This document shows, piece after piece, positions 1 through 64,000 of a stretch of DNA of 64,000 nucleotides. Positions within the stretch are counted from its first letter, which is position 1. Each line of letters starts with the position of its first letter. The position numbers and the translations under genes are program-made. The notes below the pieces were generated by a model that did no database searches, was not told the DNA's origin, and was given only the letters and a program-made list of their open reading frames with translations. Source of the DNA: Mycobacterium paragordonae. GTDB lineage: Bacteria; Actinomycetota; Actinomycetes; Mycobacteriales; Mycobacteriaceae. Location: positions 5,828,001-5,892,000 of the forward strand of contig NZ_CP025546.1 of assembly GCF_003614435.1 (NCBI RefSeq), read 5' to 3'.

Positions 1-109
1 GCCGCTCGACCACAGCAAGGCCGAGCGCGAACTTGGTTGGAAGCCAGAGCCTGTCGAAGAATCCATCGCCAAGGCCGCGCGGTGGTTCGCCGCGCGGCCG
101 ACCTCCTAG
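1..109 (+). CDS. C-terminal end of an NAD-dependent epimerase/dehydratase (partial)
   Basis: Only the last 35 codons are present, read from base 2 to a TAG at 107-109; the gene begins left of the window. The peptide contains LDHSKAERELGWKPEP, the usual C-terminal element of extended SDR proteins (NAD-dependent epimerase, dihydroflavonol-4-reductase or 3-beta-HSD-like), in which a Lys-Ala-Arg-x-x-LG-(W/Y)-x-P motif precedes the last helix. The substrate cannot be judged from this fragment. The family assignment rests on this one motif. Confidence 0.6.
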   Translation, partial: PLDHSKAERELGWKPEPVEESIAKAARWFAARPTS

Positions 110-135
110 AGCACGCCGAGTCGCCCGCGAGCGCT

Positions 136-771
136 TCAGACCGGGAAGGGCTCGTCCCAGTGGTCGAGGTTCACCGCGTGCGCCAGTGGGCGCCGCCGCA
201 CCGGCCCGTGCCTGCCCTGCGGCCACCCGACGACGATGTGGCCGGCCAGCATCCAATCATCCGGCACGCCAACGGCTTCCCGCAGCAGGCGCTCACCACC
301 GTAGGAGGCCCAACTGGTCATGCAGGCACCAAGCCCCTGCGCCCGTGCGGCCAGCAGAAAATTCTGCATGGCGGGAAAGATCGACCCACCCAGCAACAGC
401 TCGGACGCCGTCGGATAGTGAATTTGCGTGAACAGGACGGAGGTGAATTCTGCTGCACGGTCGTGCAATTCATAGGTGGCCCGGTTATTGCGAGCCTGGT
501 GGCTGCAGTCGCCGGGAGCGGGGCGGCTCATGCCGTACACCGGCTCGATCACCGATAGTGCCTGCGCCGCTGCCTTGGCCACTACCGCCCGCATCTCGGG
601 TGAGCGCAGCACGATGAAACGCCAGCCCTGAGCGTTTGCCCCGGAGGGCGCCCACCGCGCCGCGTCCAGGCAGCGGGTCAAGGTCGCATCGTCCACCGGC
701 TGATCGGTGAAGCGCCTGATCGTGCGCGCGGTCGACATCACCTCCCAGACGTCACCACAGGCTCCTGCCAT
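136..771 (-). CDS. Nitroreductase family protein (FMN-dependent)
   Basis: This is a 211-residue protein of the classical nitroreductase fold, a homodimeric FMN enzyme that reduces nitro groups, quinones or similar acceptors with NAD(P)H. Visible elements are the N-terminal TARTIRRF FMN-phosphate motif near residues 13-20, APSGANAQGWRF near 42-53, and the Gly-rich helix LLAARAQGLGACMTS near 138-152. The ATG at 771 was chosen because GGGAGG lies about 8 bases upstream; a longer open frame to 813 has no ribosome site. It is transcribed divergently from the kinase gene to its right. The physiological substrate is unknown. Confidence 0.8.
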   Translation of the reverse strand: MAGACGDVWEVMSTARTIRRFTDQPVDDATLTRCLDAARWAPSGANAQGWRFIVLRSPEMRAVVAKAAAQALSVIEPVYGMSRPAPGDCSHQARNNRATYELHDRAAEFTSVLFTQIHYPTASELLLGGSIFPAMQNFLLAARAQGLGACMTSWASYGGERLLREAVGVPDDWMLAGHIVVGWPQGRHGPVRRRPLAHAVNLDHWDEPFPV

Positions 772-873
772 CAACTCATCCCTCCCACCACAGCGTGACA
801 ATATTGGCTGCATGTGTAAAGTGTGCGCAGTCTACCGTATCGCCGAGAAGGTGCGGACAAGGACGGGTTCGTG

Positions 874-2010
874 ATGAAAAGCTCAGTCGCACAAGCGCGC
901 TCGGCCATCGGCCTGGCCGCCCATCTGGGTCGCGGCGTCGGCCGGGTGACCATCGACGCGCTGGTCGGAAACCGTGCCGGGCTGCCGCGCACGGCGGGTG
1001 AACTCAGCGCTGGCGTGCTGTCCGATGTCATGGGCGCCGAGGTCGCCTCGGCGAGCGTCCTCGACGCCGACGCGGGGACGTCGTCGCGGGCGCGGCTGGC
1101 GCTGACCGGCGGCGGCGTCCCGGAGAAGGTCTTCGTCAAGCTGACGGCCCAGACCACCGCGACCCGCCTGATGGGCGAACTCGGCCGGCTCGGGCACACC
1201 GAGGTCCGGTTCTACCGTCAGCTCGCCCCGCAGCTCACCGGCGTGCCGACGGCGTACGGCGCCGCGTTCGACGCCTGGACCGGCCGCTACCTGCTGGTCC
1301 TGGAAGACCTGCCCGCCGCGTCCTGCCAATTCCCTGACACGCTGCACCCGTTGTCGGTCGGCCAGGCCGGTCTGATCGTCGAACTGCTGGCCACGTTGCA
1401 CGCCACTTTCTGGGGCCGCCTGCCCGAGGACGGCCACGGACCGTTGGGCTGGCTCTACTCGCCATCCGGTGATGTCACCTCGATGCTGACCGGCGCGCTG
1501 ATGAACACCTCGATCAAACGCCTCTCCGGACGCACCGACATCCCGGTCGAGCAGGGGCGGTTCATCGCCGACAACTACCGCGCCGCCGCGGCGTTGATCG
1601 ACACTCCCCCGCACACCGTCATGCACGGCGACGCGCATCCGGGCAACGTCTACTTCCGCGACGGCAACCCCGGCCTGCTGGATTGGCAGGCGGTGCGCCG
1701 CGGACATCCCTCCCGCGAGCTGGCCTACACGCTCATCACCAGCCTGACACCGGAAGACCGCCGCGCGGCTCAACGTGACCTGCTCGGCGAGTACCGCCGC
1801 GCTCTGGCCGCCGCCGGCGGGCCCGTCATGGACGGCGACGAACTGTGGCTGCGGTACCGGCAGGGCGCGCTCTATGCGTACGTGGCAGCGCTGATCACCG
1901 CGGGAATGGGTGGAATGCAGGTCGAAGACATCGCCCTGGAGGGTCTCAGGCGCGCTGTCGCCGCCCTGGATGATCTGGAAACCGTTGCCTTGCTTAAGAA
2001 ATCGATTTGA
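874..2010 (+). CDS. Aminoglycoside phosphotransferase (APH)-fold kinase
   Basis: This 378-residue protein belongs to the APH/ecdysteroid-kinase-like group. The catalytic loop HGDAHPGN is at about residues 251-258 and the metal-binding LLDWQ, equivalent to the kinase DFG, is near 268-272, so it is probably an active small-molecule kinase. In catabolic settings some APH-fold enzymes phosphorylate hydroxyacyl-CoA intermediates (LvaA and the ACAD10/11 kinase domains); that role here is inference. ATG 874 is preferred over the longer frame from 823, and GTG 871 is also possible. It is the first of two APH proteins in the window, and the two are not close copies. Confidence 0.75.
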   Translation: MKSSVAQARSAIGLAAHLGRGVGRVTIDALVGNRAGLPRTAGELSAGVLSDVMGAEVASASVLDADAGTSSRARLALTGGGVPEKVFVKLTAQTTATRLMGELGRLGHTEVRFYRQLAPQLTGVPTAYGAAFDAWTGRYLLVLEDLPAASCQFPDTLHPLSVGQAGLIVELLATLHATFWGRLPEDGHGPLGWLYSPSGDVTSMLTGALMNTSIKRLSGRTDIPVEQGRFIADNYRAAAALIDTPPHTVMHGDAHPGNVYFRDGNPGLLDWQAVRRGHPSRELAYTLITSLTPEDRRAAQRDLLGEYRRALAAAGGPVMDGDELWLRYRQGALYAYVAALITAGMGGMQVEDIALEGLRRAVAALDDLETVALLKKSI

Positions 2011-2048
2011 CTCGCTTTAGCACACGGGGCGCCCCGCCCCGGGCGCAG

Positions 2049-2064
2049 GTAACATGGATGTTAC
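2049..2064. promoter_or_regulatory. Perfect palindrome ahead of the DUF4189 gene
   Basis: GTAACAT-GG-ATGTTAC is a perfect inverted repeat with 7-base arms and a 2-base centre. It ends 30 bases before the ATG at 2095, the usual place for a repressor site or a promoter element. The surrounding sequence is strongly GC-rich, so an AT-rich palindrome stands out. No regulator gene is adjacent. Confidence 0.45.
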
Positions 2065-2094
2065 ATTCCCGCGCGCAACGAAAGGGTCAACACA

Positions 2095-2487
2095 ATGACG
2101 ACACGACAACGGCGTCGCGTCGCACTGGTGCTCGCCAGCCTGGTCGCGGCCGCCGCGATGATCACGCTGATTCATCCCGCCGACGCCCGTACCCACCCCG
2201 GCCATCTGCCGCCGTATCACACGTTCTACGGCGCCATCGCCTATGGACACGACGGCTCCTCGGGAAAAGCATGGCGGCAGAAGAACAAATCGATGGCCGA
2301 GCGACTGGCGTTGCAGCGCTGCGGCATTGACACCTGCACCATCGTGGCCAGCTTCACCCGATGCGGCGCGGTCGCCCATGACGGCGCCACCTACCACGGC
2401 GGTGTGGGCCTCTCCCGGCAGGCGGCGGAGCAGCGCGCCATCGCCAATCTGGGTGGTGGCTGGGTGGTCAACTGGGCATGCCACTGA
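2095..2487 (+). CDS. Secreted DUF4189 domain protein
   Basis: This 130-residue protein has an N-terminal Sec signal: Arg-rich start, hydrophobic run at about residues 9-26, and probable cleavage after ADA near residue 31. The mature part matches the DUF4189 pattern: an AIAYG-like strand, a conserved Ala-x-x-x-Ala-Leu-x-x-Cys helix (RLALQRC), CTIVASF, and a C-terminal W-x-x-N-W-x-C. Four cysteines probably form two disulfides outside the membrane. The function of the family is unknown. AAAGGG lies 10 bases before the ATG. It stands alone between two operons, behind a perfect palindrome. Confidence 0.75.
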   Translation: MTTRQRRRVALVLASLVAAAAMITLIHPADARTHPGHLPPYHTFYGAIAYGHDGSSGKAWRQKNKSMAERLALQRCGIDTCTIVASFTRCGAVAHDGATYHGGVGLSRQAAEQRAIANLGGGWVVNWACH

Positions 2488-2570
2488 CCGGTCTGCTCAA
2501 TCCCGTTTACTTCCAGGACAATTGGTCGGCCGCTTAGACTCCTGACTACTCGTCGCAAAGGAGCACGGCA

Positions 2571-2951
2571 TTGAACAGCGAAACATACCAGCGCGGGCGG
2601 CAGATCCGCTCCGAAGTCCTGGGCAAGGAATACGTCGACAACGCGATCGCGAACGCCGACGACTTCACCGGCCCGCTGCAGGATCTGGTCACGGAGTACT
2701 GCTGGGGTGCGGTGTGGGGACGGGACGGCCTGACGCGCAAGACGCGCAGCATGCTCAATCTGGCCATGACGTCGGTGCTGAATCGGCCGCACGAACTGCG
2801 CACCCACGTCAGGGCCGCGCTGACCAACGGTGTCACGCGCGAGGAGATCCGCGAGGTCTTTCTCCAGGTGGCCGTCTACGCCGGGGTGCCCGCCGCCGTC
2901 GACAGCTTCCGCACCGCGGGTGAGATCTTCGCCGAACTGGACGAGGGTTAA
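2571..2951 (+). CDS. Carboxymuconolactone decarboxylase (CMD) family protein
   Basis: This 126-residue single-domain protein resembles PcaC (4-carboxymuconolactone decarboxylase). It shows GRDGLTRKTRSMLNLAM near residues 47-63, a conserved ELRTHV near 77-82, and REEIREVFLQVAVYAG near 93-108. It lacks the CxxC pair of AhpD peroxidase-type members, so a decarboxylase or lactone-ring role fits better than redox. The start is TTG 2571 with AAAGGAG about 9 bases upstream. The dehydrogenase gene starts 3 bases after its stop, so the two are almost certainly co-transcribed. Confidence 0.8.
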   Translation: MNSETYQRGRQIRSEVLGKEYVDNAIANADDFTGPLQDLVTEYCWGAVWGRDGLTRKTRSMLNLAMTSVLNRPHELRTHVRAALTNGVTREEIREVFLQVAVYAGVPAAVDSFRTAGEIFAELDEG

Positions 2952-2954
2952 GCC

Positions 2955-3839
2955 GTGACCCTCGGGTTCATCGGCCTGGGCAACATGGGCCTGCCCATGG
3001 CACGTCGCCTCGTCGAGGCGGGTCACGACGTCATCGCCTTCGACACGCGCAGCGATGCTGTCGCGCAACTCGGGGCACCGGCCGCGGCGTCGCCTCGGGA
3101 CGTCGCCGACCGGGCCGAGACGGTGTTGGCCAGCCTGCCCACCCCGGCCGTCTCACTCGCGGTGGCGACGGGCGCCGAGGGGGTGATCAAAGGCTCCCGC
3201 GTCAAGCGTTACGTCGACCTGTCGACGGTGGGCAGCGCCACGGCCGCACAGATCCACGACCTGCTGGCGCAACGCGACATCGCCGCTCTGGACAGCCCGG
3301 TCAGCGGCGGGGTCGGCGGCGCGCAGCGCGGAACCCTGGCCCTCATGGTCTCCGGACCACGCACCGAATTCGACACCCTCGGTCCGGTGCTGGAAGTCCT
3401 GGGCCGCCCCCTCTACGTCGGCGACAAGCCGGGTTCCGCGCAGACCATGAAGCTGGCAAACAACATCCTGGCCGCGAACGTGCTCATCGCCACGGCTGAA
3501 GTCGTGGTGATGGGGGTCAAGGCCGGACTGGACCCCGCCGTGATGATCGAAGTACTCAACGCCGGATCTGGTGCGACCAGCGCCAGCCGCGACAAGTTCC
3601 CGCGGGCGATCCTGCCGCGCAGCTTCGACTACGGGTTCGCCACCGGACTGATGGTCAAAGATGTGCGCCTGTATCTCGAAGAGGCTCGAACGCTCGGCGT
3701 CCCACTCGAGCTTGCCGAGACGGTGAGCCGACTCTGGGAGGCGGCGGCGCAGTCCCAGGGGCCCGACTCCGACTTCACAAGCGTGATCAAGCCGTTCGAA
3801 CGAGCCGCCGGCGTCACCGTCGGACCGGTGACCGACTGA
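2955..3839 (+). CDS. NAD(P)-dependent dehydrogenase, 3-hydroxyisobutyrate dehydrogenase family
   Basis: This 294-residue beta-hydroxyacid dehydrogenase has a Rossmann motif GFIGLGNMGLPMA at residues 4-16, the substrate-binding segment SPVSGGVGGAQRGTLALMVSG near 114-134 (DxPVSGG in the family), and the catalytic Lys in AQTMKLANN near 162-170. The family oxidises 3-hydroxy acids or reduces small aldehydes and semialdehydes. GTG 2955 follows the CMD stop by 3 bases. It probably works on the same small-acid intermediate as the CMD protein. The exact substrate cannot be read from sequence. Confidence 0.8.
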   Translation: MTLGFIGLGNMGLPMARRLVEAGHDVIAFDTRSDAVAQLGAPAAASPRDVADRAETVLASLPTPAVSLAVATGAEGVIKGSRVKRYVDLSTVGSATAAQIHDLLAQRDIAALDSPVSGGVGGAQRGTLALMVSGPRTEFDTLGPVLEVLGRPLYVGDKPGSAQTMKLANNILAANVLIATAEVVVMGVKAGLDPAVMIEVLNAGSGATSASRDKFPRAILPRSFDYGFATGLMVKDVRLYLEEARTLGVPLELAETVSRLWEAAAQSQGPDSDFTSVIKPFERAAGVTVGPVTD

Positions 3840-3854
3840 GTTACATTTCAGGTA

Positions 3855-3869
3855 GAGAATGTTATTATC
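3855..3869. promoter_or_regulatory. Candidate operator, GAGAAT-N3-ATTCTC type (1 mismatch)
   Basis: GAGAAT-GTT-ATTATC matches the palindrome seen perfectly at 24658, 31725 and 32581 except for one base. It contains TATTAT, a good -10 hexamer (3863-3868), in an unusually AT-rich gap. It lies 85 bases before the start of the first amidohydrolase. Binding would cover the -10, which fits repression by the TetR-type protein encoded at 31796. Confidence 0.5.
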
Positions 3870-3953
3870 CGGATTTAAGAACAATACTCGCAATTAAAGC
3901 GTCAAATGCGCCGTTACCAGCACATATATGGCGGCGGCGGGAGGATGGTTCAC

Positions 3954-5051
3954 GTGATCGAAAACGCGGACGGGACGCGCACGCCGCTCATCGACGCCAG
4001 CGTGCACATCTTCTTCCCCAGCAACAAAGACCTGCGCAGCTTCCTCCGCGAGCCCTTCAAGAGCCGCGGCTTCCCCGACTACGAGATGGACTGGTACGGC
4101 GCCCCGGGCAGCGAGTACGCGCCCAATACCGAGGGACCCGAGCGCGGCCGCACTTACCCCGGTTCCGATCCGGATTTCGTTGCTGACGAGCTCTTTTCAA
4201 AGCGCGGCGTGGACATCGCGATCCTGCACCCGATGGGACGCGGCATCATGCCGGACCGCCACCTGGGCACCGCACTGCACGCCGCCCACAACGAGATGAT
4301 GGTGTCGCGCTGGCTCGAGCACGAGCAGCTTGGCGAACGGTTCCGCGGCACCATCCGGGTGAACCCGGACGACATCGCCGGTGCGCTGCGGGAAATCGAG
4401 AAATGGCGCGGACACCCGCGCGTGGTCCAGATCGGCATCCCGCTGCAGTCGCGAGAGCTCTACGGGAAGCCGCAGTTCTGGCCGCTGTGGGAAGCGGCGG
4501 CGGATGCGAATCTGCCGGTGGCCGTACATATCGAAGTCGGCTCCGGCGTCGCGTTCCCGCCGACACCGTCGGGAAACACGCGCACTTACGAGCAGTACGT
4601 CAGCTTCATGGCGCTGAACTACATCTATCACCTGATGAACATGATCGCCGAGGGCGTGTTCGAGCGCTTTCCCGGCGTGCGATTCGTCTGGGCCGACGGC
4701 GCCGCGGATTTCGTGACACCGTTCATCTGGCGGATGGACACGTTCGGGCGGCCGCACCTCGAGCAGACGCCGTGGGCGCCCCGGATCCCGAGCGACTATC
4801 TGCCCGGCCACGTGTATTTCATCCAGGGCGCCCTGGACGGGCCGGGTGACACCGATTTCGCCGGAGAGTGGTTCAGCTTCACCGGCAAGGACGACATGGT
4901 GATGTTCGGCTCGAGCTATCCGCACTGGCAGTGTGCTGATATCGGCAAGTTGCCCTCGGCGCTTTCCGACGCACAGCGCGAGAAGTTGTGTTGGCGCACC
5001 GCGGCCGATCTGTACGGCATAGACATCGCTGTCGGGTCGGGCGCACAGTAG
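3954..5051 (+). CDS. Amidohydrolase-2 family protein, catalytic Asp replaced (likely non-catalytic partner)
   Basis: This 365-residue TIM-barrel protein is of the ACMSD/amidohydrolase-2 type, whose members decarboxylate or hydrolyse small carboxylated rings using a divalent metal. The conserved C-terminal SSDYPHW element appears as GSSYPHW, so the Asp ligand/base is Ser near residue 321; the N-terminal metal motif is DASVH. The gene just downstream encodes a same-length relative that keeps the Asp. GTG 3954 is preferred because GGGAGG lies 9 bases upstream; ATG 3945 or 3906 would place the ribosome site too close or absent. First gene of an operon with the next three. Confidence 0.75.
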   Translation: MIENADGTRTPLIDASVHIFFPSNKDLRSFLREPFKSRGFPDYEMDWYGAPGSEYAPNTEGPERGRTYPGSDPDFVADELFSKRGVDIAILHPMGRGIMPDRHLGTALHAAHNEMMVSRWLEHEQLGERFRGTIRVNPDDIAGALREIEKWRGHPRVVQIGIPLQSRELYGKPQFWPLWEAAADANLPVAVHIEVGSGVAFPPTPSGNTRTYEQYVSFMALNYIYHLMNMIAEGVFERFPGVRFVWADGAADFVTPFIWRMDTFGRPHLEQTPWAPRIPSDYLPGHVYFIQGALDGPGDTDFAGEWFSFTGKDDMVMFGSSYPHWQCADIGKLPSALSDAQREKLCWRTAADLYGIDIAVGSGAQ

Positions 5052-5078
5052 AAGCGAGGGACGGAAAAGGAGATCGAG

Positions 5079-6224
5079 ATGTCGTTGACCCATTCCCAGG
5101 AGCGGGCGCCGGCCGCCGAGCGCATAGCGGTCCGGTGCGTCGACTCGGATGTCCACCCGGCGCCCCGGCGCGGTGAGCTCGTTCAGTACATCCCCGAGCC
5201 TTGGCGCAGCCGCTATTTCCTCACCCGCAACGTCGGAGAACAGATCTACTACGACGCGCCCGACTATGCGCACAGCTACGCCATGCGGGTCGACACGTTC
5301 CCCTCCGACGGTGAATTCGCCTGCAGCGACCCGGATCTGGCCTTCAAGCAGCTGATCATGGAAGCGGGTTCCGACATCGCGATTCTGGAACCTGCCGCCT
5401 ACCCCGCCAGGTTGCCCGAAGCCCAGCACGCGATGGCCTGCGCACTCAACGACTGGCAGGCCAATCACTGGCTGGACAGCCACAACAACTGGCACGAACG
5501 GTGGCGGGGTTCCATCTGCGTCGCGATCGAGGAGCCGGAGGAGGCCGTTCGCGAGATCGAGCGCTGGGCCGGGCATCCCTACATGGCACAGATCCTGATC
5601 AAGGCCGAGCCCCGACCGTCATGGGGTCATCCCAAGTACGACCCGATCTGGGCGGCCGCCAGCAAGCACGACATCACCGTGAGCTGTCACCTGTCCCGCA
5701 GCCATTTCGACGAGCTGCCGATTCCTCCCGTGGGATTGCCCAGTTACAACCACGATTTCATGGTGACCTACTCGCTCCTGGCCGCAAACCAGGTGATGAG
5801 CCTGGTCTTCGACGGGGTTTTCGACCGGTTCCCGAAGCTGCGCATCGTGTTCGTGGAGCACGCCTTCAGCTGGATCCTGCCCCTGATGTGGCGGATGGAC
5901 TCAATCTACGAAGCACGCAAGTCGCGCGTCGAGATCAAGCGCAAGCCATCGGATTACGTCAAAGACCACATCAAGTTCACCACCCAGCCGCTGGACTATC
6001 CCGAGGACAAGACCGAACTGACCCGCGCCCTGGAATGGATGGAATGCGAGAAGATCCTGCTGTTCTCCTCGGATTACCCGCACTGGACCTTCGATGACCC
6101 GCGGTGGCTGGTCAAGCACCTGCCGAAGGCTGCGCGCGAAGCGGTGATGTTCAAGAACGGCATCGCGACCTACCACCTGCCGGAGACGGTCCCCGTCCTC
6201 GAGGGTCAGACCCGGGTGCACTGA
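5079..6224 (+). CDS. Amidohydrolase-2 family enzyme (ACMSD-like)
   Basis: This 381-residue amidohydrolase-2 enzyme has an N-terminal CVDSDVHPAP (residues 18-27) that supplies metal ligands and a C-terminal SSDYPHW with the catalytic Asp at residue 332, both intact. Long His-containing strands (TVSCHLSRSHF near 206) complete the site. Likely reactions are non-oxidative decarboxylation or hydrolysis of a cyclic intermediate. AAAAGGAG lies 7 bases before the ATG. The next gene starts one base after its stop. Together with the degenerate paralogue upstream it may form a heteromer; that is inference. Confidence 0.8.
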   Translation: MSLTHSQERAPAAERIAVRCVDSDVHPAPRRGELVQYIPEPWRSRYFLTRNVGEQIYYDAPDYAHSYAMRVDTFPSDGEFACSDPDLAFKQLIMEAGSDIAILEPAAYPARLPEAQHAMACALNDWQANHWLDSHNNWHERWRGSICVAIEEPEEAVREIERWAGHPYMAQILIKAEPRPSWGHPKYDPIWAAASKHDITVSCHLSRSHFDELPIPPVGLPSYNHDFMVTYSLLAANQVMSLVFDGVFDRFPKLRIVFVEHAFSWILPLMWRMDSIYEARKSRVEIKRKPSDYVKDHIKFTTQPLDYPEDKTELTRALEWMECEKILLFSSDYPHWTFDDPRWLVKHLPKAAREAVMFKNGIATYHLPETVPVLEGQTRVH

Positions 6225-6225
6225 G

Positions 6226-6627
6226 TTGGCCGACGACACCTCAACAAAACCCGCGCCCCGGCTCGCTCAGGGCCGCGAACACGTCGTCGCCACGGTGGAC
6301 GAGATTCCGCCCGGCAAGCACAAACTGGTGCCGATCGGGCGCCACGGGGTGGGAGTGTACAACGTGCACGGCACCTTCTATGCGATCGCGAATTACTGTC
6401 CGCATCAAGGGGGTCCGCTGTGCTCGGGGCGGGCGCGCGGGCGCACCGTCGTCGACGAGACGGCCGCCGGCGATGCGGTGATGGTGCGCGACCTGGAATA
6501 CATCTACTGTCCTTGGCACCAATGGGGTTTCGAGCTGGCGACGGGCACCACCGCGGTCAAGCCGGAGTGGAGCATCCGCACCTACCCCGTCCGGGTGATC
6601 GGCAACGACGTGCTGGTGCAGGCGTGA
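6226..6627 (+). CDS. Rieske [2Fe-2S] ferredoxin-like protein
   Basis: This is a 133-residue single Rieske domain. Cluster ligands are C58/H60 (CPHQGG) and C95/H98 (CPWHQWGF), the C-x-H...C-x2-H pattern. There is no catalytic domain, so it acts as a soluble electron carrier or regulatory subunit, not an oxygenase. A 20-residue insertion between the two ligand pairs is longer than in NdoA-type ferredoxins. It starts with TTG 6226, one base after the amidohydrolase stop, and its stop overlaps the next start by 4 bases (GTGA). The partner oxygenase could be the one at 25249 or another outside the window. Confidence 0.85.
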   Translation: MADDTSTKPAPRLAQGREHVVATVDEIPPGKHKLVPIGRHGVGVYNVHGTFYAIANYCPHQGGPLCSGRARGRTVVDETAAGDAVMVRDLEYIYCPWHQWGFELATGTTAVKPEWSIRTYPVRVIGNDVLVQA

Positions 6628-7505
6628 CCCGGCCAGGCGTGGCGTCGCTCGAGATCAACGGCGGCAATGTCATCTACGAAATGCTGGGCGAGTCAGGCGA
6701 TCTCATCGCGCTGACACCGGGTGGCCGATTCAGCAAAGACATCGAGGGGTTGCGTCCGCTGGCCGAGGCGCTGGTGGACGGCGGCTACCGGGTGCTGCTG
6801 TGGGACCGTCCCAACTGCGGCTCCTCCGACGTGCAGTTCTACGGGCAGAGTGAATCGCACATGCGCGCCGAAACCCTGCACAAGCTGGTGACGGGCCTGG
6901 GTTTCCAGCAGTGCATCCTGGCCGGAGGTTCCGGTGGCGCAAGGGATTCCATGCTCACCACCATGCTGTATCCGGAGATGGTCACCAAGCTCGTGGTGTG
7001 GAACATCGTCGGCGGCATCTACGGCAGCTTCGTGCTGGGCTCCTTCTACATCATCCCCAGCATCCTTGCCGTGCGGGGCACCGGCATGGACGGCGTCATC
7101 AAGGTTTCGGAGTGGCGCGACCGCATCGAGGAGAACCCGGCCAACAAACAGCGGTTCCTCGACTTCGACTCAGGCGACTTCCTCAAAGTGATGCTGCGCT
7201 GGCTCAATGCGTTCGTCTCCAAACCGGGCCAGACCATTCCGGGCGTCGAAGACGAAATGTTCGACCGCATACAGGTTCCCACGCTGATCATCCGCGGCGG
7301 CGAGAACGACATGGACCATCCGAAGCGCACCTCGCTGGAAGTCTCCTGCCTGATCAAGGGTTCCGAGTTGATCGACCCGCCGTGGCCGGAGGACGCCTGG
7401 GAACGCGCGTCGGAGGACCGCGCGGCGGGCCGGGTGACCCACTTCAACATGTTCGACACCTGGGTGCAGGCCGCGCCCGCGATCCTCGAGTTCCTGGATC
7501 GCTGA
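6624..7505 (+). CDS. Alpha/beta hydrolase
   Basis: This 293-residue alpha/beta hydrolase carries LWDRPNCGSSD near residues 63-73 (strand and loop typical of C-C hydrolases and haloperoxidases) and the nucleophile elbow GGSGGARD near 98-105. A C-terminal HFNMFDTW supplies the probable catalytic His. The start GTG 6624 overlaps the Rieske stop (GTGA), so it is translationally coupled; an open frame running further upstream is only overlap with the Rieske gene. It may cleave a C-C or ester bond created by the amidohydrolases. Confidence 0.75.
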   Translation: MTRPGVASLEINGGNVIYEMLGESGDLIALTPGGRFSKDIEGLRPLAEALVDGGYRVLLWDRPNCGSSDVQFYGQSESHMRAETLHKLVTGLGFQQCILAGGSGGARDSMLTTMLYPEMVTKLVVWNIVGGIYGSFVLGSFYIIPSILAVRGTGMDGVIKVSEWRDRIEENPANKQRFLDFDSGDFLKVMLRWLNAFVSKPGQTIPGVEDEMFDRIQVPTLIIRGGENDMDHPKRTSLEVSCLIKGSELIDPPWPEDAWERASEDRAAGRVTHFNMFDTWVQAAPAILEFLDR

Positions 7506-7510
7506 TGCGG

Positions 7511-7984
7511 TCAGCTGGTACGGATGTGGACCTCGCAATTGAGCGAGGCCTCGAGTGCGGTGTGGATGCGGCTTTCCGGTACCCGATCGAGGTCGGCTTC
7601 GCGCAGCGTGACGTAGACGACGTCGTAGCCGTCGTCGCCGGGTTGCCGCACGATGTCGCCGGACAGACCGAACGCCGTCAGCACGCCGTGGGCGTCATCG
7701 TCGGTTCCACGGCTGATGAAGGTGACAACACCGACCACCGCTTCGGCGCCGAAAGCCTTGCGGCACAGATCCCTTGCCGTGACCTTAGTTACTTCGACGT
7801 CCTCGCCGGCAATCAGCAGTTCGACTTCTCGCCGGTGGGGCGGGCGGTTCGCGAGGTCGTTTTCGACTACCTCAGCACCGATTTGATGAGTAAGACCGAG
7901 GAGCGCGGCCATGCCCTCACCTAACTGCGCCGGCGTGAGCACACCGGACTGGTCGACGTTGACGCGTACCACCGCAGTCCGCAT
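7511..7984 (-). CDS. Conserved hypothetical protein, antisense island between two operons
   Basis: I do not recognise this 157-residue protein. It is acidic and hydrophilic, with alternating strands (VVRVNVDQSG, HIRTS) and no signal or membrane segment. It is read opposite to the genes on both sides: its stop is 6 bases from the end of the hydrolase gene, and its start is 28 bases from the NuoF-like gene, from which it diverges. The complementary open frame is a shadow with an Arg-rich, implausible product. The region it shares with the NuoF-like gene must hold both promoters. Function unknown. Confidence 0.55.
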   Translation of the reverse strand: MRTAVVRVNVDQSGVLTPAQLGEGMAALLGLTHQIGAEVVENDLANRPPHRREVELLIAGEDVEVTKVTARDLCRKAFGAEAVVGVVTFISRGTDDDAHGVLTAFGLSGDIVRQPGDDGYDVVYVTLREADLDRVPESRIHTALEASLNCEVHIRTS

Positions 7985-8011
7985 GCGGCCAAGCCTAACC
8001 GGAGCCGGCCG

Positions 8012-9286
8012 ATGACCACCGCGGACGTTGCGATCAGCACGGTCGTCTGGCCGGGCTCGCCACCCCGACTGCTCACCGACGACCGCGAAGATCTGGCCGC
8101 ATACCGCGAGCGCGGTGGCTACCGGCTACTCGCGGACGCCGATGAGTTGCTGGCCGAGGTGGACGCCAGCGGGCTGCTGGGCCGCGGCGGCGCGGCCTTT
8201 CCGCTTGCGGTGAAACTGCGTGCGGTACGCGCCAATGGTCACTCCGGCGGCTCGGTTGTGATTGCGAACGGCGAAGAGGGCGAACCCGCCTCGGTCAAAG
8301 ACCGCTGGCTGCTGCGCAACCGGCCGCACCTGATCCTGGACGGGCTGCGACTGGCGGCGACACTGGTCGGCGCCAGCCTCGCCTATGTCCTTGTCGCTGA
8401 CCCGGACTCGGCACGCAGCATCGAGTCGGCTCTGAGCGAACTCGACATGCGCGACGTCAGCATCGAGGTGTTCGCGGTGCAGCCGGGCTACGTTGCCGGC
8501 GAGGAAACCGCGGCCGTGCAGGCCATCAACGGCGGTCCGGCCAAGCCGACCGACAAGCCGCCACGCCCTTTCGAATCCGGTGTCGGCGGACGTCCCACGT
8601 TGGTGAGCAACGTCGAGACGCTGGCGAATCTGGCCTACATCCACGGCCACGGCTCAGCGGTATTTCGCTCGCAGGGCACGGCACAGTCACCGGGGACTTT
8701 CCTGGCCACCATCACCGGCGCCGGCGTCCCGGCCGTCCTCTACGAGATCCCGCACGGCCTGCCGTTCTCCGAACTGCTTGCCAAGCACGGCGTTTCGCCG
8801 GACAGACTGCGTGGCGTCCTGATGGGAGGGTACTTCGCGGGCCTGGTCAACCGGCGGGCGCTGGACACCACGCTGGATCATGAGACGATCCGCAGCATCG
8901 GCAGCGGACTGGGTTGCGGCGCAATCTCGTTGATCACCGACGAATGCCCGGTCGCGGTCGCGGCCGCGGTCGCCGCGTATTTCGACCGTGAGAACGCCGG
9001 GCAATGTGGTTCGTGCTTCAACGGCACCGCGGCCATGGCGGCCGCGGCCGGGGCACTGCGCGACGGTGTGGCGACGACTGACGACCTCGACCGGCTGCGG
9101 CGCTGGTCGGTGGTGCTCCGGGGCCGCGGCGCCTGCGGCACCCTGGATGCCGCCTGCAACGTCGCCGCCACCCTGCTCGACCAGTTTCCCGACGAGGTGG
9201 CACGCCATCTCGACGGAACCTGCGGCGACTGCAGCTGCGGCGCATACCGCGCCGAACGCCCCTACGAGGCGATCGGGGGATCGTGA
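8012..9286 (+). CDS. Stand-alone NuoF-like NADH:ferredoxin/flavoprotein oxidoreductase
   Basis: This 424-residue protein matches the NADH-binding 51-kDa subunit of complex I: GRGGAAFP at 58-65 and GEEGEPASVKDR at 87-98 bind FMN and NADH, followed by an SLBB-like region and an Fe-S tail. The cluster motif is altered: C332 and C335 are present, the third position of CxxCxxC is Gly338, and C375 fits the fourth. Extra cysteines at 404, 407 and 409 (CGDCSC) may compensate. No other Nuo gene is nearby. The next gene is a ferredoxin overlapping by 4 bases, so it probably passes NADH electrons to that ferredoxin for the P450 or Rieske enzymes. Confidence 0.8.
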   Translation: MTTADVAISTVVWPGSPPRLLTDDREDLAAYRERGGYRLLADADELLAEVDASGLLGRGGAAFPLAVKLRAVRANGHSGGSVVIANGEEGEPASVKDRWLLRNRPHLILDGLRLAATLVGASLAYVLVADPDSARSIESALSELDMRDVSIEVFAVQPGYVAGEETAAVQAINGGPAKPTDKPPRPFESGVGGRPTLVSNVETLANLAYIHGHGSAVFRSQGTAQSPGTFLATITGAGVPAVLYEIPHGLPFSELLAKHGVSPDRLRGVLMGGYFAGLVNRRALDTTLDHETIRSIGSGLGCGAISLITDECPVAVAAAVAAYFDRENAGQCGSCFNGTAAMAAAAGALRDGVATTDDLDRLRRWSVVLRGRGACGTLDAACNVAATLLDQFPDEVARHLDGTCGDCSCGAYRAERPYEAIGGS

Positions 9287-9579
9287 AAATCCGACTGGAC
9301 CGCACCGTTTGTGACGGTTTCGGGTTGTGCGGCAAGCATGCCCCCGGCTACTTCTCGCTCGACGACTGGGGCTACGCGTGTCTGACCGGAGACGGCACCG
9401 TGCCGGACGAAGACCACGACAAGGTGATGCGGGCGCTCCTGGACTGCCCGGTGCACGCCATCACCGAGATCGGCGAACCCAAACCGAGCATCCCGCACCC
9501 CGCACTGCACGATGAGGACGATCCCGCCTCGCACGTCAAGACCGAGCACAACGAAGCGGAATGGGGATTCATCCGTTGA
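9283..9579 (+). CDS. Ferredoxin, CxxFxxC(x)nCP type
   Basis: This 98-residue ferredoxin has C10-DGF-GL-C16 and C55-P, the three-cysteine [3Fe-4S]-type pattern used by actinobacterial P450 ferredoxins. The variable residue between the first two cysteines, often His, is Phe. Compared with the 62-64 residue ferredoxins elsewhere in the window it has a 30-residue acidic, His-containing tail (residues 66-98). GTG 9283 overlaps the NuoF-like stop (GTGA), so the two are made together and probably form an electron-transfer pair. Confidence 0.85.
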   Translation: MKIRLDRTVCDGFGLCGKHAPGYFSLDDWGYACLTGDGTVPDEDHDKVMRALLDCPVHAITEIGEPKPSIPHPALHDEDDPASHVKTEHNEAEWGFIR

Positions 9580-10361
9580 CGAGCCGCTGCGCGGGGCGGA
9601 CCGCCCTGGTCACCGGCAGCAGCAGGGGTCTGGGCAAAGCGATCGCGCAGCGGTTGGCCGCTGAGGGCGCGACGGTGGCGCTGACCGGCCGGACCATGGA
9701 TCCGGACCCGAAATACCAAGGCTCGCTGCGGGAGACGCTCGCCGAGATCGAAGCGGCCGGCGGATCGGCCATCGCGGTCCAGGCGGATCTGTCGCACACC
9801 GAGGACCGCGAGCGCCTGTTCGCCGAGGTCGTCGATCGCATTGGCGCGCCCGACATTCTGGTCAACAACGCCGCGGTCACCTTCCTGCGGCCACTCGCGG
9901 ATTTCCCGGAACGACGGGTACGCCTCATGATGGAGATGCATGTGCTGGCGCCGCTGCATCTGACGCAGCTGAGTATTCCCGCGATGCGCGAGCGCCGCCG
10001 CGGCTGGGTGTTGAACGTGACGTCGGTGGGCGGCGATCTTCCGGGTGGTCCGCCCTTCGACGAGTTCGACCGCAACGCGGGATTCGGCGTCTACGGCACG
10101 GTCAAGGCCGCGCTGAACCGGTTGACGAAAAGCCTTGCAGCGGAACTTTATGACGATGGCATCGCCGTCAACGCCGCCGCACCGTCCAAACCGGTCGCTA
10201 CACCGGGCGCGGGCACCCTCGATCTGGCGAAGACCGACACCGAGGACATCGAGCTGATCACACAGACCGCGCTGGAACTGTGCACCGGTGACCCGGCGAC
10301 GCTGACCGGCCGCATCGCGCACACCCAGCCGTTCCTGCGCGAAATCGGATGGCTGAGCTGA
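9576..10361 (+). CDS. Short-chain dehydrogenase/reductase
   Basis: This classical SDR of 261 residues has the cofactor motif TGSSRGLG near residues 13-20, NNAAV near 94-98, and active-site Ser (TSVGG) with YGTVK near 172-176. TTG 9576 overlaps the ferredoxin stop (TTGA); a start at 9561 is possible but unnecessary. The last strand TLTGRIAHTQPF replaces the usual VDGG motif, so substrate or oligomer contacts may differ. It probably oxidises a hydroxyl made by one of the oxygenases. It overlaps the kinase gene by 13 bases. Confidence 0.8.
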   Translation: MTSRCAGRTALVTGSSRGLGKAIAQRLAAEGATVALTGRTMDPDPKYQGSLRETLAEIEAAGGSAIAVQADLSHTEDRERLFAEVVDRIGAPDILVNNAAVTFLRPLADFPERRVRLMMEMHVLAPLHLTQLSIPAMRERRRGWVLNVTSVGGDLPGGPPFDEFDRNAGFGVYGTVKAALNRLTKSLAAELYDDGIAVNAAAPSKPVATPGAGTLDLAKTDTEDIELITQTALELCTGDPATLTGRIAHTQPFLREIGWLS

Positions 10362-11299
10362 GCATCGCGGAATTGGGTGGCCGGCTCGACATCGAGGGCC
10401 TGCACCCGCTGACCGGTGGCGCATCCAGCCTGACCTACGCCGGGCGGCTGGCGGGCGAGCAGGTGGTGGTGAAGGTGGCGCCTGCCGGAGTGGAACCGAT
10501 CGGCCATCGCGATGTGCTGCGCCAGTGCCGCATCATCAAAGCACTTGCCCCCACACCGGTGCCGGTACCGCGCGTGCTGCTGGAGGACCCCGGCGATCCG
10601 CCGGAAGTACCGCCGCTGTTCGTGATGTCGCGGGTCGACGGGGACTCACCGGAGCCGTTGTTCGATCTCGGTGCCGCCGATCAGCCGGAAACGCTGCTGG
10701 CGAATCGTTTTCGCGATGCCGCCGAGACGATGGCGCGGCTGCATCGGATGGAGCCCGCGGCAGTCGGGCTGGCGGCCGAGCCGGTCATCGGGCCGGAAGC
10801 CGAAATCGACCGCTGGTGCCGGACGTTGGAGACCGTCGACCCGGCGCTGGCGCCGGGATGGCCCGACGTCCGCGACGCGTTGCGCGCCGCGCTGCCGGCA
10901 CCGCTGCGGCCCAGGTTGGTACACGGCGACTTTCGGCTCGGCAACCTGCTCGCCGTCGGAGACCGGATCACCGCCGTGATCGACTGGGAGATCTGGTCGG
11001 TGGGCGACCCGCGTGTCGATGTGGGCTGGTTCTTGATCAACAGCGATCCGCAGACCTATCGGCGCGCCACCCGCGACGTGGGGGTGACTCCGGCCGAGTT
11101 GGCGGCCGTTTACCAATCGGCACTGGGTTATTCAGTCCCCGATCTCGACTGGTTCCAGGCGTTGGCCTGCTTTAAATCGGTGGCGACGTGGGCACTGATC
11201 GTCAAGCACAACCGTCGGCGACCCCGGCCCGATGCCGAGCTGGAGGCGATGTCGAAGACCCTGCCCCACTTGCTGTCCCGCGCCCAGGCCTACCTCTGA
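10349..11299 (+). CDS. APH-fold phosphotransferase (ACAD10/11-kinase-like)
   Basis: This 316-residue protein has an N-lobe Gly-rich loop LTGGASSLTY near residues 21-30, the lysine strand VVVKVAP near 38-44, the catalytic loop VHGDFRLGN near 190-198, and AVIDWEIWSVGDPRVDVGW near 208-226. This arrangement matches phosphotransferases linked to acyl-CoA dehydrogenases, some of which (LvaA, ACAD11 kinase domain) phosphorylate 4-hydroxyacyl-CoA before elimination. It closes the NuoF-ferredoxin-SDR operon and faces an acyl-CoA dehydrogenase gene. A hydroxyacyl-CoA kinase role is a reasonable inference, not proven. Confidence 0.75.
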   Translation: MAELSIAELGGRLDIEGLHPLTGGASSLTYAGRLAGEQVVVKVAPAGVEPIGHRDVLRQCRIIKALAPTPVPVPRVLLEDPGDPPEVPPLFVMSRVDGDSPEPLFDLGAADQPETLLANRFRDAAETMARLHRMEPAAVGLAAEPVIGPEAEIDRWCRTLETVDPALAPGWPDVRDALRAALPAPLRPRLVHGDFRLGNLLAVGDRITAVIDWEIWSVGDPRVDVGWFLINSDPQTYRRATRDVGVTPAELAAVYQSALGYSVPDLDWFQALACFKSVATWALIVKHNRRRPRPDAELEAMSKTLPHLLSRAQAYL

Positions 11300-11305
11300 T
11301 GCCAG

Positions 11306-11353
11306 TGTGGAATCTACGACGCGACGCGCCGACCGGTCGTCGTGAGATTCACA
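11306..11353. terminator. Inverted repeat between convergent genes, probable bidirectional terminator
   Basis: Arms TGTGGAATCTACGACG (11306-11321) and CGTCGTGAGATTCACA (11338-11353) pair with small mismatches around a 16-base loop. It sits in the 60-base gap between the ends of the kinase (+) and acyl-CoA dehydrogenase (-) genes. There is no T-run, as is common in mycobacteria. Confidence 0.55.
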
Positions 11354-11359
11354 GTCGCG

Positions 11360-12649
11360 TCACCTGATCCCCGCAAGTTGCGCGGCGAACTTCTGTTCGG
11401 CGGCTTCCCGCAGCCGCAGCAGGTGTTCGGAGGGGAACAGGTCCGGTGCCGGCTTGTACTCCTTGAGCAGCAGCCGGGCCAACACCGTCTTGTGCACTTC
11501 GGTCGGCCCGTCGGCCAGACCGAGCACAAACGATTCCACCAGGTGTTGCACGAAAGGCATCTCGTGGGTGGTGCCCAGCGACCCGTGCACCTGCAAAGCC
11601 CGCGCCGACACGTCGTGCAGGACCTTCTGCATCATCGCCTTGACTGCCGAAATGTCGGCTCGCACGGCCTTGTAGTCGTTGTGCTGATCGATCTTCCAGG
11701 CCGTCTGCAGCGTCAGCAGCCGGAACGCCTCGATCTCCATCCACGAGTCCGCGATCATCTCCTGGACGAGCTGCTTGTCGCCGAGCATTTGCCCCTGGGT
11801 GTGACGGGAAACCGCGCGCTCGCAGAGCATGTCGAAGATGCGGCGCACCAGACCCACGGTGCGCATCGCGTGATGGATACGGCCGCCGCCCAACCGGGTC
11901 TGGGCGACCACGAATGCCCCGCCCCGCGGCCCGAGCATGTGGTCGGCGGGGACCCGGACGTTCTCGTAACGTACGTAGCCTTCGCGGCCACCGCCGAGGG
12001 GCTGATAGCCCAGTCCGACGTCGCGCAGTACGCGAATTCCTGCCGTCTCGCCGGGAACCACGAACATCGAATGACGTTCATAAGGCGGAGCTTCGGGGTC
12101 GGTGACGGCCATGACGATCAGGAAGGACGCCATCGACGCGAAAGACGAGAACCATTTCTCGCCGTTGATGATCCAGTCGTCACCGTCCTGCACGGCAGAC
12201 GTGGTGAACACCTTGGGGTCGGCGCCGCCCTGCGGCTCGGTCATCGAGAAGCAGGACACGATGCGGTTGTCCAGCAACGGTTCCAGGTATCGCTTCTTGA
12301 GCTCCGGCGTACCGTAGTGGGCCAGGATCTCGCTGTTGCCGGAATCCGGTGCCTGGGAACCGAATACGATCGGCGCGCACTCCGAGCGGCCGAGAATCTC
12401 GTTGAGCAGCGCCAGTTTCAGCTGCCCGTAGCCCGGCCCGCCCAGATGCGAACCGAGATGGGTGGCCCACAGGCCACGTTCCTTGACGATCTTCTGCAGC
12501 GGCGGTATCAGGGCCTGGCGCACGGGATCGTTGAGATCGTGAGATTCCTTCACAAGGAGGTCGACGGGCTCACACTCCGAGCGCACGAAATCGTCCACCC
12601 AGGCGAGCTGCGCCGCCCACTCGGGATCAGTTGAAAAGTCCCACGGCAC
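11360..12649 (-). CDS. Acyl-CoA dehydrogenase
   Basis: This full-length acyl-CoA dehydrogenase of 429 residues is slightly longer than the usual 380-400. It has an N-terminal helical domain, FAD/substrate-binding FSMTEPQGGADP near 155-166, the central beta segment WIINGEKWFSS near 183-193, and C-terminal helices ending in LGTTHEMPFVQHL. It introduces a double bond next to the CoA thioester with an FAD cofactor and ETF as acceptor. The start is GTG 12649 with AGGAG upstream. The enoyl-CoA hydratase gene lies 17 bases upstream in the same direction, giving two consecutive beta-oxidation steps in one operon. Confidence 0.88.
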   Translation of the reverse strand: MPWDFSTDPEWAAQLAWVDDFVRSECEPVDLLVKESHDLNDPVRQALIPPLQKIVKERGLWATHLGSHLGGPGYGQLKLALLNEILGRSECAPIVFGSQAPDSGNSEILAHYGTPELKKRYLEPLLDNRIVSCFSMTEPQGGADPKVFTTSAVQDGDDWIINGEKWFSSFASMASFLIVMAVTDPEAPPYERHSMFVVPGETAGIRVLRDVGLGYQPLGGGREGYVRYENVRVPADHMLGPRGGAFVVAQTRLGGGRIHHAMRTVGLVRRIFDMLCERAVSRHTQGQMLGDKQLVQEMIADSWMEIEAFRLLTLQTAWKIDQHNDYKAVRADISAVKAMMQKVLHDVSARALQVHGSLGTTHEMPFVQHLVESFVLGLADGPTEVHKTVLARLLLKEYKPAPDLFPSEHLLRLREAAEQKFAAQLAGIR

Positions 12650-12666
12650 TGCCCGCTCCTTTCGTT

Positions 12667-13434
12667 TCAGCGCTCAGACCACCGGCGGCGAAGCGCGGCG
12701 GCCTCGTCGGTGGCATGACTGAGCACCTGGTTGCGGTTCTCCAGTTCGATCGCCGGGCCCAGGCCCGGGGCATCCGTATTCACTTGCAGCGCACGCTTTG
12801 TCAGCTGGACGCCGAGCGTGGTGAGACCGGCGATTTGTCCCGCCAACTCGAGCGCGCGGTCTTCCAACTCCTCCGGCGCTACCAGCTGGCTCACCAACCC
12901 ACGGCGGTCGGCCTCCTCGGCGGACACGGTCCGGCCGGTGAGCATCCAGTCCGCGGCGACACTGGTGCCGACAATGCGCGGCAGGTGGTAGCTCATCCCC
13001 ATCTCGGCACCCGAGAGCCCCAACAAGATGGCCGCGTTTCCGAATTTCGCTGTCGTCGAACAGATCCGGATGTCGGCCGCGAGGCACAACGCCAGCCCCG
13101 CGCCGACGCACGGCCCGTTGACCGCCGCGATCACCGGCTGCGGCAGGTCCCGGATCGCCTGCGGCAGCGCGGCCATCGCCTGCTGAAATCGCAGCCGGTC
13201 GATGGCCGGATCGTCGGCCTCCGGGATCCCGCTGCCGAAGTCGCGCACATCGAGCCCGGAGCAGAAGCCGCGGCCCTCGCCGGTGAGCACCACCGCCCGC
13301 GTGTCGGCGGGGAGATCCGCAAACGCCTTGGTGAGGTCCGCCAGCATCGCGTGGTTGATCGCGTTCAACCGCTCCGGGCGGTTCAGCCGGATCACCGCCA
13401 CACCGGAACTCGGTGCCTGCTGAACCACACTCAC
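12667..13434 (-). CDS. Enoyl-CoA hydratase/isomerase family protein
   Basis: This 255-residue crotonase-fold protein has RPERLNAIN near residues 19-27, the oxyanion-hole segment GEGRGFCSGLDVRDFG near 52-67, and AAVNGPCVGAGLALCLAADI near 101-120. The second glutamate region reads AEMGMSYHLPR, keeping a Glu typical of hydratases. GTG 13434 is the likely start; GTG 13428 is possible. It hydrates the product of the neighbouring acyl-CoA dehydrogenase. It diverges from the DUF35-thiolase gene, and the shared 96-base gap contains a weak copy of the window's palindromic operator. Confidence 0.85.
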   Translation of the reverse strand: MSVVQQAPSSGVAVIRLNRPERLNAINHAMLADLTKAFADLPADTRAVVLTGEGRGFCSGLDVRDFGSGIPEADDPAIDRLRFQQAMAALPQAIRDLPQPVIAAVNGPCVGAGLALCLAADIRICSTTAKFGNAAILLGLSGAEMGMSYHLPRIVGTSVAADWMLTGRTVSAEEADRRGLVSQLVAPEELEDRALELAGQIAGLTTLGVQLTKRALQVNTDAPGLGPAIELENRNQVLSHATDEAAALRRRWSER

Positions 13435-13480
13435 ATCAGATCCGCTCGAAAGGTGTCCGTCCTGGCTCTTCCGGACAGAT

Positions 13481-13495
13481 GATAACGTAATTCTC
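13481..13495. promoter_or_regulatory. Candidate operator, GAGAAT-N3-ATTCTC type (2 mismatches)
   Basis: GATAAC-GTA-ATTCTC has one perfect half-site and one with two changes. It lies in the divergent gap between the enoyl-CoA hydratase and DUF35-thiolase genes, 36 bases before the latter start, where one bound repressor could control both directions. Confidence 0.35.
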
Positions 13496-13530
13496 GGTTT
13501 CGCATAACGGCGCTACCGTGCGGAGGTGAC

Positions 13531-15186
13531 GTGTCAGCAGCACCGGGACGCCCGCTGCCCCAGCTCACGGACGAGAATGAGTTCTTCTGGACTTCAGGCG
13601 CCGACGGCGTCTTGCGGTTCCAGGAGTGCCAGGGCTGCCAGTCGTTGATCCATCCGCCTGCGCCGGTGTGCCGCTACTGCCGCGGGCGCGACATCGGCGT
13701 GCGTGAGGTCTCCGGCAGGGCGACGCTGGCCGGGTTCACCGTGAACCACCGCTTCAGCGTGCCGGGGATGCCGGCGCCCTACGTCATCGCCCAGGTCGCC
13801 ATCGTCGAGGACCCCCGAGTTCGGTTGACTACCAACATCATCGACTCCGATCCCGAGGAACTGGAACTCGGCCAGGCCGTCGAGGTGGTGTTCGAACACA
13901 TCGAAGACGTGTGGCTGCCGCTGTTTCGTCCCGTCCCGGGCGGTGAGCCCGCCCCGCTGCCAGAAGACGAGATCGCACCGGAACGCTTCGGCGAGTACGT
14001 CCGGCCGATGCTGACCACCGAGAAGTTCGAGGACAAGGTCGCACTGACCGGGATCGGCATGTCGCCGATCGGTCGCCGGCAGATGGTGCCCGCCCTGTCA
14101 CTGACGGTTCAGGCCTGCGAGGCCGCGATCGCCGATGCCGGACTGACCTTCGCCGACATCGACGGCCTGTCCACCTATCCCGGTGGCGGCAATTTCGGCG
14201 GCTTCGGCGAGGGCGGGGTCACCGCGTTGGAAGCGGCCCTCGGCATTCGGCCGACCTGGCACAACGGCGGCATGGAGACCTTCGGCCCCGGCGGGTCGGT
14301 GATCGCCGCCATGCTCGCCGTCTCCGCCGGCCTGGCGCGTCATGTGCTGTGTTTCCGGACGTTGTGGGAAGCCACCTTCAACGAGCTGATGAAGCAGGGC
14401 AAGATCATCCCGTCCGGCGGCCGCACCGCCGGCTGGCAGATGCCATTTGGGGCCACGTCCGCAGCACACACCTTGGCGATGAACGCGCAGCGGCACTTTC
14501 ACCGGTACGGCACCACCAAAGAGACGCTGGGCTGGATCGCCCTGAACCAGCGCGCCAACGCCGCACTCAATCCCACTGCCATCTACCGCGACCCGATGAC
14601 CATGGACGACTACCTCAACGCGCGGCCCATCACCACGCCGTTCGGCCTCTACGACTGCGACGTGCCGTGCGACGGCGCGATCGCCGTCATCGTCTCCGCC
14701 GTCGACGCCGCCCGCGATGTGGCCAAACCGCCCGTTCTGGTCGAGGCGGTGGGCACCCAGATCATCGAACGCATCGACTGGGACCAGAGCACGCTCACCC
14801 ACGAGCCGCAGGTGCTGGGCCAGGCGGCGCACCTGTGGACCCGAACGTCGCTGCGCCCCAGCGACGTCGACGTGGCAGAGCTCTACGACGGGTTCACCAT
14901 GAACTGCCTGTCCTGGATCGAGGCGCTCGGGTTCTGCGGCATCGGCGAAGCCCGGGAGTTCCTGGACGGCGGCAAGAACATCGCCCGCGACGGTGTCATT
15001 CCGCTCAACACGCACGGTGGACAGCTCTCGCACGGCCGCACCCATGGCATGGGTCTGCTGCACGAGGCCGTCACGCAGTTGCGCGGCGAGGCCGGCGAAC
15101 GGCAGGTCGCCGACGCCCGGGTGGGCGTGGTGAGCAGCGGCGGCCTGACGCCCAGCGGTGTGATCCTGCTGCGGAGCGGGTTGTGA
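13531..15186 (+). CDS. DUF35 (OB-fold/Zn-ribbon) - thiolase-like fusion, Ltp2-type aldolase candidate
   Basis: This 551-residue protein joins two modules usually encoded separately. Residues 1-130 are a DUF35 acyl-CoA-binding OB fold with a zinc ribbon C33/C36/C47/C50. From about residue 170 it is a thiolase of the SCP-x/Ltp2 class, with ELYDGFTMNC near 449-458 and NTHGGQLSHGRTHG near 491-504. In steroid side-chain catabolism Ltp2 and the DUF35 part of ChsH2 associate and perform a retro-aldol cleavage of a CoA ester; a fusion would fix that pairing. I see no thiolase nucleophile in the usual CxS context. The start is GTG 13531 after CGGAGG. The next start overlaps its stop. Confidence 0.8.
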   Translation: MSAAPGRPLPQLTDENEFFWTSGADGVLRFQECQGCQSLIHPPAPVCRYCRGRDIGVREVSGRATLAGFTVNHRFSVPGMPAPYVIAQVAIVEDPRVRLTTNIIDSDPEELELGQAVEVVFEHIEDVWLPLFRPVPGGEPAPLPEDEIAPERFGEYVRPMLTTEKFEDKVALTGIGMSPIGRRQMVPALSLTVQACEAAIADAGLTFADIDGLSTYPGGGNFGGFGEGGVTALEAALGIRPTWHNGGMETFGPGGSVIAAMLAVSAGLARHVLCFRTLWEATFNELMKQGKIIPSGGRTAGWQMPFGATSAAHTLAMNAQRHFHRYGTTKETLGWIALNQRANAALNPTAIYRDPMTMDDYLNARPITTPFGLYDCDVPCDGAIAVIVSAVDAARDVAKPPVLVEAVGTQIIERIDWDQSTLTHEPQVLGQAAHLWTRTSLRPSDVDVAELYDGFTMNCLSWIEALGFCGIGEAREFLDGGKNIARDGVIPLNTHGGQLSHGRTHGMGLLHEAVTQLRGEAGERQVADARVGVVSSGGLTPSGVILLRSGL

Positions 15187-16124
15187 CACCCCGCCCGAGA
15201 GTCGTGATCGTCGACGGCGTGCCGATGTCCGGGGTGATCGCCGAGGCCGACGAGCCCAAGGCCGTCATCGTGGCGATCCACGGCGGCGGCACCACAGCCG
15301 TCTACTTCGACTGCCCGGGCCATCCCGAATTGTCTTTGCTGCGGCTGGGTTCGGAGCTGGGTTACACGGTGATCGCACTGGATCGGCCGGGCCACGGCAG
15401 TTCAGCGCCGTATCCGGAGGCGGTGCAGACACCCGAGCAGCGTGTCGATCTCGCCTACGGTGCCATCGAACGCATTCTCGGTGAGCGGTCGCGCGGCGCG
15501 GGATTGTTCGTGCTGGGCCATTCCGGCGGGTGTGAGCTGGCGACCCGGATGGCGGCCGACGACCGGGGCGCCGCACTGCTGGGCCTGGAACTGGGCGGGA
15601 CCGGCAGGCGCTACCACGACGCCGCCAAGGAGATCATGAAAGCGGCCGCGGTGAAGGAGCGTCCACCCGGCACCCGCGAGCTGCTGTGGGAGCCGATGCG
15701 GCTGTATCCGCCCGACATCCTGCGCGGCGTCACGAACTCGGCGACGTCCCCGCCCTATGAGCGGGACGTGGCGGTGAACTGGCCGCACCGCTACTTCCCG
15801 GAACTGGCACCTGCGGTGCGGGCGCCGGTGCGGTTCAGCATCGGCGAGCACGACCGGGTGTATCGGGGCGACGACGAGAATCTGGCCGAAATCGCTCAGA
15901 TGTTCTCCCAGGCACCCGTTTTCACCAGCAACCGGCATCCCGACGCGGGCCACAACCTCAGCCTCGGCCTCAACGCGGCCGACTACCACCGCGGGGTGTT
16001 CGCGTTCGTCGACGAGTGTGCGGCGGGGCCTGCCTCGACCGTGAAGCCAGCTTCACGGTCGGACTCGAGCGTGAAGCCGGCTTCACACTCGGCGGGCGAG
16101 GACGGCGAGGCGGGGGTGGGGTGA
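15183..16124 (+). CDS. Alpha/beta hydrolase with repeat-derived C-terminal tail
   Basis: This 313-residue alpha/beta hydrolase has an oxyanion strand IHGGGT near residues 31-36, DRPGHGSSAPY near 66-76, the nucleophile elbow GHSGGCE near 113-119, and the catalytic His in HPDAGHNLSLG. It probably hydrolyses an ester, thioester or lactone. GTG 15183 overlaps the previous stop (GTGA). The fold ends near FAFVDECAAG; the last 30 or so residues (STVKPASRS, SSVKPASHS) are coded by two palindromic DNA repeats and are unlikely to be part of the domain. Confidence 0.8.
   Translation: MTPRPRVVIVDGVPMSGVIAEADEPKAVIVAIHGGGTTAVYFDCPGHPELSLLRLGSELGYTVIALDRPGHGSSAPYPEAVQTPEQRVDLAYGAIERILGERSRGAGLFVLGHSGGCELATRMAADDRGAALLGLELGGTGRRYHDAAKEIMKAAAVKERPPGTRELLWEPMRLYPPDILRGVTNSATSPPYERDVAVNWPHRYFPELAPAVRAPVRFSIGEHDRVYRGDDENLAEIAQMFSQAPVFTSNRHPDAGHNLSLGLNAADYHRGVFAFVDECAAGPASTVKPASRSDSSVKPASHSAGEDGEAGVG
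16036..16090. repeat. Two tandem palindromic repeats inside the 3' end of the hydrolase gene
   Basis: Copy one (16036-16061) is a perfect palindrome built on ACCGTGAAGC-CA-GCTTCACGGT with 12-base arms. Copy two (16067-16090) is GAGCGTGAAGC-CG-GCTTCACACTC with one mismatch. The half-site (A/G)(C/G)CGTGAA also appears in intergenic inverted repeats at 17654, 30384 and 47822, so these belong to one repeat family. Confidence 0.7.
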
Positions 16125-16187
16125 TGCGCGCCCAACTCGGGACCTTGTACTCCTTTTCGCCACGCCCGGAAGCCGCTACCGTTAGCG

Positions 16188-16211
16188 TTACAGTCAGGCG
16201 TTCAGCTGTAA
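16188..16211. promoter_or_regulatory. Inverted repeat ahead of the P450-ferredoxin operon
   Basis: TTACAG-N12-CTGTAA is a perfect 6-base inverted repeat ending 37 bases before the P450 ATG, in the 124-base gap that must hold its promoter. This operon lacks the GAGAAT-type palindrome found ahead of other catabolic genes, so it may answer to another regulator. Confidence 0.35.
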
Positions 16212-16248
16212 TGGTGTCAGCCCGCAGCTCAGCAGCAAGGAGCGTTAC

Positions 16249-17454
16249 ATGACCAAGTCGAAGGTCACCTTCGATCCGTTCTCCGAGGACTTCTTCAACG
16301 GCGCCTGGGATACGTATCGGCGCATGCAGGAAGAGGCGCCGGTCTATTACAGCGAGGAGTACGACTTCTATGCCCTGACCCGTCATGCCGACGTGGCCGC
16401 GGGCCTGAAGAACTTCGAGACGTATTCCTCGGCCTTCGGGATCGACCTGTCGATGGTGCGGACCGGCAAGCCGCCGGAGCAGAAGTCGATCATCTTCATG
16501 GACCCACCGGATCACCGGCACATGCGCAGCCTGCTCAATAAAGTCTTTACACCGCGCGCCATTCAGTCCCAGCGGGAGATGGTCGGCGAGAAGATCGACA
16601 AGTATCTCAACCTGGTCGATCCGGACCGATTCGATGTGGTGCAGGACTTCTCGGGGCCGTTCCCGGTCGAGGTGATCACCACGATGCTCGGGGTCCCCGA
16701 AGAACACGCGCAGCGGGTGCGTCACCTGATCGACGAGTCGCTGCACCGCGAGCCGGGGCAGGTCGAGGTCGGCGAGCGCGGCATGCAGGCGAACATCGAG
16801 ACCGGGATGCTGTATTACGGCCTGCTGCAGGAACGTCGCGCCGAACCGCAGGACGACCTGTTCACCAAGCTGATCAACGCCGAGATCGAGCGCGAAGACG
16901 GTCAGATGACCAAGCTCGACGACATCGAGATTGCCGGATTCGCAACCCTATTGGGTGGCGCCGGCGCGGAGACGGTGACCAAGCTGGTGGGCAACGCGCC
17001 GGTGGTGTTCGCGCGGTTCCCCGAGCAGTGGCAGAAGCTGCTCGACGACCGCAGCAAGATCCCCGCGGCGGTCGAGGAGTTGTTGCGCTACGAGGCGCCG
17101 TCCCAGTATCAGGTGCGCTGCTCGGTGAAAGATGTGGAGCTGCACGGCGTTACGATCCCGGCGATGAAACCGGTGTTCCTGATCAACGCCGCGGCCAACC
17201 GCGACCCGTCGGCCTGGACCGATCCCGACGAGTTCGATATCGACCGGGACCGGCATGAAGCGCTCAACTTGAGCTTCGGCTACGGGATCCACAGCTGCCT
17301 GGGTGCGGCACTGGCGCGCATGGAGAGCTGCATCGCACTGGAAAAGCTACTGGACTTCATGCCCCGCTACGAGGTGGACTGGGAGAACTGCAACCGCGTA
17401 CACATGCAGAATGTCGCGGGATGGAAGAACGTACCGGTGAGGGTGCTGCCATGA
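16249..17454 (+). CDS. Cytochrome P450
   Basis: This 401-residue soluble bacterial P450 has the I-helix oxygen-activation motif GGAGAETVT near residues 236-244, the K-helix ExxR in EELLRYEAP near 275-283, and the heme-binding loop SFGYGIHSCLGAALAR near 341-356 with the axial Cys. It hydroxylates a hydrophobic substrate with electrons from a ferredoxin. AGGAG precedes the ATG, and the ferredoxin start overlaps the P450 stop (ATGA), so the natural partner is encoded directly downstream. CYP family number not assigned. Confidence 0.92.
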   Translation: MTKSKVTFDPFSEDFFNGAWDTYRRMQEEAPVYYSEEYDFYALTRHADVAAGLKNFETYSSAFGIDLSMVRTGKPPEQKSIIFMDPPDHRHMRSLLNKVFTPRAIQSQREMVGEKIDKYLNLVDPDRFDVVQDFSGPFPVEVITTMLGVPEEHAQRVRHLIDESLHREPGQVEVGERGMQANIETGMLYYGLLQERRAEPQDDLFTKLINAEIEREDGQMTKLDDIEIAGFATLLGGAGAETVTKLVGNAPVVFARFPEQWQKLLDDRSKIPAAVEELLRYEAPSQYQVRCSVKDVELHGVTIPAMKPVFLINAAANRDPSAWTDPDEFDIDRDRHEALNLSFGYGIHSCLGAALARMESCIALEKLLDFMPRYEVDWENCNRVHMQNVAGWKNVPVRVLP

Positions 17455-17639
17455 GAATTGAAGTTGACTGGGATCTGTGCGAGAGCAATGCGGTGTGCAT
17501 GGGCATCGCACCCGATGTGTTCCTGCTCGGTGACGACGACATGCTGACCGTCCTGCAGCCGGAAGTCACCCCGGAGAACGAGGAACTGGTTCGCGAAGCG
17601 GTGCGGCAGTGCCCGCGGCAGGCGATCTCGATCGTCTAG
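17451..17639 (+). CDS. Ferredoxin, CxxNxxC(x)nCP type, P450 partner
   Basis: This 62-residue ferredoxin has C10-ESNAV-C16 and C54-P and a PDVFLL segment after the second Cys, typical of small 3Fe-4S ferredoxins that serve CYP enzymes. The variable cluster-proximal residue is Asn13. ATG 17451 overlaps the P450 stop by 4 bases, indicating coupled translation at near-equal amounts. It converges on the next ferredoxin gene. Confidence 0.9.
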   Translation: MRIEVDWDLCESNAVCMGIAPDVFLLGDDDMLTVLQPEVTPENEELVREAVRQCPRQAISIV

Positions 17640-17653
17640 TGCTTCGGATCGCG

Positions 17654-17716
17654 CGCCGAGCGTGACCCCAAGGCGGCCTGACGACGAAATTGCCGCCCTG
17701 AGTTCACCTTCGGCGG
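17654..17716. terminator. Palindromic repeat between convergent ferredoxin genes
   Basis: GCGCCGAGCGTGA on the left and TTCACCTTCGGCG on the right form an imperfect stem. Nested within is GGCGGC (17672-17677) paired with GCCGCC (17692-17697). It fills the 92-base gap between two convergent operons and is likely a two-way terminator. It belongs to the same repeat family as 30384-30460 and 47822-47883. Confidence 0.55.
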
Positions 17717-17731
17717 TACCGCTCGAGCTTC

Positions 17732-17920
17732 TCAGCGTTCCTTGATCGCCTGCTCCGGACAACACTCGATGGCCTCGCGGGCGGCCGCCTCGAATTCCGC
17801 TGGTACGTCACCGGTTATCGCCTCGGCGTAACCATCGTCGGTCAGGCTGAAGACTTCCGGGCACAGCGTCAGACACATGCCGTGGCCGCGGCAACTCCCG
17901 TCGTCAACCCACACCCTCAT
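17732..17920 (-). CDS. Ferredoxin, CxxHxxC(x)nCP type with an extra cysteine
   Basis: This 62-residue ferredoxin has C10-RGHGM-C16 and C54-P. The variable residue is His13, the commonest choice in the family. An additional Cys20 sits in CLTLCPEVF, where relatives normally have Ala or another small residue; with Cys53-Cys54 the protein therefore has five cysteines and might bind a different cluster. It follows the P450 by 10 bases in the same operon and is its likely electron donor. Confidence 0.88.
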   Translation of the reverse strand: MRVWVDDGSCRGHGMCLTLCPEVFSLTDDGYAEAITGDVPAEFEAAAREAIECCPEQAIKER

Positions 17921-17930
17921 GCCACACCCT

Positions 17931-19208
17931 TCATGCCGGCGTGAACTCCAGGTGCAGCTCCGTCAGGCCGCGCAGGATGTACGTCGGAACATATTGGTAG
18001 CGGCGGTCATTCGCCGGCCCGTGCTCCCGCTCATCGAGCCGGATGTCCGACGTGCGATCCAGCAGACGCTCGAGCGCGACCCGGGTTTCGGCCCGAGCCA
18101 GCGGAGCGCCCGGGCAGCTGTGAATCCCGCGCCCGAACGAGAGATGCTGGCGGGCGTTCTTGCGCGCCGGGTCGAATGTCGCAGGGTCCTCGAAGCGGCG
18201 CGGATCGCGGTTGGCGGCCGCCTGCAGGATCATCAGGGTGGTGCCGGCCGGCAGGTGTACACCGCCCACGTTGACGGGAACCCGGTTCAGCCGGAAGTCG
18301 CCCTTGACCGGGCTTTCGACCCGCAACGCTTCCTCGATGAAGTTGGGGATCAGGCTGCGGTCGCGGCGCAGTTGCTGCTGGATGTCAGGACGCTCCGCCA
18401 GGATCTGCAACGCCGCGCCCAGCAGCCGCACGGTGGTCTCCTGGCCCGCCGAGAAGACATTGCTGGCGACGCGGGCCACGTCTTCGATCTCCGGGATCGA
18501 GCCGTCCGGGTAGGTCGCGGTGGCCAGGCCGGTCAGCACGTCGTCGCGGGGCTCGCGCCGGCGGTCCCGGACATAGTCGGAGAACAGCCCGTAGAGAAAC
18601 TCCAGCGGGCTGTGCGCCAGAGACTCCTTGCCGGTGCCGCCGATGCCGCCACCGGAGTGCTGGCGGATGCCTTTGACGAACGAGTCGCGGTCTTCCATCG
18701 GCACGCCCAGCAGGTCGGCGATGACCAACAGCGTGAACGGACCGGCGAAGCCTTTGATGAACTCGCCCCCGCCCGGTGCCAGGAACTCGTCGAGCACCTG
18801 ATCGGCGAGCACCCACATGGCGTCCTCGTTCTCCTTGAGGCGCTTCGGGGTGATCAGCCGCATCAGCAGGGAACGGTGATTGGTGTGGGTGGGCGGATCC
18901 AGCGTGGGCAGCTGGTCGCTGAACGGCAACTCGTCGCGGTGCTGCTCGATCAGCTCGGTGATATCGGTCTGACCGTCCAGCGGCACCGGAAAGCCGGGGA
19001 ACGGGCCGGTCACCGAGATGCACGAGGAGAAGGTCTGCGCGTCGTTGAGCACGGCGCAGGCTTCATCCCAGCCGGTCACCATGGTCACGCCGTGGTGCGG
19101 TTCCCGGGTCACCGGACACTGCTGCCGCAACGCCTCGTAGTAGGGGTAGGGATCCTCGACAAGCTGGCGGTCACGGAAGAAATCCAGGTCGGTGAAGTCA
19201 TCCACCAT
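17931..19208 (-). CDS. Cytochrome P450
   Basis: This 425-residue P450 has I-helix FSAGQETTVR near 254-263, ExxR in EEALRVESP near 299-307, and heme loop SFGRGIHSCPGAPLAR near 360-375. The heme loop has Pro after the axial Cys, as in the CYP125/CYP142-like and some CYP steroid or terpene hydroxylases, though I do not assign a family. ATG 19208 was chosen because GGAG lies 7 bases upstream; a frame open to 19253 would include the probable operator. The ferredoxin gene follows. Confidence 0.9.
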   Translation of the reverse strand: MVDDFTDLDFFRDRQLVEDPYPYYEALRQQCPVTREPHHGVTMVTGWDEACAVLNDAQTFSSCISVTGPFPGFPVPLDGQTDITELIEQHRDELPFSDQLPTLDPPTHTNHRSLLMRLITPKRLKENEDAMWVLADQVLDEFLAPGGGEFIKGFAGPFTLLVIADLLGVPMEDRDSFVKGIRQHSGGGIGGTGKESLAHSPLEFLYGLFSDYVRDRRREPRDDVLTGLATATYPDGSIPEIEDVARVASNVFSAGQETTVRLLGAALQILAERPDIQQQLRRDRSLIPNFIEEALRVESPVKGDFRLNRVPVNVGGVHLPAGTTLMILQAAANRDPRRFEDPATFDPARKNARQHLSFGRGIHSCPGAPLARAETRVALERLLDRTSDIRLDEREHGPANDRRYQYVPTYILRGLTELHLEFTPA

Positions 19209-19236
19209 GTCGCGCTCCGTTCGAATCTCCGCTTGC

Positions 19237-19251
19237 GAGAATGCGCCTCTC
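19237..19251. promoter_or_regulatory. Candidate operator, GAGAAT-N3-ATTCTC type (2 mismatches)
   Basis: GAGAAT-GCG-CCTCTC keeps one perfect half-site. It lies 29 bases upstream of the preferred P450 start and just downstream of an AT-rich stretch (19252-19275) likely to hold the promoter. Confidence 0.35.
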
Positions 19252-19303
19252 ACATATGAGTATTACATTTCCATACGATGTGCCGGACCGCAACGTCGCA
19301 TGG

Positions 19304-19807
19304 TCAGGCCGGCAGCAGATCCGCCGCCACCGATCGGCACGGCATCAGTCCGCTGCGGAACGTCTCGACGGTCCCGACCGAGTCGACCGGCACCGCCGCG
19401 GCGGCCAGCGCCTTCGCCTTGAAGGTCTGGGCGGCCATGCTCAACCGGTGCTGGACGCGCCCCACACTGTCGTCGAGTTCGGCCGGCCAGGTGGTACCCC
19501 AGAGCGTGACTTCGGTGACGCCGTGGTCAAGGGCCTGCAGCACTCCGGTCCGCACCCGCGGGTCCGAGCCGAGCAGGTCAGCGGCCGCGGCCAGGGCCTG
19601 CGGACGCGGATGAGTTCCCAGCGACGCCAGCACCGATTCGAGGTCGAGGGTTCTGGCCCCCAGGATGTGCAGCGGCCGGTCGTCCGGGTGGTCGGTGAGC
19701 AGCACCGTGACATCCCAGCCCGCCATGGAACGGTCGAAAAGCCATCCGCCGGCGAACTTCACCACGTCGACCACGCTGGACGCCACGACGTCGAGCCGGT
19801 ACCTCAT
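19304..19807 (-). CDS. Conserved hypothetical protein coupled to a TetR regulator
   Basis: I do not recognise this 167-residue protein. The N-terminus MRYRLDVVASSVVDVVKFAG suggests a strand-helix start, and the middle (WDVTVLLTDHPDDRPLHILGA) has alternating strands and helices. There is no signal peptide or membrane span. Its ATG at 19807 overlaps the stop of the TetR gene by 4 bases (ATGA), so it is translated with that regulator and may sense or process the same ligand. A longer frame to 19906 overlaps the TetR gene and is not needed. Confidence 0.65.
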   Translation of the reverse strand: MRYRLDVVASSVVDVVKFAGGWLFDRSMAGWDVTVLLTDHPDDRPLHILGARTLDLESVLASLGTHPRPQALAAAADLLGSDPRVRTGVLQALDHGVTEVTLWGTTWPAELDDSVGRVQHRLSMAAQTFKAKALAAAAVPVDSVGTVETFRSGLMPCRSVAADLLPA

Positions 19808-20418
19808 GTCGCGCTCGTCGGACTGGGTGGCGAGAAGTCTCGCGCCAGCGTCTCCGCGTACTCCTTGAACACCTCGGTCAGGGGTATCGAAGGATCGAGT
19901 AGCCATGTCATTTCCATTCCGTGGACGAAGGCGAGAATCTCTACTGCCTTGACGGCGGGGTCTATGTCGGCGCGGTACCGGCCGGCGGCCTGGCCCCGGC
20001 GGATGCCGGCGGCGACGATCTCGGTCGCGGCGCGCTGCCGGTTCACCAGGCGGTCGTGCAGCGGAGCGTCGGGCGCGAGGTTTTCGACCAGCAGCACTGT
20101 GAAGGTGCCGACCAACTCGGGTTGCCGGTTGAAGCGGTCGGCGACCTGGGCGATCTCGCCGAGCAGATCGCCGCCGCGGTCCGAGTGCGTGTCGTCGTCG
20201 AGGTCGCGCTCATCCAGCACCGCGTGCAGCAGCTGCTCCTTGGACTCGAAATGGTGGAGCAGACCCGCGGGCGTCACCCCCGCCTCGCGGGCGATCTGCG
20301 CGAGGGTGGTGCTGCGCCAGCCGTTGCGCGATAACAAGCGCTGCGCCACTTCAAGAATCCGCTGCTTGCGGTCTTCGCCTTTGGCGAGAAGCGTCTCGTA
20401 GGGCCGTACGTCGGACAC
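19804..20418 (-). CDS. TetR/AcrR family transcriptional regulator
   Basis: This 204-residue TetR-type repressor has an N-terminal DNA-binding domain at residues 18-62 with the recognition region AREAGVTPAGLLHHFESKEQLL. The C-terminal helical domain binds an unknown ligand. The start is GTG 20418. A perfect 10-base inverted repeat sits 30 bases upstream (20448-20479), most likely its own operator. The co-translated hypothetical gene follows. Its targets other than itself are not evident in the window. Confidence 0.88.
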   Translation of the reverse strand: MSDVRPYETLLAKGEDRKQRILEVAQRLLSRNGWRSTTLAQIAREAGVTPAGLLHHFESKEQLLHAVLDERDLDDDTHSDRGGDLLGEIAQVADRFNRQPELVGTFTVLLVENLAPDAPLHDRLVNRQRAATEIVAAGIRRGQAAGRYRADIDPAVKAVEILAFVHGMEMTWLLDPSIPLTEVFKEYAETLARDFSPPSPTSAT

Positions 20419-20447
20419 CGAATTCCTCGTCGAACCGTCGGGGGGCT

Positions 20448-20479
20448 AACCAACCTAGTGAATACACAGTAGGTTGGTT
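20448..20479. promoter_or_regulatory. Probable TetR autoregulatory operator
   Basis: AACCAACCTA-N12-TAGGTTGGTT is a perfect inverted repeat with 10-base arms, placed in the promoter region of the TetR gene that starts at 20418. Arms of this length and a total span of 32 bases suit two TetR dimers or one extended dimer. I found no second copy in the window. Confidence 0.65.
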
Positions 20480-20514
20480 TGCGGCACGTGACAAGAGCCT
20501 CCGCGCCGGGCCGG

Positions 20515-21666
20515 TCAGCCGACGAGTTCGACCAGCGTGGCGTTGGCCGTACCGCCGCCTTCGCACATGGTCTGCAGGCCGAAACGGATACCGTGGGCGC
20601 GCATGTGGTGCACCATGCGCGTCATCAAAACGGCCCCGGACGCGCCCAGCGGATGCCCCAGCGCAATCGCGCCGCCCAGCGGATTGAGCCGCTCCGGGTC
20701 CGCACCGGTTTCGGCCAGCCAGGCCAGCGGCACGGGCGCGAAGGCCTCGTTGACCTCGAACACGCCCACCTCGTCGACTCGGACGCCGGACTTCCCCAGC
20801 ACCTTTTCCGTCGCCGGGATCGGGCCGGTCAGCATCAGAACCGGGTCGGCACCGGTGACCGCACCGGCCCGGTAACGCACGATGGGCGTCAGGCCCATTT
20901 CCAATGCGAGTTCTGATGTCGTCACCAACAAAGCGGCGGCGCCGTCGGATATCTGCGAGGAATTGCCGGCGTGGATCACGCCGTCCTCGACGAACGCGGG
21001 CTTCAGTCCGGCGAGCTTTTCTGCGGTGGTGCCGCGCCGTACCCCTTCGTCCTGGTGGACCAGACCGGAATCGTCGTCGGTGAACACCGGAACGATCTGC
21101 TCGGTGAAGGCGCCACCGTCTTGCGCCGCGGCGGCGCGTTCGTGGGACAGCGCGGAATATTCGTCAAGCCTGGTGCGCGACAGGCCCCACTTCTTGGCGA
21201 TCAGCTCCGCGCTGATGCCCTGGTTGAATGAGAAATCGTCATACCGCGCAAGGACTTTCGGCCCGTAGGGCATGCCGGTCGCCCGGGCCGCGCCGAGCGG
21301 CACCCGGCTCATGACCTCGACGCCGCCCGCCACCACCACATCCTGTTGACCCGACATCACCGCCTGCACCGCGAAGTCGAGGGCCTGCTGGCTGGATCCG
21401 CAGGCACGGTTGACGGTGGTCCCCGGGATGGTCTCCGGCCAGCCCGCCGCCAGCACCGAGTAGCGGCCGATGTTGGCGGATTGATCGCCGACCTGACTGA
21501 CGCAACCCCAGATCACGTCATCGACCAGCTCCGGACTGACGCCGGCGCGTTCCATCAGTTCGTTGAGGACGACCGCGGAGAGGTCGGCAGGGTGCACGCC
21601 CGCGAGCCCGCCGTTGCGTTTACCTATCGCGGTACGTACCGCCTCGACGATGACTGTTTCGCGCAT
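20515..21666 (-). CDS. Thiolase (acetyl-CoA acyltransferase)
   Basis: This 383-residue degradative-type thiolase has the nucleophile Cys89 in NRACGSSQQ, NEAFAP near 318-323, the catalytic His in GHPLGASG near 343-350, and a second Cys in CEGGGTANA near 373-381. All catalytic residues are present, so it should cleave 3-ketoacyl-CoA with CoA. ATG 21666 follows GGCGGAG by 6 bases; an upstream in-frame ATG at 21699 has no ribosome site. It is probably the last beta-oxidation step for this region. Confidence 0.9.
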   Translation of the reverse strand: MRETVIVEAVRTAIGKRNGGLAGVHPADLSAVVLNELMERAGVSPELVDDVIWGCVSQVGDQSANIGRYSVLAAGWPETIPGTTVNRACGSSQQALDFAVQAVMSGQQDVVVAGGVEVMSRVPLGAARATGMPYGPKVLARYDDFSFNQGISAELIAKKWGLSRTRLDEYSALSHERAAAAQDGGAFTEQIVPVFTDDDSGLVHQDEGVRRGTTAEKLAGLKPAFVEDGVIHAGNSSQISDGAAALLVTTSELALEMGLTPIVRYRAGAVTGADPVLMLTGPIPATEKVLGKSGVRVDEVGVFEVNEAFAPVPLAWLAETGADPERLNPLGGAIALGHPLGASGAVLMTRMVHHMRAHGIRFGLQTMCEGGGTANATLVELVG

Positions 21667-21758
21667 ACTTGACTCCGCCTCTCCGACGCTTCGGGTCACT
21701 CTGCCACGGCTGCCACATCAGTCTCTCCGACGGCCGGCACTCGAGCTGCCCGCCTCGT

Positions 21759-21780
21759 AGCGACGCAAATCGTTGTCGCT
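21759..21780. terminator. Weak inverted repeat after the acyl-CoA dehydrogenase gene
   Basis: AGCGAC-N10-GTCGCT lies about 90 bases past the stop of the acyl-CoA dehydrogenase gene (-) and upstream of the thiolase gene. It could end the upstream transcript. I see nothing else in this 200-base gap. Confidence 0.3.
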
Positions 21781-21866
21781 CGAAGGCAGGCACACCAAGC
21801 ATCCTCCCCGCCGGTGACTCCTGTGACTCGGGTCGCGCATCCGGCGAAGGTGGCCACCCCCGCGAC

Positions 21867-23033
21867 TCAGTAGCTTCGGGGCAGCTTCAGCGCATGCGAC
21901 CCGAGGAAGTTCAGGATCATCTCCTGGCTGATCGGTGCGATCTTCATCAGGCGCGCCTCACGGAAGTAGCGCGTGACGTGGTACTCCTCCGCATATCCCA
22001 TGCCGCCGTGGGTCTGCAGCGCCCGGTCCGCCGCGGCGAATCCGGCGTCGGCGCACAGGTACTTCGCTGTATTCGCCTCGCGCCCACAGGGTTTGCCGTT
22101 GTCGTACAGCCATGTCGCTTTGCGCAGCATCAGTTCGGCGGCGTCGAGGCGAGCCAGCGAATCGGCCAGCGGGAACTGGATGCCCTGGTTCATCCCGATC
22201 GGCCGGCCGAACACCTCGCGTTCGTTCGCGTACTTCACGGCCTTATCCAGTGCCACCCGCCCGATGCCCAGTGCCTCGGCCGCGATCAGCATCCGCTCCG
22301 GGTTCAAGCCGTCCAGGATGTACTGAAAACCCTTGCCCTCCTCGCCGACTCGATCTTCGACGGGAACTTCGAGGTTGTCGATGAACAGCTCGTTGGAGCT
22401 GACGGCGTTGCGGCCCATCTTGTTGATCGGCCGGATGTCGACCCGGCTGCGATCGAGGTCGGTGAGAAATAACGTCATGCCGTCGGTCTTCTTGGCGACC
22501 TCGTCGTACGCCTTGGTGCGGGTCAGCAACAGGATCTTGTCGGACTCCATTGCCTTGGAAATCCACACTTTTCGGCCGTTGACCACGTAGTGGTCGCCGT
22601 TGCGCTTGGCGAACGTGGTGATGCGCGAAGTGTCGAGTCCGGCGCCAGGCTCGGTCACCCCGAAACAGACGTGCACTTCTCCGGTCGCCACCGGCGGCAA
22701 CGTGCGTGCCTTGAGTTCCTCGGAGCCGTGCACCACCACGGGTTGCATGCCGAAGATCGACAGGTGGATCGAACTCGCCGCGTTCATGGCGCCGCCCGAC
22801 TTGGCGACCTCTTCGAGCAGGATCGTGGCCTCGGTAATGCCCAGACCGTGGCCACCGTATTCGGTCGGGATCGTCATGCCGAGCCAGCCGCCGTCGGCGA
22901 TGGCGCGGTAGAACTCGGTCGGAAACTCGTGCGCCTGGTCTTTTTCCATCCAGTAGTGGTCGTCGAACTTGGCCGCCAACTCAGCCACCGACCGCCGGAT
23001 CAGCTCCTGATCCTCGGTGAGCTCAAACTCCAT
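21867..23033 (-). CDS. Acyl-CoA dehydrogenase
   Basis: This 388-residue acyl-CoA dehydrogenase of standard length has FGVTEPGAGLDTS near 125-137 (flavin and substrate contacts), HYVVNGRKVWISKAM near 148-162, and the C-terminal helix QTHGGMGYAEEYHVTRYFREARL near 337-359, where the catalytic Glu lies in GYAEEY, as in short/medium-chain enzymes. It transfers electrons to ETF. ATG 23033 has AGGAAAGG upstream. The amidohydrolase gene lies 73 bases upstream in the same direction, so the two may share a transcript. Confidence 0.9.
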   Translation of the reverse strand: MEFELTEDQELIRRSVAELAAKFDDHYWMEKDQAHEFPTEFYRAIADGGWLGMTIPTEYGGHGLGITEATILLEEVAKSGGAMNAASSIHLSIFGMQPVVVHGSEELKARTLPPVATGEVHVCFGVTEPGAGLDTSRITTFAKRNGDHYVVNGRKVWISKAMESDKILLLTRTKAYDEVAKKTDGMTLFLTDLDRSRVDIRPINKMGRNAVSSNELFIDNLEVPVEDRVGEEGKGFQYILDGLNPERMLIAAEALGIGRVALDKAVKYANEREVFGRPIGMNQGIQFPLADSLARLDAAELMLRKATWLYDNGKPCGREANTAKYLCADAGFAAADRALQTHGGMGYAEEYHVTRYFREARLMKIAPISQEMILNFLGSHALKLPRSY

Positions 23034-23106
23034 TGCCGCACCTTTCCTTGCGCGAGACCGGGGTACCTCCCGCTTGCGGGTGGTACCCCAGCTCGCCGGT
23101 AGAACG

Positions 23107-24405
23107 TCAGTCCGTGTTACCGCTGAGCGACTTCGCGTTGGCCGCGAACTCGGCGAACGACGAACCGCCCCGGGTGTCCTTGTGCTGGCTCGACGCCCGG
23201 ATGGACACGTCATGCCCTTCGGCGGCCTTGCGCAGCGCGCCGACCGTGGCCTGCTCGGGCGTGATGTGGGTGAACGGGTCGAACGAGTACCAGCGCATCG
23301 CGTTCTGGTGGGTGATCTTGTGGATCTCGTCGTCGGGTACGTCGTTCAGCGACAACACGTCCCACAACTCTTCGGGCGCGCCCGGCCACATCGAGTCGCT
23401 GTGCGGGTAGTCGGCCTCCCAGCAGATGTTGTCGATGCCGATCATATTGCGCAGCGCGACGCCCACCTTGTCGCTGATGAAGCAGGTGAGGAAGTGCTCC
23501 CGGAAGACCTCGGACGGCAGCTTCCCGCCGAAGTTCTGATGCGTCCAGGTCGAGTGCATCTCGAAGGTCCGGTCGGCCCGCTCCAGGAAGTAGGGAATCC
23601 AGCCGGTGCCGCCCTCGGACAGCGCGACCTTGAGGTCCGGGTACTCCTTGATGGGCCGCGACCACAGCAGGTCGGCGGCGGCCTGCACGATGTTCATCGG
23701 CTGCAGCGTGATCATCACGTCCATCGGCGCGTCGGGCGCGGTGATCGCCAGCCGGCCCGAGGAGCCGATGTGCACGTTCATCACGGTGTCGGTGTCGCAC
23801 AACGCTTTCCACAGCGGGTTCCAGTATTCGTTGTGGAAGCTCGGGTAGCCCATCGCGGCCGGGTTCTCGGTGAAGGTCAGCGCGTGTACGCCCTTTTTGG
23901 CGACCCGGCGCACCTCGGCCGCGCATGCCTCGGCATCCCAGATCACCGGGATCGCCATCGGGATGAACCGCGCCGGGTAGGCGCCGCACCACTCCTCGAT
24001 GTGCCAATCGTTGTAGGCCTGCACCAGAGCGATCGAGAATTCCGTGTCGTCCGTGGCGAACAGGCGTCCAGCGAAACCGGGGAAGGAAGGAAAGCAGATC
24101 GAGGCCAGGATGCCGCCGGCATTCATGTCCTTGATGCGCTCGTCGACGTTGTAACAGCCGGGCCGGATCTCGTCCAGACCGGTGGGCTCGATCCCGTACT
24201 CCTCCTTGGGCCGGCCGGCCACCGCGTTGAGCGCCACGTTCGGAATGACCGTGTCGCGGAACTTCCACATGTCCGAGCCGTCTGGGTTGTGCACCAGACG
24301 AGGCGCGTCGTCCAGGTACTTGGACGGCAGGTGGTTCTTGAACATGTTCGGCGGCTCGACGGTGTGGTCGTCCACGCTGATCAGGATCATGTCTTCTTTG
24401 TTCAC
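23107..24405 (-). CDS. Amidohydrolase-2 family enzyme
   Basis: This 432-residue TIM-barrel amidohydrolase has the N-terminal metal motif ISVDDHTVEPP near 9-19 and the C-terminal catalytic Asp in WEADYPHSDS near 338-347; MNVHIGSSG near 213-221 supplies another His. The family contains decarboxylases and hydrolases acting on aromatic or cyclic acids. GTG 24405 with AAGGGA upstream is preferred over a frame open to 24459. It diverges from the Rieske oxygenase operon, and a degenerate copy of the palindromic operator lies about 97 bases before its start. Confidence 0.85.
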   Translation of the reverse strand: MNKEDMILISVDDHTVEPPNMFKNHLPSKYLDDAPRLVHNPDGSDMWKFRDTVIPNVALNAVAGRPKEEYGIEPTGLDEIRPGCYNVDERIKDMNAGGILASICFPSFPGFAGRLFATDDTEFSIALVQAYNDWHIEEWCGAYPARFIPMAIPVIWDAEACAAEVRRVAKKGVHALTFTENPAAMGYPSFHNEYWNPLWKALCDTDTVMNVHIGSSGRLAITAPDAPMDVMITLQPMNIVQAAADLLWSRPIKEYPDLKVALSEGGTGWIPYFLERADRTFEMHSTWTHQNFGGKLPSEVFREHFLTCFISDKVGVALRNMIGIDNICWEADYPHSDSMWPGAPEELWDVLSLNDVPDDEIHKITHQNAMRWYSFDPFTHITPEQATVGALRKAAEGHDVSIRASSQHKDTRGGSSFAEFAANAKSLSGNTD

Positions 24406-24501
24406 GGGTGTTCCCTTCTCATCTGATCCACCTGATCGGGTGTATTGAGCAGGCTTCAAGCCGCAGAGCAGAGCCCACCTGCGCCGAGCTCTCTATAGGT
24501 T

Positions 24502-24516
24502 GAAAACTATCTTCTC
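24502..24516. promoter_or_regulatory. Degenerate operator copy, GAGAAT-N3-ATTCTC type (3 mismatches)
   Basis: GAAAAC-TAT-CTTCTC differs from the palindrome at three of twelve positions and is preceded, like the perfect copy at 24658, by a GGTTG tract (24498-24502 here). It lies upstream of the amidohydrolase start at 24405. Overlapping it, TTCTCGC-GAA-GCGAGAA (24512-24528) forms a perfect 7-base hairpin. Confidence 0.3.
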
Positions 24517-24657
24517 GCGAAGCGAGAATCAACATCCAGCATAGCCGTCCGGCCAGCCGACGGCGCTTTTGCGGCGACGCTGACGGGCCCTCGGCGACCA
24601 CCCTCCGCGCCAGGATTGACCCACCGACCGATTCGTGCAAGTCTATTGGTTGGAAAT

Positions 24658-24672
24658 GAGAATATGATTCTC
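24658..24672. promoter_or_regulatory. Operator palindrome GAGAAT-N3-ATTCTC (perfect)
   Basis: GAGAAT-ATG-ATTCTC lies 38 bases before the ATG of the CMD-Rieske operon and covers a TATGAT -10 hexamer. The identical arms and spacing recur at 31725 and 32581. The TetR-type protein encoded at 31796, which has the same site in its own promoter, is the prime candidate to bind it. Confidence 0.7.
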
Positions 24673-24709
24673 TCTTAGTGAGAGGATTGCACGTGAGAAG
24701 GACCACCCG

Positions 24710-25246
24710 ATGCGTTTACCGCCGCTGCCCGCCGACCAATGGGACGAGGCTGTCGACGGCGCGCTGGCCGTCATGTTGCCCCCGGAACGCCGCAATCCGC
24801 GCGATGCCTCCAACGTGTTGTCGACTCTGGTCAACCACCCGGTGCTGACCAAGGCGTTCCTCAAGTTCAATGTGCACCTCTTGTTCTCGTCCACCCTGCC
24901 GCCGCGGATCCGCGAGTTGGCCATTCTGCGGGTCGCGCAACGTCGTGAGTGCGCCTACGAGTGGACTCACCATGTCGATCTCGCCAAGCGAGAGGGCGTG
25001 ACCGATGCCGAGATCGACGCGGTCCGCCGGGGCGACGGCGGGTTCGACGAATTCGAGCGTGCGGTGGTGGCCGGCGTCGACGAACTCGACGAGAAGTCCC
25101 AATTGTCCGACGCGACCTGGGCGGCGCTCGGTACGCACATGGACGACCGGCAGCGGATGGACTACGTCTTCACGGTCGGCTCTTACATCATGCTGGCCAT
25201 GGCGCTCAACACTTTTGGCGTTCAGCTCGAACACGAGGAGAGGTAA
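24710..25246 (+). CDS. Carboxymuconolactone decarboxylase (CMD)/AhpD-like protein
   Basis: This 178-residue CMD-fold protein has the signature ELAILRVAQRRECAYEWTHHV near residues 69-89 with a single conserved Cys and paired His, in place of the CxxC of AhpD. Close relatives are often encoded beside oxygenases and are thought to act on lactones or peroxides, but few have been tested. It is the first gene of a seven-gene operon; the Rieske oxygenase start follows after 2 bases with GAGGAG in this gene's 3' end. Confidence 0.8.
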   Translation: MRLPPLPADQWDEAVDGALAVMLPPERRNPRDASNVLSTLVNHPVLTKAFLKFNVHLLFSSTLPPRIRELAILRVAQRRECAYEWTHHVDLAKREGVTDAEIDAVRRGDGGFDEFERAVVAGVDELDEKSQLSDATWAALGTHMDDRQRMDYVFTVGSYIMLAMALNTFGVQLEHEER

Positions 25247-25248
25247 CA

Positions 25249-26544
25249 GTGGCCCACTTCCCCAAACCAGCCGCCGGAAGCTGGACGAAGAATTATCCCG
25301 AACTGGGGACCGCACCAGTCGATTACAGCGATTCGATCGATCCCGCGTTCTTCGAGGCCGAGCGCAACGCGATCTTCAAGCGCACGTGGCTCAACGTCGG
25401 CCGGGTCGAGAGATTGCCGCGCACCGGCAGCTACTTCACCAAGGAGCTGCCCTCGGCCGGCAAAGGGATGTCGGTGATCGTCGTCAAAACCAAGGACGGA
25501 TCCGTCAAGGCGTTCCACAACGTCTGCCGGCACCGCGGAAACAAGCTGGTGTGGAACGATTTTCCGAACGAGGAAACGTCCGGCACCTGCCGGCAGTTCA
25601 CCTGCAAGTACCACGCCTGGCGGTACAGCCTGGACGGTGACCTGACCTTCGTCCAGCAGGAGGACGAGTTCTTCGACCTCGACAAGGGCGACTACGGGCT
25701 GGTGCCGGTGCGCTGCGAGGTGTGGGAAGGCTTCATCTTCATCAACTTCGACCAGGACGCGCAGCCGCTGGTGGACTATCTGGGCCCGATGGGCAAGGGC
25801 ATCGAGGGTTATCCCTTCCAAGAGATGACCGAAACCTATTCCTACCGAGCCGAAGTCGGGAGCAACTGGAAGCTGTTCATCGACGCGTTCGCCGAGTTCT
25901 ACCACGCTCCGGTGCTGCATCAGGGGCAGTACACCAAAGAAGAAGCCGCCAAGATCATGAAGTACGGCTTCGAGGCGCTGCACTACGAGCTGGCCAGCCC
26001 GCACGGAATGATCTCGACCTGGGGCGGCCAGGCCCCGCCGGTGGACATGAGCATGGTCAAGCCGATGGACCAGGTCCTGCGCAGCGGCCTGTTCGGCCCC
26101 TGGGACAAGCCGGAGGTCATCGCGAACCTCGACGCACTGCCGCCGGGTGTCAACCCGAAGAAGGTCAAGCAGTGGGGCGTCGACTCCTGGCACTTCTACC
26201 CGAACTTCATGCTGCTGATCTGGGAACCGGGCTGGTTCCTGACCTACCACTACTGGCCGACCGCCGTCGACAAACACATCTTCGAGTGCACGCTGTACTT
26301 CGTGCCGCCGCGAAATGCCCGTGAACGCCTGGCGCAGGAGCTGGCGGCGGTGACGTTCAAGGAGTACGCGCTGCAGGACGCCAACACGCTGGAGGCGACC
26401 CAGACCATGATCGGCACCAAGGTGGTCAACGACTTCCCGTTGTGCGACCAGGAAATCCTGCTCCGCCATCTGCACAAGGTGACCGGCGACTACGTAGCCG
26501 ACTTCGCGAAGGAGAGCCAGAACAATGGCAAAGTTACCGTCTGA
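25249..26544 (+). CDS. Rieske non-heme iron oxygenase, catalytic subunit
   Basis: This 431-residue oxygenase has a Rieske [2Fe-2S] centre C93/H95 (CRHRGN) and C119/H122 (CKYHAW), and a mononuclear iron site in DAFAEFYHAPVLH: D212, E216, H219, H224. Asn206-Trp207 precede the bridging Asp as in ring-hydroxylating oxygenases. It hydroxylates an aromatic or alicyclic substrate with electrons from a reductase and ferredoxin; neither is in this operon, so the Rieske ferredoxin at 6226 or the NuoF-ferredoxin pair at 8012-9579 may serve. GTG 25249 has GAGAGG close upstream. No classical small beta subunit is encoded. Confidence 0.9.
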   Translation: MAHFPKPAAGSWTKNYPELGTAPVDYSDSIDPAFFEAERNAIFKRTWLNVGRVERLPRTGSYFTKELPSAGKGMSVIVVKTKDGSVKAFHNVCRHRGNKLVWNDFPNEETSGTCRQFTCKYHAWRYSLDGDLTFVQQEDEFFDLDKGDYGLVPVRCEVWEGFIFINFDQDAQPLVDYLGPMGKGIEGYPFQEMTETYSYRAEVGSNWKLFIDAFAEFYHAPVLHQGQYTKEEAAKIMKYGFEALHYELASPHGMISTWGGQAPPVDMSMVKPMDQVLRSGLFGPWDKPEVIANLDALPPGVNPKKVKQWGVDSWHFYPNFMLLIWEPGWFLTYHYWPTAVDKHIFECTLYFVPPRNARERLAQELAAVTFKEYALQDANTLEATQTMIGTKVVNDFPLCDQEILLRHLHKVTGDYVADFAKESQNNGKVTV

Positions 26545-26851
26545 ATTCGCCGACCTGGAACCGTATCTCGGCTGGGACCTGGCCACCGAGCCCGAGCGTT
26601 ACGCCAAGCGCCTGGCCTCCACGATGGGTCAGATGCAAGAGTTCTACGACGTTGCCTTCCCGCACCTGAACGACGTCATCGCCTACTGTGACAAGTACCC
26701 ATTGGACGATCTTCCCGAGGACGCACGCACGCTCATGCACCTGATGCAGTCGCTGGTGATGGTGTCGTTTCCGATCGAGGCGTGGAAGCAGCCCCGGGTT
26801 CCCGACAGCGGCGCGGCGTGGGTGGAGTGCATCAGGGAACCGGTGATCTGA
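26525..26851 (+). CDS. Small unrecognised protein coupled to the Rieske oxygenase
   Basis: I do not recognise this 108-residue protein. It is mostly helical, acidic, with aromatic-rich segments (EPYLGWDLATEPERYAKRL, MQEFYDVAFPHLND) and no metal motif, signal or membrane span. It overlaps the end of the oxygenase gene by 20 bases and has an ATG with AAGGAG inside that gene, so it is made together with the oxygenase. It is far shorter than a classical dioxygenase beta subunit (about 170-190). It may be an accessory or stabilising subunit; that is inference from position only. Confidence 0.7.
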   Translation: MAKLPSEFADLEPYLGWDLATEPERYAKRLASTMGQMQEFYDVAFPHLNDVIAYCDKYPLDDLPEDARTLMHLMQSLVMVSFPIEAWKQPRVPDSGAAWVECIREPVI

Positions 26852-26854
26852 CGG

Positions 26855-28063
26855 GTGTTGACGCTCAAGGCAGCTGGGCTACTCGACGTCGACGCCGGCG
26901 AGATCGTCACACCGGGCATCATCCGGATCGACGGCGACCGGATCGTGGGGATCGGTGGTGAGCCCGAGGGCGAACTGATCGATCTGGGCAACCACATCCT
27001 GATGCCCGGGTTGATGGACATGGAGGTCAACCTGCTGATGGGCGGGCGCGGCGAGAAGCCGGGCCTGTCCCAGGTGCAGGACGACCCGCCGACCCGGGTG
27101 CTGCGCGCCGTGGGCAATGCGCGGCGCACCCTGCGCGCCGGGTTCACCACGGTGCGCAACCTGGGCCTGTTCGTCAAAACCGGCGGCTACCTGCTCGACG
27201 TCGCGCTAGGTAAGGCCATCGACGCGGGCTGGATCGACGGACCCCGCGTTGTGCCTGCCGGACATGCGATTACGCCCACCGGTGGGCACCTGGATCCGAC
27301 GATGTTCGCGGCGTTCGCCCCGCACGTACTGGACCTCACGATCGAGGAGGGCATCGCCAACGGGGTCGACGAGATCCGCCGCGCGGTGCGCTACCAGATC
27401 AAGCACGGCGCCCAGCTGATCAAGGTGTGCTGCTCCGGCGGCGTCATGTCACTGACCGGACCGCCTGGCGCCCAGCACTATTCGGATGACGAGCTGCGCG
27501 CCATCGTCGACGAGGCACACCGGCGCGGGCTGCGCGTGGCAGCACATACGCACGGCGCCGACGCGGTCAAGCACGCGGTGGCGGCCGGCATCGACTGCAT
27601 CGAGCACGGCTTCCTGATCGACGACGAGGCCATCGCGCTGATGGTCGAGAACGACACCTTCCTGGTGAGCACCCGGCGGTTGGCCGAGGGCATGGACGTC
27701 TCGCATGCACCACCCGAACTGCAGGCCAAGGCCGCCGAGATGTTTCCGAAGTCGCGCACCTCGATCCTGGCCGCCTACCACGCCGGAGTGAAGATCGCCG
27801 TCGGCACCGACGCGCCGGCAATACCGCACGGCCGCAACGCCGATGAACTCGTCACCCTGGTGGAGTGGGGGTTGCCGCCGCTGGCGGTGTTGCGCGCGGC
27901 GACCGTGACGGCCGCGGACCTGATCAACTCCACCGAGCTGGGACGGCTGGCCGAGGGGATGCTGGCCGACATCATCGCGGTGCCCGGAAATCCGTTGGAA
28001 GACATCACCGTTACCCGCAACGTGAGCTTTGTCATGAAAGGCGGCAAGGTCTTTGTCAACTAA
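26855..28063 (+). CDS. Amidohydrolase (imidazolonepropionase-like) lacking the N-terminal HxH
   Basis: This 402-residue amidohydrolase-1-type protein has a beta-sandwich N-terminus, then ILMPGLMDMEVNLL where the family has PGLIDxHxH: both metal His are replaced (E57, N59). The rest of the site is present: the carboxylated Lys in AQLIKVCCSGG, His in AAHTHGADA, His in CIEHGFLID, and Asp in VGTDAPAIPHG. Relatives hydrolyse prolyl dipeptides, ureido or lactam rings. The loss implies a mononuclear site or different chemistry. GTG 26855 follows the previous stop by 3 bases. Confidence 0.8.
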   Translation: MLTLKAAGLLDVDAGEIVTPGIIRIDGDRIVGIGGEPEGELIDLGNHILMPGLMDMEVNLLMGGRGEKPGLSQVQDDPPTRVLRAVGNARRTLRAGFTTVRNLGLFVKTGGYLLDVALGKAIDAGWIDGPRVVPAGHAITPTGGHLDPTMFAAFAPHVLDLTIEEGIANGVDEIRRAVRYQIKHGAQLIKVCCSGGVMSLTGPPGAQHYSDDELRAIVDEAHRRGLRVAAHTHGADAVKHAVAAGIDCIEHGFLIDDEAIALMVENDTFLVSTRRLAEGMDVSHAPPELQAKAAEMFPKSRTSILAAYHAGVKIAVGTDAPAIPHGRNADELVTLVEWGLPPLAVLRAATVTAADLINSTELGRLAEGMLADIIAVPGNPLEDITVTRNVSFVMKGGKVFVN

Positions 28064-28487
28064 CCAGCCAACCAGAACTGACGACCTGGTCGAGATCCAG
28101 CAACTGCTCGCGCGGTACGCCGTCACCATCACCCAGGGCGACATCGAGGGACTGGTCGGTGTGTTCACGCCGGACGGCACCTACAGCGCGTTCGGCGACA
28201 CCTACACACTCGACCGGTTCCCGGAACTGGTCGCCGCCGCGCCCAAGGGCCTGTTCATGACTGGCACCTCGCTGGTGGAAAATCTCGACGGCGACACGGC
28301 GACCGGCACCCAACCGCTGTGCTTCATCGAACACTCCGCGCACGACATGCGCATCGGTTACTACCGCGACACCTATTTGCGCACCGCCGACGGGTGGCGA
28401 CTGAAAACCCGTGCCATGACCTTCATCCGGCGCAGCGGCGTGCATGATTCCGGGCGTCCGCATGCCGTCGGGCGCCCCTCCCCGTGA
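28053..28487 (+). CDS. SnoaL-like/NTF2-fold protein
   Basis: This 144-residue cone-shaped NTF2-fold protein of the SnoaL type has VEIQQLLARYAVTITQGDIEGLVGVFTPDGTY at residues 13-44 and C-terminal strands IGYYRDTYLRTADGWRLKTR. The fold includes polyketide cyclases, ketosteroid isomerase-like enzymes and small dehydratases. The start is TTG 28053, overlapping the amidohydrolase stop by 11 bases; its own stop overlaps the next start (GTGA). It may isomerise or dehydrate an intermediate. Confidence 0.75.
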   Translation: MSTNQPTRTDDLVEIQQLLARYAVTITQGDIEGLVGVFTPDGTYSAFGDTYTLDRFPELVAAAPKGLFMTGTSLVENLDGDTATGTQPLCFIEHSAHDMRIGYYRDTYLRTADGWRLKTRAMTFIRRSGVHDSGRPHAVGRPSP

Positions 28488-29572
28488 ATGTCGACGAGTT
28501 CCGGACTGGGTTGTGCGGGTGGCTCGACGAACATGACCTGACGCCGGGACCCGACCATTCGCTGCAGGGGCATATGCGGCAGTTCGCCCGGGTCAGCGAA
28601 GCGCTGTACGACGCCGGCTGGATGCGCTACGGGTGGCCCACCTCGGTGGGTGGACTCGGTGGACCCGCCCTGTTGCGCGCAATCGTCGGCGAGGAGGTGG
28701 TGGGCCGGCGGCTGGCCGAACCCGGTCCCTACTCGATGCTGGAGGTGCTGGCGCCCACCATGATCGATTACGCGCCGGCCGCATTGGCGGCCGAAATGGT
28801 GCCGCGGCTGCTCAGCGGCCGCGAGCAATGGTGCCAGGGCTTCTCCGAACCGGGATCCGGCAGCGATCTGGCGTCCTTGACGACCCGGGCGGTCCAGGAC
28901 GGCGACAACTGGATTGTCAACGGGCAGAAGGTCTGGACCAGTTTTGCGCAGTTCTCCACCCGCTGCGTCCTGCTCACCCGTACCGCGCCGGGTCATGACG
29001 GCATCACCGCGTTCTTCGTCGACCTGGACACGCCGGGTATCACGGTCCGCCCGTTGCGCACCATGCACGGCGTCGACGAGTTCTGCGAGGTGTACTACGA
29101 CGACGTGGTGATCCCGTCCAGCCGCATGCTCGGCAAGCCCGGGGATGGCTGGCAGCTGGCGATGGATCTGTTGCCGTATGAACGGTCGACCTGTTTCTGG
29201 CAGCGAATCGCCTACCTGTACTCGAGGTTCGACGCATTGATCGCCGAGGCGCCTGACCCGGACGAATCCGCCTTGGGCGCAGCCTATCTGGCGCTGCACA
29301 CGCTGCGCTGCCGGTCCCGTGCCACCCAGCACCGGCTGGCCGACGGGGCACGACTCGGACCGGACACCTCGATCGACAAGGTGTTGCTGGCCGGTGCCGA
29401 ACAACGGCTCTACGACACCGTCCGCGACCTGCTGCCCGGCACGCTCGAACTCGACGACTCAGCCTGGCGTCCGGAGTACCTCTACTCGCGCGCGGCGACC
29501 ATCTACGGCGGCACCGCCGAGATACAGCGCAACATCATCGCCCGTCGGCTGCTCGACCTCGGGAGGGAGTGA
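28484..29572 (+). CDS. Acyl-CoA dehydrogenase, larger subunit of a probable heteromer
   Basis: This 362-residue protein has SEPGSGSDLASLTTRAVQDG near 121-140, NWIVNGQKVWTSFAQ near 143-157, and ends in the ACAD signature YGGTAEIQRNIIARRLLDLG. It is followed at once by a second, shorter dehydrogenase gene, the arrangement seen for alpha2beta2 enzymes such as FadE28-FadE29 and ChsE1-ChsE2 in actinobacterial steroid catabolism, which act on bulky polycyclic CoA esters. GTG 28484 overlaps the SnoaL stop (GTGA). Confidence 0.85.
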   Translation: MNVDEFRTGLCGWLDEHDLTPGPDHSLQGHMRQFARVSEALYDAGWMRYGWPTSVGGLGGPALLRAIVGEEVVGRRLAEPGPYSMLEVLAPTMIDYAPAALAAEMVPRLLSGREQWCQGFSEPGSGSDLASLTTRAVQDGDNWIVNGQKVWTSFAQFSTRCVLLTRTAPGHDGITAFFVDLDTPGITVRPLRTMHGVDEFCEVYYDDVVIPSSRMLGKPGDGWQLAMDLLPYERSTCFWQRIAYLYSRFDALIAEAPDPDESALGAAYLALHTLRCRSRATQHRLADGARLGPDTSIDKVLLAGAEQRLYDTVRDLLPGTLELDDSAWRPEYLYSRAATIYGGTAEIQRNIIARRLLDLGRE

Positions 29573-29573
29573 C

Positions 29574-30365
29574 ATGGACCCCGAGCTGGCGCTGTTGGCC
29601 GAATCATTGCGGACGGCGATGACGGCCTCGCCGTCCGGCGCCAAGCTCGACGCCGCCCTGGCTGAGCTCGGCTGGCTTGACATGCTCGACGAAATACCCT
29701 CGACCGCAATCCCTCTGGTGTTCCGGCTGCTCGGCGAAACCGGTGCGCATGCATCCGTTTTGAACGACGTGGTGTTGCGCGCCGCCGGGCGGGACGGCGG
29801 AGGCACGGCGCCGCTGCCGTATGCCGGCGGTTCCTGGGTGGTCTGGGAGCGTACCGACACTGACGCTTCGGCGATGGACGAGGATCTCCCCTTGCACCGT
29901 GTCGCGGCCGGGGACGTTGTTCCGCTCAGCGCCGGACGGCAGGCGGTGGGCTGGTGGCTCGTCGGCGCCAGCCGGGCCATGCTGTCGCTGGCTCGCAGCC
30001 ACGCGCTGGACCGGGTCCAATTCGGCCGCCCCATCGGATCTTTCCAGGCGGTGCGGCACCGGCTGGCCGAGACGCTGGTCGCCATCGAGGGCGCCGAGGC
30101 CACCCTGCAGGCCGCCACCGACCAGCCCGACGACCTTGCCTGTCTGTTGGCCAAGGCCGCGGCCGGCCAGGCCGCGCTCACCGCCGCCCGCCACTGCCAG
30201 CAGGTGCTCGGCGGCATCGGCTTCACCGCCGAACATCAATTGCATCACCACGTCAAACGGGCACTGGTGCTCGACGGATTGCTCGGCAGCTCGAGGGAAC
30301 TCACCCGGGAAGCGGGAGCGCATCTTCGTGCCGTGGGCTCGGCGCCCCGGCTCGTCCACCTCTAG
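29574..30365 (+). CDS. Short acyl-CoA dehydrogenase-like protein, second subunit of a heteromer
   Basis: Only 263 residues, against about 380 for a complete enzyme. The C-terminal helical domain is intact (SHALDRVQFGRPIGSFQAVRH near 143-163 and CQQVLGGIGFTAEHQLHHHVKRA near 207-229), while the N-terminal helices and middle beta domain are reduced. Such short partners complete the flavin site of the larger subunit in FadE heterotetramers. GGGAGGGAG lies just before ATG 29574, one base past the previous stop. It is the last gene of the operon and converges on another acyl-CoA dehydrogenase gene. Confidence 0.8.
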   Translation: MDPELALLAESLRTAMTASPSGAKLDAALAELGWLDMLDEIPSTAIPLVFRLLGETGAHASVLNDVVLRAAGRDGGGTAPLPYAGGSWVVWERTDTDASAMDEDLPLHRVAAGDVVPLSAGRQAVGWWLVGASRAMLSLARSHALDRVQFGRPIGSFQAVRHRLAETLVAIEGAEATLQAATDQPDDLACLLAKAAAGQAALTAARHCQQVLGGIGFTAEHQLHHHVKRALVLDGLLGSSRELTREAGAHLRAVGSAPRLVHL

Positions 30366-30383
30366 GCGCCGCTCACCAACTCT

Positions 30384-30460
30384 GGCGCCGAGCGTGAATC
30401 ACCCGACGCGACACGCCTCTCAGACTCAAGTCATGGCGTCGTGAAATTCCCACTCGGGCA
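30384..30460. terminator. Palindromic repeat between convergent acyl-CoA dehydrogenase genes
   Basis: GGCGCCGAGCGTGAATCACC on the left pairs imperfectly with GGCGTCGTGAAATTCCCACTCGG on the right. It carries the GCCGAGCGTGAA core of the repeat family also seen at 16036, 17654 and 47822. Its place between two gene ends suits a two-way terminator. Confidence 0.45.
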
Positions 30461-30475
30461 GGAGGATTGCGGAGC

Positions 30476-31651
30476 CTAGTTGCGCGGCATGCCGAGTACC
30501 CGCTCGGCGATGATGTTGCGCTGAATCTCCGAGGTCCCGCCGGCGATGGTGCCGGCAAAGCTGCGGGCATAGCGGTCGAACCAGCTGCCGTAGTGCGCGT
30601 CCAGGTTCAGCGGCGCGAATGGCGCGGTGATCGCCGGATGAATCAGACCCTCGCCGCCCTTGGCGTTCAGGGCATCTTCGGAGGCGCGCTGGACCGCCTC
30701 CGAGCCGAGCAGCTTCAGCACCGACTGCCCGGGCACATCCTCCTCACCGCGCGCGGCTTTGGCCAGCGTCACCGAACCAAGCAGCCGCATCGCCCAGGCA
30801 TCCATCACCAGGGTCGCGTAGCGATCCCGCTCCAATGCTCCGGTGGGCGTGAAATCGGTTGTCTGCTGGTCCAATAGGTTGGCGTAGTCGAGCCACAGCA
30901 TGGCCCGCTCGTGCCCGAGCGCGCCGGTCGCCACCCGCCACCCTCCGTCGAGCTCGCCGACCAGATTCTCGGCGGGCACCCGGGCATCGGTGAAAAACAC
31001 CTCGTTGAATTCGACGTCGTCGTGGTCGCACACCGAGGCGAACGGTCGTCGCACCACCCCCGGGGTGTCCGTCGGAATCAGTAACACACTGATCCCCTTG
31101 TGTTTTGGGACGTCGGGGTTGGTGCGCACGAATGTCAGCAGCACGTCGGCGTCGTGTGCACCCGAGGTCCACACCTTCTGGCCGTTCACCACGAAGTCGT
31201 CGCCGTCACGCACCGCTTTCGTCTTCAAGGAGGCCAGATCCGAACCGGCGCCCGGTTCGCTCATACCCAACGACGCGGTCATCTCGGCTCGCAGAATCGG
31301 CACCGCCCAGCGCTGCTTCTGCTCCGGAGATCCGAATGACAACAGCGACGCCGCGATGATCCCGACGCCCTGTGGATTGAAACTGCGGTAGATCCGGCGC
31401 CGCGCCATCTCGTCGGCGTGCACGTACTGCTGCAACAGGGTCGCGTTGCGGCCGCCGAACTCCGGCGGATTGCCCGGCAGCAGCCAACCGTTGTCGAACA
31501 ACGTCCGCTGCCAGCGAGCCGCCCACTCCGGCACGTGGGAGCACGAAGTCGGCCGCAGCACGCCCTCAGCCTCATCCGGCAGGTGCTCGTCGAGAAATGC
31601 GACGAATTCCGCTCGGAAAGCCTCGACATCGGCATCAAAAGTCAGCTGCAC
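30476..31651 (-). CDS. Acyl-CoA dehydrogenase
   Basis: This 391-residue acyl-CoA dehydrogenase has LGMSEPGAGSDLASLKTKAV near 127-146, FVVNGQKVWTSGAHDAD near 152-168, and C-terminal GTIAGGTSEIQRNIIAERVLG near 366-386. The N-terminus (VQLTFDADVEAFRAEF) resembles FadE members of steroid and terpenoid pathways. GTG 31651 has GAGGAG five bases before it. The gene diverges from the TetR gene, with a perfect GAGAAT-N3-ATTCTC palindrome 74 bases upstream, so it is a likely direct target. Confidence 0.9.
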   Translation of the reverse strand: MQLTFDADVEAFRAEFVAFLDEHLPDEAEGVLRPTSCSHVPEWAARWQRTLFDNGWLLPGNPPEFGGRNATLLQQYVHADEMARRRIYRSFNPQGVGIIAASLLSFGSPEQKQRWAVPILRAEMTASLGMSEPGAGSDLASLKTKAVRDGDDFVVNGQKVWTSGAHDADVLLTFVRTNPDVPKHKGISVLLIPTDTPGVVRRPFASVCDHDDVEFNEVFFTDARVPAENLVGELDGGWRVATGALGHERAMLWLDYANLLDQQTTDFTPTGALERDRYATLVMDAWAMRLLGSVTLAKAARGEEDVPGQSVLKLLGSEAVQRASEDALNAKGGEGLIHPAITAPFAPLNLDAHYGSWFDRYARSFAGTIAGGTSEIQRNIIAERVLGMPRN

Positions 31652-31724
31652 AAAATCTCCTCGCGGCCTCTCGCGGCTCCCGGGTCTGCACTCTCATGAA
31701 TGTGCTTCCCAAACACCCGTGCAA

Positions 31725-31739
31725 GAGAATAGTATTCTC
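31725..31739. promoter_or_regulatory. Operator palindrome GAGAAT-N3-ATTCTC (perfect), shared divergent promoter
   Basis: GAGAAT-AGT-ATTCTC is perfect and contains TAGTAT (31730-31735), a good rightward -10. It lies between an acyl-CoA dehydrogenase gene (-) and a TetR gene (+), the classic place for a TetR autoregulatory operator. Confidence 0.75.
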
Positions 31740-31795
31740 GTCGTGAGGAAGTTACAATCTCCTAGACATCGTCCGTGAGGAGGTCGAGCGCAGCG

Positions 31796-32515
31796 ATGGC
31801 CCGACGTTCTCCGGTACAGTCCAACCATGTTCTCTCCTCGCGGCAATCTCCCGAGCCGCCCGTGACCAGCCCGGGCGAAGAGCCGGCTTGGAAACAGCGG
31901 GCCGTCGAGCGATCCATCAAGACCGCGAAACTGCGTGCGGCGCAACGCGTCCAGCGCTTCCTGGATGCCGCGCAGGCCATCATCATCGAAAAGGGCAGCA
32001 CGGACTTCACCGTGCAGGAGGTCGTCGACCGGTCCCGCCAGTCGCTGCGCAGCTTCTACCTGCAGTTCGATGGCAAGCACGAATTGCTGCTGGCCCTGTT
32101 CGAGGACGCGCTGAGCCGGTCGGCCGATCAGATCAGGGCCGCCACGGAAAGCCACACCGACGCGCTCGAGCGGCTCAAGGTGGCGGTGGAACTGCTGTAC
32201 GAGGCTTCCCGCCCGGACCCGACGGCCCGGCGACCGTTGTTCACCGACTTTGCGCCCCGGTTGCTGGTTACGCATCCCGCTGAGGTCAAGGTGGCCCATG
32301 CGCCGCTGCTGGCTTTGCTCACCGAGCTGATGGAAGCCGCCTACGAAGCGGGCAAGCTGCGCGCCGGCGTCAACCCGAAGCGGATGGCCGCCATGACCAT
32401 GCAGACGGTGATGTTCATCGCACAGTCCAGCGGCGGCTCCGACGACGCGACGGTGCACCCGATCAGCGCCGACGAGGTGTGGGACTTCTGCTCACGCGGA
32501 TTCGCAGGCGGCTAG
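31796..32515 (+). CDS. TetR family transcriptional regulator, candidate master repressor of the region
   Basis: This 239-residue TetR-type regulator has an extended 45-residue N-terminus before the DNA-binding domain (residues 53-98). The recognition part is VQEVVDRSRQSLRSFYLQFDGKHELL, ending in the YLQF motif of this fold. ATG 31796 is preferred; GTG 31775 is in frame but lacks a ribosome site, and GAGGAGG lies 11 bases before the ATG. The perfect palindrome at 31725 in its promoter recurs ahead of two other catabolic operons, so it probably controls itself, the divergent dehydrogenase and those operons. Its ligand is presumably a CoA ester or pathway substrate. Confidence 0.85.
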   Translation: MARRSPVQSNHVLSSRQSPEPPVTSPGEEPAWKQRAVERSIKTAKLRAAQRVQRFLDAAQAIIIEKGSTDFTVQEVVDRSRQSLRSFYLQFDGKHELLLALFEDALSRSADQIRAATESHTDALERLKVAVELLYEASRPDPTARRPLFTDFAPRLLVTHPAEVKVAHAPLLALLTELMEAAYEAGKLRAGVNPKRMAAMTMQTVMFIAQSSGGSDDATVHPISADEVWDFCSRGFAGG

Positions 32516-32580
32516 CATTCGGGCCGCTTTGCGGTCCACCAATGTCCTGACGAGCGAATATCGCACCCCGGCGCCAATAT

Positions 32581-32595
32581 GAGAATGCTATTCTC
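32581..32595. promoter_or_regulatory. Operator palindrome GAGAAT-N3-ATTCTC (perfect)
   Basis: GAGAAT-GCT-ATTCTC is perfect and lies in the 219-base gap ahead of the P450-SDR-SDR operon, 140 bases before the P450 start. The distance implies a long 5' leader or an alternative promoter nearer the gene. The arms match 24658 and 31725 exactly. Confidence 0.7.
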
Positions 32596-32734
32596 TGAAA
32601 ATCAGAACGCAAAATAGCCGAAATGGATTCCGCGTTGACACTCGTTGGTGGGTGATGACAGAGTTCTAAAGGCGGCATGAGCGCGCTGCCCTGATCAAAC
32701 GGGTGGCGCGCAACCGGCGAGAGGGCAATTACCC

Positions 32735-33937
32735 GTGACAGTAAGCGCAGCCAGCGACGTCTATTTCGACCCGTATGATGTCGAGCTCAACGCTGACCCC
32801 TACCCCATGTTCCGGCGGCTGCGCGAGGAATCGCCGCTGTATTACAACGAGCAGCACGACTTTTACGCCCTCAGCCGCTTCGCCGACGTCGACAACGCCA
32901 TCGTCGACTACCAGACGTTCAGCTCCGCCCGCGGGGCGATCCTCGAGCTGATCCGGGCCAATATCGACATGCCACCGGGCGTGCTCATCTTCGAGGATCC
33001 GCCGGTCCACGACATCCACCGTAAGTTGTTGTCGCGCATGTTCACTCCGCGCAAGATCAGCGACCTGGAGCCCAAGATCCGGGAGTTCTGCGCGCGCAGC
33101 CTGGATCCGCTGGTCGACACCGGCAGGTTCGACTTCGTCAACGACCTCGGCGCCCAGATGCCGATGCGGGTGATCGGCATGCTGCTGGGAGTCCCGGAGG
33201 AAGATCAAGAAGCCGCACGCGATTTCGCCAACGCGCAGATGCGCACCGAGGCGGGTAAGCCGATGGAATTCTCGGCCGAAACCATGCTGAACGGCGAGTT
33301 TTTCGGTCAGTACATCGACTGGCGCGCGCAACATCCGTCCAACGACATCATGACCGAGTTGCTCAACGCGGAGTTCGAGGACGAGACCGGAACGGTCCGG
33401 CGCATGCGACGCGACGAACTGCTCACCTACGTCACCGTGGTCTCCGGCGCCGGCAACGAGACCACCACCCGGCTGATCGGTTGGGCGGGAAAGGTTTTGG
33501 CGGAACACCCGGATCAGCGTCGGGCGCTGGTGGAGAATCCGGCGTTGATTCCCGCGGCCGTCGAAGAATTGTTGCGGTACGAGCCGCCGGCGCCGCACGT
33601 CGCCCGGTACGTCACCCGCGACGTCGACTACTACGGCCAACGGGTCCCCGAAGGCAGCGTCATGATGATGCTGATCGGCGCGGCGAACCGCGACCATCGT
33701 CAATTCCCGCCTGACGGAGACGTTTTCGACATCCGCCGCGAGCCACGTCAACACCTCACGTTCAGCGTCGGCACCCACTATTGTCTCGGCTCGGCGCTGG
33801 CCCGCCTGGAGGGCCGGATCGCGCTCGAAGAGATTCTGAAGCGCTTCCCCGAATGGGATGTCGACCTAGCCGAGGCCACGCTTTCCCCGACGTCGACCGT
33901 GCGGGGTTGGGAATCCATGCCGGCCGTCTTCGGCTGA
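32735..33937 (+). CDS. Cytochrome P450
   Basis: This 400-residue P450 has I-helix VSGAGNETTTR near 231-241, ExxR in EELLRYEPP near 274-282, and heme loop TFSVGTHYCLGSALAR near 338-353. The heme loop FSVGTHYC differs from the FGxGxHxC norm at the third position (Val for Gly/Ala), seen in some mycobacterial CYPs. No ferredoxin follows it, unlike the P450s at 16249, 17931 and 43361, so it must use a carrier encoded elsewhere. The start is GTG 32735. Two SDR genes follow and probably oxidise its product. Confidence 0.9.
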   Translation: MTVSAASDVYFDPYDVELNADPYPMFRRLREESPLYYNEQHDFYALSRFADVDNAIVDYQTFSSARGAILELIRANIDMPPGVLIFEDPPVHDIHRKLLSRMFTPRKISDLEPKIREFCARSLDPLVDTGRFDFVNDLGAQMPMRVIGMLLGVPEEDQEAARDFANAQMRTEAGKPMEFSAETMLNGEFFGQYIDWRAQHPSNDIMTELLNAEFEDETGTVRRMRRDELLTYVTVVSGAGNETTTRLIGWAGKVLAEHPDQRRALVENPALIPAAVEELLRYEPPAPHVARYVTRDVDYYGQRVPEGSVMMMLIGAANRDHRQFPPDGDVFDIRREPRQHLTFSVGTHYCLGSALARLEGRIALEEILKRFPEWDVDLAEATLSPTSTVRGWESMPAVFG

Positions 33938-33967
33938 GTTACCTACTGAGTTACTAAGGAGGGAAAC

Positions 33968-34807
33968 ATGACTGGACGTGTAGAAGGTAAGGTCGCCTTC
34001 GTCACCGGGGCGGCGCGGGGCCAGGGGCGCAGCCACGCGGTGCGATTAGCCCAGGAAGGCGCCGACATCATCGCCGTCGACGTATGCAAGCCGATCGTCA
34101 AGAACACCACCATCCCGGCGTCGACACCCGAGGATCTGGCCGAGACCGCAGATCTCGTCAAGGGCCTCAACCGACGGATCGTCACAGCAGAGGTCGATGT
34201 ACGCGACTTCGACGCGCTCAAGGCCGCCGTGGACAGCGGCGTCGAGCAACTGGGGCGACTGGACATCATCGTTGCCAACGCCGGCATCGGCAACGGTGGC
34301 GACACCCTGGACAAGACCAGCGAATACGACTGGCAGGAGATGATCGACGTCAACCTGTCCAGCGTCTGGAAGTCGGTGAAAGCCGGCGTGCCGCATATCC
34401 TGGCGGGCCGCAACGGTGGCTCGATCATCCTCACCAGCTCGGTCGGCGGGATCAAGGCCTACCCGCACTGCGGCAGCTATGTGGCCGCCAAGCACGGCGT
34501 GGTGGGCATCATGCGCTCCTTCGCGGTTGAACTGGGGCAGCACATGATTCGGGTCAACTCCGTGCATCCCACGCATGTCGCCACCCCGATGCTGCATAAC
34601 GAGGGCACCTTCAAGATGTTCCGGCCGGACCTGGAGAATCCCGGACCGGACGACATGGCCCCGATCTGCCAGATGTTCCACACGCTGCCGATCCCGTGGG
34701 TCGAGGCGCAGGACGTCAGCAACGCCGTGCTGTTCTTCGCCTCCGACGAGTCTCGGTACATCACCGGCGTCACCCTGCCGGTAGATGCGGGGAGCTGCCT
34801 CAAATAG
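33968..34807 (+). CDS. Mycofactocin-coupled SDR family oxidoreductase
   Basis: This 279-residue SDR has VAFVTGAARGQGRSHAVRLA near 10-29, IIAVDVC near 35-41, an insertion of about 25 residues after it (TIPASTPEDLAETADLVKGL), and YVAAK near 178-182. This insertion and the GQGRSHA motif mark the mycofactocin-associated family (carveol-dehydrogenase-like), whose NAD stays bound and is reoxidised by mycofactocin. Substrates are typically secondary alcohols of terpenoids. AGGAGGG precedes the ATG. It follows the P450 by 30 bases and probably oxidises the alcohol that enzyme makes. Confidence 0.88.
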   Translation: MTGRVEGKVAFVTGAARGQGRSHAVRLAQEGADIIAVDVCKPIVKNTTIPASTPEDLAETADLVKGLNRRIVTAEVDVRDFDALKAAVDSGVEQLGRLDIIVANAGIGNGGDTLDKTSEYDWQEMIDVNLSSVWKSVKAGVPHILAGRNGGSIILTSSVGGIKAYPHCGSYVAAKHGVVGIMRSFAVELGQHMIRVNSVHPTHVATPMLHNEGTFKMFRPDLENPGPDDMAPICQMFHTLPIPWVEAQDVSNAVLFFASDESRYITGVTLPVDAGSCLK

Positions 34808-34816
34808 GGTTCGTCC

Positions 34817-35653
34817 ATGGACGGATTCGAGGGACGCGGAGCGGTCATCACCGGCGGCGCGAGCGGTATCGGCCTGGCCACCGCCACCGAGTTGGCCGGA
34901 CGCGGGGCCCGGGTGGTGCTCGCTGACGTCGACCAACCCGGCCTGGAGCTAGCGGTCGCGCATTTGCGTGGCCAGGGTTTTGACGCCCACGGCGTGATGT
35001 GCGACGTCCGGCATTTCGAAGAGGTGGCGCGCCTCGCGGACAAGGCCTTCCGGTTGCTCGGCCAGGTGGACGTCGTGTTCAGCAACGCCGGCATCGTGGT
35101 CGCCGGCCCGATCGCCGAAATGACGCACGAGGACTGGCGCTGGGTCATCGACATCGACTTGTGGGGTTCGATACACGCCGTCGAAGCGTTCCTGCCGCGA
35201 CTGCTCAAGCAGGGCACCGGCGGCCACATCGCGTTCACCGCCTCCTTCGCCGGGTTGGTGCCCAACGCCGGTCTCGGGGCGTACGGGGTCGCCAAGTATG
35301 GCGTGGTGAGCCTGGCCGAAACGCTGGCGCGAGAGGTCAAGGGCAATGGCATCGGAGTCTCGGTGCTGTGCCCGATGGTCGTCGAGACCAAGCTGCTGTC
35401 CAACTCCGAACGGATCCGGGGCGCGGACTACGGCCTGGCATCTACACCGGACGTCACAGGTTCGCTCGGACCGCTGCCCGCGCAGGACGAGACGCTGGGC
35501 GTCGCGGATCTCGCCCGCCTGACCGCCGATGCGATCCTGGCCAACCGCTTGTATGTGTTGCCGCACGAGGCGTCCCGGGCGTCGATCCGACGCCGGTTCG
35601 ACCGCATCGACCGGACTTTCGACGAACAGGCCGCCGAGGGCTGGCGCCACTGA
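34817..35653 (+). CDS. Short-chain dehydrogenase/reductase
   Basis: This 278-residue classical SDR has ITGGASGIG near 11-19, SNAGI near 89-93 (Ser replacing the first Asn of NNAG), and YGVAK near 155-159 with a Ser (ASFAG) upstream. The C-terminal region is longer than usual (RRRFDRIDRTFDEQAAEG) and lacks VDGG, as in mycobacterial SDRs of the Rv1144/Rv1928 style, though I make no orthology claim. It starts 9 bases after the mycofactocin-type SDR and ends the operon, converging on another SDR. Confidence 0.8.
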   Translation: MDGFEGRGAVITGGASGIGLATATELAGRGARVVLADVDQPGLELAVAHLRGQGFDAHGVMCDVRHFEEVARLADKAFRLLGQVDVVFSNAGIVVAGPIAEMTHEDWRWVIDIDLWGSIHAVEAFLPRLLKQGTGGHIAFTASFAGLVPNAGLGAYGVAKYGVVSLAETLAREVKGNGIGVSVLCPMVVETKLLSNSERIRGADYGLASTPDVTGSLGPLPAQDETLGVADLARLTADAILANRLYVLPHEASRASIRRRFDRIDRTFDEQAAEGWRH

Positions 35654-35665
35654 CCCTCGCGAGCG

Positions 35666-36475
35666 CTAGGAACTCGGGCCCAGGCGGTAGGCGCCGGTCT
35701 GCGGGTCGTGGTACCACCCGCCCGCCGCGTGGGTGCCGCCGTCGACGTGCAACGTCTGGCCGGTGATGTAGGTCGACATGTCCGAGGCGAGAAAGATTGC
35801 CGCAGCGGCGGTTTCGTCGACGTGCCCGGGCCGGCCCCACGGCACTACCGCACCCATGGCCGCCGTTGCTTCCGCGCCGCCGAGCTGAGCCAGACCCTCG
35901 GTCAGGGTGATGTCGGGTGCTATCGCGTTGACCCGGATACCGTGGGACGCCAGTTCCAGCGCGGCGGTCTTGGTGTAGTTGATGACGCCGGCCTTGGCGG
36001 CGGCGTAGGCCGCGTAGCCGGGGGCGGCCCGCACCCCTTCGATCGAGGTGACGGAGATGACGCTGCCGGGCAGGCCGTCGCCGACCATCCGGCGGGCGAC
36101 CCGCTGGGTGCACAGCAGCACGTGCCGCAGGTTGGCGCGATACAAAGCGTCCCAACCGTTCTCGCTGGTCTCCAGCAGCGGCGAGGAGAACACACCCCCG
36201 GCATTGTTGACCAGGATCGTCGGAATCCCCAGCTCGGCCTCCGTTTGGGCCAGCGCGGCGTCGACCTGGCCGCTGTCCCGGACGTCAGTGGTGATGCCCA
36301 GTGCGCCAATCGATTCCGCAGCCTGCGCACAGGTATCGGGATTGCGTTCCCAGATGGCCACGCGCGCGCCGAAGGCCGCGAAACCCGCGGCGATGCCGCG
36401 TCCGATGCCGGCTCCCCCACCGGTGACGACCGCGACCCGGCCGGTCAGCAGAATGTTCGACGGGTCAACAGCCAC
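35666..36475 (-). CDS. Short-chain dehydrogenase/reductase
   Basis: This 269-residue SDR has VTGGGAGIGRG near 18-28, NNAGG near 90-94, Ser in SVTSIEG, and YAAAK near 160-164. It ends in TGQTLHVDGGTHAAGGWYHD, a VDGG C-terminus followed by a longer tail rich in aromatic residues, probably covering the active site. GTG 36475 follows GGGAGG. It is the last gene of the long leftward operon that begins beyond 45 kb, so it probably oxidises or reduces a CoA-linked ring intermediate. Confidence 0.85.
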   Translation of the reverse strand: MAVDPSNILLTGRVAVVTGGGAGIGRGIAAGFAAFGARVAIWERNPDTCAQAAESIGALGITTDVRDSGQVDAALAQTEAELGIPTILVNNAGGVFSSPLLETSENGWDALYRANLRHVLLCTQRVARRMVGDGLPGSVISVTSIEGVRAAPGYAAYAAAKAGVINYTKTAALELASHGIRVNAIAPDITLTEGLAQLGGAEATAAMGAVVPWGRPGHVDETAAAAIFLASDMSTYITGQTLHVDGGTHAAGGWYHDPQTGAYRLGPSS

Positions 36476-36493
36476 GGCTACCTCCCGCGAGAG

Positions 36494-38872
36494 TCACCCC
36501 GGGGCCTGGCCGATCACACCGTCGGCTTCCAGCTGAGCGATCTCCGCATCGGTCAGGCCCAGCTCCGCCAACAACTCCCGATTGTGTTGCCCCAGCAGCG
36601 GTGCCGGTTGGGTGTGGAATCGGCATGGGCCGCCGGACAATCGCATGGGCACGCTGCTGAGCCTAGCCGGGCCGCAAACCGGATGGTCGACGACTTCGAA
36701 GAAGCCGCGCGCGGCGAGCTGGTCCAGCTCCGCCTGCCGGTGCGGCTGCATGACCTTGGCAACGGGCACACCGGCATCCCACAGGGTGTCCACGATCTCG
36801 TCCCGCGTGCGTCCCGCACACCATTGTGCGAGCCATTCATCGATCCGATCCTGGTGCGCGCGCCGGCCCGCCGCGGTGGCCAGCGCCGGATCGGTTGCCC
36901 ACGTGGGGGATCCGAGCGCACCGCACAATTGTGCCCACTGCTCGTCGGTGGCCACCGCGATCGCGACCCAGCTGTCGAGGCGTCCGAACTCGTCGATGTC
37001 GGCGCTCAGGTACAGGTTCTGCGGCACGGCCGTCGGACCCCGGTTCCCGGCCCGCTCCAGCAAGGCGCCGTAGGCGGAGTACTCGATGACCTGTTCGGCG
37101 GCGATGTTGAGCGCCGCATCGACCATCGCGGCCTCCACCATGACGCCCTGCCCGGTGCGGCGGCGGTGCTCCAGCGCCAGCAGCAGCGCGTTGAGCGCGT
37201 GGATGCCGGCGTTGGGATCGCCCACCGAGTACGGCTCGAACGGGGTGCGGTCGGGATAGCCGGTCAGCCAGCTCAGCCCCGACGCCGACTCGATGACGTA
37301 GGCGAACGCCGGATTGTCGCGCCAAGGCCCGTCCAGTCCGAATCCGGGCATTCGCAACAGGATCGCGTCGGGCCGGACCGCCTGCACGGCCGCGAAATCC
37401 AGGCCGATGTGATCGAGCACGCGGGGGGTGAAGTTCTCCGCGATCACGTCACAGGTGCCGATGAGCTCAAGCAGCAGTTCCCGCCCCCGCGGGCGATGCA
37501 GGTCCAGGGTCAGGCCCTTCTTGTTGGTGTTGAGTGCCGCGAAGATCGGCGACTTCTCCCACCACTGCTCCTCGGTGACCGGGATACCGGCGATAAGCCG
37601 GGTGCCGTCCGGGCGGCGGGCGGATTCGATGTGAATCACCTCGGCGCCCAACATCGCCAGCAGGTGGGTACAGGACGGCCCGGCCCAGAACGCGGTCATG
37701 TCCAGCACGCGAAGACCGAACAGCGGCAATCGTTTTGGCGGCTCAGCCGACACGGCTCGCGGCACCGGGGTGGCCGCCCGGTAGTGCGCGGTGTGTTCAC
37801 CAAGCCTGGGCGCCACTCCCGGTTGCCGCAACTGCGCCGGCCGCAGCCGGTACGGGTGGCCCGGCTGCTGAAAGCCATCCCGGGGATTGCGCTGAAAAGA
37901 ACCGCGATCGACGAAGTGATCCAGCCCAACGATGTTGGCGCCGTTGGCCACCGGGGCATTGGGTATCCGGAACGCGGTCGCCAGTTCGCGGATCTCATCG
38001 GACGGGTGATTGCGCACCCAGTCGTAGATCTCGTCGGCGTAGACGTTGGCCAGTTCGGTGATCGACAGCGGGGAATCCTCGTCGATCCATTCCGGGTGCC
38101 CGACCATGGCGCACAGGTCGAACCACTGTTGCGCGGTGCCGCAGCCCAGGTCCACCAGCCCGTCCTGCGCGGCGGCCACGCCGGGGACCGTGAGTCGGCG
38201 CGCATCGCGCCACGGCCGGCCGAGCATTTCGAAATACGTCACCGGGTAGTACGTCAGGCCCAGGATCTGGGTCTCCAGCATTGACAGGTCGATGAGTTGG
38301 CCCTGACTGCGACCGCCGTGGAGCGCGGCCAGAATCGCCGCGCTGGCGTAGGCGCCGGCGAGGTACTCGCCGACCTGCCCGCCGACGAACACCGGGGCCC
38401 GGTCTGCCACACCGCGCCCCAGTCCGACAATCCCACCGGACCAGGCCTGCAGTGTGAACTCGGTGGCCGGGCGGTCCCGCCAGGGCCCGTCCAGGCCGAA
38501 CGGAGTGATCGACGCGACGACCAGGTGCGGATGGCGCTCGCGTATCGCTGCGGGCGAAAAGCACTCGGCTAGTGCAGAACCCGCAGACCACACCACCGCG
38601 TCCGCACCGGCCAACAGCCGCCCCACGAACTCGGCATCTGAGTCCGGGTCGGCGACCACACTGTGCTTGGACCCGGCAAGGAAGCTGAACAGCGCGCCGT
38701 CACCCGTTAGGTCAGACCCCGATGCCGACCATGATCTGAGCCAATCACCCTCCGGTGATTCGACTTTGATGATGTCGGCGCCGCCGTCGGCGAGCAGTTT
38801 GGTGCAGTAGGCGCCCGCGATCCCATAGGACAGGTCGATCACGGTGTAACCCGACAGCGGTGACGGGGTCAC
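36494..38872 (-). CDS. Two-domain CaiB/BaiF (type III) CoA-transferase
   Basis: This 792-residue protein is a tandem fusion of two type III CoA-transferase domains (1-370 and 380-792). The catalytic Asp of the family lies in an M-x-D-A element: domain two has AAMVDAAL with D585, while domain one has LSMLETQ with Glu200 in its place. Type III transferases form interlocked dimers, so the fusion may be an obligate internal heterodimer with one active site. It would move CoA between a carboxylate and an acyl-CoA; no acyl-CoA ligase is encoded nearby, so it may be the CoA entry step. GTG 38872 overlaps the previous stop by one base. Confidence 0.85.
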   Translation of the reverse strand: MTPSPLSGYTVIDLSYGIAGAYCTKLLADGGADIIKVESPEGDWLRSWSASGSDLTGDGALFSFLAGSKHSVVADPDSDAEFVGRLLAGADAVVWSAGSALAECFSPAAIRERHPHLVVASITPFGLDGPWRDRPATEFTLQAWSGGIVGLGRGVADRAPVFVGGQVGEYLAGAYASAAILAALHGGRSQGQLIDLSMLETQILGLTYYPVTYFEMLGRPWRDARRLTVPGVAAAQDGLVDLGCGTAQQWFDLCAMVGHPEWIDEDSPLSITELANVYADEIYDWVRNHPSDEIRELATAFRIPNAPVANGANIVGLDHFVDRGSFQRNPRDGFQQPGHPYRLRPAQLRQPGVAPRLGEHTAHYRAATPVPRAVSAEPPKRLPLFGLRVLDMTAFWAGPSCTHLLAMLGAEVIHIESARRPDGTRLIAGIPVTEEQWWEKSPIFAALNTNKKGLTLDLHRPRGRELLLELIGTCDVIAENFTPRVLDHIGLDFAAVQAVRPDAILLRMPGFGLDGPWRDNPAFAYVIESASGLSWLTGYPDRTPFEPYSVGDPNAGIHALNALLLALEHRRRTGQGVMVEAAMVDAALNIAAEQVIEYSAYGALLERAGNRGPTAVPQNLYLSADIDEFGRLDSWVAIAVATDEQWAQLCGALGSPTWATDPALATAAGRRAHQDRIDEWLAQWCAGRTRDEIVDTLWDAGVPVAKVMQPHRQAELDQLAARGFFEVVDHPVCGPARLSSVPMRLSGGPCRFHTQPAPLLGQHNRELLAELGLTDAEIAQLEADGVIGQAPG

Positions 38873-39837
38873 TACCGCTTGGCCTTTCGGCCCTTGCCGC
38901 GCGCCCCCTTGCTCAACCGCCAGTCCGGCGGGAAGTTGTCGTCGTTGGCCTTGACGGCGCCACCGAGACCCCGGCCGACCGCGTCGTCGAGGAGGAAGTC
39001 GTCGCCATCCGCGCGCACGCTGCCCCCGGCGGACTCGAAGAAGCCGCTCAGCAGACTGCCCATGTACTCGCCCTGAAACTGCTTCATGATCTCGAAGAAC
39101 GTCTTCTGCATGAAAACCGTGTCGGTAGGCCGGTTACGCGCGCAGGCCAGCGCGTACTTCTCGACCTCGGCCTCCAGCCCGGCGCGTGGCACCACGCTGT
39201 TGAGGAAGTTACAGTCATACATCTCGGCGGCGGTGAACGCCCGCCCGGTGAACACCATCTCCTGAAATTTGCGGATGCCCATAGTCTGGGCCCACCACCA
39301 CATCCGGGGTCCCCAGCCGTAGTACCGGAACGACGGATGCCCGAAAAGTGCGTCGTCAGAGGCAATTACCAGGTCTGCGTCGGCTGCCTGGTAGAAGTGC
39401 CAGCCGTAGCAGTAGCCCTTGACTTCGAGAATGGAGATCTTCTTGAAGTCCTGCAGTCCGCGGATTCCGGAGTTCGGGTTGGCGTACCACTGCCCCACCG
39501 AGGCGCCGTGCCGGAACGAACCGCGGGGCGGATAGGTGACGTCACCGGCGCCCAACCGGAATTCGGTCAGCAGGGGTCCGGGATCGTCGGAGTCTTTGGC
39601 CCGCATGAACTCTTTTAGGTCCGCGCCGGATCCCAGATCGTCACCGGCGCCGCGGATCACGACGACCTTGACGTCATCGTCGACGCCGGCCCGGTGCAGC
39701 AGGTCGGCGTAGCGGTGCCGCGCCGCGATCGTCGGCGCGTTCAGGTACTCGGGCCGGTCGAAGGTGATGGTCGCGATGCGGGTCTTGGCGTCCTTGTCGT
39801 AGCGAATGATCTTCTTGGCCTTGGAGTCAGCGGCCAT
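38872..39837 (-). CDS. Enoyl-CoA hydratase/isomerase-like protein (long form)
   Basis: This 321-residue crotonase-fold protein is about 60 residues longer than usual. Core motifs are FDRPEYLNAPT near 26-36, the oxyanion segment GAGDDLGSGADLKEF near 63-77, and LEVKGYCYGWHFYQAADADLVIA near 135-157, where Ala-Gly of the normal GxAxGGG is replaced by YGWHF. A Lys/Arg-rich C-terminus (GARGKGRKAKR) is unusual. Altered oxyanion residues suggest a ring-cleaving or decarboxylating crotonase, not a plain hydratase. The CoA-transferase gene overlaps its stop. Confidence 0.75.
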   Translation of the reverse strand: MAADSKAKKIIRYDKDAKTRIATITFDRPEYLNAPTIAARHRYADLLHRAGVDDDVKVVVIRGAGDDLGSGADLKEFMRAKDSDDPGPLLTEFRLGAGDVTYPPRGSFRHGASVGQWYANPNSGIRGLQDFKKISILEVKGYCYGWHFYQAADADLVIASDDALFGHPSFRYYGWGPRMWWWAQTMGIRKFQEMVFTGRAFTAAEMYDCNFLNSVVPRAGLEAEVEKYALACARNRPTDTVFMQKTFFEIMKQFQGEYMGSLLSGFFESAGGSVRADGDDFLLDDAVGRGLGGAVKANDDNFPPDWRLSKGARGKGRKAKR

Positions 39838-39840
39838 GAC

Positions 39841-40968
39841 CTAGCCCCGCCAGAACGGGCTGGCGGTCAGCACCTGCGGGCCGTCGGCCGTGATGAGCAC
39901 CGCCTCGCGCCCGAACACCGCGCCGACTCCCTGCTCCCAGACGTAGCCGGTGACCGCAAGCACTATGCCGGGTTCCAGCCGCTCCTGCGCCGCGGTGCGG
40001 GGCATGCGTGCGGAGATGACCGGCGGGTCAAAGCCCATGCCCAGGCCCCGCGCCACGGGCATCGGCGGTGCGGGCTCCCCCGCTGTGGCATACGCGGCCA
40101 GCAGCTCATCCGCTCCCGCTCCCGGCCGGCACACGGCAATCAGCATGTCCCACAACCGGTCCCAACGGCTGAACAGTTCCGCGGCGCCGGTGACATCGCC
40201 CACCGGCCAGGTGCGTCCCACCTCGCCGATGTAGCCGCCGGCCAGAACGCCGGCGGACAGCGCCACCAGGTCGCCGGACTGCACCCGACCGTCGCCGGCG
40301 GCGCGCCGCCAGGGATGCTCACGCGACGTCACCCAGGCCACATCTTGATTCGACGGGGTGCTCACCCCGCCGGCGGCCACCGCCTCCAGCAGCACCCCGG
40401 CCAATTCCTGCTCCCGTACACCGCGCCGCAATCCCGCGACGGCCGCGGCCAGGCCGGATTCGGCGACGGCGATGGATTCCCGTAAGGCGACGATCTCCTC
40501 GTCTGTCTTGATTCGCCGCGCCGCGCGCATGGCCAGTTCACCGTCGACCAGTTCGGCGCTGGGGAAGGCGGTCGGCAACAGCTGCGCGAAAACCGGTGAC
40601 AGCGCATCGGTTCCGACTCGACGGGCGGTGGACGCGCCGGCGATGCGGCTCAGCGCGGCGATGGTGTTCGCCGGATTCCAGGAGATGCCGTACAGGTTCT
40701 CCCGCGGGATGTCCTCGGGGATGCCCTCGTCCCAGGTACTGAGCAGATGAACGGCGCCCGTCTCGCGCACCAGCACGCAGGTGGGTCCGAACGGCCGTGT
40801 CCCGGCGACCCAGAGTTGCGGTGCGCCAGTCACATAGCGGACGTTGGCCTGCCGGCCCAGCACGAGCACGTCCAGATCGTGGGCGGCCATCTGGGCCAGC
40901 GCGCGCTCCCGGCGGCCGAGACGCAGCGCCCGTGCGTCGGGCAGGACTTCAGTCGACATAAGGGTCAT
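39841..40968 (-). CDS. M24-fold (creatinase/aminopeptidase P) protein with lost metal ligands
   Basis: This 375-residue pita-bread-fold protein lacks most of the five metal ligands: the first Asp is Ser238 (VALSAG), the second is Glu249 (YIGEVGRT), the His is Leu309 (ARGLGMGF), and the first Glu is Thr340 (AVTGYVW); only Glu355 remains. It is therefore probably not a metallopeptidase, and like creatinase may either work without metal or act as a structural partner. The next gene upstream encodes a canonical relative, overlapping by 20 bases. ATG 40968 or 40959 could be the start. Confidence 0.75.
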   Translation of the reverse strand: MTLMSTEVLPDARALRLGRRERALAQMAAHDLDVLVLGRQANVRYVTGAPQLWVAGTRPFGPTCVLVRETGAVHLLSTWDEGIPEDIPRENLYGISWNPANTIAALSRIAGASTARRVGTDALSPVFAQLLPTAFPSAELVDGELAMRAARRIKTDEEIVALRESIAVAESGLAAAVAGLRRGVREQELAGVLLEAVAAGGVSTPSNQDVAWVTSREHPWRRAAGDGRVQSGDLVALSAGVLAGGYIGEVGRTWPVGDVTGAAELFSRWDRLWDMLIAVCRPGAGADELLAAYATAGEPAPPMPVARGLGMGFDPPVISARMPRTAAQERLEPGIVLAVTGYVWEQGVGAVFGREAVLITADGPQVLTASPFWRG

Positions 40969-42193
40969 AGGGGTAGTCGGTCAATCGAATCGAGCCTTCC
41001 TCGGTGATCACCAGGACCTCTTCACTGCGATAGCCGCCGGTTCCGTCTTCCCACACCACCGGTTCCAGCACCAGCACCATGCCCGGCTGCAGCACGAAGT
41101 TCTCGTCGAACTCCTCGCCGAGATCCGTTCCGATCATCGGCATTTCGGCCGCATTCACCCCGATGCCGTGGCCCAGGTAGAAATGCGGCAGCCAGGGTCG
41201 GGTGCCATCGTTGGCCGCGATCGCCGCCCGGCCCAGATCGGCGGCGGTGGCGCCGGCGCGGGCCACGCCCAGTACCGCGTCCATGATCGCGCGCCACCTG
41301 TGGAACTGCGCCTGCTGGCGCGGCGACGGGTCCTGCCCGACGATCCAGGTGCGGCCGAAATCGGAGCAGTAGCCGGCGTAGGTGATGCTGACGTCGGTCC
41401 AGAGCACGTCGCCCTTGGCAAGTTCGCGTTCGGTGCTCAATAGCGGCAGCGCCAGGTCGCCGTGAGTCGTCCAGACGCCCTCGGCCCTGCTGTGCGGCAT
41501 CACCTGCCAGATCGGTTCCAGCATGCTGGTCATCGCGCCCAACTCGAAGGCCCGGCGCACAAATCGGGCCGACAGATCGATCTGGCGGATTCCGGGTGCC
41601 AGCGCCTTGTGCACCTCGACCATCGCCTCGTCGGTGATGCGGACGGCGGTGCGGATGCAGGCCAGCTCATCCGGCGTCTTGATCACCTTGGCGGCGCTGA
41701 TCACCGCGGCCGCGTCGACGGGAAAGCCGCTGGGAAACAACGTGTTCCGGGCACGTGACATGGCTCCGGTCAGTTCGTCGGCCGCGACCGTGGCACCACC
41801 CGGTACCAGCTCGGCCAGCACCCGCGCGAAATCGGCAACCCCCTCGTCGAATTCGAGGTAGACCGGGCGGTGCAGGTGGTCGGCCGGCAGCTCGGACTCC
41901 TGCGCAGCACCCTCGCGGAACGGCAGGAACAAGTGCGGCCACTCGTCGTCGGCGAGCACCACCGCCACCGGCCGCTCGACATAGGACAGGCCGGCGTCAC
42001 CGAGCGGCCAACTGGTTCCGGTGGCGTAGACCACCGCATTGTTGCCGAGCAGCACCAGGGCGTCGACACCCCGCTCGGTCATCGCCGCACGCAACCGCGC
42101 CCCGGTCTCGCGGCGCATCCGGGATAGATCGGGAGTCTCCGGTATGGCCAGTCCGCTGTCCTGTTGCGCGAAAGTAGTCCCCAAAGTAGTCAC
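40949..42193 (-). CDS. M24 family metallohydrolase (Xaa-Pro aminopeptidase/creatinase-like)
   Basis: This 414-residue M24 protein keeps all five metal ligands: D267 and D278 (TDVSITYAGYCSDFGRTW), H342 (LGHGIGV), E377 (VLEPVVW) and E391. An N-terminal creatinase-like domain precedes the catalytic half. Family members cut Xaa-Pro bonds or C-N bonds of small molecules. In an operon of ring-degradation genes a C-N or C-C hydrolase role is more likely than peptide digestion. GTG 42193 overlaps the amidohydrolase stop (GTGA); the long frame further upstream is only overlap. Confidence 0.8.
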   Translation of the reverse strand: MTTLGTTFAQQDSGLAIPETPDLSRMRRETGARLRAAMTERGVDALVLLGNNAVVYATGTSWPLGDAGLSYVERPVAVVLADDEWPHLFLPFREGAAQESELPADHLHRPVYLEFDEGVADFARVLAELVPGGATVAADELTGAMSRARNTLFPSGFPVDAAAVISAAKVIKTPDELACIRTAVRITDEAMVEVHKALAPGIRQIDLSARFVRRAFELGAMTSMLEPIWQVMPHSRAEGVWTTHGDLALPLLSTERELAKGDVLWTDVSITYAGYCSDFGRTWIVGQDPSPRQQAQFHRWRAIMDAVLGVARAGATAADLGRAAIAANDGTRPWLPHFYLGHGIGVNAAEMPMIGTDLGEEFDENFVLQPGMVLVLEPVVWEDGTGGYRSEEVLVITEEGSIRLTDYPYDPYVD

Positions 42194-43347
42194 AGCCCCA
42201 GAAATTCGGTGATGTTGCCGCTGACGATCCGGGCGGCGTTGTCTGGGCCGACGGCTTCGACGACGGCCGCCAGCGACTTCTCGGAGTATCCGTAGGTGCT
42301 TTCGTTGTGCGGGTAGTCCGACGACCACATCACCTTGTCGACCCCGATCCGGTCGATCAGCTCCAGGCCCAGCGGGTCGACCATGAACGAGGCGCTCATG
42401 TGGGTGTCCCAGTAGTAGCGGACATCGTGTTCGAGCGGTCGGTTGAACATGTGCTGGTAGGACGCCACCAGGTGTTCGGCGTCCTGCAGGGCCCACGGCA
42501 CCCACGCGATCCCGCCCTCGAACCAGCCGATCCGCAGCGCTGGGTGCTGGTCGAGGATGCCGCCGAAGATGTACTTGGAGAACGTTTCCCGGAAGCCGTC
42601 GATGTTGATCATCATTCCGACGACGACGCTGTTGAACTCGCACGGGCTCTTCGGCGGGGTCTCCCCGATGTGGTGCGTCACCGGAAGGCCGGCGGCCTCG
42701 ATCTCGTCCCAGACGGCGCTCATGGAGGTGCAGGAGTAGTCGATGGGGTTGCCGTCGTCGTCCTTGCCGGGGTTCAGCGGCATCAGGAATGTCTTGAGTC
42801 CCAGTGACTTCAACTCGGCGAGCGTTCTGCGGGTGCCCTCGGGGTCCCACCAGTTGATCAGGCCCGCGCCGTAGAAGTGGCCGTTGGAGCGCTCCTGCAG
42901 CTCGGCGATGTACTCGTTGTAGATGCGGAAGGTGAGTTCGCGAAGTTTCTTGTCCGGGTAGTGGAACAACGCCAGTACCGCATTGGGGAAGGCGAGTTCT
43001 TTGTCGACGCCGTCTTCCCGCAGCTCCTGGATCCTGGCCTCGATGTTGGTGCTGGCCGCGCCGGGCAGATCGTCGTACTGCATCAGGACGGCGCTGAAGT
43101 CACCCGGCAGGAACGACTGTCCCTTGCGGCCAACCTGATACGCGCCCTCCTCGTACCAGATGCGGGGCGCCTTGTCCTTCAGGTCTTCGGGGAAGCGTTC
43201 GTAGAAGATGTCGGCCGCCAGTGAAATGTGGTTGTCGGCCGAGAACACCTCGGTCCCGCCCGGCAGGCCCACGTTGCTGCCGAGCGCGTGCCCCTTGCGG
43301 TCCTTGGGTGCGCCGAAGCCTTTTGGCGGGTACAGAGTGCTTGTCAT
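42190..43347 (-). CDS. Amidohydrolase-2 family enzyme
   Basis: This 385-residue amidohydrolase-2 protein has the N-terminal ADNHISLAADIF near 33-44, LPVTHHIGE near 211-219, and C-terminal WSSDYPHNEST near 341-351 with the catalytic Asp kept. Its relatives include decarboxylases and TIM-barrel hydrolases of polycyclic or terpenoid degradation clusters. ATG 43347 with AAAGG is preferred. It follows a P450 gene by 13 bases in the long leftward operon and may act on the hydroxylated product. Confidence 0.85.
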   Translation of the reverse strand: MTSTLYPPKGFGAPKDRKGHALGSNVGLPGGTEVFSADNHISLAADIFYERFPEDLKDKAPRIWYEEGAYQVGRKGQSFLPGDFSAVLMQYDDLPGAASTNIEARIQELREDGVDKELAFPNAVLALFHYPDKKLRELTFRIYNEYIAELQERSNGHFYGAGLINWWDPEGTRRTLAELKSLGLKTFLMPLNPGKDDDGNPIDYSCTSMSAVWDEIEAAGLPVTHHIGETPPKSPCEFNSVVVGMMINIDGFRETFSKYIFGGILDQHPALRIGWFEGGIAWVPWALQDAEHLVASYQHMFNRPLEHDVRYYWDTHMSASFMVDPLGLELIDRIGVDKVMWSSDYPHNESTYGYSEKSLAAVVEAVGPDNAARIVSGNITEFLGL

Positions 43348-43360
43348 CGTTGACCTTTCG

Positions 43361-44617
43361 TTACCAGGTAACCGGTAGTTCGTAGACGCCGAAGGCGAGG
43401 CGGTCGTGTTTGAACGGAATGTCTTCCAGCGTTGCCGCCAGTTGCAGGGTGGGGATGCGCCGGAACAGGGTGCGGAAGACGATCTGCATTTCGGCCCGGG
43501 CCAACTGCTGGCCGACGCACTGGTGCCGGCCGTAGCCGAAGGCCACATTGCGGTCGGCTCCGGAGCGGTGCAGGTACAGGCGTTCGGGTTCGGTGAAGGC
43601 GTGGGCGTCCCAGTTCGCCGGGGCCAGGTCGATGATGATGCCCTCGCCGGCGCGGATCACTTCGCCGGCGACGGCGATATCCTCGACGGCGACCCGGCGC
43701 TGCCCGTTCTGGATGATGCTGAGGTAGCGCAGCAGTTCCTCGACGGCATTGGCGACGATCTTCGGATCGTCGGCGTCGCGGATGGCCGGCAACTGATCCG
43801 GGTTTTCCAGCAGCGCAAGCACTCCGAGGCCGAGCATGTTGGCAGTGGTCTCGTGGCCGGCGATCAGCAGCCCGGTCGCCAACTGGGCTGCCTCCTTCAC
43901 GCTGAGCTCACCGGCTTTGACCCGCTCGGCCAGATCGGAAACCGCATCCTCGGCCGGGGTCTCCATTTTGGTCTGCACCAGATCGGCCAGGTATTTGTTC
44001 AGGCTCATCGCGCCTTTAAGGGTGTCGTCGCCCGTCGCATAGCGGGCCAGCCCGACATTGGCGTGGTGCTGGAACATTTCGGCGTCCTCGTAGGGGACGC
44101 CGAGCAGCTCACTGATAACCAGCGACGGCACTGGGAGCGCCAGAGCGGTGACGATGTCGGCCGGCTTGGGTCCGGCCAGCATGGCGTCGATGTGCTCGTC
44201 GGTGATCTGCTGGATCGCCGGCCGCAGCCCCTCGACCCGCCGAAACGTGAAGGGCTTGGACAGCATTCGCCGAAATCGCGTGTGCTCCTCGCCGTCGGAG
44301 GTGAACACCGACCGCGGGCGCTTGTGCACCGTGGCCACCATCCCGGCATTCCAGTGCGGGAAGCCGGGCAGCCGGTCGTCGACGCTGACCCGCGAGTCCG
44401 AAAACAGTTCGCGGCACTGCTCGTAACCCGTGATGAGCCACGGGGTGCTGCCGTCCCAGATCCGCACTCGCGACAGTGGCCTGGCTTCGGCCAGTGTCAT
44501 CACCCCGGGTGGTGGGGCGAACGGGCAACCGGCCGCGCGCGGCATCGGATACTCGGGAACGTCGGCGGCCGTTTCCGTGGTGCTACTCGCCATGGACGCC
44601 GGGGAGGTCTCGGACAC
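43361..44617 (-). CDS. Cytochrome P450
   Basis: This 418-residue P450 resembles the CYP105/CYP107 type of actinobacteria: DGEEHTRFRRMLSKPFTFRRVE near 108-129, I-helix LIAGHETTAN near 250-259, ExxR in EELLRYLSI near 293-301, and heme loop AFGYGRHQCVGQQLAR near 357-372. Such enzymes often take polyketides, terpenoids or xenobiotics. GTG 44617 has GGAG upstream. The ferredoxin gene immediately before it (gap 3 bases) supplies electrons, reversing the usual P450-then-ferredoxin order. Confidence 0.92.
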   Translation of the reverse strand: MSETSPASMASSTTETAADVPEYPMPRAAGCPFAPPPGVMTLAEARPLSRVRIWDGSTPWLITGYEQCRELFSDSRVSVDDRLPGFPHWNAGMVATVHKRPRSVFTSDGEEHTRFRRMLSKPFTFRRVEGLRPAIQQITDEHIDAMLAGPKPADIVTALALPVPSLVISELLGVPYEDAEMFQHHANVGLARYATGDDTLKGAMSLNKYLADLVQTKMETPAEDAVSDLAERVKAGELSVKEAAQLATGLLIAGHETTANMLGLGVLALLENPDQLPAIRDADDPKIVANAVEELLRYLSIIQNGQRRVAVEDIAVAGEVIRAGEGIIIDLAPANWDAHAFTEPERLYLHRSGADRNVAFGYGRHQCVGQQLARAEMQIVFRTLFRRIPTLQLAATLEDIPFKHDRLAFGVYELPVTW

Positions 44618-44620
44618 GAC

Positions 44621-44815
44621 TCACTCCTCAATGTGGATGGCCAGCGCCGGGCAGAACGCGGCGGCTTTGCGGGTGGCCTCGGCCTGCTCGGCAGGTGGAT
44701 TCGGGTTGAGTAACACGACGACGCCGTCCTCATCGCGCTGGTCGAAGACTTCCGGCGCGTTCATCACACAGTTGCCCGATGATGCGCAAACGTCTTGATC
44801 AACAGAGACTTTCAT
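44621..44815 (-). CDS. Ferredoxin, CxxSxxC(x)nCP type
   Basis: This 64-residue ferredoxin has C10-ASSGN-C16 and C55-P. The variable residue is Ser13. The segment APEVFDQRDEDGVV after the second Cys is typical of P450 donors. ATG 44815 overlaps the TetR stop by 4 bases (ATGA), and the P450 start follows its stop by 3 bases, so regulator, ferredoxin and P450 share one message. Confidence 0.9.
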   Translation of the reverse strand: MKVSVDQDVCASSGNCVMNAPEVFDQRDEDGVVVLLNPNPPAEQAEATRKAAAFCPALAIHIEE

Positions 44816-45483
44816 CGAGCCGGCTCGCCATCCGCCACGGTGACGGGCGCCAGCCACAGTCCAACGATGGCGTCGATGAGACCGGTCGCGGCGGCCCGCC
44901 AGGACGCCCGCGGCATCGAGGTGCCTTCGGCCAGAGCACGTTCCAGATCTGCGCAGGTATGCATCAACAGGTTGCGCGCCATGATGTTTCGCTCGTATCG
45001 GACGGCCACCGGCAGTTCCGGAAGGCAGCTGTTGATGCCGTCGATGACCTGGACCAGTGACGACGAGCTGAGCGCGTCCTTGACCACGATGTTGTGATAC
45101 GCCGGGTCGGTCATGGCCTGCGCGGCGAACCGGGCATACCAGGTGGGGTTGCCGAGATTCTCCAGGTGCTCGGTGAGCGGACAGACCAGGCACGCGACCC
45201 AGTCCCGCATCCCGGCGGACTCGGGCAGGGCGGCCACCATCTGTTCGCGCAACTCCTCGACGGGGCCGCGATGTTTCTCCTCGATGGCCCGGACCAGGTC
45301 GGCTTTGGTGCCGAAGTGATAGCCGACCGCGGCGTTATTGCCCTGTCCGGCGGCCTCGCTGACCTGCCGGTTGGACACCGCGAACACCCCGTGTTCGGCG
45401 AACAATCGCTCGGCTGCGACCAAGATGGCCTCTTGCGTGGAGCTGGCCCGCTCGCCGCGAACAGCCCGCCCGACTGTGGTCAT
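44812..45483 (-). CDS. TetR family transcriptional regulator
   Basis: This 223-residue TetR regulator has its DNA-binding domain near 15-63 with NRQVSEAAGQGNNAAVGYHFGTKADLV; GNNAAVGYHFG is a variant of the usual recognition helix. A long helical C-terminal domain follows. ATG 45483. A palindrome TTAAGTCAA-N4-TTGATTTAA lies 28 bases upstream and an almost identical one lies in front of an SDR gene at 48696, so this protein probably controls both itself with the downstream P450 operon and that SDR. Confidence 0.88.
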   Translation of the reverse strand: MTTVGRAVRGERASSTQEAILVAAERLFAEHGVFAVSNRQVSEAAGQGNNAAVGYHFGTKADLVRAIEEKHRGPVEELREQMVAALPESAGMRDWVACLVCPLTEHLENLGNPTWYARFAAQAMTDPAYHNIVVKDALSSSSLVQVIDGINSCLPELPVAVRYERNIMARNLLMHTCADLERALAEGTSMPRASWRAAATGLIDAIVGLWLAPVTVADGEPAR

Positions 45484-45511
45484 ACCACCCAGTCAACCGC
45501 GCCCAACACTA

Positions 45512-45533
45512 TTAAGTCAAGCGATTGATTTAA
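45512..45533. promoter_or_regulatory. Probable TetR operator TTAAGTCAA-N4-TTGATTTAA (copy 1)
   Basis: The arms pair with one mismatch around GCGA. It lies between the DoxX and TetR genes, overlapping the DoxX stop codon, and its flanks (ATTAAGTCAAGC...GATTTAAACC) match copy 2 at 48723 almost base for base. Confidence 0.7.
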
Positions 45534-45940
45534 ACCGTTCCGCGTCGCCCCTGACGCCTCCGGTACGCGGCCCACGCGCCCGTGCACCAGAGCGCCCAGA
45601 TCACCAGCAGCGGCTGGAACAACAGCCGGATGCCTCGGGCAAGATCGGAGTTGAGACCGAACGCGTTTGCGTGCGAGGCGAATTGGGCGATGTTGCCGGG
45701 AAACACCAGGACGAAGAACACCGCTGCCACCCACCCCACGGTGACCTGCCACCGCGTCAGCACCAGCAGGGCCGTCCCGAGAACGATCTCCACCACCCCG
45801 GAAGCGATCACGACCAAGTCGGCGCTCAGCGGCAACCACCGCGGCACCTGGGCATAGAACGAGGTGCGCGCGAAACTCAGGTGGGCGACCCCGGCAAAAA
45901 TCAGGAAGCCGCCGAGTACCAGGCGGCCGATGGATCTCAC
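45530..45940 (-). CDS. DoxX-like membrane protein
   Basis: This 136-residue integral membrane protein has about four hydrophobic helices (residues 5-22, 38-61, 66-84 and 105-124) and the DoxX-type N-terminus RLVLGGFLIFAGVAHLSF. Relatives associate with redox enzymes or thiol homeostasis, but most are untested. The C-terminus is Arg-rich (YRRRQGRRG), consistent with a cytoplasmic end. GTG 45940 overlaps the stop of the SDR gene by one base, so it is co-transcribed with that SDR. Confidence 0.75.
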   Translation of the reverse strand: MRSIGRLVLGGFLIFAGVAHLSFARTSFYAQVPRWLPLSADLVVIASGVVEIVLGTALLVLTRWQVTVGWVAAVFFVLVFPGNIAQFASHANAFGLNSDLARGIRLLFQPLLVIWALWCTGAWAAYRRRQGRRGTV

Positions 45941-46764
45941 TAGCGTCCGGATTGGAAGCGCGCCGTCATGGGCCCCAGGATGCGCTGATAGCCCGCCGGC
46001 GCCAGACGCACCAGCAAGTCATAGGCTTTGGCGTCCGGACCCACCACCACCCGCCCCTTCTTCTTGCGGACCGCCCGCAGAATGATCCGCGCGGCTCTTT
46101 CGGCGCTGGTGATGGCGACCTTGTTGAAGACCCGCACGGCGGTTTCCTTATCGAGGCCTTCGGCATGTCCGGCGTTGGCCGCGATCGCCGTCTTGACGTA
46201 GCCAGGGTGCACGACCGTGACGGCGACCGGATGGCCGGCGATCGCCATCTCCTGGCGCAGCGCCTCGGAGAAACCGCGCACCGCGAACTTGGCGGAGTTG
46301 TAGGCGGCCTGACCCGGGACGCCGAACAGACCGAACATGCTGGACATGTTGACGACGTGGCCGTCGCCGGACGCGATCAGGTGCGGCAGGAAGGCTTTCG
46401 TTCCGTTGACCACGCCCCAGTAGTCGACGTCCATCACCTTTTCGATGTCCTTGAACCGGCTGACCTCGACGTCGCCGAGGAACGCGATGCCCGCGATGTT
46501 GTAGATCTGATGCACGATTCCGAAGTGGGCGTTGACCGTGTCGGCGTAGGCGAGGAAGGCCTCGCGCTCGGTGACGTCGAGCCGGTCCGCCCGCACCGGG
46601 GCACCCATCCGCCGGATGAGCTCCTCGGTCTGCCCGAGGCCGTCGACGTCGAGATCGCTGATCGCCAGCCGCGCTCCGGAGCGGGCCAGTTCCAACGCCA
46701 GCGCCCTGCCGATGCCCGAACCGGCTCCCGTGACGACTGCGACCTTGCCCGCGAAACCGTCCAT
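45940..46764 (-). CDS. Short-chain dehydrogenase/reductase
   Basis: This 274-residue SDR has VVTGAGSGIGRAL near 10-22, YNIAGI near 87-92 (replacing NNAG), Ser in NMSSMFG, and YNSAK near 151-155. The C-terminal half (RAVRKKKGRVVVGPDAKAYDLLVRLAP) matches SDRs related to acyl-CoA or fatty-aldehyde reductases in mycobacteria, which are often basic at this point. ATG 46764 has GGGAGG 6 bases upstream. A tandem 17-base repeat lies directly upstream. Confidence 0.82.
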   Translation of the reverse strand: MDGFAGKVAVVTGAGSGIGRALALELARSGARLAISDLDVDGLGQTEELIRRMGAPVRADRLDVTEREAFLAYADTVNAHFGIVHQIYNIAGIAFLGDVEVSRFKDIEKVMDVDYWGVVNGTKAFLPHLIASGDGHVVNMSSMFGLFGVPGQAAYNSAKFAVRGFSEALRQEMAIAGHPVAVTVVHPGYVKTAIAANAGHAEGLDKETAVRVFNKVAITSAERAARIILRAVRKKKGRVVVGPDAKAYDLLVRLAPAGYQRILGPMTARFQSGR

Positions 46765-46798
46765 GGCAGACCTCCCGATCATCGAGTACACCGCACGT

Positions 46799-46864
46799 CG
46801 ATGCACCGATCAATACGATGCACCGATCAATACGATGCACCGAGTCAATACGCTGCACCGATCA
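46799..46864. repeat. Tandem 17-18 base repeat, 3.8 copies
   Basis: CGATGCACCGATCAATA occurs at 46799-46815 and 46816-46832, then CGATGCACCGAGTCAATA at 46833-46850 and CGCTGCACCGATCA at 46851-46864. Each unit contains TGCACCG and the joints give TGCAYCG-N7-CGRTGCA, a loose dyad. It lies just upstream of the SDR start at 46764 and overlaps the esterase stop codon. It could be a multi-site operator or a simple slipped-strand expansion. Confidence 0.75.
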
Positions 46865-47764
46865 GGTGGTGGCCCGGGCGACGTGCTCGGCAATCCGGGC
46901 ATAGCTGGCGCGGGTGACGTCGGCCGCGCCGCTCATGATGTTGTAGCCGTGATCGACGCCGGGCACCTCGTAATACTCGGCCAGCGCCCCGGCGGCCTGC
47001 AGCTTGTCGGCATACCTGCGGGCTTCGCCGCGAAGCCGGTCATGTTCGGCCGTGACCACCAGGGCGGGCGCAATGCCCGCAATACCGTCGGCGTTGCCGT
47101 CCCAGGCCGGCGACGCCAGGCGGTCGCGCCGCCGCGCGGGATCGGGTATGTAGGCGGTGTCGAAGACCTCGCCCATCCATGGCTTCATGATCGCCCGGCG
47201 GCCGATCGTCGAGGGCTTGGCTCCGGTCGGTGTCACCAGGTCAAGCGGTGCGTAGTGCAGCACCTGCAGGGCGATGCGGGGGCCGTCGTTCTCCAGCGCG
47301 AGCCGGGCGGCCGCTGCGCTGAGGTTGCCGCCGGCGCTCTGGCCGCCCACACACAACCGGGTCCCGTCCCACTCCCGTGCGGGGTCTGCGGCCCAGCACA
47401 CCACGTCGTAAATCTGTTGCGGCGCAGCGGGAAAGCGGTGACCGGGCGCCAGGACGTAACCGACGTTGACCACCACCACGCCGGTGTTGGCGGCCAGATA
47501 CCGGCACCACGGGTCGTCCTGTTCGGGGTGGCCGACGACGAATCCGCCGCCGTGCACGTTGACGTAGACCGGGGGCCGCGTCGTGCCCTCAGCAGGGTGG
47601 TAAACGTCCGCGCTCGCGTCGCCGTACCGGGTGGGGATGCTGACCCGCGAAGTGCGGCCGGCGATCTCCGGGAACCGCACGGCAGCCTTCGGAGCCGGGC
47701 GCACGGCGGCGGCGAACACGCGCGCCAACGCGTCAGCGACGACTTGATTCGACAGCAGCGACAA
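46862..47764 (-). CDS. Alpha/beta hydrolase, hormone-sensitive-lipase (LipR/HSL) family
   Basis: This 300-residue esterase of the HSL family has the oxyanion motif NVHGGGFVVG near 69-78, the nucleophile elbow GGQSAGGN near 140-147, the catalytic Asp in VTAEHDRLRGEA near 239-250, and His in VPGVDHGYN near 267-275. All family catalytic residues are present, so it is an active carboxylesterase for short or bulky esters. The start is TTG 47764, 9 bases after GGGGAGG; an overlapping ATG is out of frame. Next downstream is the SDR at 46764. Confidence 0.85.
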   Translation of the reverse strand: MSLLSNQVVADALARVFAAAVRPAPKAAVRFPEIAGRTSRVSIPTRYGDASADVYHPAEGTTRPPVYVNVHGGGFVVGHPEQDDPWCRYLAANTGVVVVNVGYVLAPGHRFPAAPQQIYDVVCWAADPAREWDGTRLCVGGQSAGGNLSAAAARLALENDGPRIALQVLHYAPLDLVTPTGAKPSTIGRRAIMKPWMGEVFDTAYIPDPARRRDRLASPAWDGNADGIAGIAPALVVTAEHDRLRGEARRYADKLQAAGALAEYYEVPGVDHGYNIMSGAADVTRASYARIAEHVARATT

Positions 47765-47821
47765 CGATCCATTCCTCCCCGGCGTCAGACTCTACCGTGC
47801 CATGGCCGGGTGCCCACCCTC

Positions 47822-47883
47822 CGCCGAGCGTGAACTGAGGGCGATGAAATCGCGAAAAAGCCACCGTGAGTTCACGTTCGGCG
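47822..47883. terminator. Palindromic repeat after the SDR gene, probable terminator
   Basis: CGCCGAGCGTGAACT (47822-47836) pairs with AGTTCACGTTCGGCG (47869-47883) with one mismatch over 15 bases. This is the clearest member of the GCCGAGCGTGAA repeat family. It follows the SDR gene (-) by 7 bases and precedes the esterase. Confidence 0.65.
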
Positions 47884-47889
47884 CGAACG

Positions 47890-48696
47890 TCAGGACGGCC
47901 GGCGTGGCCTGCTCACCTTGCCGGCGACGGTTCCCCCATCGACCGGAAGCACCGTGCCGGTGACGTAACGCGATCGGTCGGTGGCGAAATACAGAGCCGC
48001 CTCGGCGACATCGTCGGGTGTGCCCTCGCGTTTCAGCGGCCGGTCGTCACGCATTCCCTGCCGGATCCGCGCCTCGAACCGCTCGAGCTCCGCGGGATCG
48101 AGGTCCCCGGCCGAGGAGGCCAGGATCGGCGTCGGGATGTTGCCCGGCGCGATCGCGTTGACACGAATCTCGTGCTGCGCCAACTCGATTGCGGCGGACT
48201 TGGTGAATTGGATGACCGCGGCCTTGGATGCCCGGTACACCATCACACCGCCGCCGGCCTGGATGCCACCGATCGAGGTCAGGTTGACGATGGATCCGCC
48301 GCCATGGCCGGCCATGTGCCGGGCGGCATCTCGGGTACCGGCCATCACTCCGAGGACGTTGACTCCCATCACCCGGTGGAAGTCGGACAGGTCGTCGTCG
48401 AGCAGGCGGCGCAGCCTCCCGGACACGCCGGCGTTGTTCACCATGACGTGCAGACCCCCGAACTTCGCCACCGTCGCCGCCACCAGCGCCCCGACCTGGT
48501 CGGGATCGGAGACGTCCGTACGCACGAAGATCGCGTCATCTCCCAGGGCCGCGGCCAGTGCCTCACCGCCGTCAACATCGACGTCCGCGATGACAACACG
48601 CGCCCCTTCGGCGGCGAACCGCTGGGCTATCCCACGACCGAGGCCGGAGGCCGCGCCGGTGACGATCGCGACCCGCCCCGGCAATTCGTTGACCAC
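47890..48696 (-). CDS. Short-chain dehydrogenase/reductase
   Basis: This 268-residue SDR has IVTGAASGLGRG near 11-22, NNAGV near 87-91, Ser in NLTSIGG, and YRASK near 149-153, with the C-terminal TGTVLPVDGG. GTG 48696 is the likely start; ATG 48723 would put the operator inside the reading frame and has no ribosome site. The palindrome at 48723 lies 26 bases upstream and matches the one ahead of the TetR gene at 45483, so the two are probably co-regulated. Confidence 0.83.
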   Translation of the reverse strand: MVNELPGRVAIVTGAASGLGRGIAQRFAAEGARVVIADVDVDGGEALAAALGDDAIFVRTDVSDPDQVGALVAATVAKFGGLHVMVNNAGVSGRLRRLLDDDLSDFHRVMGVNVLGVMAGTRDAARHMAGHGGGSIVNLTSIGGIQAGGGVMVYRASKAAVIQFTKSAAIELAQHEIRVNAIAPGNIPTPILASSAGDLDPAELERFEARIRQGMRDDRPLKREGTPDDVAEAALYFATDRSRYVTGTVLPVDGGTVAGKVSRPRRPS

Positions 48697-48722
48697 CCGT
48701 CGAGTTAATCGGGACCACCTCA

Positions 48723-48744
48723 TTAAGTCAAGCAGTTGATTTAA
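48723..48744. promoter_or_regulatory. Probable TetR operator TTAAGTCAA-N4-TTGATTTAA (copy 2)
   Basis: The arms are identical to copy 1 at 45512; only the 4-base centre differs (GCAG for GCGA). It sits in the divergent gap between an SDR gene (-) and a LuxR-type gene (+), so the TetR protein encoded at 44812 could control both. Confidence 0.7.
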
Positions 48745-48781
48745 ACCATTGGTGCGCGCGGTCGGTAAGGTCAAACTCCAA

Positions 48782-51574
48782 GTGATCAACACTGTTCAGG
48801 CACTGCGTTTACGGGGGCGGCGCGCGGAATGCACGGCCCTGGAACGGTTGACGTCCCGGGCCCGCTCGGGCGAGAGCCAAGTTTTGGTCCTGCGCGGCGA
48901 GGCCGGCATCGGCAAGACGGCGTTACTCGACTTCGTTGCGGAGTGCGCGCAGGGGTTCCGGACGGCCCGGGTGTCCGGCGTGGAATCGGAGATGGAGCTG
49001 GCCTTCGCCGCGCTGCATCAGCTCTGCATGCCGCTACTGGACTGCCTCGACGAGCTTCCGGCGCCGCAACGCGACGCGCTCGAGATCGCCCTGGGCCGCA
49101 GCGCGGGCCCCGCCCCGGACCGCTTCCTGGTCGGCCTCGCGGTGCTGAACCTGATCGGCAGCGCCACCAGAGGCAAGCCGCTGTTGTTCCTGGTCGACGA
49201 CGCGCAGTGGATCGACCGGGTGTCGGCCCAGACCCTGGCGTTCGTCGCCCGCCGTCTGGTCGCGGAATCGGTCTGTCTGGTCTTCGCGATCCGCGACGGG
49301 CTCGCCGACGACGAGTTGACCGGCCTGCCCGAACTGACGCTGCAGGGACTCAACCCCGGCGACGCGCGCGCGTTGCTGGACTCGGCCGTCCTGGGCCGGC
49401 TGGACAATCAGGTGCGCGATCGCGTCGTCGCGGAAACCCGCGGCAATCCGCTGGCCCTGCTCGAACTGCCCAAGGGCCTGACCACCGAGGAGCTGGCCGG
49501 CGGATTCGGGCCGCCGGATGCCCGACCGCTGGCCGGACAGATCGAGCACACCTTCCTGCGGCGTATCGAACGGTTGTCGGATGACACCCAGCAGTTGCTG
49601 CTGACCGCCGCGGCCGAACCGGTCGGTGACGCGGCGTTGCTGATGCGGGCCGCCGAGTTGCTGGGCCTGCCGGACGACGCGGCCGCGGGCGCCGAGGCGG
49701 CCGGGCTCCTCGACGTCGGAACGACGGTGCGGTTCCGGCACCCCCTGGTGCGTTCCGCGGCGTACCGTGCGGCGGACCCGACGGAACGCCGGCGTGCGCA
49801 TCGGGCGTTGGCCGAGGCCACGGACGGTACGGCCGATCCGGACCGTCGCGCCTGGCACCTGGCGATCGCGGCGACGGGTCCCGACGAGACCGTCGCCGCC
49901 GAGTTGGAATGGTCCGCCGAGCGCGCGCAGGCCAGAGGCGGCGTCGCGGCCGCGGCGGCGTTTTTGGAGCGGGCGACCCAACTGACCTCCGACCCGGGTC
50001 GCCGCGCCGCCCGGGCGCTGGCCGCGGCCCAGGCCAAGCGCGACACTGCGGCGTTCGACGCCGCCGACCAGCTGCTGACCATCGCGGAGTCGGGCGCATC
50101 GCTGGACGATTTGCAACGCGCCTGCCTGACCCGGTTGCGGGCGCAGATCGCGTTCGCCCGTAGCCGTAGCGGCGAAGCCGACGCCCCGACGGTGTCCGAT
50201 TCCGCCGTCGGCCTGCTGGAAGCCGCGCGCCAACTCGCCGGTCTCGACATCGGGCAGGCGCGGGAGACCTACCTGGAGGCGGTGGGTGCGGCCCTGTTCG
50301 GCGGCCGGCTCTGCCCGCACGGCGGTATCCGGATGACGGCGGCCGCAGCGCGCGCCGCGCCACCGGGACCGGATCCCGTACGGGCGGTCGACCTGCTGTT
50401 GGACGGCATCTCCATCCGGGCCACCGACGGTCACTCCGCGAGTCTGGCCACGCTGCGCGACGCGCTCGCCCGGATCCGCGACGCCGCCGAGGGCAGCGAA
50501 GAGGGCGTCATGCGGTGGTTCTGGCAGGCCTTTCCGATCGTGCAGGAGTCGGCGGCTCACGAGCTCTGGGACGACGACGTCTGGCATCAGCTCGCCACCC
50601 ACGCGGTGCGACTCGCTCGCGACGCCGGCGCGCTGGCCGTCCTGCCACTGGCCCTGGTCTACCGCGCCGGTGTCCACGTCCAGGCGGGCGAATTCGCGGC
50701 GGCCACCGCGCTGATCGAAGAAGCCGACGCCATCACGACCGCCACCGGCTATGCGCCGGTGAAGTACCACTCGGTATTGCTGGCGGCCCTGCGGGGCACC
50801 GAGTCGGAGGCCCTGGCCTTGATAGAGGAGGCGCGTCGTGAGGGCGTCTCCCGCGGCGAAGGGCGGGTGGTGGGACTGACGAACTTCTCTCTCGCCGTGC
50901 TGTACAACGGCCTGGGCCGCTACGAGGAGGCGTTGCGCGCCGCGTGCCAGTCGTGCGAGGACGAGGACCTGGGCCTGTTCGGTTGGTCCCTGATCGAACT
51001 CATCGAAGCCGCGGTACGAAGCGGCGATCTCGGGGTAGCCCGGGACGCGCTCGGCCAGTTGGAGGAACGCGCCCGAAGCAGCGGAACCGATTGGGCGACA
51101 GGGGTTTTGGCTCGGTCGCAGGCTCTGCTGGCCGACGACAGGAAAGCCGAGGCTCTTTACCGGGACGCCATCGAGCGCCTGAAGAACACCCGGATCGCCG
51201 TTCAGCTGGCCCGTGCGCATCTCGTCTACGGCGAATGGTTGCGCCGCTGCAACCGCCGCGTCGACGCCCGCGCCCAGCTGCACACCGCTCATGAGATGTT
51301 CACCCGGATGGGCGCCCAGGCCTTCGCCGAGCGGGCTCGCCGCGAGCTGCTGGTCACCGGGCAGAAGGTGAGCAAGCGCTCGAGTGCGCCGGCCGGTGAG
51401 CTGACCGCTCAGGAGGCGCAGATCGCCAAGCTAGCCGGTGACGGCCTGACCAACCCCGAGATCGCCGCGCAGTTGTTCATCAGTACCCACACCGTGGAAT
51501 GGCACCTACGGAAGGTGTTCGCCAAGCTCGGCATCAGGTCGCGCCGGCAACTGCGCAACACCGCTGTGGACTGA
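48782..51574 (+). CDS. LuxR family regulator with AAA-type ATPase domain (LAL/MalT-like)
   Basis: This 930-residue regulator has a Walker A GEAGIGKT at 39-46, a Walker B LLFLVDDAQW near 136-145, a long TPR-like helical middle and a C-terminal LuxR HTH (LTAQEAQIAKLAGDGLTNPE... near 868-925). The ATPase acts as a ligand- and nucleotide-controlled switch for the DNA-binding end. TTG 48749 and GTG 48752 are in frame but lack a ribosome site; GTG 48782 has AAGG 11 bases upstream. It diverges from the SDR gene behind the shared operator, but its targets are unknown. Confidence 0.85.
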   Translation: MINTVQALRLRGRRAECTALERLTSRARSGESQVLVLRGEAGIGKTALLDFVAECAQGFRTARVSGVESEMELAFAALHQLCMPLLDCLDELPAPQRDALEIALGRSAGPAPDRFLVGLAVLNLIGSATRGKPLLFLVDDAQWIDRVSAQTLAFVARRLVAESVCLVFAIRDGLADDELTGLPELTLQGLNPGDARALLDSAVLGRLDNQVRDRVVAETRGNPLALLELPKGLTTEELAGGFGPPDARPLAGQIEHTFLRRIERLSDDTQQLLLTAAAEPVGDAALLMRAAELLGLPDDAAAGAEAAGLLDVGTTVRFRHPLVRSAAYRAADPTERRRAHRALAEATDGTADPDRRAWHLAIAATGPDETVAAELEWSAERAQARGGVAAAAAFLERATQLTSDPGRRAARALAAAQAKRDTAAFDAADQLLTIAESGASLDDLQRACLTRLRAQIAFARSRSGEADAPTVSDSAVGLLEAARQLAGLDIGQARETYLEAVGAALFGGRLCPHGGIRMTAAAARAAPPGPDPVRAVDLLLDGISIRATDGHSASLATLRDALARIRDAAEGSEEGVMRWFWQAFPIVQESAAHELWDDDVWHQLATHAVRLARDAGALAVLPLALVYRAGVHVQAGEFAAATALIEEADAITTATGYAPVKYHSVLLAALRGTESEALALIEEARREGVSRGEGRVVGLTNFSLAVLYNGLGRYEEALRAACQSCEDEDLGLFGWSLIELIEAAVRSGDLGVARDALGQLEERARSSGTDWATGVLARSQALLADDRKAEALYRDAIERLKNTRIAVQLARAHLVYGEWLRRCNRRVDARAQLHTAHEMFTRMGAQAFAERARRELLVTGQKVSKRSSAPAGELTAQEAQIAKLAGDGLTNPEIAAQLFISTHTVEWHLRKVFAKLGIRSRRQLRNTAVD

Positions 51575-51667
51575 CCGGGGACTGACTACGGACTTTCAAG
51601 GGCTCGACCGGACCCCTGGTCGGATCATGCTGAAGGGGTCAATTTCGGGGACGTGGAAGGCGGGGCA

Positions 51668-52438
51668 ATGAAGATTTTGGTTATCGGCGGTACCGGGCTG
51701 ATCGGGTCACAGGTGGTCACCAACCTCACGGAGTTGGGACACGAAGCGGTGCCGGCTTCCCCGAGCTCGGGGGTCAACAGCGTGACCGGCGAGGGCGTGG
51801 CCGACGCGATGACCGGCGTCGACGTCGTGGTGGACGTATCCAACGCGCCCTCGTGGGCCGACGACGACGTGATGAACTTCTTCACCACCTCGACCCGGAA
51901 TCTGCTGGATGCGGAAAAAGCTGCCGGTGTCGGGCACCACGTCGCGCTCTCGATCGTCGGCACCGACCGGGTACCGGCAAGTGGTTACCTGCGGGCCAAG
52001 GCGGCCCAGGAGAAGCTGATCACCGAATCCGGCGCGCCGTATTCGATCGTGCGGGCCACCCAGTTCTTCGAATTCGCCTTGGGCATAGCCGATTCGGCGA
52101 CCGACGGCAACACGGTGCGGCTGTCGCACGAGGCGGCCATCCAGCCGATCGCCGCCAGGGACGTCGCCACGGCCGTTACTCGCGCCGCGACCGGCGAGCC
52201 GCTCAACGGCATCACCAATGCCGCCGGGCCGGACAAATTCGGCATGGACGACCTGGCCCGGGTCGCGCTGGCCGCCCACGGCGACTCGCGCGAGGTGGTC
52301 ACCGATCCGTCTGCCGAGTACTTCGGTGCCCAGCTTGACGACCGCAGCATCGTTCCGGTCGAGGGCGAAGAGGTGACTATCTACGAGACCCGCTTCAGCG
52401 ATTGGGCGCCGGCTCACCTGACCAGCCCGGCGCGCTGA
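51668..52438 (+). CDS. NmrA-like/atypical SDR NAD(P)-binding protein
   Basis: This 256-residue atypical SDR has MKILVIGGTGLIGSQVV at the N-terminus (GxxGxxG) and no YxxxK. The core YLRAKAAQEKLITESGAPYSIVRATQFFEF near 104-133 is typical of NmrA/YbjT-like proteins, which bind NAD(P) as redox sensors or act as quinone/flavin reductases. GGAAGG lies 10 bases before ATG 51668. The next SDR starts 11 bases downstream, so they form an operon. Confidence 0.82.
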   Translation: MKILVIGGTGLIGSQVVTNLTELGHEAVPASPSSGVNSVTGEGVADAMTGVDVVVDVSNAPSWADDDVMNFFTTSTRNLLDAEKAAGVGHHVALSIVGTDRVPASGYLRAKAAQEKLITESGAPYSIVRATQFFEFALGIADSATDGNTVRLSHEAAIQPIAARDVATAVTRAATGEPLNGITNAAGPDKFGMDDLARVALAAHGDSREVVTDPSAEYFGAQLDDRSIVPVEGEEVTIYETRFSDWAPAHLTSPAR

Positions 52439-52449
52439 GGGTCACTCCG

Positions 52450-53172
52450 ATGGAGCTGATCGACCACCGGGCGGTGATCACCGGCGGCACCGCCGGCATC
52501 GGGCTGGAGTCGGCGCGGCTGCTCGCCAGCGAAGGCGCCACCGTCGTCATCTCGGGCCGCGACCGCGCCCGGGGTGAGCGGGCGGTGGAGGCCATCGGCG
52601 GCAACGCGCGGTTCGTCCAGGTCGACATGGCCGACGCGGGGTCGGTGAGTGAGCTGGTACAGCAATGCGGCGAGGTCGACATCGTGGTCAACAACGCAGC
52701 CAGTTTCCCGTCGGCGCTGACGGTCGATCAGGACCCGGACACCTTCGAGACGATGTTCGACACCAACGTCCGCGGCGCCTATTTCCTGGTCGCGGGCCTG
52801 GTGCCGGGCATGTTGCAGCGCGGCCGGGGCAGCATCGTCAACATCACCACCATGGCCGCCTCCAAGGGCATTCCGGGAGCGTCCGGTTACAGCGCCTCGA
52901 AGGCCGCGCTGGAATCCCTGACGCGGACCTGGGCCGCGGAGTTCGGGGCGAGTGGGGTGCGGGTGAACAGCGTGGCACCCGGCCCCACCCGCACGGCCGG
53001 CGTTGCCGCCGAATGGGGTGACGTGAACGACGAACTGGGCAAGTCGCTGCCGCTGGGCCGCACCGCCTATGCGGCCGAGATCGCCGAGGCGGTGCTGTTC
53101 CTGAGCTCGCCGCGGGCCAGCTTCATCACCGGCTCGACACTGCACGTGGACGGCGGTGGCGCCGCCGTGTGA
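52450..53172 (+). CDS. Short-chain dehydrogenase/reductase (3-oxoacyl-ACP reductase-like)
   Basis: This 240-residue classical SDR has VITGGTAGIG near 9-18, NNAAS near 80-84, Ser in ITTMAAS, YSASK near 146-150, and the C-terminus TGSTLHVDGGGAAV. Length and VDGG place it near FabG-like enzymes. It follows an NmrA-like gene and converges on the PPE gene. Its substrate is unknown, but its position beside a redox-sensing relative suggests a stress or xenobiotic role. Confidence 0.85.
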   Translation: MELIDHRAVITGGTAGIGLESARLLASEGATVVISGRDRARGERAVEAIGGNARFVQVDMADAGSVSELVQQCGEVDIVVNNAASFPSALTVDQDPDTFETMFDTNVRGAYFLVAGLVPGMLQRGRGSIVNITTMAASKGIPGASGYSASKAALESLTRTWAAEFGASGVRVNSVAPGPTRTAGVAAEWGDVNDELGKSLPLGRTAYAAEIAEAVLFLSSPRASFITGSTLHVDGGGAAV

Positions 53173-53194
53173 GCGGCGCTCAGGCGGATCCGGT

Positions 53195-54070
53195 TCAAGC
53201 GATGGCCCGCACTGCGCCGATCGCGACGCCGCCCCAACTGGGCGGCACCACCAATCTGCCGACCACCACGCCGCGGCCGATCGCCGCGTTCATCCGCGAC
53301 GGCTCCGCGACTGCGGCCGCCGTCCCGGTTGAGGTCATGCTCGCCGGCGAGCTGATCGCCGACGCGAATCCGCGCACCGGCGAGGGGAACTTGCAGTGCC
53401 GCAGCAACCGTGCGATCACCGAGTTCGCCGCTGCCGAGCGCACCGGCCGGGCCAGGCTGCGCAGCGCCTGGGGTATTGCGGGCATCGCGGGGGCCAACAT
53501 CTCCGGCACGCCGCCGTCATCGTCAGCCCCCATCAGTGCCGGCATGTTGTACCCGAGCATCGGGGGCTCCAGGGACGGCAGGGCGGTGGCGGTCGACGAG
53601 GCCGCCGCGTAGCGGTACATCGCGGCCGCATCCTGCGCCCACATCTCGCCGTACTCGGCTTCCAGCGCCGCGATCTCCGGCGTGTCGTGACCGGTCGGGT
53701 TGGTGGCAGCCAGGGCGGACAGCCGGGCGCGGTTGGACGCGATCGCCTGGGGCGGCACGGTGGCCACGAACGCGTCTTCGAAGGCGCCCGCCGCCGCTCT
53801 GGCCTGTCCGGCGATCTGGTCAGCCTTAGCCGCGGTCCGGTTCAGCCAACGCAGATACGGCGCGGCGGCGGCGGTCATCGCCTCGGACGCGGAGCCCTGC
53901 CAGCCGTCGGCGTTCAGGGCCGCGATGGTGGCGCGGTAGGAGGCGACCGTGCCGTAAAGCTCGTCGGCCAACCGCTCCCAGGCGTCGGCCGCTTCCAGCA
54001 TGGACCGGGATCGTGGACCGTCGTACATTCGCGCGGAATTGACTTCCGGCGGGACCTCCGCGAAATCCAT
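53195..54070 (-). CDS. PPE family protein (short, SVP-like C-terminus)
   Basis: This 291-residue PPE protein, a family confined to mycobacteria, starts MDFAEVPPEVNSARMYDGPR with Pro7-Pro8-Glu9, has the WxG turn DGWQGS near 55-60, and EYGEMWAQDAAAMYRYAAAS near 139-158, the normal end of the PPE domain. The C-terminus VGRLVVPPSWGG resembles the GxxSVPxxW motif of PPE-SVP proteins but with VVPPSW. PPE proteins are exported by type VII (ESX) systems, usually with a PE partner; none is encoded here. GGAGG precedes ATG 54070. Confidence 0.9.
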   Translation of the reverse strand: MDFAEVPPEVNSARMYDGPRSRSMLEAADAWERLADELYGTVASYRATIAALNADGWQGSASEAMTAAAAPYLRWLNRTAAKADQIAGQARAAAGAFEDAFVATVPPQAIASNRARLSALAATNPTGHDTPEIAALEAEYGEMWAQDAAAMYRYAAASSTATALPSLEPPMLGYNMPALMGADDDGGVPEMLAPAMPAIPQALRSLARPVRSAAANSVIARLLRHCKFPSPVRGFASAISSPASMTSTGTAAAVAEPSRMNAAIGRGVVVGRLVVPPSWGGVAIGAVRAIA

Positions 54071-54237
54071 TCCGTCACCTCCGAGCGGCTTACTGGCACC
54101 CGCAGGCCTCATCATGCGATCAGCCGGTTACCCGCAGCCGCGGTTCGTGTTCATCTCTCGTTAACCTCAGGTTAAGTCAATGTTAGCTCGACCGGACGGA
54201 TGCCGACGAAACTCACACGAAACTCCGACGTGAAATC

Positions 54238-57200
54238 TCAGGCTTGACGCACCGCCTGCTGCGCCAGCTGGACGCGTGAGGTGAACCCGAGCTTGGTGTA
54301 CATGTGCGTCAGGTGCGCTTGCACCGTGCGGGGCGAGACGAACAGTCGTTCGGCGATGTCCTTGTTCGTCAGTCCCTCGCTGACGAGTCGGGCCACGTCG
54401 AGTTCCGTGGGAGTCAATGACGCCCAACCGGTTGCGGGCCGCTTGCGCTCACCACGCCCACGCAACACGTAGCCGATGACCTCGTCGGCCGGCAGGGCCG
54501 CACCGTCGGCCCACGCCGCCTCGAAGTTGTTGTCTCCCAGTTCATTACGACACGTTGTGAGCAGGGTCGGATAGGCGGCCTGGTAGACCGGGAACCGGAA
54601 CTCGCCGGTGCGGTCACGCATGGCGGCCGCCGCTCCCAGGAGCCGCGCCGCCTCAACGTGGCCACCGGCGTCGACCGCCAGTCGGGCGAGCAACTCCAAG
54701 GTCGCGGGCACCGCGAGACGGCACTGTTTGTCGGCCGCGATGGACAGGGCCTGGCGGGCGTCGCGGCGCGCCTGCTCGTGGTCGCCGCGGTCCGCGGCAA
54801 TGTTCGCCCGGATGCTGAGAGCGAACAGCCGGTGCCAGCCCGCCATGGTCGCCACGGCCTCGTCGGCCAGTTCCTGCGCTCTGGCCAGGTCGCCGTCGAG
54901 ATGGGCGCACAACGCCACTGCGGTGACGGCCACCGTGCCCCGCTGAACCGCGGGCAGCTCCCACACCTTGGCGCCGAGCCGGCGCGCCGCCGCCACGTCC
55001 CCCTCGCCCACGGCTGCCACGGCCAGCACGGTCTCGGCGGTGCGTTCCAGCATGTCGTCGAGCTCGGCTGCCGTCGTGACCGCTTTTCTGCCAACACTTC
55101 TGGCCGCGTCGACATCACCCCGATAGACCAGGGTGCAGCCCTGGCTGACCAGACACAGCATCATGCCCACGACATCGTTGTCGGATTCGCAGTCCGTGCA
55201 GACTTGGCGGAAGGTGTCGATGGCACCGTCCAGATCGGCGCGAAACATCTGGGCCATGCCCATGGCCCAGCGGCAGGTGTGCGCATTCGACCAGTCGTCA
55301 AGAGCGTCGGCCAGGTCGGCCCCCTCACCGCCGATGGCACCGGCGGCCACCGGGTCGCCGGCCATGGCAGCGAGATACGCCTGGCGCCCCAGGATCTGGC
55401 TGAGTCGCCAGTCATCGCCCGTCTGCCGCGTCAACTCGATCGCCTCGGCGAAATATCCGGCGGCCGTGTCGAAGTCGAGGCCGGCGATGCAGCCGCCCGC
55501 GGCCAGAGTTCTGGCGAGCAGCGCGGGGTCGCCGAGCTCACGCGCGGTGGCGATGGCGCGCTGCACCATGCCCCCGCTGTCGACGGCCGCGGTGAAGGAG
55601 TCCAGCACCGCGTTGTCGGCCACCGCCCGGGCGTAGACCGCCGGGTCCACGTCATCCGGATCGAAGCCGTTGTCAGCCAGGACCGAACCGAACCAGGCCA
55701 GGCCTTCGCGCAGCCGTCCCCGGCCGTGCCAGACCGGCAGCAACGACGACGCCAGGGTCAAGGCCGCCGCATGGTCGTCGCTGTCGCAGCAGTAGGTGAA
55801 AGCGGCGCGCATGTTGTCGATGTCGGCCTCGACACGGGCGACGTTGCGCCGAAAGTCGTTGCGCGCCGGGCGCTCCAGCTCGGCGGCCAGCGCTGTGTAG
55901 TGATCCCGGTGGCGACGGCGCACGGCGTCGGCCTCGCCGGATTCGCTCAGCTTCACCCCGGCGTACGCGCGGATGGTTTCCAGCATCCGGTAGCGCGCCC
56001 GCTCGGCGACGTTGTCGGCCTGCACCAGCGATTTGTCGACCAGCAGAGTCAACTGGTCGAGCACCTGATAGCGCTGTACGCCCTCGCCGCCGCACACCGC
56101 GACGGCGGCGTCGAGGTCGAAGCCTCCGGCGAAGACTCCGAGCCGGCGGAACAGCACGCTTTCGGTCTCGGTGAGCATGGAATGTGACCAGTCCACGGAG
56201 GCGAGCAGGGTCTGCTGGCGCCGGACGGCGGTATGTGCACCGCCGGTGAGTAACTGAAATCGGTCGTGCAGGCTGTCGCGGATGTCGGCCGCCGACAGGG
56301 CCCGCATCCGCGCGGCGGCCAGCTCGATGGCCAGCGGCATCCCGTCGAGCCGGCGGCAGATCTCGGTCACCGCTTCGACATTGCCGTCGGCCAGGGCGAA
56401 GTCCGCCCGGACGTAACGGGCCCGATCGGTGAACAATTCGATCGCTTCGTCGGCCAGGGCCAGGGACGGCACCTGCCAGTTCACCTCCGCGGCGGTGCGC
56501 AGCGGTTCGCGGCTGGTCGCCACCAGTCGCACGCCGGAACAGCGCCGCAACAGCGCGGCGGCAAGTGCTGCGGCCGCTTCCAGGAGGTGCTCGCAATTGT
56601 CGAGCACGACCAGCACCTCACGGTCTGCGATGCGCGCGGCGACGGCATCGACGATCGAGCGGCCCAATTGACTGTGCAGACCCAGTGCTTGCGCGACGGC
56701 AACTTCCACCAGGTCAGGGTCAGCGATCGGGGCGAGATCGACGTAATAGACCGATGCCCCGTTTCCGTCGCCGTAGTGGTTGGCCAGCTGAATGGCCAGC
56801 CGGGTCTTACCGACGCCGCCTGCGCCTGTGAGGGTGACCAGGCGGTGATCCCCGAGGATTCTGCTGAGTTCGGCGATCTGGGACCTGCGGCCCACGAAGC
56901 TGGTGAGTGGCACCGGAACCGTCTGGGTCACAACACTGTTCGGGGAGCGAAGTGGCGGGAATTCCACGCGCGAATCGGGATGGCACAGCTGCAGAATGCG
57001 TTCGGCGCGAGCGATGTCACGCAGTTGATGGGTGCCGAGATCGGTCAGCCAGGAGCCCTGCGGCAGATTGTCGACCACCAGCTGCTCGGTGGCCGCGGTC
57101 AGCACCGTCTGGCCGCCGTGCGCCAGATCCCGTACCCGCGCCGCCCGGTTGATCGTGGGCCCCATGTAGTTGGCCGCGTCGCGGAGCTGAATCTCACCGG

Positions 57201-57573
57201 TGTGCAGGCCGATCCGCAACCGCAGCGGCGCCAACGGCGCCCGCTGCAACGCCAGCGCACATGCGGCCGCGTCGCTGGCCCGGGCGAACGCGATGACGAA
57301 ACTGTCGCCCTCGCCCTGTTCGACGGGACGCACTCCGTGGTGGCCGTCGACGAGCCGCGACAACGTCGCGTCCAGGCGCGCCACCGCCTCGCCCATCTCG
57401 GTGGGCTGGTGCTGCCACAGGGCGGTGGAACCCTCGACGTCGGCCAAGAGCAACGTCACCGTTCCGGTAGGCAGTTCGCTCACGCCCAGCTCATTCCAGT
57501 TCACCGGCGCGTCCGCGCGGGCCTCAGATTCACCCATGCTAGCCAGCATGCGACGCGCCGCATCGTCGAACAT
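54238..57573 (-). CDS. Class III adenylate cyclase - ATPase - LuxR multidomain regulator (Rv0386-like)
   Basis: This 1111-residue protein has three domains. Residues 34-195 are a class III cyclase with metal Asp45 (ADVEGS), Asp90 (EGDS), and the transition-state pair N142/R146 (INRAAR); the substrate-specifying Lys/Asp are Gln86 and Asn135, as in the Q/N variants of M. tuberculosis Rv0386. An AAA/NB-ARC ATPase follows with Walker A GAGGVGKT at 249-256 and Walker B VLVVLDNCEHLL near 316-327. The C-terminal LuxR HTH is near 1045-1105. It likely links ATP or cAMP to transcription. ATG 57573 or 57537; neither has a strong ribosome site. Confidence 0.88.
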   Translation of the reverse strand: MFDDAARRMLASMGESEARADAPVNWNELGVSELPTGTVTLLLADVEGSTALWQHQPTEMGEAVARLDATLSRLVDGHHGVRPVEQGEGDSFVIAFARASDAAACALALQRAPLAPLRLRIGLHTGEIQLRDAANYMGPTINRAARVRDLAHGGQTVLTAATEQLVVDNLPQGSWLTDLGTHQLRDIARAERILQLCHPDSRVEFPPLRSPNSVVTQTVPVPLTSFVGRRSQIAELSRILGDHRLVTLTGAGGVGKTRLAIQLANHYGDGNGASVYYVDLAPIADPDLVEVAVAQALGLHSQLGRSIVDAVAARIADREVLVVLDNCEHLLEAAAALAAALLRRCSGVRLVATSREPLRTAAEVNWQVPSLALADEAIELFTDRARYVRADFALADGNVEAVTEICRRLDGMPLAIELAAARMRALSAADIRDSLHDRFQLLTGGAHTAVRRQQTLLASVDWSHSMLTETESVLFRRLGVFAGGFDLDAAVAVCGGEGVQRYQVLDQLTLLVDKSLVQADNVAERARYRMLETIRAYAGVKLSESGEADAVRRRHRDHYTALAAELERPARNDFRRNVARVEADIDNMRAAFTYCCDSDDHAAALTLASSLLPVWHGRGRLREGLAWFGSVLADNGFDPDDVDPAVYARAVADNAVLDSFTAAVDSGGMVQRAIATARELGDPALLARTLAAGGCIAGLDFDTAAGYFAEAIELTRQTGDDWRLSQILGRQAYLAAMAGDPVAAGAIGGEGADLADALDDWSNAHTCRWAMGMAQMFRADLDGAIDTFRQVCTDCESDNDVVGMMLCLVSQGCTLVYRGDVDAARSVGRKAVTTAAELDDMLERTAETVLAVAAVGEGDVAAARRLGAKVWELPAVQRGTVAVTAVALCAHLDGDLARAQELADEAVATMAGWHRLFALSIRANIAADRGDHEQARRDARQALSIAADKQCRLAVPATLELLARLAVDAGGHVEAARLLGAAAAMRDRTGEFRFPVYQAAYPTLLTTCRNELGDNNFEAAWADGAALPADEVIGYVLRGRGERKRPATGWASLTPTELDVARLVSEGLTNKDIAERLFVSPRTVQAHLTHMYTKLGFTSRVQLAQQAVRQA

Positions 57574-57693
57574 CAGCGGATATGCGTAGAAATCTGCTCC
57601 GCCGCGACCGCGCGCAAGTTACGCGATCCGGCCAATGCTGCCGTGCCGGTACCCGCCGCATAGTCGAGTCACCGACGAACAAGGAGAGCACAC

Positions 57694-58875
57694 ATGACCC
57701 GACAGGTCTGCAACAGCGCGGTCGACGCCGTCATCGCGGGGCACTACGACGAACGTTTCGGTGCACTCGCAGCCGCATTCGCCGACGAGATCACCACCGG
57801 CGGTGAACTCGGTGCGGCGATCGCGATCGACATCGGCGGCGAGATGGTCGTGGACATCTGGGGCGGTTATGCCGACCGGGCCAAAACCCGACAGTGGGAC
57901 CGGGACACCATCGTCAACGTCTTTTCCAGCACCAAGAACGTCACCGCTCTGGCGGCACTGGTACTCATCGACCGCGGCGACCTGGACCCCTACGCTCCCG
58001 TCGCCCGGTACTGGCCCGAGTTCGCCGCGAACGGCAAACACGGCATCGAGGTGCGTCATGTGTTGAGCCACACCTCGGGGGTGTCGGGCTGGGAGTTGCC
58101 GTTCACCATCGACGATGTCTACGACTGGGACAAGTCCACCGCGCAACTCGCGGCGCAGGCGCCGTGGTGGGAGCCCGGCAGCGCTTCGGGGTATCACGCG
58201 GTGAACAGTGGGCATCTGATCGGCGAAATCATCCGGCGCATCACCGGCATGCCGCTCAAAGATTTTGTGCGCGAGCATATCGCACGTCCACTGGATGCCG
58301 ACATTCAGATCGGGGCGGTTGCGGAAGACGACAGCCGCATCGCCGAACTGATCCCCCCGCCGCCGCTGGACGTACCGCTGGACGCGATGCCCGAGGATCA
58401 TCCGATGCGTAAGACGTTCGGGATGCTCGCGCCGAATGCGGAAGCCGCGTTGACGGCGCAGACGACCGCCTGGCGCCGCGCGGATATCGGCGCGGCCAAC
58501 GGCCACGGCAACGCCCGCTCACTGGTGCGCGCACTGTCGGCAATCTCGTTGGGCGGCATGACCGATGGTGTGCGGCTCCTCAACCCGGACACCATCGATC
58601 TCATCTTCGCCGAACAGGCCAACGGCATCGACTTGGTACTCGGCATGCCGGCACGCTGGGGAATCGGTTTCGGCCTGCCCAAATACGAAGCGGTGCCAGA
58701 TATCCCGGACGGCAGGATCTGCTATTGGGGTGGTTGGGGTGGTTCGATGGTGGTGATGGACACCGACCGCCGGATGACGTTCTCCTACGTGATGAACAAG
58801 ATGGGGCAGGTGACCTCGGCCGGATCGGACCGGACCCAGAAGTACACCCGGCTGATCTACGAGGCGGTGCGGTGA
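57694..58875 (+). CDS. Serine hydrolase, beta-lactamase/esterase (EstB, LipD/LipE-like) family
   Basis: This 393-residue beta-lactamase-fold esterase has the catalytic SxxK in FSSTKNV near 85-91, the YxN motif in GYHAVNSG near 167-174, and a C-terminal WGGWGGS near 345-351 replacing the KTG box. Mycobacterial relatives (LipD, LipE, LipL) hydrolyse esters. GGAGAG precedes ATG 57694. It diverges from the large cyclase-LuxR gene, which may control it. Confidence 0.85.
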   Translation: MTRQVCNSAVDAVIAGHYDERFGALAAAFADEITTGGELGAAIAIDIGGEMVVDIWGGYADRAKTRQWDRDTIVNVFSSTKNVTALAALVLIDRGDLDPYAPVARYWPEFAANGKHGIEVRHVLSHTSGVSGWELPFTIDDVYDWDKSTAQLAAQAPWWEPGSASGYHAVNSGHLIGEIIRRITGMPLKDFVREHIARPLDADIQIGAVAEDDSRIAELIPPPPLDVPLDAMPEDHPMRKTFGMLAPNAEAALTAQTTAWRRADIGAANGHGNARSLVRALSAISLGGMTDGVRLLNPDTIDLIFAEQANGIDLVLGMPARWGIGFGLPKYEAVPDIPDGRICYWGGWGGSMVVMDTDRRMTFSYVMNKMGQVTSAGSDRTQKYTRLIYEAVR

Positions 58876-58888
58876 GCGGAGCTGGATA

Positions 58889-58903
58889 TACCCCCACAGG
58901 GTA
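58889..58903. promoter_or_regulatory. Copper-responsive RicR/CsoR-type box ahead of mmcO
   Basis: TACCC-CCACA-GGGTA is an inverted repeat with 5-base perfect arms, matching the TACCCn5GGGTA core of mycobacterial copper repressor boxes. It lies 106 bases before the multicopper oxidase gene, whose M. tuberculosis counterpart belongs to the RicR regulon. That link is established for the relative and inferred here. Confidence 0.6.
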
Positions 58904-59008
58904 CTATTCCAGGAGATCGGCCGGCGAACGGGTTGCGTAATACCGCCGACCTGAGCAGGGTAGAAGGCGCCTTCTCGACGATCAGCACGACGCAAGGAGG
59001 AGCGGTCA

Positions 59009-60685
59009 ATGCCGGCACAGCAGACAAGCGGTAACCCCTTTGACACGACGCGGCTGAACAGGCGGGGCTTCCTCGCTGCCGGAATCGCGGGTGGACTCGT
59101 ACTCACCGGGTGCGGGCGGCCGAAGACGGCCAGTTCGCCGATGACTGCCGCGATCAACGCGGCCGAAGCCGCCCGCCCGCACAGCGGCCGCACGGTCACC
59201 GCCAGCTTGACTCCGCAACCGGCCAAGATCGATATCGGTGGCCGGATCGTCGACACCCTGGCCTACGGCGACACCATTCCGGGACCACTGCTGCGAGTGA
59301 CGGTGGGTGACGAGGTCGTCGTCTCGGTCTCCAATAAGCTCGACCACCCCACATCGGTCCACTGGCACGGCATCGCGCTGCGCAACGATATGGACGGCGC
59401 CGAGCCCGCGACCCCGAATATCCCTGCGGGACAGGATTTCACGTATCGGTTCTCGGTACCGAACTCCGGCACCTACTGGGCGCACCCGCATACCGGGCTG
59501 GATGGCGACAAAGGGCTGTACCTGCCGTTCATCATCGACGACCCGACCGAGTTGGGCCGCTACGACACGGAATGGATTGTCGTCTTTGATGATTGGACCG
59601 ACGGCGTCGGTAAGTCCCCGCAGCAGCTCTACGACGCCCTGATCAACAAGCCGCCTTCGTCGGAGACTCCCGCGCCGACCACACCCGCGTCCACCTCCCC
59701 GAGCACCACCCCCAGCACCACAACGACCACCACAACGTCACCCTCGATGTCACCCTCGATGTCACCCTCGACAACCGGCAGAACCCCGACGAGCACGTCC
59801 AGTTCTGCGCCATCCAGCCCCAGCCCGACCAATGGCATGCCGGGGATGCCCGGCATGGGCGAGGTCGGGACGAGCGACCTGCTCGGAGGTGACGCCGGCG
59901 ACATCGCCTACCCCTACTACCTGATCAACGGGCGGATTCCCGAGGCCGCCACCACCTTCAACGCCCAGCCCCGCCAGCGGATCAGGATTCGCATCATCAA
60001 CACCGCATCGGACACCGCTTTCCGCGTCGCGTTGGCCGGGCATTCGATGACGGTCACCCACACCGACGGCTTCCCGGTCATCCCGACACAGGTGGATGCG
60101 TTGCTGGTGGGCATGGCTGAGCGCTACGACGTGGTGGTGACCGCCGCCGATGGGGTGTTTCCATTGGTCGCGTCCGCCGAAGGCAAGAACGCGGTGGCCC
60201 GCGCCCTGCTTGTGACCGGCAAGGGCAGCCCGCCCGACCCGCAGTTCCGGCCCGGCGAGCTCACCCGCCGGGTGGGCACCGTCGAGATGTTCACCGCGGT
60301 GACGGCCGCCAATCTGGGTCGTCCCGATCCGCGCCTGGAGCTGCCCGTCGTGCTCGGCGGCACGATGGCGAAATACGACTGGACGATCAACGGCGAGCCG
60401 TACAGCAGGACGAAACCGCTGCAGGTGCGGGAGGGCCAGCACACCACCCTCAACTTCGACAACACCACCATGATGTGGCACCCGATGCACCTGCACGGCC
60501 ACACTTTTCAGGTCATCAAGCCGGACGGCACGCTCGGCGCCCGCAAGGACACCGTCATCGTGCTGCCCAATCAGAAGCTACGTGCCGTCCTGGTCGCCGA
60601 CAACCCGGGAACGTGGGTGATGCACTGCCACAACACCTATCACCAGGAAGCCGGCATGCAGACGCGCATCGATTACGTCTTCTGA
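59009..60685 (+). CDS. mmcO: Multicopper oxidase, Tat-type lipoprotein
   Basis: This 558-residue multicopper oxidase resembles M. tuberculosis MmcO (Rv0846c). The N-terminus carries NRRGFLAAG (twin Arg 18-19) and a lipobox LTGC with Cys35, so it is anchored outside the membrane. Copper ligands are HWHG (117-120), HPHTG (158-162), HPMHLHGH and HCHNTYHQEAGM. Residues 213-284 are a Ser/Thr/Pro-rich insert with SPSM repeats and a Met-rich NGMPGMPGMG end, which could be O-glycosylated and copper-binding. It oxidises Cu(I) to less toxic Cu(II). AAGGAGG precedes ATG 59009. Confidence 0.88.
   Translation: MPAQQTSGNPFDTTRLNRRGFLAAGIAGGLVLTGCGRPKTASSPMTAAINAAEAARPHSGRTVTASLTPQPAKIDIGGRIVDTLAYGDTIPGPLLRVTVGDEVVVSVSNKLDHPTSVHWHGIALRNDMDGAEPATPNIPAGQDFTYRFSVPNSGTYWAHPHTGLDGDKGLYLPFIIDDPTELGRYDTEWIVVFDDWTDGVGKSPQQLYDALINKPPSSETPAPTTPASTSPSTTPSTTTTTTTSPSMSPSMSPSTTGRTPTSTSSSAPSSPSPTNGMPGMPGMGEVGTSDLLGGDAGDIAYPYYLINGRIPEAATTFNAQPRQRIRIRIINTASDTAFRVALAGHSMTVTHTDGFPVIPTQVDALLVGMAERYDVVVTAADGVFPLVASAEGKNAVARALLVTGKGSPPDPQFRPGELTRRVGTVEMFTAVTAANLGRPDPRLELPVVLGGTMAKYDWTINGEPYSRTKPLQVREGQHTTLNFDNTTMMWHPMHLHGHTFQVIKPDGTLGARKDTVIVLPNQKLRAVLVADNPGTWVMHCHNTYHQEAGMQTRIDYVF
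59738..59771 (+). repeat. 12-base tandem repeat coding SPSM units
   Basis: TCACCCTCGATG occurs at 59738-59749 and 59750-59761, then a partial copy (TCACCCTCGA) at 59762-59771. Each copy encodes Ser-Pro-Ser-Met in the linker of the multicopper oxidase. Such in-frame repeats are prone to length change between strains. Confidence 0.8.
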
Positions 60686-60686
60686 C

Positions 60687-62340
<1,654 letters not shown>

Positions 62341-62344
<4 letters not shown>

Positions 62345-63330
62345 TTGATCGCGATCGGATTCACCGGCGAGCCGACCGCGCCGGTGAACCTCAGCGGCGG
62401 CGCGATGAGCTGGAACTCGTAGACGCCGTCAGCCGCGCAGTCCTCGGCCAGCGCGGTGAGATCCCAGTACTCGCCCAGCATCAACCCCATATCGCGCAGG
62501 CACAGCAGGTGGAACGGCAGGAACAATCCCTCGACGCCGGATACCGGATCCTCGACCTGCAGGTTGTCTGAAGCCACCGCGGCGACCTCGTTGTGGTGCA
62601 GCCACGCAGCGCAGGTCCAGTCCAGGCCGGAGTAGGGCTCCACCTTGTCGCCGGTCATCAGAAACCGTGTCCACCAACCCGTTCGGATCAGCACGATGTC
62701 GCCACTCTCGATCCGCACGCCCTGCGCGCGGGCCACGTCGTCCAATTCCGCCGGCATGATCGGGTTTCCGTGTTCCAGAAACACTTCCGCACCGCGGTGG
62801 CGCACCAGGTCCAGCAGCACACCGCGTGAGGTGATGCCCTTGACGTCGACCTTGTCGATGCCGCAGTGGAAGGCGCCGAGGCTTGTCACCGAGTCCGCCG
62901 GGAAGCCGTTGTAGAGCTGGTCCTCGTAGTACACGTGCGACAGGGCATCCCACTGGGTGGCGGCCTGCAGCGGCATGATGACCATGTCGTCGTTGAACCG
63001 GAACGGGCTGTCGGTCACATAGCTGCTCAGTTGCGCCGCGGTCGGGTTCTTGTCCCACCCGGGTCCGTACTGCGTCAGCGAGTTCGCGTCACCGCCGTCC
63101 ACCGTCATCACGTGAATGGGGTTGTGCCGGAAGCCGAAGGCACCCTGCGGGCCGGACGAACCGAAGTCCACGCCGAGCGGAAACACCTTGCCGTGCCGGA
63201 CCAGGCCGGCCGCCTGCCGCACCTTCTCGGGGGTGATGAAGTTCAGGGTGCCCAGTTCATCGTCGGAGCCCCACCTGCCCCAGTTGCTGAGATCCTTTGC
63301 GGTCCGCCGGAAGTCGGCCATGTCAGCCAT
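62341..63330 (-). CDS. Cyclase-family (kynurenine-formamidase-like) metal-dependent hydrolase
   Basis: This 329-residue member of the cyclase/formamidase family has a long N-terminal arm, SNWGRWGSDDELGTLNFITPE near 15-35, the zinc-binding region TQWDALSHVYYED near 126-138, and HRGAEVFLEHGN later. The family hydrolyses formyl-kynurenine or cyclic lactams and lactones. Members starting NWGRWG..DELGTLN are common beside SDR and oxygenase genes in actinobacteria. ATG 63330 overlaps the preceding stop by one base (TGATG); an alternative ATG is at 63321. Confidence 0.8.
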
Positions 63331-64000
63331 CAAGCCTGTCCCTCCTGCAGTGCTGCGGCAGTGGCGGCGCCGGTGTTCCCGCCGTCCACCCACACAACCT
63401 GACCCGAAATGTAGCTGGCCGCAGGACTATTGAGGAACACCAGCACCGAGGCCTGTTCGTCGGGGTCGCTGACCCGCCCCAGCGGCTTGGCGATGTCGTC
63501 GAGGTAGGCCGGTCCGTAGGCGGTGCGCAGCTGGTCGAGGATCGGGGTTTCGGTGACCCCGGGGCCGGTGCAGTTGATCCGGATGCCCCGCTTACCGAGT
63601 TCGACGACGCTGCGCATGGTGTAGAGAATGATGGCTTCCTTCGAGATTTGGTACCCGGTGCCCACGGCGTCGGGGTGGCTTTCACACCACCGCACCCCCT
63701 CCTGCATCGTCGCGGTGCGCAGCAGCGGTGCGACCTGCTGCCCATGTTCCCGGTAAGCGGCCGCCGCCAGCGACGACACGCTCACGATCGACGAACCCGC
63801 GGGCATCCGCGGTAGCAGTGCCTCGGTGAGATGACGTAGTCCCAGGAAGTTGATGGTGACCACGAGCAGCGGGTCGCCGATGCCGGAGGACACCCCGGCG
63901 ACATTGAACAGCGCGTCCACCGGACCTTCGATGGACGCGACCGCCTGATCGATCGATGCCCGATCCGACAGGTCAATCCGGTGAAAGTCGCTGACTCCCG
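63330..64000 (-). CDS. Short-chain dehydrogenase/reductase (partial, N-terminus beyond window)
   Basis: The gene runs off the right edge, so at least 222 codons are visible. They include FNVAGVSSGIG (equivalent of NNAG), Ser in VSVSSLAAAA, YQISK as the active-site Tyr-x3-Lys, and the C-terminus SGQVVWVDGGNTGAA. The cofactor-binding TGxxxGxG must lie right of position 64000. It is the first visible gene of an operon with the cyclase-family hydrolase, alpha/beta hydrolase and the SDR at 60687. Confidence 0.8.
   Translation of the reverse strand, partial: GVSDFHRIDLSDRASIDQAVASIEGPVDALFNVAGVSSGIGDPLLVVTINFLGLRHLTEALLPRMPAGSSIVSVSSLAAAAYREHGQQVAPLLRTATMQEGVRWCESHPDAVGTGYQISKEAIILYTMRSVVELGKRGIRINCTGPGVTETPILDQLRTAYGPAYLDDIAKPLGRVSDPDEQASVLVFLNSPAASYISGQVVWVDGGNTGAATAAALQEGQA

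Follow-up and report, generated by a model that had tools for sequence, protein, structure and literature searches.

KstR (Rv3574), the regulator of the cholesterol regulon, is a TetR repressor whose own promoter contains a conserved palindrome; further instances of the motif, 16 in one species and 31 in another, were described ahead of lipid-catabolism genes, with an alignment spanning mycobacteria to Nocardia (PMC1995591). Mce3R of M. tuberculosis is a TetR-like repressor of lipid genes with a double TetR motif and a non-palindromic target (PMC11667970). Eleven mycobacterial TetR motifs, located between conserved TetR genes and their divergent neighbours, were predicted in Balhana 2015 (PMC4482099). 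The island MmGI-1 of M. massiliense contains a Mce operon, a P450, several TetR genes, acyl-CoA dehydrogenases and thiolases, and similarity to M. avium complex proteins was noted for many of the proteins it encodes (PMC4263727).

The palindrome GAGAATnnnATTCTC and a TetR protein encoded beside one of its copies (TetR1, 239 aa) were compared with these systems. The full KstR site TAGAAC-N2-GTTCTA resembles AGAAT-N3-ATTCT of the present motif (PMC1995591), but the KstR operator TnnAACnnGTTnnA has 14 bp, a spacer of 2 and AAC/GTT, whereas GAGAATnnnATTCTC has 15 bp, a spacer of 3 and AAT/ATT. TetR1 was rejected as KstR with 19.8 bits against the cut-off of 280 (model NF033703); in the preliminary description, too, the motif had not been recognised as that of KstR. 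The KstR2 operator is AnCAAGnnCTTGnT, from which the palindrome here differs by eye, and no model named KstR2 was present among the profile matches of TetR1. The TetR-type fatty acid regulators FasR and FadR belong to the same superfamily as TetR1 and are matched in the DNA-binding half; TetR1 was rejected as FasR (NF053731, 33.9 bits, cut-off 330), as FadR (NF053878, 26.9 bits, cut-off 200) and, on the curated cut-off, as ScbR. TetR1 has one TetR_N stretch and is thereby different from the two-module Mce3R. The approach of Balhana 2015 was the same as that used here; its regulators carry M. tuberculosis gene numbers, and the letters GAGAAT were absent from its text, the comparison covering the text and part of the table, so that some overlap with its motif logos may exist (PMC4482099). 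The kinds of genes in MmGI-1 are similar to those of the present cluster, and the available part of its text is without mention of an operator (PMC4263727). No paper was found with the motif strings in the literature searched, and no paper describing such a regulon was among the matches listed (titles and abstracts), subscription papers being mostly outside both searches.

The window is the whole stretch of DNA analysed (64 kb, GC content 66.7%). Exact copies of GAGAATnnnATTCTC were found in it at three positions with identical arms and spacing, as had been claimed, against 0.001 expected from a first-order Markov model built on the window, and 7 exact copies were found in the 7.22-Mb genome against 0.116 expected from the same model, by which the claimed rarity was borne out. 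Six copies with one mismatch were also present in the genome, and 10 of the 13 sites with 0 or 1 mismatch fell inside 116 kb around the window, grouped ahead of catabolic genes. The copy at genome position 636434 is located within a 2OG-Fe(II) oxygenase gene. With up to 2 mismatches, 6 matches were obtained in the window, while in 100 dinucleotide shuffles the mean was 0.73 and the maximum 4, none reaching 6; with up to 1 mismatch, the reversed pattern used as a control gave 0 matches in the home genome. The coordinates of the sites and genes are collected in Table 1, where the two-mismatch sites at 13481 and 19237 may be due to chance, and the catabolic units named in the preliminary description were all correct. 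Another palindrome, TTCTCGCgaaGCGAGAA (24512-24528), was considered as the mark of a second regulon and set aside: no other exact copy occurs in the genome, and allowing up to 2 mismatches gave 36 places, compared with 17 for the control.

Table 1. Predicted operators and annotated genes in the window
Feature	Coordinates	Strand	Context	Basis
Operator (predicted) GAGAATATGATTCTC	24658..24672		spacer ATG; 37 bases ahead of CMD start, CMD-Rieske operon	exact
Operator (predicted) GAGAATAGTATTCTC	31725..31739		spacer AGT; between acyl-CoA dehydrogenase (-) and TetR1 (+)	exact
Operator (predicted) GAGAATGCTATTCTC	32581..32595		spacer GCT; 65 bases past TetR1, ahead of P450-SDR-SDR unit	exact
Operator (predicted) GAGAATGTTATTATC	3855..3869		36 bases ahead of amidohydrolase pair	1 mismatch
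Weak operator-like site	13481..13495		between enoyl-CoA hydratase (-) and thiolase/OB-fold protein (+)	2 mismatches
Weak operator-like site	19237..19251		start of P450 17931-19253 (-)	2 mismatches
Amidohydro_2 protein	3906..5051	+	after 3855 site	PF04909
Second Amidohydro_2 protein	5079..6224	+		PF04909
TetR2	19804..20418	-	last gene of apparent run amidohydrolase-ACAD-thiolase-TetR2	PF00440; ACAD and thiolase read by eye
Carboxymuconolactone decarboxylase family protein (CMD)	24710..25246	+		PF02627
Rieske ring-hydroxylating oxygenase alpha subunit	25243..26544 (start approximate)	+		PF00355, PF00848
Amidohydro_1 metal-dependent hydrolase	26855..28063	+		PF01979
SnoaL-like protein	28053..28487	+		PF13577
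Acyl-CoA dehydrogenase-like protein	28484..29572	+	first of two	translation read by eye
Acyl-CoA dehydrogenase-like protein	29571..30365	+	second of two	PF00441
Acyl-CoA dehydrogenase	30476..31651	-	divergent from TetR1	Pfam
-10-like TACAAT of TetR1	31753..31758	+		footprint of 101 upstream regions
TetR1	31796..32515	+	proposed cognate regulator	PF00440, E 1.7e-7
Cytochrome P450	32735..33937	+	nearest solved relative CYP130	PDB 2wgy, E 1e-69
SDR, mycofactocin-coupled subfamily	33968..34807	+		TIGR03971, 385.4 bits, cut-off 300
SDR	34817..35653	+		NF004529, 552.8 bits, cut-off 338

The consensus GAGAAT-R-N-Y-ATTCTC was derived from 144 non-redundant sites chosen by exact arms, with A or G in 79% and T in 3% of the first spacer bases, and the information outside the 15 bases was small (at most 0.2 bits per position). 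The spacer length of three was thus as first proposed, but its supposed free composition was not retained. A -10-like hexamer within the palindrome, also pointed out beforehand, was present (e.g. TATGAT at 24664-24669), but it is made by the arms and the spacer; at the CMD palindrome it is retained by few orthologues, and their spacers vary.

An N-terminal TetR_N helix-turn-helix was detected in TetR1 (PF00440, 31.3 bits, cut-off 24), the start of which may be GTG 31862 instead of 31796. The palindrome near its own gene, where TetR1 would be bound, is conserved. Named loci were fetched with the TetR1 protein, and among the best 80 of 379, 79 carry an exact copy that starts 63-79 bp ahead of TetR1; 20 of the 24 TetR1 loci in other genera have an exact site upstream at a TetR1 identity of 67-79%, 2 more having one with 1-2 mismatches, by which the early guess that this TetR is the regulator was strongly supported, though not proven. 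No site was found ahead of TetR1 in seven diverged loci (L164, L166, L167, L168, L171, L242 and L244). Three genomes of a single further genus contain a TetR1 paralogue (57-59% identity) that is preceded by an exact site at 148-149 bp, and QSLRSFYL of the recognition helix was retained in the one such paralogue inspected. Across 32 TetR1 orthologues, identity was 97.7% in the recognition region (residues 72-98) and 68.8% in the ligand half (residues 110-235), which is a weak point of the argument because the helix-turn-helix usually exceeds the ligand half in conservation in TetR proteins.

For the footprint, 101 upstream regions of TetR1 were chosen for the exact site, so that the arms were fixed by selection; the -10-like TACAAT 13 bp past the palindrome was largely kept, and the flanks were diverged in the 20 regions with TetR1 of less than 82% identity. 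The palindrome could otherwise be a repeated element or a product of chance, as might be said of the two window matches with two mismatches and of the copy inside a gene at 636434, but the flanks have diverged while the site persists at the same genes across genera and the controls gave 0, which makes this reading hardly conceivable; for the exact sites, with the above excess over expectation, it was refuted.

Promoters other than that of TetR1 were represented by loci fetched with the target proteins. The CMD protein was used to fetch 30 loci, of which 25 had an exact and 3 a one-mismatch site, the first base of the operator being 31-58 bp ahead of the start in these 28, and the 30 loci fetched by the CoA ligase protein gave 21 exact and 9 one-mismatch sites, the inside-gene control being 0 of 30 for each. 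The CMD counts replaced an earlier 17 of 17, which was biased in that most of those loci had been retrieved with the motif. For P450 genes with at least 70% identity in 37 named loci fetched by TetR1, a site within 260 bp upstream was exact in 15 and exact or near in 30; the broader count, which includes repeated and distant loci, was 28 of 70 exact and 54 of 70 exact or near. The P450 operator lies about 140 bp ahead of the gene.

Among 396 genomes of the genus, the exact site was present in 319 of 324 with TetR1 and in 9 of 72 without it, and elsewhere in the family, among 80 genomes from other genera, in 22 of 23 and in 4 of 57, respectively, so that the sites move with TetR1, as the preliminary description had proposed, although the counts are not independent because the genomes are related. 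The reversed pattern occurred once each in 9 of the 396 genomes and in none of the 80. Within four shared genera, the 10 genomes without TetR1 had 0 sites, with one exception having 1. Five genomes had TetR1 but no exact site: a one-mismatch site was kept at TetR1 in G056 and G178, only a decayed copy was left in G089, and no site was found at TetR1 in G206 and G332 even with up to 2 mismatches. Three genomes (G148, G365 and G375) had 5-8 sites and TetR2 with no strong TetR1 match, and this absence may reflect gaps because each assembly consists of 590-700 contigs.

TetR2 was detected in 303 of the 396 genus genomes, all 303 of which had the site, against 25 with and 68 without the site among the remainder. 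TetR2 is thus nearly as good a predictor of the sites, and the choice of TetR1 cannot be based on co-occurrence alone. The sites might therefore be TetR2 operators, with TetR1 merely one of the TetR2 targets, and it is in keeping with this that, of 16 tested genomes with TetR1 and 0-2 exact sites, 14 lacked TetR2 (the exceptions being G093 and G528) and that in G417, G487 and G499, all of one genus, TetR2 has an exact site at a distance of 183 bp. At the start of TetR2 itself in the home genome, however, no site was found with up to 2 mismatches, and 19 genomes, several of them fragmented, had sites and TetR1 with no TetR2 detected, 13 with 4-8 sites and 6 with 1-2. No TetR2 was found in the 19.5-kb cluster region of G222 (two contigs, 6 sites), and G425 with 6 sites and G510 with 4 sites were also without TetR2. 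TetR2 may be a mere marker of target genes, and its role as sole regulator was judged very unlikely. An operator shared by TetR1 and TetR2 or another regulator, as overlapping repressors or as a heteromer, would account for the tracking of the sites by both proteins and for the site adjoining each of them in G417, G487 and G499, but it is quite improbable in view of the 4-8 sites kept in the 13 genomes with TetR1 and no TetR2 detected. TetR1 rather than TetR2 is singled out by the site position and by the TetR2-less genomes.

From these comparisons it is highly probable that GAGAAT-RNY-ATTCTC is the operator of TetR1 and that TetR1, as an autorepressor, controls a dispersed catabolic regulon. 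One copy of the palindrome per promoter would be bound by a TetR1 dimer. In the TetR1 promoter, the conserved -10-like box sits 13 bp past the palindrome, which would therefore overlie the -35 region; bound TetR1 would thus block RNA polymerase, resulting in autorepression and in repression of the divergent acyl-CoA dehydrogenase. This arrangement and the distance of the CMD operator from its start fit repression better than activation. Activation of some promoters by bound TetR1 would suit the P450 operator, which lies ahead of a TTGACA that most inspected orthologues retain, and activators do occur in the TetR family (FasR, according to the description of its NCBIfam model), yet such a role is unlikely here.

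Copies ahead of other operons would unite them as one regulon. Sites precede CMD-Rieske, P450-SDR-SDR, amidohydrolase-CoA ligase, CoA ligase-acyl-CoA dehydrogenases, MeaB and others, and the regulon in this genome is put at 7 exact sites plus about 5 with one mismatch that are plausible, with CoA ligases, acyl-CoA dehydrogenases, P450s, a Rieske oxygenase, amidohydrolases, a B12-mutase chaperone and possibly an Mce importer as predicted members. The regulon would be switched on when TetR1 is released by an intermediate of the pathway, probably an acyl-CoA thioester. The nearby Mce import genes, P450s, ligases, acyl-CoA dehydrogenases and B12 mutase point to a branched or polycyclic lipid, e.g. 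terpenoid or steroid-like, as the substrate. Among solved structures, one P450 was near CYP130 and another near CYP150A6, with no clue to the substrate; two further P450s had no match at the thresholds used, and the Rieske protein matched many oxygenases weakly. For TetR1, only weak TetR relatives were obtained in the PDB search (best E 5.4e-8), with no clue to the ligand, and the best 120 of 4,464 homologues were all close relatives, for which the functions named were regulator names only.

The regulator, the site and the targets recur in mycobacteria and related genera and would constitute an apparently undescribed regulon. Tentatively, this could be a third KstR-like lipid regulon of Mycobacteriaceae, with an autorepressed TetR and its own fixed operator, spanning Mce uptake, activation, ring and side-chain oxidation by P450 and Rieske enzymes, paired acyl-CoA dehydrogenases and a B12 acyl-CoA mutase; in the same tentative reading, it would serve environmental and opportunistic mycobacteria in the use of a branched or quaternary-carbon terpenoid or steroid-like lipid, the breakdown of which is not yet described. 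TetR1 and its site would be a second TetR-operator pair comparable with that of KstR, with a similar half-site and a spacer of 3 instead of 2. The gene set makes up a large catabolic region of non-tuberculous mycobacteria, the pathway members of which would be listed by a defined operator and regulator with no guessing by neighbourhood, and the operator would offer a direct inducer assay in which acyl-CoAs or lipids are tested for the release of TetR1.

All three copies of the palindrome GAGAAT-N3-ATTCTC claimed in the preliminary description were found in the window with exact arms and spacing, and its claimed rarity was borne out by a Markov model of the window, which expects 0.001 exact copies there. 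With up to two mismatches allowed, 6 matches were found against 0.73 expected, and 0 of 100 shuffles reached 6. For the whole genome 0.116 exact copies were expected by the same model; the home genome (7,224,251 bases, 5 contigs; the window corresponds to C1:5828001-5892000) contains 7 exact and 6 one-mismatch copies, and the reversed pattern, searched as a control, gave 0 copies there. Clustering was also seen: the interval 5798233-5914544, which makes up 1.6% of the genome, holds 6 of the exact copies and 4 of those with one mismatch. Of the 13 copies in all, that at 636434 sits within an unrelated gene. The copies at 5798233 and 5914530 overlap called ORFs with doubtful starts, and the orthologue alignments of their downstream genes start near the site.

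Catabolic gene families lie behind 24658, 31725 and 32581, as had been proposed, and the genes at these and other sites are listed in the table, from whose gene families alone we infer the pathway substrate. Near the site at 5906832, the large and small subunits of a B12 mutase are encoded at 5918536 and 5918110, respectively. Control of Mce genes by the sites at 5820634 and 5820810 is possible, since an MlaE permease and two Mce proteins are encoded on the same strand past a 279-bp gap and one gene. The P450 at window 17931-19253 (-) is close to CYP150A6 (PDB 6dcd, E 7.8e-156), a P450 of M. marinum. MlaE/Mce lipid-import genes (G000:C1:5813579-5816731, locus L016 of the home genome) adjoin the aldehyde dehydrogenase-CoA transferase run, and relatives of these genes are flanked by two exact sites in genome G487 (locus L314).

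Palindrome sites of the home genome and the genes associated with them
Site	Coordinates	Genes
3855	window	two Amidohydro_2 proteins
24658	window	CMD (carboxymuconolactone decarboxylase family protein), Rieske oxygenase, Amidohydro_1 protein, SnoaL, acyl-CoA dehydrogenase-like proteins (one read by eye)
31725	window	acyl-CoA dehydrogenase and TetR1 (TetR-family protein, 31796-32515 (+))
32581	window	P450 and two SDRs, one of the mycofactocin-coupled subfamily
5798233	home genome	Amidohydro_2 protein and CoA ligase
5820634 and 5820810	home genome	between aldehyde dehydrogenase-CoA transferase run and an SDR
5825451	home genome	acyl-CoA dehydrogenase pair
5906832	home genome	MeaB-like GTPase
5914530	home genome	CoA ligase, acyl-CoA dehydrogenase pair, enoyl-CoA hydratase
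6003632	home genome	acyltransferase; epimerase-like protein on opposite side
6529365	home genome	APH-like kinase

Regions around 77 exact sites were fetched by the motif from 15 further genomes. Genes with 50% or higher identity to a home-region gene were found within 1.8 kb of 68 sites and were lacking at the other 9; for 60 sites, relatives of the 15 listed home targets occur no more than 600 bp away. For an unbiased test, 40 genomes were searched by the CMD and 5914530 CoA ligase proteins; each was present in 33, and 30 loci were read for each. The site upstream of CMD was exact in 25 loci, with one mismatch in 3 and absent from 2 (G425, and a 47% homologue in G468), that upstream of the ligase was exact in 21 and with one mismatch in 9, and no site with up to one mismatch was found in same-size stretches within either gene (0/30 each). 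The 32581 site is less well kept, being exact in 15 and exact or near in 30 of the 37 named loci that were fetched by TetR1 and hold that P450. In two genomes (L217 and L218), variant sites of the form GAGAA[TC]nnn[AG]TTCT[CT] are clustered ahead of the P450 homologue, which suggests repeated weak operators. A GCGAATATCGC block upstream of 32581 (window 32554-32564) is exact in 6 of 18 orthologous P450 upstream regions compared. Another conserved element, TTGAAAACTATCTTCTCGCGAAGCGAGAATCAACATCC (window 24500-24540), lies upstream of the amidohydrolase at 23107-24411 (-); on the minus strand its palindrome is flanked, as read by eye, by sequences that could serve as -35 (TTGATT) and -10 (TAGTTT) boxes. 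The element is kept in G222 and G026 (in the latter between that amidohydrolase and TetR1) and is perhaps the operator of another regulator.

Among 80 named TetR1 loci (the best 80 of 379, fetched by TetR1 protein alone), an exact site precedes TetR1 in 79, with its first base 63-79 bp before the start. A TetR1 from a Mycobacterium gordonae strain is 99% identical to that of the window, and on this ground the home genome is taken to belong to a close relative. The sole exception among the 80 loci is L149 (M. tilburgii); L163 (G089), with the same contig coordinates, has a decayed copy that departs from the motif at three positions. Among 24 loci of other genera (23 genomes; TetR1 identity 67-79%), the upstream site was exact in 20, with one mismatch in one, with two mismatches in one and absent from two. 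For footprinting, 101 of the 104 extracted upstream regions, those with sufficient flank around an exact site, were aligned on that site, so that the arms were fixed by choice; the flanks are diverged in the 20 regions with TetR1 below 82% identity, and an element 13 bp beyond the site is largely kept, reading AAGTTACAATCTC in the mycobacterial regions and taking a mostly AAGTAATAGTCTC-like form in the others. This element is read as the -10 region of the TetR1 promoter, in which case the predicted operator would cover the -35 position, an arrangement that would suit an autorepressor. Within window 31812-31864, a TAnnGT box is kept in 9 of 10 diverged TetR1 upstream regions compared (absent from L175), and GTGACCA at the same place in 8 of the 10 (GTGACGA in L168), which suggests a second promoter (TACAGT, 31815-31820) and GTG at 31862 as the real start codon.

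The sites move with TetR1, as had been foreseen: among 396 genomes of Mycobacterium in the wide sense (inferred from names among TetR1 relatives), 319 of the 324 with TetR1 (E below 1e-80) have an exact site vs 9 of the other 72, a comparison for which the Fisher value is not a fair probability because the genomes are related. Six of these 9 have a single copy each, and the control pattern occurs once each in 9 of the 396. The same held outside the genus, where 80 of 141 drawn genomes were scanned: an exact site was found in 22 of all 23 with TetR1 below 1e-80 vs 4 of 57 without, G438 with a weak relative (4.8e-30) being counted among the latter. TetR2, a rival TetR-family protein (window 19804-20418 (-)), also follows the sites in the genus (303 genomes with a site and 0 without; TetR2-less, 25 and 68, respectively). 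Both proteins were scored from the best 7-8 candidates per genome, and the best E was unchanged in 20 genomes rescored with all or nearly all candidates. Sites persist in 19 genomes in which no TetR2 was detected, and 13 of these have 4-8; the two-contig genome G222, whose cluster region shows no TetR2, has 6. TetR2 and sites without detected TetR1 were found in three genomes only, all fragmented assemblies. TetR1 is thus told apart from TetR2 by adjoining a site nearly everywhere and by the persistence of sites in TetR2-less genomes. In G313 and G356 (4.6 and 4.2 Mb), TetR1 is present in pieces only, with 0 and 1 exact sites, respectively, as if regulator and sites had decayed together.

Across 32 diverged TetR1 orthologues, mean identity is 97.7% for residues 72-98 (helix-turn-helix) and 68.8% for residues 110-235. 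A second TetR1-like gene (57-63% identical) is present in G487, G417, G499 and G510, all of one other genus, with an exact site upstream in G417, G487 and G499; the 57% identical paralogue keeps QSLRSFYL and has its own exact site ahead. KstR regulation follows the same scheme, and the full KstR site is TAGAAC-N2-GTTCTA (PMC1995591), which has an AGAA half like the palindrome here; however, spacer, core and protein family score all differ, and TetR1 is not KstR itself. TetR1 seems to work like KstR.
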